From Egibacter sp. (GTDB lineage: Bacteria; Actinomycetota; Nitriliruptoria; Euzebyales; Egibacteraceae), in NCBI GenBank assembly GCA_003553795.1, contig PWFH01000017.1:1-35062 (forward strand): a stretch of 35,062 bases of DNA, written 5' to 3'. The notes below the pieces were generated by a model. It saw only the letters and a program-made list of their open reading frames with translations, had not been told where the DNA came from and did not search any database. The position numbers were made by a program, and so were the translations under genes. Shown here in pieces: positions 1-35,062 of this stretch; the first letter of the stretch is position 1; every line of letters starts with the position of its first letter.

Positions 1-1011
1 CAGGTGGAGACCTCGGCAGCCACCTACCGCGCGACACAGTGGCTGGGCTGGAGCATGCTCGCGGCCATCGCCGGCGCCGCGATCGCGCTCGGCTGGTGGC
101 TCTCCCGCCGGGTGGGCGCACGGCTCGGTCGCTCCTCCAGCGAGTTGGACACCGTATCCCAGGAGCTGTCCTCGGTCTCCGCCCAGCTCGGCGCGAGCTC
201 GGAGGAGACCTCGGCGCAGGCCAATGTGGTCGCGGCCGCGGGTGAGCAGGTGTCGTCGAACGTGCAGACGGTGGCCACGGCGGTCGAGGAGCTCTCCTCG
301 AGCGTCCGGGAGATCGCGCAGTCGTCCTCGGAGGCCTCCGAGGTCGCGTCGCGTGCGGTGGCCACCGCGCAGGAGACCAACGGCAAGGTGGAGCGGCTGG
401 GGACCTCCTCGGCCGAGATCGGGCAGGTCATCGAGGTCATCACCTCCATCGCCGAGCAGACGAACCTGCTGGCACTCAACGCCACGATCGAGGCGGCGCG
501 GGCGGGTGAGGCCGGCAAGGGCTTCGCGGTCGTGGCTGGCGAGGTCAAGGAGCTCGCGCAGCGCACGGCGACGTCGACCGAGGAGATCAGCGGCAAGATC
601 GCGGCGATCCAGGGCGACTCGGGTGAGGCGGTCGCGGCGATCGAGGAGATCGGCGCGGTGATCGAGAGCATCGCCGACATGCAGACCACGATCGCCTCGG
701 CGGTGGAGGAGCAGACCGCGACCACCAACGAGATCGCGAGGAGCGTCAACGAGGCGGCGTCGGGCAGCGCGCACATCGCCGAGAACATCACCTCGGTGGC
801 CGCCGCCGCGGGTGAGGCCGCCCGGGGCGCGGGCCGCGCGCAGGAGGCCGCCGGTGACCTGCGTCAGGTCGCCGCGGCGCTGCGCGCCGTCGTCGACGGC
901 GGTGCCAGCAGCGTGCAGGCCCACCTGCCGCAGGGCGGCACCGCCGCGCCCCCGGCGCTACAGCGCGCCGACGCGGGCCCAGCGAAGGAGCCCACCCCCG
1001 CCGGCCGCTGA
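1..1011 (+). CDS. Methyl-accepting chemotaxis protein, C-terminal part (5' end outside window)
   Basis: Cytoplasmic signalling half of a chemoreceptor, which would control CheA kinase through CheW. The frame is open to the first base, so I treat it as partial; a GTG at 4 could start a 335-residue protein but has no visible ribosome site. Counting from that GTG, residues 13-33 form one membrane helix, followed directly by a long Ser/Ala/Glu-rich coiled coil. The conserved hairpin tip ([19 protein letters not shown] and flanks) lies at about residues 141-197. No clear HAMP domain separates the membrane helix from the coiled coil, which is unusual. The C-terminus is Ala/Pro-rich and lacks a CheR-binding NWETF-type pentapeptide. 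The sensor domain is not visible, so the ligand is unknown. It is convergent with the antiporter operon and probably unrelated to it. Confidence 0.93.
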
Positions 1012-1022
1012 GCGCCTTCGAT

Positions 1023-1045
1023 CGCCGGGCGCACAGGCCCGGGCG
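1023..1045. terminator. Possible bidirectional terminator hairpin
   Basis: CGCCGGGC at 1023-1030 pairs with GCCCGGGCG at 1037-1045 (eight G-C pairs, one bulged G at 1041, six-base loop). It sits in the 36-bp gap between the convergent MCP and mrpD genes. There is no U-tract, so function is inferred from position and stem strength only. Confidence 0.3.
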
Positions 1046-1047
1046 GG

Positions 1048-2526
1048 TCAGCGCCCAGCGAGCAGGGCGTCGGCGACCGGCGCGAGGATCGCGTCGACGA
1101 TCCAGACGTTGGCGAGGAAGATCACGAGCAGACCGACGGCGAGGAGCATGACCGGCCCGAGGATGCGCGGCCCGGGCTCGTGGGCGTCCTCGAGCTTGGG
1201 GTCGGTGACCTTGCCGGTGAAGATCCGCTCGATGAGCCGCACGAAGTACACCGCGGTGAGCAGGCTCGAGCCGACGATGATCACCGCGATCGGCCAGCGG
1301 CCGCCCTCGATCGCGCCGAGCACGAGGTAGAACTTCGAGATGAAGCCCGCGGTGGGCGGCAGCCCGACCATCGACACCGCGGCGATCGCGAAGCCGCTCA
1401 TGAGCAGGGGCATCTTGCGCCCGAGCCCGCTCATGCGCGGGATCTCCTTGATCTTCGTCTGGGAGTAGATCCCGCCGGCGATGAAGAAGAGCCCGCTCTT
1501 CATCACCGCGTGGTTGAGGATGTGCAGCAGGGCGCCGATGAGGGCGATGGGGTTGGCGAGGCCGATGCCGACGCCGATGTAGCCGAGCTGGGCGACGGTG
1601 GAGTAGGCGAGCAGCCGCTTGAAGTCGGTCTGCAGGATCGCCATGACGGAGCCGACGAGGATGCCCGCCGCGCCGAACCATGTGAGCAGCTCGGCGATCG
1701 GCAGCTCGTCGGCGACGAGGCCAGGGCCGAAGACCCCGTAGTTGATGCGGATGATCGCATAGGCCCCGGCCTTGACCTGCACGGCGGCGAGCAGCGCGGC
1801 GATCGCCGGTGGGGCGTTGGTGTGGGCGTCGGGCAGCCAGACGTGCAGCGGGAAGAGCGCCATCTTCACGCCGAGGCCGACGGTGATGAGCGCCGCCGCG
1901 GCCGCGATCGTCGGGGAGTCGGCCACCGCCGGCAGGAGCCCCGCGACGTCGGCCATGTTCAGCGAGCCGGTCGTGAAGTAGATGAAGCCGACGCCGAGGA
2001 GGTAGAGCCCGCTGCCGGCGGTGCCGAGCAGGAGGTAGCGGAAGCTCGCGAAGATCGCCCGGTCGCCGCCGAGGGCCACGAGGGCGTAGGTCGAGATCGC
2101 GTAGATCTCGAGGAAGACGAAGAGGTGGAAGAGGTCGCCGCTGACGACGACGCCGAGCAGGCCCGTGAGCAGCAGGCACATGAGGCCGTAGGCCGGCAGG
2201 CCCGCCTTGGGCACGAAGCCCAGCCCGGCCTTGGCGGGGTAGAGCACCGCGAGCAGCCCGATGCCGGCGATGATCGTCGCGAGGAAGCCCGACAGCGGGT
2301 CGAGGACGTACTCGATGCCGATGGGCGGGGGCCAGCCCCCGACCTCGTGACGCAGCGGCGCGCCGTCGATGACCTGCGCGAGGGCCGTGAGCGCGACGCC
2401 GAGCGCGCCGGCCATGCCGAGCGTCGCCACGGCCTGCGCCGCCGCCGGGCGGTAGAGCCCGACGAGCACCGCGAGGACCCCGGCGATGAGCGGGATGACC
2501 GGCAGGAGGACGGGCAGCGCGCTCAT
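1048..2526 (-). CDS. mrpD: Mrp-type Na+/H+ antiporter subunit D (second, split operon)
   Basis: Large antiporter-like membrane subunit of the complex I / Mrp / Mbh superfamily; it should form one proton (or Na+) half-channel pathway. 492 residues with about 14 hydrophobic segments, the usual MrpD length. The key charged residues are all present: Glu140 in the DLFHLFVFLEIYA segment, Lys221 in GVKMALFPLHVWLP, Lys252 in VKAGAY, and the SGLGRKMP...GLPPTAGFISKFYL region typical of MrpD. It is the last gene of the split operon and overlaps the upstream mrpC by 4 nt, indicating translational coupling. Within the operon it takes the place of MbhH. NuoM/NuoN of complex I is the alternative family, but no nuo catalytic genes are nearby and the neighbours are Mrp-specific. 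Confidence 0.93.
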   Translation of the reverse strand: MSALPVLLPVIPLIAGVLAVLVGLYRPAAAQAVATLGMAGALGVALTALAQVIDGAPLRHEVGGWPPPIGIEYVLDPLSGFLATIIAGIGLLAVLYPAKAGLGFVPKAGLPAYGLMCLLLTGLLGVVVSGDLFHLFVFLEIYAISTYALVALGGDRAIFASFRYLLLGTAGSGLYLLGVGFIYFTTGSLNMADVAGLLPAVADSPTIAAAAALITVGLGVKMALFPLHVWLPDAHTNAPPAIAALLAAVQVKAGAYAIIRINYGVFGPGLVADELPIAELLTWFGAAGILVGSVMAILQTDFKRLLAYSTVAQLGYIGVGIGLANPIALIGALLHILNHAVMKSGLFFIAGGIYSQTKIKEIPRMSGLGRKMPLLMSGFAIAAVSMVGLPPTAGFISKFYLVLGAIEGGRWPIAVIIVGSSLLTAVYFVRLIERIFTGKVTDPKLEDAHEPGPRILGPVMLLAVGLLVIFLANVWIVDAILAPVADALLAGR

Positions 2527-2978
2527 GCCCCGGCCTCCCCGTCGGCCTCACCGGCGGAGGTGGCCTGCGCTGGCTCGTCGAGGGGATGGCCGCGCCGTCC
2601 GGCCCGCGGCGAGCCGGAGAGCCGAGCGACGACCTCGTTCTCCTCGAGGGTGCCGTGCGCCTGGTAGATGCGCACGAGCAGGGCGAGGCCGACCCCGACG
2701 ATGCCGACGCCGACGACGATCGCGGTGAGGATGAGCAGATGCGGCAGCGGGTCGACGTAGCCGGCGGCGTCGACGCCGACCGCCGGGCTGATGATCGGCG
2801 CGGTCGCGCCGTCCTTGACGCTGCCCTCGATGAAGAAGAGGTAGATCGCCGTCGTGAAGATCGTCATGCCCACGAGCTTCTTCGCGAGGTTGCGCATCGC
2901 GAACATCCCGTAGAGCCCGATCGAGAGCAGCACGAGGACGAAGAGGTAGACGTAGCGGTCGACGAAGAGCTCAACCAT
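2523..2978 (-). CDS. mrpC: Mrp antiporter subunit C, NuoK-like (split operon)
   Basis: Small three-helix membrane subunit related to NuoK and MbhG; it contributes conserved acidic residues to the ion path between the large subunits. 151 residues. The ATG at 2978 gives MVELFVDRYVYLFVLVLLSI, and the NLAKKLVGMTIFTTAIYLFF and DPLPHLLILTAIVVGVG segments are typical of MrpC/NuoK. It overlaps mrpB upstream by 8 nt (2971-2978) and mrpD downstream by 4 nt. The C-terminal tail of about 35 residues after the last helix is hydrophilic, Gly/Glu/Ala-rich and longer than in the canonical-operon copy. An earlier in-frame start would run deep into mrpB and gives a non-membrane, Ser/Arg-rich sequence, so I rejected it. 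Confidence 0.92.
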   Translation of the reverse strand: MVELFVDRYVYLFVLVLLSIGLYGMFAMRNLAKKLVGMTIFTTAIYLFFIEGSVKDGATAPIISPAVGVDAAGYVDPLPHLLILTAIVVGVGIVGVGLALLVRIYQAHGTLEENEVVARLSGSPRAGRRGHPLDEPAQATSAGEADGEAGA

Positions 2979-3411
2979 CGACGGGGCTCCCTGCGAGCTC
3001 GTCGTAGACGAGGACCATCGCGCCGAACACCGCGAGCCCGACGGCGATCTCGACGACGAGGATGCCGAGGTAGCGCAGCCGACTCGCGGCGATCTCGCCG
3101 ACCTCCACCGCGGCGTAGTCGAGGAACGCACCGCCGGCGAGCACCGCGACGAGGCCGGTGAGGGCGAAGGCGAGCATGCCGGCACCGGCGGCGAGCGGGC
3201 CGAGCTCGCGTGGCACCGAGCCGAAGGCGATGCGGCTCTCGAGGGTGAGCCGCGGCAGGATCACGCCGACGGCGAGGATGACGCCGCCGGCGAAGCCGCC
3301 ACCGGGGCCGTAGTGGCCGTGGGCGATGATGTAGAGGCCGAACATCGCGATGAACGGGCTGAGCAGCCCACCGACGGTGCGCACGACCTCGCTGGGGTAG
3401 GCGCCGGTCAT
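2971..3411 (-). CDS. mrpB: Mrp antiporter subunit B (split operon)
   Basis: MrpB/MnhB family membrane subunit of 146 residues with four hydrophobic helices. The family signature is clear: VVRTVGGLLSPFIAMFGLYI followed by the glycine-rich loop HGHYGPGGGFAGG. It is equivalent to MbhF and shares the GGGF-x-GG motif with the copy at 11731-12180. The two are strongly diverged elsewhere, so they are not a recent duplication. ATG at 3411 sits in an ATGA overlap with the upstream MbhD/E-like gene. Confidence 0.92.
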   Translation of the reverse strand: MTGAYPSEVVRTVGGLLSPFIAMFGLYIIAHGHYGPGGGFAGGVILAVGVILPRLTLESRIAFGSVPRELGPLAAGAGMLAFALTGLVAVLAGGAFLDYAAVEVGEIAASRLRYLGILVVEIAVGLAVFGAMVLVYDELAGSPVDG

Positions 3412-3950
3412 CCGAGCTCCTCCTGCTCACGGGCGCGCAGCACGAGCGCGGCGCCGAGGGCGGCGGTGACGATGACGAGGGTCTCGCCGAGGGTGTCCTG
3501 CGAGCGGTAGTCGGCGAGCAGCGCGGTGACGACGTTCGGGGTCTCGGTGTCCTCGAGGGAGTCCTCGAGGTAGACCGGCGCGACGCCCTGGTGGGCGGGC
3601 GCCTCGGGGTCGCCCTTGTCGGGCAGCCCCGTGCTCGCGTAGATCATGAGCGCGAGGAAGGCCGCGAGCACCGGCAGGGTCGCCCAGCGCCGTCGCGAGG
3701 AGTCCACGACGTCGGCGCGCCGGCTCGTCGTGAGGATCGCGGCGATGAAGAGCACCCCGGTGACCCCGGCGCCGAGGACCGCCTCGACGAGGGCGACGTC
3801 GACGGCCACCGCGCCGGCGAAGATCAGCGCGGCGAAGAGGCTGTAGGCGGCGAGCAGCGCGACCGCGGCGAGCAGGTCGCGCACCTTGAGCGCGAGCACC
3901 GCGGTCACGATGAGGATGACGAAGAGCAGGACGTCGAGCTCGAGGATCAC
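3408..3950 (-). CDS. MbhD/MbhE-like fused membrane subunit (equivalent of the MrpA C-terminus)
   Basis: 180-residue membrane protein corresponding to the C-terminal part of MrpA, which in Mbh-type complexes is the separate subunits MbhD and MbhE. The N-terminal half carries ALVEAVLGAGVTGVLF, matching the [16 protein letters not shown] segment of the full-length MrpA at 12177-14531. The C-terminal half carries ADYRSQDTLGETLVIVTAAL, matching [20 protein letters not shown] in that MrpA. I chose the GTG at 3950 because it lies in a GTGA overlap with mrpG and opens on the first hydrophobic helix (VILELDVLLFVILIV). This subunit marks the operon as 'split MrpA': the large antiporter domain is encoded elsewhere in the operon. 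Confidence 0.9.
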   Translation of the reverse strand: MILELDVLLFVILIVTAVLALKVRDLLAAVALLAAYSLFAALIFAGAVAVDVALVEAVLGAGVTGVLFIAAILTTSRRADVVDSSRRRWATLPVLAAFLALMIYASTGLPDKGDPEAPAHQGVAPVYLEDSLEDTETPNVVTALLADYRSQDTLGETLVIVTAALGAALVLRAREQEELG

Positions 3951-4297
3951 GTCAGACCCCCCGGTGGTGGCTTGACGTCGTCGGTGCTGACCCACGGCTC
4001 GACGCCGGACTCGCGTCCGGCGCGCACGAGGGCGTGGGCGGCGGTGGGGTTGGCGAGGACGCTGAAGCCGAGCACGAGCACGAGTCGCACCGCGGCGTCC
4101 CAGGTCAGGCCGGGCACGAAGAAGAGCCCGCCGAAGATGAGGATGAGCCCGAGCGTCTCGGACTTCGCGACGGCGTGGGTGCGGGTGTAGAGGTCGGGCA
4201 GGCGCAGCACGCCGACGACGCTGATGACGAGGAAGGCGAGGCCGGCGCTGATGAGAACGATGGCGACGATCGCCATCGGCGTGTCGAGGCCGTTCAT
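3947..4297 (-). CDS. mrpG: Mrp antiporter subunit G (split operon)
   Basis: 116-residue MrpG/MnhG/PhaG-family protein with three predicted helices. The family hallmark GVLRLPDLYTRTHAVAKSET is present, close to the GVLRMPDTLTRSSAATKGTG of the other copy. It is equivalent to MbhC. The ATG at 4297 overlaps the mrpF stop (ATGA), and its stop overlaps the next GTG (GTGA). MrpG is a small peripheral membrane subunit needed for assembly of the full complex. Confidence 0.94.
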   Translation of the reverse strand: MNGLDTPMAIVAIVLISAGLAFLVISVVGVLRLPDLYTRTHAVAKSETLGLILIFGGLFFVPGLTWDAAVRLVLVLGFSVLANPTAAHALVRAGRESGVEPWVSTDDVKPPPGGLT

Positions 4298-4578
4298 CGC
4301 CGCTCCACCGCCTCGTCGTCGTCGCGGCGCTCGACGTACTTGCCGAGCGCGATCGGCAGGAGGAAGGCCAGCAGCGCGAAGCCGAGCGCGATGTCGAGGA
4401 AGAGCACGGGGCGCTCGAAGTAGAAGCCCATGATGACGAGCGCGACGACGCCGTTGACGCTCACGAGCGCGACGGAGACGAGGCGGTCGAAGACCGTGGG
4501 GCCGGCGTAGACCCGCCAGAGGGTCAAGAGGATGACCCCCGCGACGGTGAGCAGCGCGACGAGCAGGAACGTCGTCAT
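4294..4578 (-). CDS. mrpF: Mrp antiporter subunit F (split operon)
   Basis: 94-residue, three-helix MrpF/MnhF/PhaF subunit, equivalent to MbhB. It contains WRVYAGPTVFDRLVSVALVS, the conserved 'RxxxGPTxxDRxxxxD' type region after the first helix, then FYFERPVLFLDIALGFALLAF. The C-terminus is highly charged (KYVERRDDDEAVERR). ATG at 4578 overlaps the mrpE stop by 4 nt. The longer reading frames through this region give arginine/histidine-rich non-membrane sequence and are not real. Confidence 0.93.
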   Translation of the reverse strand: MTTFLLVALLTVAGVILLTLWRVYAGPTVFDRLVSVALVSVNGVVALVIMGFYFERPVLFLDIALGFALLAFLLPIALGKYVERRDDDEAVERR

Positions 4579-5177
4579 CGGCGCGGCACCTCCTCGGCGG
4601 CCGGCTCCCAGACGACCTCGGGGGGCGGGGCCGGGTCCTGGAGGAAGAGCCGGGCGATGCGGTTCTGCATCTCGCCGCTGACGAGGTCGTCGGCGGCGGA
4701 GGGCACGAAGGCGTGGACGGTGAACTCCCGGGTGTCGGGGTCGACGTCGAGGGTGAGCGTGCCGGGCACGAGCGTGATCGAGTTCGCGAGCGTCGTGCGG
4801 GCCACCGGGCTCTCCAGGTGGGTGGTGAAGCGCAGGACGTAGGGCTCGACCGGCAGGCGCGGCTGGAGCACGACCCAGGCGATGAGCACCCCGGCGGGGG
4901 GGATGCGCGCGAGCAGCCACAGGACGTAGGCGATGCTGCGGGCCCAGCGCAGCGGGATGGTCGACGGCGGGGTGTGCCGGCCGAGGTTCGCCGCGACGTA
5001 GCGATGGGTGAACCACGTCACGAGCGCCGCCGAGACCACCCCCATGGCGATGAAGAGGACGTTGTACTGCCCCGAGATCGCGAGCCAGAAGGCGAGCATG
5101 AGGACGAACTCGACGGCCATCGAGCCCGGCCCGAGGCCGGGACCGCGACCCTGGTCCGCGGAGTGCTGCTGTGGCAT
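4575..5177 (-). CDS. mrpE: Mrp antiporter subunit E, long form (split operon)
   Basis: 200-residue MrpE/MnhE/PhaE family protein, equivalent to MbhA. Two N-terminal helices (MAVEFVLMLAFWLAISGQYN and the next) are followed by a third (SIAYVLWLLARIPPAGVLIA). The soluble domain contains the hallmark TTLANSITLVPGTLTLDVD and FTVHAF. The ATG at 5177 shares one base with the preceding stop (TGATG); an internal ATG at 5120 would remove only a Gly/Gln-rich leader of 19 residues and is an equally reasonable start. The C-terminal 50 residues form a Pro/Glu-rich tail. The other MrpE in this window is only 111 residues and lacks the two N-terminal helices. Confidence 0.92.
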   Translation of the reverse strand: MPQQHSADQGRGPGLGPGSMAVEFVLMLAFWLAISGQYNVLFIAMGVVSAALVTWFTHRYVAANLGRHTPPSTIPLRWARSIAYVLWLLARIPPAGVLIAWVVLQPRLPVEPYVLRFTTHLESPVARTTLANSITLVPGTLTLDVDPDTREFTVHAFVPSAADDLVSGEMQNRIARLFLQDPAPPPEVVWEPAAEEVPRR

Positions 5178-6889
5178 CAGACGAACGTCACCCCCAGCAC
5201 GACGACGGCGGTGGCGATCATGACCGCGCCGACCATCCACGTCGGGTAGACCGGCGAGTCCGACGAGGCCCGGGCCTCCTTGACGAGCGGCAGCTGCCCG
5301 ACGACCTCGGCGACGCCGGAGGCCACGCGCGTGCGCAGCGGCGGGTGGTGCGCGAGGCCGCCGGCGGGCGCCGGCTCGCGTTCGGGTCGCAGTCCGCGCA
5401 CCCACGCGGCGAGGCGGAAGGGCGCGACGCGGTAGAACCAGTCGGTGTCGAGGGAGACCTTCCGCTGCGCGTCGACCTTCGCGAGCATGAGCACGAAGCC
5501 GAGCGCGGTGAAGAAGAGGATCTGCGAGGTCTCGATGACCTTGTACGCGGCGTAGGGGTTGTAGTCCACGGGGAACGGCAGGAGGTCGTACAGCAGCCCC
5601 GGGAACAGGCCGAGGACGGTGTTGGCGAGCGCGGCGAGGGCCATGCCGGCGTACATCGTCCCGGGGATCGGCCTGGGCTCGAGCCCCCGGTCGGGACCGA
5701 AGAACGTGTTGTAGGGCAGCTTGAGCCCGGTGTGGAGGAACGTCCCCACCGAGGCGAGCTTGAGGAGGATGAGCACGAGCGTGCGGCCGTCGACCGAGGC
5801 CGCCTCGACGACGAGCTCCTTGGAGATGAACCCGCTGAAGAGGGGGAAGCTCGAGATCGACACCGCGCCGATCATGTAGAGGATGAGCACCCACCGCAGC
5901 TTCTTCGTGAGCCCCCCGAGCTCGGAGGCCCGCGACGTCCCGACGGCGTGGAGCACCGCGCCGGTGCCCATGAGCAGCAGGCCCTTGTAGAGGATGTGGG
6001 CGAAGGCGTGCGCGGTCGCGCCGTTGATCGCGAGCTCGGTGCCGATGCCGACCGCGGCGACCATGTAGCCGACCTGGCTGATGATGTGGTAGCCGAGCAG
6101 GCGCCGGATGTCGTTCTCGAGCACGGCGTAGACGACGCCGTAGAGCGCCATCGCGACCCCGAGCCAGACGAGGAGCTCGACCCCGGGGAAGCCGCGCGCG
6201 AGGGCGTAGACCGAGGCCTTCGTCGTGTAGGCCGAGAGGAACACCGTGCCGGCCACCGTCGCCATCGGGTAGCCGTCGGGCAGCCAGGCGTGCAGCGGCG
6301 GCACCGCCGCCGAGAGCAGGAAGCCGACCATGATGAGCACGGTCGCCGGTACGAGCTCGAAGGCGGTGAACGCCAGCGACCCGGTCAGCGCGTAGTGCCA
6401 GATGACCCCGGCGAGCAGGAGCTTGCCCCCGGCGAGCTGGACGTAGAGGTAGCGCTTGCCGGCGCGCCCGGCCTCCTCGGTCCCCCGGGCCCAGATGAGG
6501 AAGACGCTCGCGAGGGCCTTGATCTCCCAGAAGAGGAAGAGGCTCAACAGGTCACCGGCGAAGACCACCCCGAGGGCGCTGCCGGCGTACATCGTCGCCG
6601 CGACGCGCTCGGTCGTGCCCATGATCTGGAAGCCGTAGACCGCCCCGAGGAACGCCGCGAGGCAGAAGACGTAGCCGAACGCGAGGCTGAGCGCGTCGAC
6701 CTTGAGCGGCTCGAGCGTGAAGCCGTAGAAGTCGACGGCGAGGACGTCGCCGGGGCTCAGGCTCGCGACCTGGGCGAAGGCGAGCACCGGCAGGGCGAGC
6801 ATGAGCGCGGCGCCGAGGCGGCCGCGCACGCCCATGAGCGCGAGGGCGCCGACGAGGAGGATCGCCGCGGGCGGCACGAGGTCAAGCAT
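5177..6889 (-). CDS. MrpD-like large antiporter subunit D' lacking the helix-7 lysine (split operon)
   Basis: 570-residue membrane protein of the proton-translocating NuoL/M/N-Mrp family, about 14 core helices plus a C-terminal extension ending in one further hydrophobic helix (MVGAVMIATAVVVLGVTFV). The helix-5 glutamate is present (Glu122, LSLFLFWEIKALASV), as are Lys224 (AYTTKASVYALARG) and Lys302 (AHILYKGLLLMG). The usual helix-7 lysine before P-x-H-x-WLP is replaced: the sequence reads GFLLSAAVPPLHAWLPDG, so Ser193 stands where the other large subunits here have Lys ([45 protein letters not shown]). The ATG at 6889 was chosen because membrane sequence starts there; it overlaps the 87-aa gene by 8 nt. 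The substitution suggests a specialised ion path or a structural role. Confidence 0.9.
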   Translation of the reverse strand: MLDLVPPAAILLVGALALMGVRGRLGAALMLALPVLAFAQVASLSPGDVLAVDFYGFTLEPLKVDALSLAFGYVFCLAAFLGAVYGFQIMGTTERVAATMYAGSALGVVFAGDLLSLFLFWEIKALASVFLIWARGTEEAGRAGKRYLYVQLAGGKLLLAGVIWHYALTGSLAFTAFELVPATVLIMVGFLLSAAVPPLHAWLPDGYPMATVAGTVFLSAYTTKASVYALARGFPGVELLVWLGVAMALYGVVYAVLENDIRRLLGYHIISQVGYMVAAVGIGTELAINGATAHAFAHILYKGLLLMGTGAVLHAVGTSRASELGGLTKKLRWVLILYMIGAVSISSFPLFSGFISKELVVEAASVDGRTLVLILLKLASVGTFLHTGLKLPYNTFFGPDRGLEPRPIPGTMYAGMALAALANTVLGLFPGLLYDLLPFPVDYNPYAAYKVIETSQILFFTALGFVLMLAKVDAQRKVSLDTDWFYRVAPFRLAAWVRGLRPEREPAPAGGLAHHPPLRTRVASGVAEVVGQLPLVKEARASSDSPVYPTWMVGAVMIATAVVVLGVTFV

Positions 6890-7145
6890 GCCCCGCCCCC
6901 GCGTCGTCGTGGGCGCTGGGCGCGTCACCGGCACGCAGGGCGCGCTGCCGCTCGTAGTAGTCCTCGGGGCGCTGCAGCCAGACCTTGCCGAGCCACTTCG
7001 ACACGACGATGATCCCGACGCAGCCCCCAAGGCCGAGCAGCACCGCCCGGCCGGTCGGCAGGTCGACGAGCAGGTCGATGCCCACCCCGACGAGGAGGGC
7101 GACGGCGGCGATCGCGAGGCCGCGCGACAGGGTCATCGGCGTCAC
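6882..7145 (-). CDS. Small two-helix membrane protein embedded in the split Mrp operon, unknown function
   Basis: 87 residues starting at GTG 7145, which lies in a GTGA overlap with the upstream D'' gene; its stop overlaps the downstream D' start by 8 nt. Both junctions imply that it is a translationally coupled operon member. Two hydrophobic helices (LAIAAVALLVGVGIDLLV and AVLLGLGGCVGIIVVSKWLG) are separated by DLPTGR. They are followed by an amphipathic, charged tail (VWLQRPEDYYERQRALRAG) and an acidic/His end. I do not recognise the family; it is not MrpB, C, F or G. Position between two large antiporter-like subunits suggests an accessory or assembly subunit, which is inference. An ATG at 7136 is an alternative start. 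Confidence 0.85.
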   Translation of the reverse strand: MTPMTLSRGLAIAAVALLVGVGIDLLVDLPTGRAVLLGLGGCVGIIVVSKWLGKVWLQRPEDYYERQRALRAGDAPSAHDDAGAGHA

Positions 7146-8587
7146 GGGGCACCTCCGATGACGCTCGCCGAGACGCCCTCGGCGATGTCGAAGAACCCGA
7201 AGACGTCGCCGAGGCCGAGCGCGAGGCCGATCGCCGCGGTGATGACGAGCGGCACGACCATGAGCGGCGTCGCGTCGCCGCGGGCGGCGCCCTCGGGCGG
7301 CGGGCGGAAGAACGCCCGGTGGATGATCGGGAAGAGGTAGCCGGCGGTGAACAGGCCGCTGCCGAGCAGGATGAGCCCGAGGACGACGTCGCCGGCCTCG
7401 AAGGCCCCGTCGACGAGGAACCACTTGCTCATGAAGCCGCCCATCGGCGGCAGGCCCGCGAGCCCCACCGAGGCCACCGCGAACGCCGACATCGTGAACG
7501 GCATGCGGTGGCCCGCCCCGTCGAGGTCGCTGACGCGATCGAGGTGCGCCTGGATGTGCAGCGCGCCGGCCGCGAAGAACAGGGTGATCTTCAGCGTCGC
7601 GTGGTTGGCGATGTGGAGCATCGCCCCGTCCCACGCCTCGGCGGCGAGGATCGACAGCCCGAGGATGATGTAGGAGAGGTGGGCGATCGTGGAGAACGCG
7701 AGCCGGCGCTTGAGGTTGTCCTGGAAGAGCGCGATCGAGGACGCCACGACGATGGTGATCGCGGCGAGCGCGGCGAGCGCGGCGGTGGCGCCGACCTCGG
7801 CGAGCGCGGCCGGCCCGAGGACGAAGCCGATGGCCCGGGCGAAGCCGAAGACGCCGGCCTTGACGACGGCGACGGCGTGCAGCAGCGCCGAGACCGGCGT
7901 CGGCGCGACCATCGCCGAGGGCAGCCAGGCGTGCAGCGGCATGATCCCCGACTTCGTGCCGAAGCCCAGGGCCATGAGGGCGAACACCGCGACGAGCATG
8001 CCGTCGGAGAGCCCCGCCGCGGCGAAGCCGCCGGGGGTGAACGTGAGCGTGCCGACCTGGGCGTAGATGATCGCCACGGCGAGCAGGAGCGCCACCCCTC
8101 CGGTCAGCAGGTAGCTGAGGTAGCGACGGCCCGCGGCGATCGCCTCGTCGTTCTCCTTGTGGACCACCAGCGGGTAGGTCGCGACGGTGAGCAGCTCGTA
8201 GAAGACGAGGAAGGTGAAGAGGTCGGCGGCCAGGGCGATGCCGAAGGCCGAGGCGAGGCAGACCGCGAAGCTCGCGAAGAAGCGCGTCTGCTTCTTCGCG
8301 CCCTCCCCGCGCAGATACCCGACGCTGTAGAACGTCGCGAGGATCCACAGGGCCGAGGCGGTGAGCGCGAAGAGCATCCCCAGGCCGTCGGCGCGCAGCC
8401 CGAAGGAGACACCGGGGACGAGCTCGAGCAGGGTGACCTCGTGCGGGCGCCCCTCGCGCAGTCCCGGCACCATCGCGAGCATCACGCCGAAGGTCACGAA
8501 CGCGCCGAGCACCGACGCGGTCTCGCGCAGGTTCGGGCGCTTGCCGAGCAGCACGACGAGCACCGCCACGACGAGGGGCAGCGTCAC
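7142..8587 (-). CDS. MrpD/NuoM-like large antiporter subunit D'' (first gene of split operon)
   Basis: 481 residues from GTG 8587, about 14 membrane helices, with the full set of charged channel residues: Glu131 (LFTFLVFYELLTVATY), Lys212 (GFGTKSGIMPLHAWLP), Lys243 (VVKAGVFGFARA), and the HMPF...GLPPMGGFMSKWFLV region. Together with D' it replaces the large N-terminal antiporter domain of MrpA. The start is uncertain. GTG 8587 begins inside the first helix and has no Shine-Dalgarno match. The frame stays open back to a stop at 8651-8653 and reads TTLIDATPSLLPLAA before the GTG, a natural N-terminus for this family, yet contains no ATG, GTG or TTG. A CTG start (8605 or 8602), another rare start, or a frame error is possible. 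Confidence 0.9.
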   Translation of the reverse strand: MTLPLVVAVLVVLLGKRPNLRETASVLGAFVTFGVMLAMVPGLREGRPHEVTLLELVPGVSFGLRADGLGMLFALTASALWILATFYSVGYLRGEGAKKQTRFFASFAVCLASAFGIALAADLFTFLVFYELLTVATYPLVVHKENDEAIAAGRRYLSYLLTGGVALLLAVAIIYAQVGTLTFTPGGFAAAGLSDGMLVAVFALMALGFGTKSGIMPLHAWLPSAMVAPTPVSALLHAVAVVKAGVFGFARAIGFVLGPAALAEVGATAALAALAAITIVVASSIALFQDNLKRRLAFSTIAHLSYIILGLSILAAEAWDGAMLHIANHATLKITLFFAAGALHIQAHLDRVSDLDGAGHRMPFTMSAFAVASVGLAGLPPMGGFMSKWFLVDGAFEAGDVVLGLILLGSGLFTAGYLFPIIHRAFFRPPPEGAARGDATPLMVVPLVITAAIGLALGLGDVFGFFDIAEGVSASVIGGAP

Positions 8588-8669
8588 GGCGGCGAGCGGC
8601 AGCAGCGAGGGCGTGGCGTCGATGAGCGTCGTCCGGTGCGGTCGCGTCGGTCAAGGCCCGCGGGCAGGG

Positions 8670-8692
8670 GCCTCGGCGCACGACGCCGAGGC
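8670..8692. other. Perfect 9-bp inverted repeat upstream of split Mrp operon
   Basis: GCCTCGGCG at 8670-8678 is exactly complementary to CGCCGAGGC at 8684-8692 with a 5-base loop. It lies between the candidate promoter at 8715-8743 and the first gene, so it would be in the 5' untranslated leader of the operon transcript, or it could help end transcription from the upstream mrpA-G operon. No U-tract follows on either strand. Confidence 0.45.
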
Positions 8693-8714
8693 GCAGGCTC
8701 GGGGAGCGGGCGGG

Positions 8715-8743
8715 AGCCTACCGTCAGCGTCGTCCCAACCCAA
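8715..8743 (-). promoter_or_regulatory. Candidate promoter of the split Mrp operon
   Basis: On the minus strand TTGGGT (8743-8738) and TAGGCT (8720-8715) are separated by exactly 17 bp. TAGGCT fits the TAnnnT -10 pattern of actinobacterial housekeeping promoters, and the -35 matches only TTG. Transcription would begin near 8708, giving a leader of about 120 nt that contains the 8670-8692 hairpin. Prediction from consensus only. Confidence 0.35.
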
Positions 8744-8797
8744 AGTCAGGGGCGCCGACCCCGCCTGCGGCCGTCGGCCGCCCGCGGTGACGGGGTG

Positions 8798-8814
8798 CGC
8801 TGCGGCGCGCAGCG
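8798..8814. terminator. Hairpin just after mrpG, possible terminator or attenuator
   Basis: CGCTGCG (8798-8804) and CGCAGCG (8808-8814) form a 7-bp perfect stem with a 3-base loop, 10 nt beyond the mrpG stop codon. There is no U-tract. It may reduce read-through from the canonical mrp operon into the split operon. Confidence 0.3.
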
Positions 8815-8823
8815 GCGCGGGGC

Positions 8824-9213
8824 CTAGCCGCGGTCGGAGGAGGCACCCTCGGCGGCGTCGCGGTGCCACGCCATGCGCTGGCGCTCGTAGGGGTAGAAGC
8901 GGCGATAGTCGTCGATGACGGTGCCCTCCCACAGCGGTGCTCCGGAGCGGTAGGCCGCGCGGCCGATGAGGTGGCCGGCCAACGGGGCGCTCGCGATCTG
9001 CAGCGCGATCGCGAGCGCGACCTTGATGAGGGCGTTGGGCGTGCCGATCGCGATGCCGACGCCGAGCAGGATCATCCCCGCGCCGAGGCCGGTGCCCTTC
9101 GTCGCCGCGCTCGAGCGCGTGAGGGTATCGGGCATGCGCAGCACGCCGATGCCGGCGATGAGCATGACGAGGACGCCGGCGAACATGAGGACGGCGGCGA
9201 CCACGGCCCTCAT
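8824..9213 (-). CDS. mrpG: Mrp antiporter subunit G (canonical operon)
   Basis: 129-residue MrpG/MnhG subunit, last gene of the canonical operon. Three helices with the family signature GVLRMPDTLTRSSAATKGTG after the first helix. The C-terminus extends about 40 residues beyond the last helix in a charged, aromatic stretch (TVIDDYRRFYPYERQRMAWH) not seen in the other MrpG. ATG at 9213 overlaps the mrpF stop by 4 nt; the stop is TAG. Confidence 0.94.
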   Translation of the reverse strand: MRAVVAAVLMFAGVLVMLIAGIGVLRMPDTLTRSSAATKGTGLGAGMILLGVGIAIGTPNALIKVALAIALQIASAPLAGHLIGRAAYRSGAPLWEGTVIDDYRRFYPYERQRMAWHRDAAEGASSDRG

Positions 9214-9488
9214 GCGCTTCTCGCCGTGACGAGCGCCGCGAGCGCGACGGTGGCGAGGAAGCCGAGCAGCGAGGCGATGAGGACGACGTCGATGAAGGCC
9301 TCCGAGCCGCTGCGCAGCGCGAGCAGCGCGAAGGAGGCCACGACCGAGAAGAAGCAGACGTCGGCGGCGATCGCCCGGTCGGCGACGAGCGGGCCGAGCA
9401 CGCCGCGCAGCATGCCGAGGAGGAAGGCGAGCGCGAGGCCGAGCAGGGCGAGGTCGATGACGGGGCCGTCGAGCAGGGTCGTGGTCAT
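9210..9488 (-). CDS. mrpF: Mrp antiporter subunit F (canonical operon)
   Basis: 92-residue three-helix MrpF subunit. The conserved region after the first helix reads RGVLGPLVADRAIAADVCFF and the C-terminal part SEAFIDVVLIASLLGFLATV. It follows mrpE after a 22-nt gap, the only non-overlapping junction of this operon. A GGAG sequence lies about 8 nt before the ATG at 9488, so it appears to have its own ribosome site. Confidence 0.93.
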   Translation of the reverse strand: MTTTLLDGPVIDLALLGLALAFLLGMLRGVLGPLVADRAIAADVCFFSVVASFALLALRSGSEAFIDVVLIASLLGFLATVALAALVTARSA

Positions 9489-9510
9489 CGTGGCGCTCCG
9501 GGGTCGGGGG

Positions 9511-9846
9511 TCATCGCAGGGCCCACAGCAGACGGCGCTCGAGGTCGGCGATGTCGGCCTCGAGCGCCTCGCGGGAGTCGATGAAGAGCGCGTGGACGTA
9601 GAGCGCCCGCCCGTCGAGGGAGACCTCGAGCGACAGCGTGCCCGGGGTGAGCGAGATCGCGTTCGCGAGGAGCATCGTCTCCCAGTCGCTCGCGGTGTGG
9701 ATCGGCACGCGCACGATCCCCGCGCGCATCGCGGTGCCGGGCGTGAGGACCTCCCAGGCCACGCGGAGGTTGGCCTGCACGAAGATCGTGAGGAAGTACG
9801 CGCCGAAGACCGGGACGCGGACGAGGCGGCGCAGCCATGCCCTCAT
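9511..9846 (-). CDS. mrpE: Mrp antiporter subunit E, short form (canonical operon)
   Basis: 111-residue MrpE-family protein; most MrpE proteins have about 160 residues. It retains one N-terminal helix (RVPVFGAYFLTIFVQANLRV) and the complete soluble domain with the hallmark ETMLLANAISLTPGTLSLEV and ALYVHAL, but lacks the first two helices of the family. The start is fixed by an ATGA overlap with mrpD at 9843-9846, so the shortening is not a start-calling artefact. The reading frame is intact and the operon overlaps are preserved, so it is probably functional, not a pseudogene. Compare the 200-residue MrpE at 4575-5177. Confidence 0.92.
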   Translation of the reverse strand: MRAWLRRLVRVPVFGAYFLTIFVQANLRVAWEVLTPGTAMRAGIVRVPIHTASDWETMLLANAISLTPGTLSLEVSLDGRALYVHALFIDSREALEADIADLERRLLWALR

Positions 9847-11387
9847 CGTCCCCGCACCGCCTCGAGGTAGGCGCTCGGGTCGAGCAGGCCGGCCGCGGCC
9901 GGCTCGGCGAGGGTGACGAGGAGCTGCGCGCCGAGGCCGAGGAGGATCGTGGCGACGCCGACGGCGAGCGAGGGCAGGGCGAGCGCGCGCACCCGCGGCG
10001 GGGTGAAGACGACCGGCGGCGGCTGGGGGATGCCGTCGACGACGCGCGGCAGCCGCGCGCGGTCGGGGTCGCCCTCGGTGCCGGCCTCGGCGCTGACCGC
10101 CGCGCTCGGCTCACCCCAGAAGACCCCGTTCCAGATCTTCATCATCGACATGAGCGTGAAGAAGCTCACGACCACGGCGACGCCACCGACGACGTAGTGC
10201 GCGCCCTCGAACGACGCGCGGATGAGCATGAACTTGCCGACGAACCCCGATGTCGGCGGGACGCCGGCGAGGGCGAGGGCGGGCAGGAGGAAGCCGATCG
10301 CCACGGCCGGGCGGGTGCGCAGCATCCCACCGAGCTCGGCGAGCCGCCCGGTGCCGGTCACCGTCTCGACGGTGCCCGCGGCGAGGAAGAGCGCGCCCTT
10401 CACCGCGATGTACTGCAGGAGGTAGACGATGCCGGCGGTGACCCCCGCGAGGCTCCACAGCCCGAGCGGCAGGACGAGGTAGCCGACCTGGCTGACCATG
10501 TGGAAGGCGAGGATCGCCCGCATGTCGCCCTTGCCGACGGCGCCGAGGACGCCGACGAGCATCGTGATCCCCGCGACGACGAGCAGGAGCAGCGACCAGC
10601 GGGGCTCCCCGGCGTAGACGACGCTGTAGAGCCGGAAGAGCGCGTAGACGCCGACCTTCGTGAGCAGGCCGCTGAAGAGCGCGGTCACCGCCGGCCCCGC
10701 GCAGACGTAGGCGCGCGGCAGCCAGCCGTGCAGCGGCACGAGGCTCGCCTTCACCCCGATGGCGATCGCGATGACCCCGGCGGCGACCGCCGCGCCCGGG
10801 TCGGCCGCCGCGGCGTGGAGCTCGCCGAGGTTGACGGTGCCGACCCGGCCGTAGAGCAGCGCGAGGCCGAGGAGGAAGGCCGTCGAGGCGAGGAGGTTCG
10901 TCATGATGTAGATCGCCCCGGCGCGCTCCTGCGCGCGTCCTGCGCGCAGCGTGAGCAGGACGTAGGAGGCGATGAGCATGACCTCGAAGGTCACGAAGAG
11001 GTTGAAGAGGTCGGCGGTGAGGAACGAGGCGAAGACGCCGGTCACGAGGACGCCGACGAGCGGGTGGAACTGCACGTGGTGGTCCTCGCCGCGCAGCATC
11101 GCGAAGACGACCGCGAGCAGGGCGGCGAGCGCGGTCGTCGTGATGAGCAGCGCGGCGAAGCGGTCGGCGACGAAGGGGATGGCGATGCCGACCGGCCAGC
11201 CGCCGATCTGCGTGGCGTGGACCGCCCCGTCGGCGGTCTCGGCGACGAGCACCCCACCGATCGCCACGCTCGCCGACAGGGTCAGCAGGCTGATGGCCTG
11301 CTGGACGTGGTAGTGCCGGCGCGCGAGCAGCGCGACGACCGCGCCGAGCAGCGGCAGCCAGAAGGGGGCGGTGAGCAGGCCGCTCAT
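9843..11387 (-). CDS. mrpD: Mrp antiporter subunit D (canonical operon)
   Basis: 514-residue large antiporter subunit with about 14 helices. Channel residues are present: Glu135 (DLFNLFVTFEVMLIASY), Lys213 (GVKASLVPLHGWLP), Lys244 (LLTKVGVYALFRL), plus the FHMVSQVGYLVLP and GVPPTSGFVGKFMLI regions typical of MrpD/MnhD. A hydrophilic loop of about 40 residues (PSAAVSAEAGTEGDPDRARL and following) interrupts the last helices, an insertion before the final membrane segment. ATG at 11387 overlaps mrpC by 4 nt. Confidence 0.95.
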   Translation of the reverse strand: MSGLLTAPFWLPLLGAVVALLARRHYHVQQAISLLTLSASVAIGGVLVAETADGAVHATQIGGWPVGIAIPFVADRFAALLITTTALAALLAVVFAMLRGEDHHVQFHPLVGVLVTGVFASFLTADLFNLFVTFEVMLIASYVLLTLRAGRAQERAGAIYIMTNLLASTAFLLGLALLYGRVGTVNLGELHAAAADPGAAVAAGVIAIAIGVKASLVPLHGWLPRAYVCAGPAVTALFSGLLTKVGVYALFRLYSVVYAGEPRWSLLLLVVAGITMLVGVLGAVGKGDMRAILAFHMVSQVGYLVLPLGLWSLAGVTAGIVYLLQYIAVKGALFLAAGTVETVTGTGRLAELGGMLRTRPAVAIGFLLPALALAGVPPTSGFVGKFMLIRASFEGAHYVVGGVAVVVSFFTLMSMMKIWNGVFWGEPSAAVSAEAGTEGDPDRARLPRVVDGIPQPPPVVFTPPRVRALALPSLAVGVATILLGLGAQLLVTLAEPAAAGLLDPSAYLEAVRGR

Positions 11388-11734
11388 GCTGGATCGTCCT
11401 CGGGCTCGTGCCCGCCGGGCCGCTCGATGTCACCGCCGCGCAGGACGACGATCCCGCGCGCGGCGAGGGCGAGGAGGAAGGCGGTGACGCCGAAGGAGAT
11501 GACGATCGCGGTGAGCGCGAAGGCCTGCGGCAGCGGGTCGGCGGGCTGCGCGGCGACGCCCTCCTGGCCGATGATCGCCACGCCGCGGCGGCTCACGCCG
11601 CCGGCGGCCATGAGCAGCGTCGTCGCCGCGTGACCGAGGAGGACGAAGCCGAGCACGGCGCGCACGAGCCCGCGCTGGAGGATGAGGAACGTCCCCGCCG
11701 CGGCGAGGAGCCCGACGATGATCGCGGCGGTCAT
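11384..11734 (-). CDS. mrpC: Mrp antiporter subunit C (canonical operon)
   Basis: 116-residue NuoK-like subunit with three helices. Recognisable segments are [20 protein letters not shown] and the NuoK-type [20 protein letters not shown]. The ATG at 11734 gives a protein starting on the first helix and overlaps mrpB by 4 nt; longer frames give arginine-rich nonsense. The C-terminus is short and acidic ([10 protein letters not shown]). Confidence 0.95.
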
Positions 11735-12180
11735 GCGTCCTCCCGCTCGGGCAGGGTGACCTCCTGGGACTCCGCGGCGTAGCCCATGTGACGGACGATC
11801 CCGACGACGAGGCCGACGACGACGAGGTAGACGCCGACGTCGAAGACGAGCGAGGCGGCGACCTCGAGGCCGCCCGGCAGCGTGACCTTGCCACCGGCGA
11901 GGAACGCCCCGTCGAGGAGCAGGCCGGCCAGGCCGTAGAGCAGGGCGATGAGCAGCCCGGTGCCGACGAGCGGGGTGAAGCGCAGGACCCGGCTGCCGAC
12001 GATGCGCTTGCTGCCGCGGCTGAAGTAGAGGAGCACGACGACCGCCCCGGCGGTGAGCCCGCCGATGAAGCCGCCGCCGACGGCGTCGTGGCCGCGCAGC
12101 AGGAGGTAGAGCGACACCAAGAGCATGAGGGGCGCGAGCGCGCGGCTGCCGGTCCGCAGGATGAGGCTGTCGGGCATCAT
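11731..12180 (-). CDS. mrpB: Mrp antiporter subunit B (canonical operon)
   Basis: 149-residue four-helix MrpB subunit beginning [20 protein letters not shown], with the family loop [13 protein letters not shown]. It overlaps mrpA by 4 nt (ATGA at 12177-12180) and mrpC by 4 nt. As in Bacillus-type Mrp operons, mrpB is a separate gene behind a fused mrpA. Confidence 0.95.
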
Positions 12181-14531
12181 CGGCGGCGCTCCTCGCTCGC
12201 GGCCGCCTCGCCGGTCTCGGCGACGTCACGGGCGGTGAGTGCCTCGCCCTCGACGCGCACCCCGAGGCGCAGCACCGCGAAGATCCCGGCCACCGCGACG
12301 CCGAGGACGGTGATCTCACCGAGGGTGTCGAGGGCCCGGAAGTCGACGAGGATCGTGTTGACGATGTTGCCCCCGCCGGTCTGCCCCGCCGCCTCGGTGA
12401 GGTACCAGGCCCCGGGCTCGGAGAGTCCGCGACGCCCGGTGAGCACGAACGTCGCCGTGCCCGCGAGCGCGCCGACGACGACGGCGATGACGACCGCGCC
12501 GAGCTGACGCGGCACCGGCGTCGGCGAGAAGCGCAGCGGCAGCCGCCTGAAGGCGAAGACGACGAGCGCCACGGTGAGCGTCTCGACGAGCAGCTGGGTC
12601 AGCGCGAGGTCGGGCGCACCGAGCAGGACGAACCACGCCGCGACGAGGAAGCCGGTGAAGCCGAGCGCGGCGACGGCGGCGAGGCGGCTGCGCGCCTGGG
12701 CGACCTTGACGAGCGAGACCGCGAGCAGGGCGATGACGACCCAGTCGGGGCCCTGCGACAGCGCCGCGGAGCCGTCGATGCCGAGCTCTGGCCAGGCCAC
12801 CGCCGCACCGCCGAGGGCGACGAGCACGCCGAGGATCGGCAGGAGGTAGGTCGCCGGACGCGAGGACGTCGCCGGCTCGCCGACGCGCTTGCCGAGCGCG
12901 ATCGCGCCGTCGTAGAGCCGGTCGAAGCTGCCGTCGCCGGTCACCGGCAGGCGCACGCGGCCCTGGAGGGCCTCGACGCGCCCGCGGGCGGCGAAGAGCG
13001 CGAGCCCGCCGGCGACGACGACCGCCGACAGCGCGAGGGGGACGGTGGGCCCGTGCCACAGCGCGAGGTGCAGCCCTGGGTCGACGCCGGTCGTGGCCAG
13101 GGCCACCCCGTTGGCGAGGGGGTCGAGCAGCGGCACGGCGAGGCCGACGACGAGCCCGCCGACGGCGGTGACGAGCGGCACGGCCACGAAGGCCCCCGGC
13201 GCGGCGTGGACGTGCAGACCCTCGGGTGCCGGCCCCTCGAACGTGCGCCAGTAGTAGCGCGCGGAGTAGGCGAAGGTCACGACCGAGGCGGTCACCGCGA
13301 GCGTGGCGACGAGCGGGGCGAGCGCGGGGTCTCCGGGCGCGGCGGCGAAGGCCGCGAAGGCCTCCTCCTTGGAGACGAAGCCGAGCAGCGGGGGGATGCC
13401 GGCCATCGACAGGGCCGCGAGCCCGCCGGCGAGCGCGACGCCGGGCAGGGCGCGGCGCAGCCCCCCGAGCTCGGTGAGGTCACGGGTGCCGGTCTCGTGG
13501 TCGATGATGCCGACGCTCATGAAGAGCGTCGCCTTGTAGAGCGCGTGGGCGAGGGTGTGCAGGCCCGCGGCGGCGAGCGCGAGGGGCGTGCCGACGCCGA
13601 TGAGCGCGGTGAGGAACCCGAGCTGGCTCACCGTGCCGTAGGCGAGCAGCGCCTTGAGGTCGGTCTTCTTGAGCGCGACGACGGCGCCGAGCAGCGCGGT
13701 GGCGAGCCCGAAGGCGAGGAGGCTCGAGCGCCACAGGGCGACCTCCCCGTAGAGCGGGGTCATGCGGAAGAGGAGGTAGACGCCGGCCTTGACCATCGTC
13801 GCGGCGTGGAGGTACGTCGAGATCGGCGTCGGCGCGACCATCGCCCCGGGCAGCCAGAAGTGGAACGGCACCTGCGCGGACTTCGTGAAGGCCCCGGCGA
13901 GCAGGAGGACGATGACCGCCGGGGCGAGCGGCGAGGACGCGAGGGCGGCGTCGGCGAGGATCGCCGAGAGCGTGAAGGTCTGGGCGTCGACGCCGAGGAG
14001 GACGAAGCCGGCGAGCATCGCGAGGCCGCCGACGGCGGTGACGAGGAAGGCCCGCGTCGCCCCGGGCTTGCCCTCCCCGAGCCCGCCGATGAGGAAGAAC
14101 GAGCTCACGCTCGTGAGCTCCCAGAAGACGAAGAGCAGGAGGAGGTCGTCGGCGACGACGAGGCCGAGCATCGCCGAGGCGAAGAGCGTGAGCAGCCCGA
14201 GCACGCGGCCGACCTGGGGGTCACCGGCGTGGAAGTAGCGGGCGGAGTAGGCCATGACCGCGGTGCCGATGCCGCTGACGATGAGCGCGAAGAGCAGCCC
14301 GAGGGCGTCCATGCGCAGGCTGAGGGCGAGGTCGGCGGCCGGGACCCACGCGAGCTCGGCGCTCACGGGCTCGCCGGCGAGCACGCCGGGGCCGGCGGCT
14401 GCGAGCGCGGCGGTGGCCGCGGCGAAGGCCGCCGCGAGCAGCCACGCGGCGTCACGGCCGGCGAGGCGGGCGAGGGCCGGCGCGAGCGCGGCGAGGGCGA
14501 AGCCTGCGGCGAGGACGACGAGGAGCGTCAC
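12177..14531 (-). CDS. mrpA: Mrp antiporter subunit A, full length (canonical operon)
   Basis: 784-residue MrpA, normal length for the family (about 800). The N-terminal two thirds is a NuoL-like antiporter module with Glu138 ([16 protein letters not shown]), Lys217 ([15 protein letters not shown]), Lys248 ([14 protein letters not shown]) and Lys333 ([10 protein letters not shown]). The C-terminal third carries the MbhD/MbhE-equivalent segments [16 protein letters not shown] and [16 protein letters not shown]. MrpA and MrpD are thought to carry out coupled Na+ and H+ movement. The GTG start at 14531 lies within a GTGA overlap with a possible short upstream ORF (14528-14650). It is the first structural gene of the A-B-C-D-E-F-G operon. 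Confidence 0.96.
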
Positions 14532-14650
14532 CGCGCGCCGCCTGCCCCGACCCGTGGCCGGTCGAGGCGCTCCGCGGGCCCTTCGGGCGAGCCTCGGCGC
14601 ACGCGAGCGCTCGGCCGCTCATACGGCGGCAGCCCGATCGCCTGCGCCAT
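14528..14650 (-). CDS. Possible 40-residue leader ORF translationally coupled to mrpA
   Basis: ATG at 14650 is preceded by a strong Shine-Dalgarno (GGGAGGGG, then five bases). The ORF reads MAQAIGLPPYERPSARVRRG and ends with a TGA that overlaps the mrpA GTG in a GTGA, the same coupling seen across the operon. The mrpA GTG has no good ribosome site of its own, so translation of this ORF could deliver ribosomes to mrpA. The peptide is Arg/Pro-rich with no hydrophobic helix and no recognised family. Conservation in relatives is the decisive test. Confidence 0.5.
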   Translation of the reverse strand: MAQAIGLPPYERPSARVRRGSPEGPAERLDRPRVGAGGAR

Positions 14651-14676
14651 GTCGTCCCCTCCCGACGAGGGCCCGG

Positions 14677-14693
14677 GGTGACGGCGGGTCACC
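14677..14693. promoter_or_regulatory. Dyad GGTGAC-N5-GTCACC upstream of the mrpA operon
   Basis: A perfect 6-bp inverted repeat with a 5-base centre lies 27 nt upstream of the leader ATG. A minus-strand TAGCGT (14707-14702) just upstream fits a TAnnnT -10 box, which would place the dyad at the transcription start. This is typical operator geometry for a dimeric repressor. No convincing -35 is visible, and a regulator is not encoded next to it. Confidence 0.35.
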
Positions 14694-14778
14694 TGACGGG
14701 GACGCTACCTCCTCCGCGGCGGGCCGAGGCCCGGCCGTCGGGACGGTCGGGACGGGCGCCCCTCCGACGCCGGGACCC

Positions 14779-15744
14779 TCAGGTCCAGGCGCGGGCGCTG
14801 CGGGCCTGCCAGTAGGCCTCGGGGTCCTCGGCGAGCGCGCCGAGCGCGCCGAGGTCGTCGCCGTCGAGCCGCAGGTCGACCGCTGCGGTGTTGCGCGCGA
14901 GCTGGGTGGGGGTGACCGCCCCGGACAGGGCGACGGCGCTCCAGGGCTCGGCGAGCGCCGCGGCGATCGCCACGGCGTCGGGGGTCGTGCCGTGCCGGGC
15001 GGCGACCTCGGGCAGCGGGCCGGCCTCGGCGGTGGCGAGCCGTCCGTTGGCGAGGGCCTCCTTGACGACGACGACCCAGCCGGCCTCGGCGGCCTCGGCG
15101 AGCGCCGGCCCCGCCGAGGGCTCGAGGAGGTTCCACGTCGCCTGGACGAGGCCGAAGGGGTTGACGCCGTCGACCTCGGCAGCGAGGCCCTGGCGCACGA
15201 CGTCGGCCTGGCGTGGCCCGCTCGTCGTGAACCCGACGGTCACCCCGGAGTCGGCGAGCTCGGCGAGCTCGGCCAGCACCGCACGGTCGGCGAGCACGCC
15301 GGTGTCGAGCGTCGCGGAGTGGATCTGGTAGGCGTCGAGCGCGTCACCGAGCAGCGCCCGGGTCTCGGCGAGCTGGCGGCGCAGCGCGTCGAGGCCGTGG
15401 TCCTTGACCTCGTGGACCTCGGCGTCGAGCCGCCACTGCCCGGTGTAGCGGTAGCCCCACTTCGAGGCGACGGTGACGTCGTCGGGCGCGCGCTCGGCGA
15501 GCCAGCTCGCGAGGAAGGCCTCGGCGCGCCCGTAGGAGCGTGCGGCGTCGAGGTAGCGCACCCCGCGGGCGTACGCGGCGTCGAGGACGGCGTGGGCGGC
15601 GGCCTCGAGGGCCTCCTCGGAGCGGTCGTCGCCGAGGTCGGCGTCGCGGCCGGGGGTGAGGTAGGCGGGGCGGCCGACCGCGGCGAGGCCGAGGCCGACG
15701 GGCGTCGCGGGCAGGCGGGGCGCACCGGCGAGGAAGGGGTCCAT
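14779..15744 (-). CDS. Aldo/keto reductase family oxidoreductase
   Basis: 321-residue TIM-barrel NAD(P)H-dependent oxidoreductase. The catalytic tetrad can be placed as Asp66 and Tyr71 (RYLDAARSYGRAE), Lys95 (ASKWGYRY) and His142 (DAYQIHSATLD). GVTVGFTTSGPRQ is consistent with the later barrel strands, and the C-terminal VALSGAVTPTQLARNTAA matches the cofactor-binding end. The substrate is not predictable. It lies 11 nt after the histidine phosphatase and could be co-transcribed with the pnt genes. An NADPH-using enzyme next to the NADPH-producing transhydrogenase is suggestive but unproven. ATG at 15744 has only a weak ribosome site. Confidence 0.9.
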   Translation of the reverse strand: MDPFLAGAPRLPATPVGLGLAAVGRPAYLTPGRDADLGDDRSEEALEAAAHAVLDAAYARGVRYLDAARSYGRAEAFLASWLAERAPDDVTVASKWGYRYTGQWRLDAEVHEVKDHGLDALRRQLAETRALLGDALDAYQIHSATLDTGVLADRAVLAELAELADSGVTVGFTTSGPRQADVVRQGLAAEVDGVNPFGLVQATWNLLEPSAGPALAEAAEAGWVVVVKEALANGRLATAEAGPLPEVAARHGTTPDAVAIAAALAEPWSAVALSGAVTPTQLARNTAAVDLRLDGDDLGALGALAEDPEAYWQARSARAWT

Positions 15745-15755
15745 GGCCGGCGCAG

Positions 15756-16319
15756 TCAAGCAGAGCTCCCCGCGGTGGGCGAGACGGGGTCGAGGCGCGG
15801 CGGGGCGACGGCGACGGCGTGGCACACGCGCCCGCGAGCGAGCTCGAGGGTGACCCGGCCGCCCTTGCGCACGCGCACGTCGTCGAGGACGAGGCCGTCG
15901 CGACCGACGAGGGTGGCGAGCAGGGCGGGGATGACGTCGCCGTGGCTGCAGAGGACGACGCGCCCCTCGACCGGTGCGGCGGCGAGCTCCTCGACGACGG
16001 CGAGGGCGCGTCCACCGAGCCAGGCCGAGGCCACCCACGCGCTGCCGCGGTCGTGCACCGGCAGGGTCCGCAGCTCGGCGAGGCGCTCGTCGACGATCGG
16101 CGCGATCCCGAGGGCCGCGGCGAGCGGCTCGACGGTCTGGGTGCAGCGCACGAGCGGGCTCGTGTGGATCGCCGCGATCGCGCCGCCGGCGAGCAGCTCG
16201 TCGACGAGGCATCGCGCCTGCGCCTCGCCGGCGTCATCGAGGGGCCGCTCCCGGTCCGACGCGCCGTTCCAGCGCTTGCGCGAGTAGGCCTTCGCGTGGC
16301 GGAGCACCTCGATGAGCAC
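15756..16319 (-). CDS. SixA-like histidine phosphatase family protein
   Basis: 187-residue member of the histidine phosphatase (phosphoglycerate-mutase-like) superfamily. The N-terminal phosphohistidine motif reads LRHAKAYSRKRW, the form used by the short SixA branch, and the second catalytic histidine is in VVLCSHGDVIPALLA. AIHTSPLVRCTQTVEPLA supplies the family's conserved Arg. Possible roles are dephosphorylation of a phosphohistidine protein or a small phosphoester. I chose GTG 16319 because GAGG lies about 8 nt upstream and the protein then begins directly on the first strand (VLIEVLRHAKA). A longer frame overlaps pntB by 47 nt and adds an unlikely N-terminus. Confidence 0.88.
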   Translation of the reverse strand: MLIEVLRHAKAYSRKRWNGASDRERPLDDAGEAQARCLVDELLAGGAIAAIHTSPLVRCTQTVEPLAAALGIAPIVDERLAELRTLPVHDRGSAWVASAWLGGRALAVVEELAAAPVEGRVVLCSHGDVIPALLATLVGRDGLVLDDVRVRKGGRVTLELARGRVCHAVAVAPPRLDPVSPTAGSSA

Positions 16320-16371
16320 CTTGGCGACCTCGTGACGGGCCAGCGGCGGCAGGGGGAAGGCTAGCGCGGCG

Positions 16372-17778
16372 TCACGACAGCTCCGAGGCGAGGCCGTCGA
16401 GCACGGCCTTGGCGTCACCGAAGAGCATGACGGTCTGGTCGGCCTCGAAGAGCGCGTTCTTGATGCCGGCGTAGCCCGGGGCGAGGCTGCGCTTGATGAC
16501 GAAGACGCGGCGTGCCTTGCCGACCTCGAGGATCGGCATCCCGGCGATGGGGCTGCCCGGCTCGGTGTTCGCCGCGGGGTTCACGACGTCGTTGGCGCCG
16601 ACGACGATGACCGCGTCGGTCTGGCTGAAGTCCTGGTTGATCTCGTCCATCTCGTAGAGGAGGTCGTAGGGCACCTCCGCCTCGGCGAGGACGACGTTCA
16701 TGTGCCCGGGCATGCGCCCGGCGACCGGGTGGATCGCGAAGCGCACCGTCGCCCCGCGGGCCTCGAGCGCCTTGGCGACGTCGTAGGCGGCGTTCTGCGC
16801 GCGGGCGGCGGCGAGGCCGTAGCCGGGCACGATGATGACCGACTGCGCCGCCTCGAGGACCATCGCGGCCTCCTCGGCGTCGGCGGAGACGATGCTCTCG
16901 TACTCCGCGGCGTCGCCGCTCGGCGCGTCGGTGCCGTAGCCGCCGACCATGACGTTGACCAGCGAGCGGTTCATCGCCGCGCACATGATCTGGGTGAGGA
17001 TGAGCCCGGCGGCGCCGACGATCGTCCCGGCGATGATGAGGAGGTTGTTCGCGAGCGCGAAGCCGGTGGCGGCGGCCGCGAGCCCCGACAGCGAGTTGAG
17101 CAGGCTGATGACGACCGGCATGTCCGCGCCGCCGATGGGGGTGACGAGCACGAGCCCGGTGAGCAGGCTCACCGCGAGCACGCCGACGACGAGGCCGGCG
17201 GCGAGGGTCGGGTCCTCGACGCCGAGGACGGCGACGCCACCGAGGGCGAGCCCGCCGAGGACGAGCAGGCCCATGACCCCACCGCGCACCGGGATCGTCG
17301 GCTGACCCTTGAGGACCCCGCGGAGCTTGAGCTCGGCGATGATGCTGCCGCTGAACGTCGTCGCGCCGATGAGCACCGAGAGCACGAGCGTGGCCGCCGA
17401 GGTCGCGCCGAGCGCGGCGGAGGCGGTCACCGCGTCGCCGGACTCCACGACGTGGCGCCAGAACAGCGACAGCGCGACGAGCGCGGAGGCCGCGCCACCG
17501 AAGCCGTTGAAGCGGGCGACGATCTCCGGCATCGCCGTGGCCTTGGCGCGCAGCACGATCGCCACGCCCCCGGCGGCGCCGACCGCGAGGCCGCCGGCGA
17601 TCCAGCGGTAGTCGACGAGGCCCTGCTCGATGAGGGTGAGGACGACGGCGAGGAGCATGCCCGCGGCCATGAGCGCGTTGCCGCTGCGGGCGGTGCGGAT
17701 GCGGCTGAGGCGCTTGAGCCCGACGACGAAGAGCGCGACGGACCCGAGCGCGACGAGGGCGAGGACGTCGGCGCCCAT
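16372..17778 (-). CDS. pntB: Proton-translocating NAD(P)+ transhydrogenase subunit beta
   Basis: 468-residue PntB: an N-terminal half of about nine membrane helices (domain dII) and a C-terminal NADP(H)-binding domain dIII. Signatures include VPGYGLAAARAQNAAYDVAK in dIII, VAGRMPGHMNVVLAEAEVPY, VVGANDVVNPAANTEPGSPI and FVIKRSLAPGYAGIKNALF. It works with PntAA and PntAB to drive hydride transfer from NADH to NADP+ with inward proton flow. ATG at 17778 shares one base with the pntAB stop (TGATG). Confidence 0.97.
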   Translation of the reverse strand: MGADVLALVALGSVALFVVGLKRLSRIRTARSGNALMAAGMLLAVVLTLIEQGLVDYRWIAGGLAVGAAGGVAIVLRAKATAMPEIVARFNGFGGAASALVALSLFWRHVVESGDAVTASAALGATSAATLVLSVLIGATTFSGSIIAELKLRGVLKGQPTIPVRGGVMGLLVLGGLALGGVAVLGVEDPTLAAGLVVGVLAVSLLTGLVLVTPIGGADMPVVISLLNSLSGLAAAATGFALANNLLIIAGTIVGAAGLILTQIMCAAMNRSLVNVMVGGYGTDAPSGDAAEYESIVSADAEEAAMVLEAAQSVIIVPGYGLAAARAQNAAYDVAKALEARGATVRFAIHPVAGRMPGHMNVVLAEAEVPYDLLYEMDEINQDFSQTDAVIVVGANDVVNPAANTEPGSPIAGMPILEVGKARRVFVIKRSLAPGYAGIKNALFEADQTVMLFGDAKAVLDGLASELS

Positions 17779-18059
17779 CAGTTCCGCCTCGAGAAGGTCG
17801 AGAGCATGCGGTCGGTGACGAGGAAGCCGCCGACGACGTTGACCGTCGCGAGGACGAGCGCCGCGGTGCCGAGGAGCACGCTGGCGTCGGGGTCAGCGAC
17901 GGTCACGAGGCTCAGCGCGCCGATGATCGTGACCCCCGACATCGCGTTCGCGCCGGACATCAGCGGGGTGTGCAGCGTCGGCGGCACCTTGTTGATGAGC
18001 TCGAAGCCGAGGAACGCCGCGAGCACGAAGACGTAGACGCTCACGAGCAGCGTCCCCAT
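17778..18059 (-). CDS. pntAB: Transhydrogenase subunit alpha, membrane part (PntAB/PntA2)
   Basis: 93-residue membrane subunit with three helices, matching the C-terminal membrane segment of a fused PntA. FLGFELINKVPPTLHTPLMS and GANAMSGVTIIGAL are the family signatures. A separate pntAB gene shows the three-polypeptide form of the enzyme (as in Rhodospirillum rubrum) in contrast to the two-polypeptide E. coli form. TGATG one-base overlaps on both sides indicate tight coupling. Confidence 0.97.
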   Translation of the reverse strand: MGTLLVSVYVFVLAAFLGFELINKVPPTLHTPLMSGANAMSGVTIIGALSLVTVADPDASVLLGTAALVLATVNVVGGFLVTDRMLSTFSRRN

Positions 18060-19195
18060 CAGCGGTCACCTCCTGCGAGGGTCTCGGCGGTGCGGTCGTG
18101 GGTGACCTCGCCGTCATGGGTGAGCAGCGCCCCGGCCACGACCGCGTCCTCGCGGTCGACGGCCAGGGCCCCGTCGGTGACGAGCAGCCCCGCGAAGTTC
18201 GCGATGTTGCGGCCGTAGACCGCGCTGGCCTCGCCGGGCATCTGCGCGGGGAAGTCCTGTCCGGGGATGATGCGCACCCCGCCGTGCTCGACCTCGCCCG
18301 CCGGGTCGGTGAGCGCGCAGTTGCCCCCGTCGGCGGCGGCCAGGTCGATGACGACCGCACCGGGCTGCAGCTCCTCGACCATCTCGGCGGTGACGAGCTC
18401 GGGCGCGGGACGACCGGGGATCTGCGCGGTCGTGATGACCGCGTGGGCCTTCGCGAGGCGCTCGGAGAGCGCCCGGCGCTGGCGGGTGAGGAAGTCCTCG
18501 CCGACCTCCTTGGCGTAGCCGCCCTCCCCGGTGGCGTCCTCGGCGTCGGGGACGTCGATGAACTCCCCGCCGAGGGAGGCGACCTCCTCGCGCGCGGCCT
18601 CGCGGATGTCGGAGACGTAGACGATCGCGCCGAGGCGCTTGGCGGTGGCCACCGCCTGCAGCCCCGCGACGCCGGCGCCGAGGACGACGATGGTGGCCGG
18701 GCGGATCGTGCCCGCCGCGGTCATGAAGAGCGGGAAGTACTTGTCGAGGGCGTAGGCGGCGACGATGACCGAGCGGTAGCCGGCGATGTTCGCCTGGCTC
18801 GACAGCGCGTCGATCGGCTGCGCGCGGCTGATGCGGGGCACGAGCTCCATCGCGAGGGTCGTCACGCGGCGCCGCGCGAGCTCGGCGACGACCTCGAGGT
18901 TGCGGTGCGGCGCGATGAAGCTCAGCAGGACCGTGCCCTCGGCGAGCCGCGCGACCTCCTCGAGGCTCGGGGGGGCGACCCGCGCGACGAGGTCGGCCTC
19001 GGCGACGGCGTCGGCCCCGACGATCGTCGCGCCCGCCTCGCGGTAGGCGTCGTCGTCGTGGTGGGCGTGCGCGCCGGCGCCGGTCTCGACGGTCACGTCG
19101 AGGCCGAGCGCGGTCAAGCGCCCCACCGACTCCGGGGTCGCGGCGACGCGGCGCTCGCCGGGCGCCGTCTCACGCACCACCATCAAGACCGCCAT
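18059..19195 (-). CDS. pntAA: Transhydrogenase subunit alpha, NAD(H)-binding part (PntAA/PntA1)
   Basis: 378-residue soluble domain dI. It has the alanine-dehydrogenase-like N-terminus (VVRETAPGERRVAATPESVG), the nucleotide region SRAQPIDALSSQANIAGYRS, and a Rossmann GxGxxG-type motif in VVLGAGVAGLQAVATAKRLG, then YVSDIR where the NAD-selecting acidic residue lies. The ATG at 19195 has an excellent Shine-Dalgarno, GGAGGTGAT, six bases before it, much stronger than most starts in this window. That fits the first gene of a well-expressed operon. A 14-bp perfect palindrome abuts this ribosome site. Confidence 0.97.
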   Translation of the reverse strand: MAVLMVVRETAPGERRVAATPESVGRLTALGLDVTVETGAGAHAHHDDDAYREAGATIVGADAVAEADLVARVAPPSLEEVARLAEGTVLLSFIAPHRNLEVVAELARRRVTTLAMELVPRISRAQPIDALSSQANIAGYRSVIVAAYALDKYFPLFMTAAGTIRPATIVVLGAGVAGLQAVATAKRLGAIVYVSDIREAAREEVASLGGEFIDVPDAEDATGEGGYAKEVGEDFLTRQRRALSERLAKAHAVITTAQIPGRPAPELVTAEMVEELQPGAVVIDLAAADGGNCALTDPAGEVEHGGVRIIPGQDFPAQMPGEASAVYGRNIANFAGLLVTDGALAVDREDAVVAGALLTHDGEVTHDRTAETLAGGDR

Positions 19196-19200
19196 CGATC

Positions 19201-19220
19201 ACCTCCGCAGTGGCCACTGC
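19201..19220 (-). promoter_or_regulatory. Strong Shine-Dalgarno with abutting 14-bp palindrome before pntAA
   Basis: GCAGTGGCCACTGC (19207-19220) is a perfect palindrome and is immediately followed on the minus strand by the GGAGGT ribosome site. It could be an operator, or an RNA structure that gates ribosome access. No regulator is identifiable from the sequence. Confidence 0.45.
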
Positions 19221-19237
19221 CGCTCGTGCGAGGGGCA

Positions 19238-19267
19238 ACGGTAGCGGCCTGCCCGCCGGCAGGCGAA
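19238..19267 (-). promoter_or_regulatory. Candidate pntAA promoter overlapping a 7-bp hairpin
   Basis: Minus-strand TACCGT (19243-19238) fits a TAnnnT -10 box; TTCGCC (19267-19262) is a weak -35 at 18 bp. The spacer holds a perfect inverted repeat, GCCTGCC/GGCAGGC (19247-19264, 4-base loop). The hairpin lies 15-32 nt after the zinc-ribbon stop, so it may instead be that gene's terminator, although no U-tract follows. Confidence 0.3.
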
Positions 19268-19278
19268 CCCCCGTGCGG

Positions 19279-19602
19279 TCAGTCGACCTCGTGACGCTCG
19301 CGCCACGCGCGCAGCAGCGCCACCCGACGCGGCCCCTCGTCGGCGGCGAAGGCGCAGACGCCGGGGCCACCGCAGGCCGGCGTGCCGCGGTCGTTGGCGA
19401 CGTCGTAGCCGCACTCGGGGCAGACCGGGTCGAGCTCGCGGGGGATGAACGGGCAGCGTGGCTGACGGCAGGCGCGGAACCCGCGCCCCGAGAGCGGGTC
19501 CATGCGGCAGTCGGGGCAGCGCTCGAACTCCAGGGCACGGAAGCGTGACGCCGGCGTCGAGGCATGCGAGCGGCTCGAGGGGCTCTGCCCGTTGACGCTC
19601 AC
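19279..19602 (-). CDS. Small double zinc-ribbon protein, unknown function
   Basis: 107 residues. Eight cysteines occur as four pairs: Cys29/32 (ERCPDCR), Cys45/50 (ACRQPRCPF), Cys61/64 (PVCPECGYD) and Cys77/83 (PACGGPGVCAF). This spacing is expected for two zinc ribbons or one interleaved pair. The first 20 residues are Ser-rich and probably disordered; the end is a charged helix (RRVALLRAWRERHEVD). I chose GTG 19602 because GGGAGG stands six bases upstream. It lies 83 nt before pntAA on the same strand and may be co-transcribed. No named family recognised; a nucleic-acid-binding or protein-docking role is possible. Confidence 0.75.
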   Translation of the reverse strand: MSVNGQSPSSRSHASTPASRFRALEFERCPDCRMDPLSGRGFRACRQPRCPFIPRELDPVCPECGYDVANDRGTPACGGPGVCAFAADEGPRRVALLRAWRERHEVD

Positions 19603-19754
19603 CGCGCACCTCCCTCGACCGGCGCCCGGCCGCCCGCGCTCGCGGCGGACGGCGCATCCGGCCCGCCTCGCACCCTGCGCGGTCGGCGACCCGCCCGCCG
19701 GGCCGAGCGGCCTACCGCAGGCGGGACCCGAGGCCCAGGCGTCCGCCGGGGCAC

Positions 19755-19760
19755 TAGGCT
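19755..19760 (+). promoter_or_regulatory. -10 box of a probable leaderless rhtA transcript
   Basis: TAGGCT (TAnnnT) ends 7 nt before the rhtA ATG at 19768, so transcription should begin at or next to the ATG. No Shine-Dalgarno lies upstream of that ATG. No clear -35 is visible. Leaderless mRNAs with this geometry are common in Actinobacteria. Confidence 0.5.
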
Positions 19761-19767
19761 GCGGCCG

Positions 19768-20637
19768 ATGGCCACGTCCCCCGCGAGCAGCGAGCCGACC
19801 CTCGCGGGCCGACTCCTCGACCGCGTGCCGGCCCCCGCGCTCTTCGTCGTCGGCGCGACGTCGATGTACCTCGGCGCAGCGCTCGCCGTCGAGATGTTCG
19901 CGGTCATGCCCGCGCCCGGGGTCGCGTGGCTGCGCACCGTCGGCGCCGCGCTCGTGCTGCTCGCCTGGCGACGGCCCTGGCGCGGGCAGTGGGACCGTCA
20001 ACGCCTCCTGCTCGTCGCGGCCTTCGGCACCGCGCTCGCGGCGATGAACCTGAGCTTCTACCTCGCGATCGAGCGCCTGCCGGTCGGCACCGCCGTCGCC
20101 ATCGAGTTCCTCGGCCCCATCGTCGTGGCCGCCGCCGGCAGCCGCTCGCGGCGGCAGGTCACCGCCCTCGTCCTCGCCATCGGCGGGATCGCGCTGCTCG
20201 CCGACGTGCAGTGGGCCGGCTCACCGGCGGGGGTCGGCTTCGCCCTGCTCGCGGCGGGCTTCTGGGCGCTCTACATCCTGCTCGGCTCGGCGGTGGCCCG
20301 TCGCGGCGGTGGCGTCGACTCCCTCGCGGTCGGCATGGCCCTCGGCGCGATCGCGATCGCGCCGATCGCCGCTCCCGGGGCGACACCGGCGCTCGCCGAC
20401 GCCGCGCTGCTCGCGACGGGGCTGTCGCTCGGCGTGCTCTCCAACGCCGTGCCCTACGCCCTCGACCAGGTCGTCCTGCGCCGGGTCGGGCCCTCGACGT
20501 TCGCGCTGCTCATCGCCCTGCTGCCGGCCACCGCGGCGGTCGTCGGCTACCTCGTGCTCGGGCAGGTGCTCGCCGCGGCGGAGATCGCCGGCGTCGGCCT
20601 CGTCGTCGTCGCCGTCGCCGTGCGCGGAGCGCGCTGA
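19768..20637 (+). CDS. rhtA: RhtA-type EamA exporter (threonine/homoserine family)
   Basis: 289-residue inner-membrane exporter of the drug/metabolite transporter superfamily, ten predicted helices in two EamA repeats. It follows E. coli RhtA closely at several points: MPAPGVAWLRTVGAALVLLA with the following RRPWR, LSFYLAIERLPVGTAVAIEF, GFWALYILLGSAVARR and VLSNAVPYALDQVVLRR. Probable cargo is threonine, homoserine or related amino acids or analogues, known for the family only. The ATG at 19768 was chosen because residues upstream are arginine-rich non-membrane sequence and a -10 box lies just upstream. Confidence 0.88.
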   Translation: MATSPASSEPTLAGRLLDRVPAPALFVVGATSMYLGAALAVEMFAVMPAPGVAWLRTVGAALVLLAWRRPWRGQWDRQRLLLVAAFGTALAAMNLSFYLAIERLPVGTAVAIEFLGPIVVAAAGSRSRRQVTALVLAIGGIALLADVQWAGSPAGVGFALLAAGFWALYILLGSAVARRGGGVDSLAVGMALGAIAIAPIAAPGATPALADAALLATGLSLGVLSNAVPYALDQVVLRRVGPSTFALLIALLPATAAVVGYLVLGQVLAAAEIAGVGLVVVAVAVRGAR

Positions 20638-20643
20638 GCAGCG

Positions 20644-20665
20644 CCGGACCGCGCGCGGTCTCCGG
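20644..20665. terminator. Probable bidirectional terminator between convergent genes
   Basis: GACCGCGCGCGGTC (20647-20660) is a 14-bp perfect palindrome. CCGG at 20644 and CCGG at 20662-20665 extend the stem with a small bulge. It fills the 31-bp gap between the convergent rhtA and P-type ATPase genes. No U-tract. Confidence 0.4.
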
Positions 20666-20668
20666 GTC

Positions 20669-23362
<2,694 letters not shown>

Positions 23363-23494
23363 CCCGACCTCCGCTGCCTGGGAGCGCGCTTTGCGTCGCG
23401 TCGTGCCGACCCTCCCCCCGATCACCCCCGCCGAGAGGGCCGACGGTCCCGGCTCCGAGGGCGCGGCGGTCCCACCCCTGCCCCGGCGAGCGGC

Positions 23495-24445
23495 TCAGCG
23501 AGGCCCGCTGGCAGTCGGCGGCCCTTCGCTGGCCTTCGCCCCGGCGGCCGCCGGCCGGCGCCCGGTCGGGCGGTTGGCGAGCGCGACGCCCACGACGACG
23601 AGGGCGCCGCCGGCGATCTGCAGTGCCGAGAGCGGCTCGCCGGCGAGCGCGGCGAAGAGCAGGCCCACGACCGGCACGAGGTTGAGCGTCGCGCCGGCCG
23701 CCGACGCCTCGACGCGACCGATCCCGGCGTTCCACAGCAGCAGCGCCGCCGCGGAGGCGACGAGGCCGAGGTAGAGCAGGCCCGCGGCGCTGCCGGGCGT
23801 GAGCGCGGGCGGGCCGACGAGGGCGACCTCGAGCGCCGCGGCGGGCAGGAGCACGCCGAGGCCGGCGACGATCCCGCCGGTGGCGGCCACGACCGCCGAG
23901 CGCCGGGCGAGCACCCGCCGCCCCTGGACGGTGTAGGCCGCCCAGGAGACGACCGCGCCGAGGATGAGGAGGTTGCCGATCCAGGCGCGCGGCCCGCCGA
24001 GGTCGGCGCCCGCGGCGACGACGAGCGCCGCGCCGAGGACCGCGGCGGCGATGCCCGCGAGGCGCAGGCCCGGCAGCGGCTCGCCGAGGACGACGCGCGC
24101 GAGGGCCGCGGTGACCGCCGGCACGAGGGCGACGAGCAGCGCGGCGCTGCCCGCGGTCGTGAAGACGAGCCCGAGGTTCTGCAGCCCGAAGAAGAGCGCG
24201 ACCCCGGTGACCCCGTAGCCGAGGAACGCCGGCGCGAGGCTGTCGCGCGGCCGGTAGCCCTCGCGCCAGGCCAGCGGCAGGAGCACGGCGAGGGCGAGGA
24301 CGAAGCGCCCCGCGGCGATCGTCAGGGGACCGATCGCGTCGAGCATCCCGCGCGTGACGACGAACGTCGAGCCCCAGATCGTCGCGGCGCCGAGCAGGGC
24401 GAGCAGGCCCAGCCAGGGCCGGCCGTCGGCCCGCGGCCCCGTCAC
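23495..24445 (-). CDS. EamA/DMT family transporter
   Basis: 316-residue permease, ten helices in two EamA repeats. The first repeat has ATIWGSTFVVTRGMLDAIGP and AGRFVLALAVLLPLAW, the second GAVVSWAAYTVQGRRVL and YLGLVASAAALLLWNAG. The cargo is unknown; the family exports amino acids, nucleosides or drugs. GTG 24445 lies in a GTGA overlap with the stop of the lipoprotein gene, so the two are translationally coupled. The tail after the last helix is Ala/Gly/Arg-rich. It is only distantly related to the RhtA-like gene at 19768. Confidence 0.9.
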   Translation of the reverse strand: MTGPRADGRPWLGLLALLGAATIWGSTFVVTRGMLDAIGPLTIAAGRFVLALAVLLPLAWREGYRPRDSLAPAFLGYGVTGVALFFGLQNLGLVFTTAGSAALLVALVPAVTAALARVVLGEPLPGLRLAGIAAAVLGAALVVAAGADLGGPRAWIGNLLILGAVVSWAAYTVQGRRVLARRSAVVAATGGIVAGLGVLLPAAALEVALVGPPALTPGSAAGLLYLGLVASAAALLLWNAGIGRVEASAAGATLNLVPVVGLLFAALAGEPLSALQIAGGALVVVGVALANRPTGRRPAAAGAKASEGPPTASGPR

Positions 24446-25368
24446 GGCTCGAAGTCGGGGTCCACCTCGATGGCGATCAGCGTCCAATCGGGGGTGTCCT
24501 CGTCGGGGCCCACGACGACGACCATGTGGAGGTCGCCCTTCGAGACGAACCAGAAGACGCTGTCATCGTCCTGCTCCCAGTCGTCCTCGCGCATGATCGT
24601 CGACCAGCCCTCCTCCTCGAGGGCCTCGTCGTAGAAGGCGACGATGTCGGTGTGGTCGGCGATGACCTGGAACCCGAAGAGGAGGTCGCCGTCCTCCTCG
24701 GAGATCGGCAGCACACGCCCGGGCTCGGAGGGTAGCGGCACGTCGGCGGGCAGGCCCTCGGCCCGCTCGAGGGACGACAGCTCGGACCCGTCGGGGTCAT
24801 CCTCGGGCACGGCCTCCTCGACGACCTCCTCGGCCTCCTCGGCGAGCTCCTCCTCGGGCTCCTCGACGGCGGGCTCGCCCTCGACGCGGAAGGCGACCTG
24901 CTCGGTGACCCGCTCGCCGTCCGGCCCCGCCACCTCGAGGTCGACGACGTAGTCGCCGACCGGCCAGCCGTCGTCGGGGCGGGTGACGCTGAGGTTGGGC
25001 CTCGAGCGGCCCTCCGGCAGGTCGAGGTCGACCTCGGCGAAGACCGTGGCGCCCTCGTGGACCCACTCGCTCGCGAGGACGGTGTCCTCCGCCACGCCGC
25101 GGACGGGCACGACGACGACGATCTCGGGGGTGTCGACGTCGAAGACCTCCGAGACGTCGACGGGCCGGTCGTCGCCGTCGACGCCGAGCGCGGCGACGGC
25201 GTTGCCGATCTCGAGCGGCTCGTCGTCACCGACCGAGCCCTCGAACTCGCAGCCGGCGAGCACGAGCGCCGCCGCGGCGACGCCGGCGAGCGCGAGGCGC
25301 CGGGAGCGCCGGGCCCACGACGCGATCACCACGGCGAGCACGAGCAGGAGGACCATCGTCGCCATCAT
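24442..25368 (-). CDS. Acidic lipoprotein of unknown function with an unusual N-terminus
   Basis: 308 residues. A lipobox LVLAGC ends at Cys40, so the mature protein is probably anchored to the outer face of the membrane. Before the signal helix (about 25-39, after RRSRR) there is a second hydrophobic stretch (MVLLLVLAVVIAS), giving a double-helix N-terminus atypical of lipoproteins. ATG 25368 has GAGGAG six bases upstream; an internal GTG near residue 13-14 would give a normal signal peptide but has no ribosome site. The mature part has an Ig-like region of about 110 residues, a Glu-rich linker (VEEPEEELAEEAEEVVEEAV) and a C-terminal domain with HTDIVAFYDEALEEEGWSTI. It is strongly acidic throughout, as in halophile surface proteins. 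It is coupled to the EamA gene. Confidence 0.82.
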   Translation of the reverse strand: MMATMVLLLVLAVVIASWARRSRRLALAGVAAAALVLAGCEFEGSVGDDEPLEIGNAVAALGVDGDDRPVDVSEVFDVDTPEIVVVVPVRGVAEDTVLASEWVHEGATVFAEVDLDLPEGRSRPNLSVTRPDDGWPVGDYVVDLEVAGPDGERVTEQVAFRVEGEPAVEEPEEELAEEAEEVVEEAVPEDDPDGSELSSLERAEGLPADVPLPSEPGRVLPISEEDGDLLFGFQVIADHTDIVAFYDEALEEEGWSTIMREDDWEQDDDSVFWFVSKGDLHMVVVVGPDEDTPDWTLIAIEVDPDFEP

Positions 25369-25450
25369 CGTGGGCTCCTCTCCACGGCGCGTCCCGGGCA
25401 AGGGGCACGGCCCGCCGCCGCCCTCGAGCCTTCCTTCGGCCGTTGCCCGC

Positions 25451-25456
25451 AGTATC
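25451..25456 (-). promoter_or_regulatory. Weak candidate -10 box for the lipoprotein gene
   Basis: Minus-strand GATACT lies about 83 nt before the lipoprotein ATG in the 140-bp gap after the GH3 gene. It matches four of six positions of TATAAT; no good -35 is seen. Nothing else stands out in this gap. Confidence 0.2.
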
Positions 25457-25508
25457 GACGGCGATCCGAGGGCGGTAGAGGCCTTCGGACCCCACCTCGA
25501 CGGTCCAC

Positions 25509-27923
25509 TCAGCGCGGGCGCGGCACCGGTCGCCACGGGGCGCGCCCGTCGAGCACCGCGCAGAGGGCGTCGAGCACCCGCAGCGGCGGGCGGCCTCCGG
25601 CGAGGATGACGAGCGCCCGCAGCGGCGCCTCGAGGACCGCGGCCTCGTAGAAGCGCCGGGTCGCTGCGTCGGCGCCGACGTCCGCGGCGATCCGCCGGCG
25701 CAGCAGGGCGAGCAGCGCCCGCTGCAGCAGCGCGCCGGCACGCGTCGCGGCGAGGTCGTCGACGGTGGAGTCGCGGTCGAAGGGGCGCGGACCGGCCGGG
25801 GTGGGCACGCGGCGGCCGAGCGCGGCCGCGAACGCCGCGTCGTCGGCCGCGGCGGCCACCGGCGTGGCCGACGGCCCGGGCTCGGCCTCGGCGACGACCT
25901 CGACGCGGGCCCTGGCCCGGACGTCGGTCGCCGAGGAGCCGACCTCGACCTCGTAGGCCCCGGAGGGCACGCGCCAGTCGCCGGCTCGGACGTCCCACAG
26001 CGCGAAGGCGCGGGCGTCGAGGGGCAGGCGCACCGTCGCGGTCTCCCCCGGCTCGAGGCGGACCTTCGCGAAGCCCGCGAGCTCGCGCAGCGGCCGGGGC
26101 ACCGCCGGGGCGACCTGGCCGACGTAGAGCTGCACGACCTCCGAGCCCGCGCGGGATCCGGTGTTGGTGATCTCGACGGCGACCTCGCGGTCGGTGCCCT
26201 GCCCGCTGACCTCGAGGCGGCCGTAGGCGAAGGACGTGTAGGCGAGGCCGTGGCCGAAGGGGTAGCGCGCCGGCACGCCGGCGGTGGTGTGGAAGCGGTA
26301 GCCCACCGCGAGGCCCTCGCGGTGCTCGACCTGGCTGGGGTGGGCGGCGAAGTGCGCGTCGGCGGGCAGGTCGCGTTGCGCCACGGGGAAGCTCTCGGCG
26401 AGGCGTCCGCCCGGCTCGGCCTCCCCGACGAGCACCTCGGCGACGGCCTCGCCGCCGGCCTGCCCTCCGAGGTAGCCCTCGAGGATCGCCGCGGCGCGGT
26501 CGGCCCACGGCAGCTCCACCGGCGCGCCGTTGGCGAGCACGACGACGGTGCGGGGGTTCGCTGAGAGGACCGCCTCGATGAGCGCGGTGTGCCCCTCCGG
26601 CAGCCGGAGGTGCTCGCGGTCGAAGCCCTCGGACTCGTAGGCGCCCGGCAGGCCGGCGAAGACCACCGCGACCTCGGCAGCGGCCGCGGCCTCGGCCGCC
26701 TCGGCGACGAGGTGCGGCGTCGTCGCCCCGCTCAACGGGTCGTAGCCCGGCGCGTAGCGCAGCCCGTCGCCGGCGACGCGGGCGCGCAGCGCCGTGAGGG
26801 CGTCGCTGACCCGGGTCGGGGTCACCTGCGAGCTGCCCGCGCCCTGGTAGCGCGGGTGGGCCGCGAAGGCGCCGACGACGGCGAGGCCCCCGGGGCGCGC
26901 GGTGAGCGCGGCGAGGTCGAGCGGCAGCGTGCCGTCGTTGGCGAGCAGGACGGACCCTGCGGCGGCGACCCGGCGGGCGAGGTCGTGGTGGGCGTCGGCG
27001 TCGACCTCCCCCGCCGCGCCGCGCGACTCTCGGGCGGCGTGCGCGCGCCGCAGCAGCGCGACGACCCGCGTGGCGCTGCGGGCGACGTCGTCGGCGGAGA
27101 GCCGACCCTCGGCGAGCGCGGCGCGCACCTCGTCGTCGAAGGCGCCGTTGCTGCCCGGCATCTCGAGGTCGGAGCCGGCAGCGATCCCGGCGGCGCGGTC
27201 GCTCGTCGCCCCCCAGTCCGACATCACGAGGCCGTCGAAGCCCCACTGCTCGCGCAGCACCTCGGTGAGCAGCCAGCGGTGCTCCCCGCAGAAGACGCCG
27301 TTGAGGCGGTTGTAGGCGTGCATCACCGTCCAGGGCGCCCCGCCGGCTACCGCGTGCTCGAAGCCGGCGAGCTCGAGCTCGCGCAGCGTGCGCTCGTCGA
27401 CGACGGTGTCGACGCTCATGCGGTGGTGCTCCTGGTGGTTGGCCGCGAGGTGCTTGAGGCAGGCGCCGACCCCCTGACCCTGGATGCCGCGCACGAGTGC
27501 GGCGGCGAGCCGGCCGGCCAGCAGCGGGTCCTCGCTGAGGTACTCGAAGTTGCGGCCGCCGGCGGGGTGGCGCTTGAGGTTGAGCCCGGGCCCGAGCAGG
27601 ACGGCGACGTCCTGCGCCGCGGCCTCGGCGCCGAGGGCGGCGCCGACCTCGGTGAGCAACCCCTCGTCCCACGTCGCGCCCAGGGTCACCGCGGTGGGAA
27701 AGCACGTCGCCGGCTCGGCGTCACCGAGCGTCGCGTCGCCGGCACCATCGCGCTTGCGGCGGACCCCGTGCGGGCCGTCGGCGACGGCGAGCGGGGCGAG
27801 GCCCGCCTCGGCCACCCCCTCGAGGTGCCAGGCGTCGCGCCCCGACAGCAGGCGGATGCGCTCGTCGAGGTCGAGCCCCGCGACGATGCGGCGGGCCTCC
27901 TCAGTGGCGCGCTCGGCGTCCAT
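25509..27923 (-). CDS. Glycoside hydrolase family 3 beta-glycosidase, cytoplasmic
   Basis: 804 residues in the usual GH3 order: (beta/alpha)8 domain (about 1-310), alpha/beta sandwich C domain (about 330-560) and fibronectin-III-like domain (about 600-690). An alpha-helical tail of about 100 residues follows, found in many actinobacterial and clostridial beta-glucosidases. The nucleophile is Asp236 in GLVMSDWGATSD; substrate-site motifs GGRNFEYLSEDP, CLKHLAANHQEHHR and VMHAYNRLNG are intact. There is no signal peptide, so it should act on imported di- or oligosaccharides or glycosides. ATG 27923 has GAGGAG six bases upstream. No sugar transporter or regulator is adjacent. Beta-glucosidase is the commonest activity, but xylosidase or others cannot be excluded. 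Confidence 0.93.
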   Translation of the reverse strand: MDAERATEEARRIVAGLDLDERIRLLSGRDAWHLEGVAEAGLAPLAVADGPHGVRRKRDGAGDATLGDAEPATCFPTAVTLGATWDEGLLTEVGAALGAEAAAQDVAVLLGPGLNLKRHPAGGRNFEYLSEDPLLAGRLAAALVRGIQGQGVGACLKHLAANHQEHHRMSVDTVVDERTLRELELAGFEHAVAGGAPWTVMHAYNRLNGVFCGEHRWLLTEVLREQWGFDGLVMSDWGATSDRAAGIAAGSDLEMPGSNGAFDDEVRAALAEGRLSADDVARSATRVVALLRRAHAARESRGAAGEVDADAHHDLARRVAAAGSVLLANDGTLPLDLAALTARPGGLAVVGAFAAHPRYQGAGSSQVTPTRVSDALTALRARVAGDGLRYAPGYDPLSGATTPHLVAEAAEAAAAAEVAVVFAGLPGAYESEGFDREHLRLPEGHTALIEAVLSANPRTVVVLANGAPVELPWADRAAAILEGYLGGQAGGEAVAEVLVGEAEPGGRLAESFPVAQRDLPADAHFAAHPSQVEHREGLAVGYRFHTTAGVPARYPFGHGLAYTSFAYGRLEVSGQGTDREVAVEITNTGSRAGSEVVQLYVGQVAPAVPRPLRELAGFAKVRLEPGETATVRLPLDARAFALWDVRAGDWRVPSGAYEVEVGSSATDVRARARVEVVAEAEPGPSATPVAAAADDAAFAAALGRRVPTPAGPRPFDRDSTVDDLAATRAGALLQRALLALLRRRIAADVGADAATRRFYEAAVLEAPLRALVILAGGRPPLRVLDALCAVLDGRAPWRPVPRPR

Positions 27924-28010
27924 CGGCGGCTCCTCGCCGCGCGCGGGCCGGCGCGTGCGGCCGCTGCAGCATGCCACGCCCGCCCCGCGGACCGCCTGGC
28001 GACCTGCGGG

Positions 28011-28022
28011 CTCGCGCGCGAG
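28011..28022. promoter_or_regulatory. 12-bp perfect palindrome in the GH3/SDR divergent gap
   Basis: CTCGCGCGCGAG lies 10 nt before the SDR start in the 109-bp region between divergently transcribed genes. It could be an operator, but a GC-alternating palindrome can arise by chance at this base composition. No convincing -10 box was found for either gene. Confidence 0.25.
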
Positions 28023-28032
28023 GCTGGGGCCC

Positions 28033-28854
28033 ATGCGCCCCCGTCCCCGCCTCGACGGCGCGACGGTCCTCGTGACCGGCGCCGGCAACGGCCTCGGCCG
28101 GCATCTCGCGCTGCAGGCGGCGCGCCGGGGTGCGGAGGCGGTGATCTGGGACCTCGACGCCGACGCCGCGGAGGCCACGGCCGAGGCGGTGCGCGCCGAG
28201 GGCGGCCACGCCGAGGCGCGGGCCGTCGACGTCGCCGACCGTGAGCAGGTCACCGAGGCCGCCGAGGCCCGGCTGGCGACGGGCGACCCGGTCGACGTCG
28301 TCGTCCACAACGCCGGCGTCGTCGCCGGCGCTGCGCTGCTCGAGGCCCCGACCGAGGCGATCGAGCGCACCTTCGCCGTCAACGTCCTGCCGCTGTACTG
28401 GGTGACGCGGGCGTTCCTGCCGTCGATGCTCATCCGCCAGCGCGGCAGCATCGTGACGATCGCCAGCGCCGCTGGGCTCATCGGCGTCGCGCGCCAGACC
28501 GACTACGCCGCGAGCAAGCACGCCGCGGTCGGCTTCACCGAGTCGCTGCGCGCCGAGCTGCGGGCCGCCGGGGCACGCGTCCACACCCTGCTCGTCTGCC
28601 CCTTCTACCTCGACACCGGGATGTTCGACGGCGTGCGGACGCGCTGGCCGCGCCTGCTGCCGATCCTCGACGCCGACGACGTCGCCGGCCGGGTCCTCGA
28701 CAGCCTCGAGCGCGGCCGCGCCGAGCTCATCCTGCCGCCGTTGGCGCGGCTGACCCGCCCGCTGCGCGCGCTGCCGGTCGGGCTCTACGACCGCCTCGCC
28801 GACGCCTTCGGGGTCAACGACGCGATGTCGACGTTCAGCGGGCACGGGCGCTGA
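28033..28854 (+). CDS. Short-chain dehydrogenase/reductase (NAD-type)
   Basis: 273 residues, classical SDR. Cofactor loop TGAGNGLG (15-22), Asp40 after the second strand (VIWDLD) favouring NAD(H), HNAG at 92-95, catalytic Ser145 (IVTIASAAG), Tyr158 and Lys162 (DYAASKHA). The sequence and the C-terminal hydrophobic segment resemble the 17-beta-HSD11/RDH10-like branch acting on lipophilic alcohols or ketones. Its stop shares a base with the start of the aldehyde dehydrogenase (TGATG), so an alcohol to aldehyde to acid sequence is plausible, which is inference. Confidence 0.92.
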   Translation: MRPRPRLDGATVLVTGAGNGLGRHLALQAARRGAEAVIWDLDADAAEATAEAVRAEGGHAEARAVDVADREQVTEAAEARLATGDPVDVVVHNAGVVAGAALLEAPTEAIERTFAVNVLPLYWVTRAFLPSMLIRQRGSIVTIASAAGLIGVARQTDYAASKHAAVGFTESLRAELRAAGARVHTLLVCPFYLDTGMFDGVRTRWPRLLPILDADDVAGRVLDSLERGRAELILPPLARLTRPLRALPVGLYDRLADAFGVNDAMSTFSGHGR

Positions 28855-30425
28855 TGGCCGCCACGGCAGGAGGCCGCTCGCGGCTGCTCGCACCCGCCGC
28901 GCTCGCCCGGCTCGCCGCCGCGGTCCCCACCGGCGGTCGCAGGCCGACGCTGGCCTCCCACGCCGCGTTCGACGGCCGGCTCGTCGGCGAGGTCCCCGCC
29001 TGCACGGCCGGGGACGTCGAGGCCGCCGCCGCGCGGGCGCGGCAGGCCCAGGCGCGCTGGGCAGCGACCCCCGTCGCCGACCGGGTGCGCGTCGCCGAGC
29101 GCTACCACGAGCTCGTCCTGGCCCGGCAGGCCGACCTCCTCGACCTCATCCAGCTCGAGACCGGCAAGGACCGCCGCAGCGCCTTCGAGGAGGTCGCCGA
29201 CGTCGCCTCGACCGCGAGGTACTACGCCGGCGTGGCCGCCGAGGAGCTCGCGCCCGCCCGGCGCCAGGGCGCGTTCCCGGGACTCACCGCCGCGCGCGTG
29301 CACCACCACCCCGTCGGCCTCGCCGGGATCATCAGCCCGTTCAACTACCCGTTGACCCTCGCGGTGAGCGACGCGCTGCCCGCGCTGCTCGCCGGCAACG
29401 CCGTCCTGCTCAAGCCCGACCCGCAGACACCCTTCACCGCGCTGGCCGCCGCCGAGCTGCTGGCCGCCGCCGGGCTGCCCCGTGGGCTGCTCACCGTGCT
29501 CACCGGCGAGGCGGACGTCATCGGGCCGGCGCTCGTCGAGGCCGTCGACCACGTGACGTTCACCGGCTCGACGGCGACGGGTCGCCGCGTCGCCGAGCAC
29601 TGCGCGCGCCGGCTCATCGGCTTCTCCGGCGAGCTCGGCGGCAAGAACCCGCTCATCGTCCTCGCCGACGCCGACCTCGACGACGCCGCCGCCGGTGCCG
29701 TGCGGGCGGCGTTCACGAACACCGGGCAGCTCTGCATCGCCATCGAGCGGCTCTACGTCGAGGACGCCGTCGCCGAGGCGTTCCTCTCGCGCTTCCTCGA
29801 CCGGGTCGCGTCCCTGCGCCTCGGGGCGGGCTTCGGCTGGAGCGTCGACGTCGGCTCGCTCTCGCGGCCGGCCCAGCTCGAGACCGTCGCCGGCCACGTC
29901 GAGGACGCCGTCGCCAAGGGCGCCCGGGTGCTCGCCGGCGGCCGCGCCCGACCCGACCTCGGGCCCCTGTTCTACGAGCCGACCGTCCTCGAGGGCGTCA
30001 CCGGGGCGATGGCCGTCGCCGGCGAGGAGACCTTCGGTCCGGTCGTCGCCGTCGAGCGCGTCGCCGACGCCGAGGAGGCGCTCGCCCACGCCAACGCCTC
30101 GCCCTACGGGCTCAACGCGAGCCTGTGGACCTCCCCGGCGCGGGGACGGCGGCTCGCGCCGCGCATCGCGGCCGGCAGCGTCAACGTCAACGACGGCTAC
30201 GTCGCCGCGTGGGCCTCGATCGACGCGCCGATGGGCGGCATGAAGGACTCCGGCCTCGGGCGGCGCCACGGCCGCGAGGGGCTGCGCCGCTACACCGAGC
30301 CCCAGACCGTGGCCGTGCAGCGCCTCGCGCCGATCGCCCCGCCGCCCGGGCTCGCCCCCGAGCGCTACCCGGCCCTGCTCACCCGGACCCTGCGGCTGCT
30401 CGACCGGCTGCCGCTCGTGCGCTAG
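28854..30425 (+). CDS. Aldehyde dehydrogenase, succinate-semialdehyde dehydrogenase (GabD2)-like
   Basis: 523 residues, NAD(P)-dependent aldehyde dehydrogenase superfamily. Active-site residues: Asn164 (SPFNYPLTL), Glu260 (GFSGELGGKNPLIV) and Cys294 (TNTGQLCIAIERLYV). The GQLC-I context and the length resemble mycobacterial GabD2-type enzymes, but the substrate may be another aldehyde made by the preceding SDR. Conserved late motifs are EETFGPVVAVERV, YGLNASLWT and PMGGMKDSGLGRRHG. The ATG at 28854 overlaps the SDR stop by one base. The stop at 30423-30425 is directly followed by the next ATG. Confidence 0.93.
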   Translation: MAATAGGRSRLLAPAALARLAAAVPTGGRRPTLASHAAFDGRLVGEVPACTAGDVEAAAARARQAQARWAATPVADRVRVAERYHELVLARQADLLDLIQLETGKDRRSAFEEVADVASTARYYAGVAAEELAPARRQGAFPGLTAARVHHHPVGLAGIISPFNYPLTLAVSDALPALLAGNAVLLKPDPQTPFTALAAAELLAAAGLPRGLLTVLTGEADVIGPALVEAVDHVTFTGSTATGRRVAEHCARRLIGFSGELGGKNPLIVLADADLDDAAAGAVRAAFTNTGQLCIAIERLYVEDAVAEAFLSRFLDRVASLRLGAGFGWSVDVGSLSRPAQLETVAGHVEDAVAKGARVLAGGRARPDLGPLFYEPTVLEGVTGAMAVAGEETFGPVVAVERVADAEEALAHANASPYGLNASLWTSPARGRRLAPRIAAGSVNVNDGYVAAWASIDAPMGGMKDSGLGRRHGREGLRRYTEPQTVAVQRLAPIAPPPGLAPERYPALLTRTLRLLDRLPLVR

Positions 30426-30881
30426 ATGGCCTCCGCGAGCCGCACCGCGGCGCCAGGCCGCGCCGTGCGCCACGCCGTGCGCGTCGCGCTGGGCGTCTTC
30501 ATGATCGTCGCCGGCGTCGGGCACTTCACCGCCACCGAGGCCTTCCTCGCCCAGACCCCGCCGTGGCTGCCCGCCCGCGAGCTCATCGTCTACGCCAGCG
30601 GCGTCGTCGAGGTCGTCCTCGGTCTCGCGCTGCTCGCGTGGCGGCGCCGGCGCCGGGAGGTCGGCTGGGCGCTCGCGGCCTTCTACGTCGTGATCTTCCC
30701 CGGCAACGTCTCCCAGCTGCTCACCGGCGCCGACGCCTTCGGCCTCGACAGCGACCTCGCGCGGGGGGTGCGGCTGCTGTTCCAGCCGGTGCTCGTCGTC
30801 CTCGCGCTGTGGAGCACCGGCGCGTGGCCGCGGCGCGGGACCACGGCCCGCGGCGGTCGGGGCGCCGGCGCGGGGGACTGA
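30426..30881 (+). CDS. DoxX-like small membrane protein
   Basis: 151 residues with four hydrophobic helices. The helix-1 motif RVALGVFMIVAGVGHFTATE and YASGVVEVVLGLALLAW are typical of DoxX/DoxD-like membrane proteins. The HF-x-x-x-E pattern after helix 1 is conserved in that family. Biochemical role unknown. The ATG at 30426 directly follows the aldehyde dehydrogenase stop with no gap, so it is the third gene of the operon. The C-terminus is a basic, Gly-rich tail. Confidence 0.85.
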   Translation: MASASRTAAPGRAVRHAVRVALGVFMIVAGVGHFTATEAFLAQTPPWLPARELIVYASGVVEVVLGLALLAWRRRRREVGWALAAFYVVIFPGNVSQLLTGADAFGLDSDLARGVRLLFQPVLVVLALWSTGAWPRRGTTARGGRGAGAGD

Positions 30882-30901
30882 GCCGGGGCACCAGCGCGAC
30901 C

Positions 30902-30907
30902 TACACT
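30902..30907 (+). promoter_or_regulatory. -10 box of a probable leaderless transcript (Ahb-like gene)
   Basis: TACACT matches four of six positions of TATAAT and ends six bases before the ATG at 30914, so transcription would start at or next to the ATG. No Shine-Dalgarno is present. CTGAGC at 30878-30883 is a possible -35 at an 18-bp spacing. This separates the gene from the preceding SDR operon. Confidence 0.5.
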
Positions 30908-30913
30908 CGGTCC

Positions 30914-32044
30914 ATGACGACCTCGACCGTGCCCACGAGCATCGACGACCCCGTCAACGCCGCGATCCTCAGCGTCTCGGAGGACCGCGTGCAGGGCTTC
31001 CACCGCCGCCCCCTCGAGGTCATCGCCGAGGGCTCCGACGCCGACGTCGACACGGTCATCACGCGCATCGCGGCGATGCTCGAGGCGGGGACGATCCGGC
31101 GGGTGCGCCAGACCCTGCTGTCGACGAGCCTCGCGCCGGGCGCGCTCGTGGCCTGGCGGGTGCCCCCCGAGCGCCTCGACGAGGCCTTCGACTGGATGTT
31201 CCGCGAGGATCCCTTCACCGGCCACGTCGTCATCCGCACGACCGACCGCGAGACCCCCGGCAGCGACTACCGGCTCTGGACGACGCTGAAGGTCCCGCGC
31301 CCCTTCTCGCTCGAGGCCCACGCGCGCCACCTCGCCGAGCGCACCGGGGCGACGGACTTCGCGCTCCTGCCGGCCAAGCGGCTCTTCGCCCTCGGCGTCG
31401 GCCACGTGCGCCGCCGCAGCGTCGAGCCCGGGGAGCGCACGCCCGAGCCCGGCCGGGTCCTCGACACCGAGGTCGTCGACCTCAACGACCGCGAGTGGCG
31501 GGTGCTGACCGCCCTCAAGCGCGAGTTCACCCCCGCCGAGCTCAGCAGAGAGCTCTGGGCGCCGCGCGCCGCCGAGGCCGGGGAGACCCTCGAGGGCTTC
31601 TGCGAGGTCGCCGCCGACCTCGCCAGCCGCGACATCGTCGGGCGCTTCTCGACGTTCCTCGAGCACGCCAAGCGGCTCGCCGACGGCACGCGGGTGACCC
31701 GCTACAACGCGCTCTTCCACTGGCGCGTGCCCGCCGGCCGCGAGCTCGACGCCGGCCAGGAGGTCGGCCGGCACCACTGCATGACCCACGCGTACTGGCG
31801 CGAGGGCGGCCCGGCGTTCGCCGACGTCAACGTCATGGGCGTGGCCCACGGCACCGAGAAGGACCGCGTGCTCGCCCACAAGGCCGCGATCGACGACCAC
31901 CTCGCCGAGGCGGGCATCCCCGTGGAGTACACGAACGTCTTCTGGGGCGGGCGCAGCGAGATCAAGCCGAGCGAGATCAGCCCCTACGCCTACCGCGACT
32001 GGTGCGCCGCGCAGGGCCTCGACCCCGCGACGATGACGGCCTGA
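30914..32044 (+). CDS. Fused AhbA/AhbB (NirD/L)-like siroheme decarboxylase homologue
   Basis: 376 residues in two related modules, each a winged helix followed by an AsnC/Lrp-type alpha-beta domain (about 10-170 and 185-360). Module 1 has FHRRPLEVIAEGSDADVDTV, then GHVVIRTTDR...DYRLWTTLKVP and the end LLPAKRLFALGV. Module 2 has CMTHAYWREGGPAFADVNVM and MGVAHGT. These follow the pattern of AhbA/AhbB and NirDL: a 'T-H-N/C-Y ... N-L-W/Y' strand, an H-G turn and a 'LLPAKRLFKLxV' end. Such enzymes convert siroheme to didecarboxysiroheme for alternative haem or haem d1 synthesis. It could instead be an Lrp-type regulator or act on another ligand; the usual family RHxxxGY stretch is altered. Start by the -10 box just upstream. 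Confidence 0.62.
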   Translation: MTTSTVPTSIDDPVNAAILSVSEDRVQGFHRRPLEVIAEGSDADVDTVITRIAAMLEAGTIRRVRQTLLSTSLAPGALVAWRVPPERLDEAFDWMFREDPFTGHVVIRTTDRETPGSDYRLWTTLKVPRPFSLEAHARHLAERTGATDFALLPAKRLFALGVGHVRRRSVEPGERTPEPGRVLDTEVVDLNDREWRVLTALKREFTPAELSRELWAPRAAEAGETLEGFCEVAADLASRDIVGRFSTFLEHAKRLADGTRVTRYNALFHWRVPAGRELDAGQEVGRHHCMTHAYWREGGPAFADVNVMGVAHGTEKDRVLAHKAAIDDHLAEAGIPVEYTNVFWGGRSEIKPSEISPYAYRDWCAAQGLDPATMTA

Positions 32045-32048
32045 GCCC

Positions 32049-33374
32049 ATGGCGACCTCGCTGCGGCGCCTGCGCCTGCTCTCGCTGCCGCTCGGCACCG
32101 CCGCCCTCGGGCTGCGGGCGCGCCTGGCCACCCTCGCCGGCGGCGACCCCGACGCGGTGCGCGCCAAGCTGCGGCGGCGCAACGCCGAGCGCACCCGCGC
32201 GACGCTCGGCGAGCTCAAGGGCGGGGCCCTCAAGGCCGGCCAGCTGCTGTCGACGGTCGACGCGCTCCTGCCGCAGGACCCCGAGGCGACGTGGAGCGAG
32301 GCGCTCGGCGAGCTGCGCGAGGTCGGCGTGCCGGTGCCCTTCGAGGAGCTCGCGCCGGTGCTCTTCGACGAGCTCGGCGGGAGCTGGCGCCGCGACCTGC
32401 CCGCCCTCGACGCCTCCCCCGTCGCCGCGGCCTCGCTCGGGCAGGTCCACCGCGGGCGCTGGCGCGACGGCCGTGAGGTCGCGGTGAAGATCCAGTACCC
32501 CGGCGTGGCCGAGGCCGTGGCCAGCGACGTCGGCACGGTCGCGGCGATGTCACGGCTCGCCGCCCGGCTCGCGCCCTCCCTGGCCCTGCCGCCACTCGTC
32601 GACGAGCTGCGCACGCGCCTGGCCGAGGAGCTCGACTACACCCGCGAGGCGGCGGTGCAGACCCGCTTCGTCGAGGGCTTCGCCGGCGACACCGGCGTCG
32701 TCGTGCCCGAGGTCGTCGCCGCGACGCCGCGGGTGCTCGTGAGCACGTGGCTCGACGGCACGCCGCTCGCCGCGCTCGCCGACGCGCCGCCCGAGCGGCG
32801 TGACGCCGCGGCGCGCGCCTACCAGCGCTTCCTCGTCGCCGGCCCCGAGCACGCCGGCTGGCTGCACACCGACCCCCACCCGGGCAACTTCCGCATCCTC
32901 GACGACGGCGCCCTCGGGGTCATGGACTTCGGCTCGGCCCTGGCGATGCCCAACGGCATGCCCGACTCGTTCGGGCGGCTGCTTGCCGCGCTCATCGCCG
33001 ACTCCCCCGCCGAGGTCGGCGCGGCGCTCGAGGACGCGGGCTTCGTCGAGCCGGGCGCGGCCGTCGAGGTCGACAAGCTCCTCGACTACATGCGCCCGTT
33101 CACCGAGCCGGCCGCCGCGTCGGAGTTCACCTTCACACGGTCGTGGCTGCGCGGGCAGTTCGGCCGCGTCAACGACCCGCGCAACCCCGACTTCGGCGTC
33201 GCGCTGCAGCTGCGGATGCCCGCCGAGCACCTCTTCACCCACCGGGTCTGGCTCGGGATGGTCGGAGTGCTCTGCCACCTCGAGGCCACGGTGCCGGTCC
33301 GCTCGGTGCTCGAGCGCTGGCTGCCGGGCTTCGCCCCGCCTGCCGAGGCGACGGCCGCGCCGCGTAGCGCCTAA
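32049..33374 (+). CDS. ABC1/AarF/UbiB-family atypical kinase-like ATPase
   Basis: 441 residues, cytoplasmic or membrane-associated. The N-terminal KxGQ motif is Lys62-Gln65 (GALKAGQLLS), the alanine-rich nucleotide loop reads VAAASLGQVH (125-134), Lys147 is in VAVKIQYPGV, and the catalytic loop is HTDPHPGN with Asp275 and Asn280, then Asp293 in VMDFGS. The family acts in quinone or other isoprenoid-lipid metabolism as an ATPase or kinase. Unlike many UbiB proteins there is no clear C-terminal membrane helix pair. It starts four bases after the stop of the Ahb-like gene, so the two are co-transcribed. A functional link to tetrapyrrole or quinone chemistry is inference. Confidence 0.9.
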   Translation: MATSLRRLRLLSLPLGTAALGLRARLATLAGGDPDAVRAKLRRRNAERTRATLGELKGGALKAGQLLSTVDALLPQDPEATWSEALGELREVGVPVPFEELAPVLFDELGGSWRRDLPALDASPVAAASLGQVHRGRWRDGREVAVKIQYPGVAEAVASDVGTVAAMSRLAARLAPSLALPPLVDELRTRLAEELDYTREAAVQTRFVEGFAGDTGVVVPEVVAATPRVLVSTWLDGTPLAALADAPPERRDAAARAYQRFLVAGPEHAGWLHTDPHPGNFRILDDGALGVMDFGSALAMPNGMPDSFGRLLAALIADSPAEVGAALEDAGFVEPGAAVEVDKLLDYMRPFTEPAAASEFTFTRSWLRGQFGRVNDPRNPDFGVALQLRMPAEHLFTHRVWLGMVGVLCHLEATVPVRSVLERWLPGFAPPAEATAAPRSA

Positions 33375-33394
33375 GCGACGCGGGTGCCGGTCCG

Positions 33395-33435
33395 GCTGCC
33401 CCGCGGCGATGGGGGACCTTCGGCCCCCCGGCAGC
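33395..33435 (+). terminator. Probable terminator after the ABC1-family gene
   Basis: Nested stem: GCTGCC (33395-33400) pairs with GGCAGC (33430-33435), and inside it GGGGG (33411-33415) pairs with CCCCC (33425-33429) around a small CC-TTC-GG tip. It begins 20 nt after the stop codon. No U-tract follows, as is usual in high-GC actinobacteria. Confidence 0.45.
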
Positions 33436-33550
33436 GGCCGTGATCGCCGTGGCCCCGCGCGGCGCGCCCCGCGAGCCTGGCAGGCACCGCGCGCCTGCGC
33501 CGCCGACTCCCGGCCGGCGCCGGCGCGGACCCGAGCCGGGGAGCGCGACG

Positions 33551-34906
33551 ATGGGCCACGCCACGACGACCCCACCGACCGCTGACGGCGGCGGGTCTGC
33601 CGGCGGTGAGGCCGCGGCGGCGGCGGCGAGCTACGCGGCCCTGCAGCGCCGCCTCGACCGCATGCCGACCGGTGCGCCCGACACCGCCGCGTTGCGGCGC
33701 ATCCTCCGGCTGCTCTTCAGCCCCGGCGAGGCCGAGCTCGCCGCGCAGCTGCCCTCGCTCGTGTCGGTGCGGGCGCTGGCGCGCCGGCTCGACCGTGACC
33801 GCGACGAGCTCGACGCGACGCTCTCGAGCATGGCCGCGCGCGGCCTCGTCCTCGACCTCGAGCACCGCGGGCAGCGCTGGGTCGCGCTCGCGCCGGTGGT
33901 CATCGGCTTCTTCGAGTTCACCTTCATGCGGGTGCGCGACGACGCGCCGATGACCGAGCTCGCGGCGCTCTTCCACGAGTACCTCTTCGACGACCCCGAG
34001 CACCGCTTCGCCGAGGCGGTCTTCGCCGGCAACGTCCAGCTCGGCCGCTCGCTCGTGCGCGAGGAGGCGCTGCCGGCGGACGCGGCCAGCGAGGTCCTCG
34101 ACTTCGAGCGGGCGACCGCGGTCGTGGCCGGCGCCGCGACGGTCGCGGTCTCACGCTGCCCGTGCCGCTACCACGCCGAGCTCCTCGACCTCGCCTGCGA
34201 CGCGCCGCAGCGCACGTGCCTGACCTTCGGCAGCGCCGCGCAGGCCCTCGTGCGCGCCGACCTCGCCGAGGAGATCAGCAACGCCGAGGGCCTCGAGATC
34301 CTCGCCGAGGCCAAGGCCGCGGGGCTCGCGCAGACCGCCGACAACGTCCAGCACGAGGTGTCCTACCTCTGCAACTGCTGCGGGTGCTGCTGCGGGATGC
34401 TGCAGTCGATCCGCAGCGCCGGCATCGACGGCGCGGTCGTGCCGTCGGCCTGGGTCGCCGCCGGCGACCTCACCGCCTGCCGCGGCTGCCGCAGCGGGTG
34501 CCTCGAGGCCTGCCCTACCGCGGCGATCACCCGGGTCGACAACGACGGTCGCGGGCGGCGGCGCTACTGGGCGGAGGTCGAGGCCAGCCGCTGCATCGGC
34601 TGCGGGGTGTGCGTCGACGCCTGCGCCTTCGGGGTGCGCGAGATGGCCCCGCGGGGCGAGCGCCCCTACACCCCCGAGACCGGGCTCGAGCGGATGATCG
34701 CCATGGCCGTCGAGCGCGGCAAGCTCGGCGACCTCCTCGTCGACACCCTGCCTGGTGCCGGCCCCCGGGCGGTCGCCCGACTGCTCAGCCACCTCGAGCG
34801 CGCGCCCGAGCCGACCGCCGACCGGGCCATCGGCCCGCTGCGCTCGGTGTTCCTGCGCGGGCTGCTCGCCACGGTGCGCCTCGGCGCGCGGGCGGGCGGC
34901 TCCTGA
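33551..34906 (+). CDS. Cysteine-rich [4Fe-4S] protein with winged-helix N-terminus
   Basis: 451 residues. Residues about 45-120 form a predicted winged helix (VSVRALARRLDRDRDELDAT and GQRWVALAPVVIGFFEF). A first cysteine group follows: Cys203, 205, 216 and 223 (SRCPCRYHAELLDLAC). A second is the run YLCNCCGCCCGML (Cys274-281). The C-terminal half has a two-cluster ferredoxin domain, CRGCRSGCLEACP (310-321) and CIGCGVCVDAC (348-358). Together this allows two, perhaps three or more, iron-sulfur clusters. The mix suggests an electron carrier or a redox-responsive protein; the reaction is unknown. ATG 33551 was chosen for GGGGAG seven bases upstream; an earlier in-frame start adds a Pro/Arg-rich, non-conserved-looking segment. 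Separated from the kinase gene by 176 bp containing a probable terminator. Confidence 0.87.
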   Translation: MGHATTTPPTADGGGSAGGEAAAAAASYAALQRRLDRMPTGAPDTAALRRILRLLFSPGEAELAAQLPSLVSVRALARRLDRDRDELDATLSSMAARGLVLDLEHRGQRWVALAPVVIGFFEFTFMRVRDDAPMTELAALFHEYLFDDPEHRFAEAVFAGNVQLGRSLVREEALPADAASEVLDFERATAVVAGAATVAVSRCPCRYHAELLDLACDAPQRTCLTFGSAAQALVRADLAEEISNAEGLEILAEAKAAGLAQTADNVQHEVSYLCNCCGCCCGMLQSIRSAGIDGAVVPSAWVAAGDLTACRGCRSGCLEACPTAAITRVDNDGRGRRRYWAEVEASRCIGCGVCVDACAFGVREMAPRGERPYTPETGLERMIAMAVERGKLGDLLVDTLPGAGPRAVARLLSHLERAPEPTADRAIGPLRSVFLRGLLATVRLGARAGGS

Positions 34907-35062
34907 GCACCGCCGCCCACGCCCGTCGGAGGCCGCCGGCCCGCGCAGCCGCGGCCCTCACGATCGCGCTGCTCGCCGCGGGACCGCTCGGCGCCCTCCC
35001 CGCCGCGCCTTCGGCGCACGCCCTCCCCGCCGCGCCTTCGGCGCACGCCCTCCCCGCCGCGC
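34903..35062 (+). CDS. N-terminus of a probable secreted protein (3' end outside window)
   Basis: A frame open to the window end encodes a basic start (STAAHARRRPPARAAAA), a hydrophobic core (LTIALLAAGPLGAL) and Ala-x-Ala sites, a good Sec signal peptide. The only candidate start codon before the signal is a CTG at 34903 that overlaps the preceding TGA (CTGA), so the start is uncertain. After the signal the sequence repeats ALPAAPSAH. Nothing can be said about function. Confidence 0.45.
   Translation, partial: MSTAAHARRRPPARAAAALTIALLAAGPLGALPAAPSAHALPAAPSAHALPAA
34993..35062 (+). repeat. 27-bp direct tandem repeat (2.6 copies in window)
   Basis: Identical 27-bp units at 34993-35019 and 35020-35046, and a 16-bp partial copy at 35047-35062 cut by the window end. 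The period is nine codons, so copy-number change keeps the frame. Within the secreted-protein frame each unit encodes a Leu/Pro/Ala/Ser/His nonapeptide. Perfect identity suggests recent slippage, or an assembly-sensitive site. Confidence 0.93.

Follow-up and report, generated by a model that had tools for sequence, protein, structure and literature searches.

The locus studied here raises the question of whether a gene that looks like one for an Lrp/AsnC-type regulator codes for an enzyme of heme synthesis. The gene is situated in a 35,062 nt stretch of Egibacter sp. DNA that was analysed as a whole (the window). In spite of its regulator-like look, its product is most likely a heme-making enzyme. 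The open reading frame has an ATG start and no internal stop, its translation is 376 aa long, and the position of the start is the same in most orthologues. A chance open reading frame or a wrong frame was ruled out by the relatives encoded at more than 500 loci. We use the name group I for the clade of this protein and group II for the canonical fused AhbAB proteins. The features, in window positions, are as follows.

30914..32044, + strand: group I siroheme-decarboxylase-like gene, 376 aa, fused AhbA-like and AhbB-like halves
30950..31399, + strand: AhbA-like half, residues ~13-162, wHTH and AsnC-type ligand/active-site domain; NCBIfam AhbA at residues 29-162; profile match to 4czd_A
31223..31237, + strand: H104-V-V-I-R108, counterpart of AhbA His115/Arg119; the Tyr of the motif is Val
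31238..31273, + strand: group I-specific insertion between R108 and W122, TTDRETPGSDYR (group I/II alignment)
31364..31387, + strand: LLPAKRLF motif, residues 151-158 (translation, group I/II alignment)
31469..31987, + strand: AhbB-like half, residues ~186-358; NCBIfam AhbB at residues 211-329; profile match to 4czd_B
31787..31801, + strand: H292-A-Y294-W-R296, counterpart of AhbB His98/Tyr100/Arg102; invariant in groups I and II
31835..31852, + strand: MGVAHG motif, residues 308-313; H312 invariant in groups I and II, G313 in group I
31943..31975, + strand: WGGRSEIKPSE, group I signature replacing REYKK near AhbB Lys152 (alignment)
32049..33374, + strand: ABC1/UbiB-type kinase (PF03109, 1.3e-50), 4 bp downstream of the group I gene

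An earlier note, made from the DNA alone, had described the product as a fused siroheme-decarboxylase-like protein with two tandem wHTH/AsnC modules, easily mistaken for an Lrp regulator. The fused siroheme-decarboxylase-like layout and the two tandem modules were borne out. The Pfam family AsnC_trans_reg2 matched two stretches of the protein (6.6e-18), together with a weak NirDL-like HTH, and NCBIfam placed AhbA and then AhbB along the chain. The NCBIfam scores were 46.1 bits for AhbA (cut-off 140) and 65.5 bits for AhbB (cut-off 125); the curated equivalog cut-offs are failed by other group I members too. None of the Lrp models in NCBIfam matches the protein.

The nearest solved chain found by phmmer was NirDL, the siroheme decarboxylase of Hydrogenobacter thermophilus (PDB entries 4ch7 and 4czc), and the group I profile gave the same result. 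With a wider profile that included group II, NirDL was matched at 1.8e-76, and AhbA and AhbB were also far above the Lrp regulators, whose chains were matched at ~1e-7 and in the N-terminal part only. An AlphaFold2 model built from 70 sequences (pLDDT 90.2) replaced an earlier one from 18 close homologues (pLDDT 72). Foldseek aligned it with NirDL over nearly the full length (E-value 7.7e-20, TM-score 0.78 to the target), and the AhbA/B chains were the next-best fold matches among enzymes. By sequence, profile and predicted fold the protein is closer to NirDL, AhbA and AhbB than to DNA-binding Lrp proteins, and its best profile match was not to a DNA-binding Lrp model. In the model, the two AsnC-like modules are predicted to form one active site.

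With NirDL the group I proteins share the fused two-module layout, the fold and the conserved His/Arg motifs. The structure-aligned identity, however, is ~19%, and group I differs in having Val for the Tyr of the AhbA half, the insertion and the WGGRSEIKP segment at the C-terminal side. Desulfovibrio AhbA and AhbB (4czd/4un1) are two separate subunits, whereas group I proteins are single fused chains; the latter keep the counterparts of His115, Arg119, His98, Tyr100 and Arg102 but fall below both NCBIfam cut-offs and do not keep the strict Lys152. In the profile alignment AhbB Lys152 aligns with P352 and Lys151 with K351, and Lys152 is therefore not strictly kept.

In D. desulfuricans, AhbA His115 and Arg119 contact the Fe and a propionate, while AhbB His98, Tyr100 and Arg102 are the proposed catalytic residues, with the Arg102Ala variant inactive (PMC4145669). 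The counterparts H104, R108, H292, Y294 and R296 are invariant in an alignment of 89 group I proteins from several phyla. The motifs LLPAKRLF and THAY...MGVAHG (the latter at residues 291-313) are present as the earlier note had them. Its 'altered RHxxxGY region' was indeed altered, though not in the form of that motif. What is changed is the HxYxR of the AhbA half, with V106 in place of Tyr in 89/89 proteins and the insertion before W122; in the AhbB half the HxYxR is intact, again in 89/89.

The conservation of the catalytic residues in all 89 homologues makes the ligand-sensing role suggested in the earlier note less likely. It also bears on the explanation that group I consists of heme- or siroheme-sensing Lrp/AsnC-like transcription regulators derived from an enzyme. 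The retained wHTH fold and a faint resemblance to Lrp proteins in both profile and fold are in line with such a role, as is the reported binding of DNA by a NirL homologue (PMC4145669). We consider a regulator improbable, given residues conserved without exception, the lack of a match to any NCBIfam Lrp model, a mutual exclusion with HemE (see below) that fits an enzyme, and the fact that no consistent target neighbourhood was found across phyla in the loci examined.

A scan of genome contigs detected at least 503 loci encoding group I proteins. The best 80 of these at least 503 loci showed 63-90% identity over the full length and came from Nitriliruptoria, Planctomycetota, Verrucomicrobiota, Gemmatimonadota, Chloroflexota, Armatimonadota and Eremiobacterota. 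No plasmid-borne copies were found by tblastn, and no description of the clade was found in the open-access literature. Groups I and II are separate clades, split on a long branch of a midpoint-rooted tree. The Nitriliruptoria group I proteins make a single clade inside Phycisphaeraceae, which suggests, with the midpoint rooting of the tree in mind, that they may have been acquired from a Phycisphaeraceae-like lineage.

The Egibacter genome also encodes a group II protein, a canonical fused AhbAB (C71, locus L031:6855-8015, + strand) that passes both NCBIfam cut-offs (231 and 237 bits). Group II proteins have the same architecture and catalytic residues as group I; on the other hand, the identity between the groups is about 23-25%, and only the former pass the AhbA/AhbB cut-offs. 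The neighbourhood of the L031 gene, common across the family, includes a MoaE-like protein, an epimerase-like protein and a large membrane protein. Within the family (own genome included), six genomes had group I only, nine had group II only, four had both (G000, the genome of this study, as well as G001, G009 and G018) and two had neither. In four genomes group I occupied the usual neighbourhood of group II (L039, L044, L045, L048). The distribution in this small and related sample hints at a substitution of one group by the other.

Searches for families of heme synthesis covered 47 genomes, of which 22 belong to the order and 25 were added by way of the loci. All of them carry group I except G004, G005, G016 and G019, which have group II only. 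HemE, ferrochelatase and HemY/CgoX were each detected at the family cut-off in one genome of the 47, G107, and were not found in the Egibacter genome or in the closed or near-closed genomes G015, G029, G104 and G105. Matches below the cut-offs were left out (HemE-superfamily proteins in three genomes, 80-93 bits vs 303; a HemY-like protein of G103, 70 bits vs 98). Of the control genomes, C. glutamicum and B. subtilis, for instance, were positive for HemE, ferrochelatase and HemY, so the searches work. ChdC was present in 43/47 genomes (four of them with weak matches), SUMT in 42/47, CbiX-like genes in 37/47 and SirC-like genes in 40/47, the last an upper limit since a few weak matches may be other Rossmann proteins. 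Since the usual middle genes of heme synthesis are missing in nearly all tested genomes, heme is probably made there via siroheme, by a pathway that has received little recognition.

The siroheme synthesis genes sought in the Egibacter genome, SUMT, SirC-like and CbiX-like, were all present. The view of the earlier note that a siroheme route would be unexpected in this bacterium did not hold, with HemE, ferrochelatase and HemY not found and a second, canonical AhbAB at hand. Among 101 relatives, group I/II was present in 35 and HemE in 47 with no overlap (Fisher p ~1e-13, a value inflated by relatedness). Among 35 more distant genomes of the same phylum the counts were 8 and 19, again with no overlap (p ~5e-4, similarly inflated). 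Two of the control genomes, Deinobacterium chartae and Sulfolobus acidocaldarius, had matches to AhbA-like, ChdC, SirC, SUMT and CbiX families and none to HemE, HemH, HemY or, at 1e-25, AhbC.

A heme-gene operon was looked for within the window, but the neighbours (SDR, ALDH, DoxX-like protein, ABC1 kinase, Fe-S protein) have no direct link to heme. The ABC1/UbiB-type kinase is probably co-transcribed with the group I gene, with which it is also paired at two loci of Gemmatimonadota. Further away in the window (1048-14531, - strand), Mrp/complex I-type antiporter subunits are encoded in a long series that includes five Proton_antipo_M proteins. A Chloroflexota locus, L107, has ChdC, then group I (4-bp overlap), then SirC (6-bp gap). 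HemW is upstream of group I in seven Verrucomicrobiota loci; SirC is close to HemA in 19 of the 20 loci inspected and is fused to HemC in three of them. In ~19 Planctomycetota loci (within L069-L140) a flavin-reductase-like protein (PF01613) is encoded directly upstream of group I, of which it is a possible partner. In two other Chloroflexota loci, group I is closely preceded by the gene of a small molybdopterin oxidoreductase of PF00174 that resembles MsrP/sulfite dehydrogenase (L123:4116-4736, L125:9401-9997).

From homology, fold, residue conservation and gene detection or non-detection we infer a substrate, a product, a route and a direction: group I would be a diverged fused siroheme decarboxylase of an aerobic heme route through siroheme, coproheme and ChdC. 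We put the probability of this reading at about 0.6. That NirDL and AhbAB are nearest by phmmer, profile and fold, and that the main catalytic residues do not vary among the 89 members, argues for a siroheme decarboxylase. The siroheme-ChdC route is supported by the near-absence of HemE, ferrochelatase and HemY where ChdC, SUMT, SirC-like and CbiX-like genes are common, by the zero overlap of groups I/II with HemE (a co-occurrence confounded by shared ancestry), by the L107 locus, by HemW upstream and SirC near HemA, and by the precedent of Haloferax.

The proposed route would lead from uroporphyrinogen III to precorrin-2 (SUMT), sirohydrochlorin (SirC) and siroheme (CbiX/SirB). Group I would then turn siroheme into didecarboxysiroheme, an AhbC-like or replacement enzyme would make coproheme, and ChdC would make heme b. 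Siroheme may be held in the cleft between the two AsnC-type domains, with H104 as the predicted Fe ligand and with the side chains surrounded by R108, H292, Y294 and R296; decarboxylation of the ring C and D acetates would yield 12,18-didecarboxysiroheme. As a guess, the two copies of the Egibacter genome would divide the work, group I acting in the aerobic branch and group II in an anaerobic one of the AhbC/AhbD or NirJ type.

Several observations count against the siroheme decarboxylase reading. Besides the failed AhbA/AhbB cut-offs and the lost Tyr of the AhbA half, G107 has group I along with a full classical HemH-HemY-HemN-HemE cluster elsewhere in the genome (G107:C42, L223:764-5603), which may be an acquisition or contamination. 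Outside the order, no convincing SirC was found in eight genomes, including seven of Verrucomicrobiota (G107, G112, G115, G118, G119, G124, G125) that nevertheless have SUMT, CbiX-like and ChdC genes. Furthermore, AhbC was not detected in most genomes, which leaves the formation of coproheme unexplained there. Among the 25 genomes with group I that lie outside the order, 16 had no AhbC above 1e-25, and 14 of the 22 tested genomes of the order had no match even at 1e-25; AhbC-like genes scoring >330 bits were present in 9/25 and 6/22, respectively. The AhbC/NirJ-like gene of the Egibacter genome scored 346 bits (AhbC cut-off 650). It belongs to a tandem radical-SAM pair (C78, L156:6056-8304), a NirJ1/NirJ/AhbC-like protein and a TIGR04053 member, and wherever AhbC-like genes were inspected as pairs the radical-SAM partner was TIGR04053. 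No conserved candidate for an AhbC replacement was seen in the ChdC neighbourhoods, nor in the SUMT neighbourhoods of genomes lacking SirC.

Since no AhbC was detected in roughly two thirds of the genomes, either AhbC is replaced by another enzyme or group I uses a different tetrapyrrole; the genomic data do not tell the two apart. The second option would make group I a decarboxylase of the same fold acting on a substrate such as Fe-uroporphyrin III or a different octacarboxylate of the uroporphyrin type, with coproheme passed straight to ChdC and both HemE and AhbC bypassed. The near-universal ChdC next to the undetected AhbC fits this option, as do the Verrucomicrobiota that retain CbiX-like genes without a convincing SirC, the replaced Tyr and the insertion near the pocket. 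A further point in its favour is that NirDL was crystallised with iron-uroporphyrin III (4czc), although there the compound served as a substrate analogue. Most genomes, however, retain SUMT and SirC, usually near HemA, and in L107 group I is clustered with SirC; we regard another substrate as clearly the less probable option, though one to be taken seriously.

The radical-SAM genes bear as well on whether group I is a siroheme decarboxylase for an anaerobic branch only (AhbC/AhbD heme or NirJ-type heme d1), with no part in the general heme supply. Some group I genomes do have the AhbC/NirJ-like and TIGR04053 pair, several of them without group II. We find this quite unlikely, the least probable of the explanations considered, as about two thirds of the genomes retain group I and ChdC without an AhbC-like gene, and the full Ahb cluster of G105 (L158) holds group II while its group I gene is located elsewhere.

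The siroheme decarboxylase reading has a precedent in Haloferax, where coproheme made from siroheme is finished aerobically by ChdC and anaerobically by AhbD (PMC5746218; PMC8305020). The hybrid route of Haloferax volcanii (AhbAB, AhbC, then ChdC/PitA) is like the proposed one in that siroheme-derived coproheme is finished by ChdC aerobically. It is, however, an archaeal route with a recognised AhbC, whereas most group I genomes have none. A 2024 review still assigned siroheme-dependent heme synthesis to archaea and to some sulfate reducers (PMC10991733). A broader and more tentative proposition, to which we give somewhat less than even odds, is that group I marks an unrecognised way of making heme aerobically, shared by several bacterial phyla. 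Coproheme would there be formed with no need for HemE, ferrochelatase, HemY or AhbC, either through direct decarboxylation of a uroporphyrin-type substrate by group I or with the help of an undiscovered AhbC replacement.

If the genomic reading is true, aerobic members of several bacterial phyla would rely on a form of siroheme-dependent heme synthesis, and a gene that passes for a regulator would be a marker of this route. The missing step, an AhbC replacement or a new substrate, would then be a defined and testable question.
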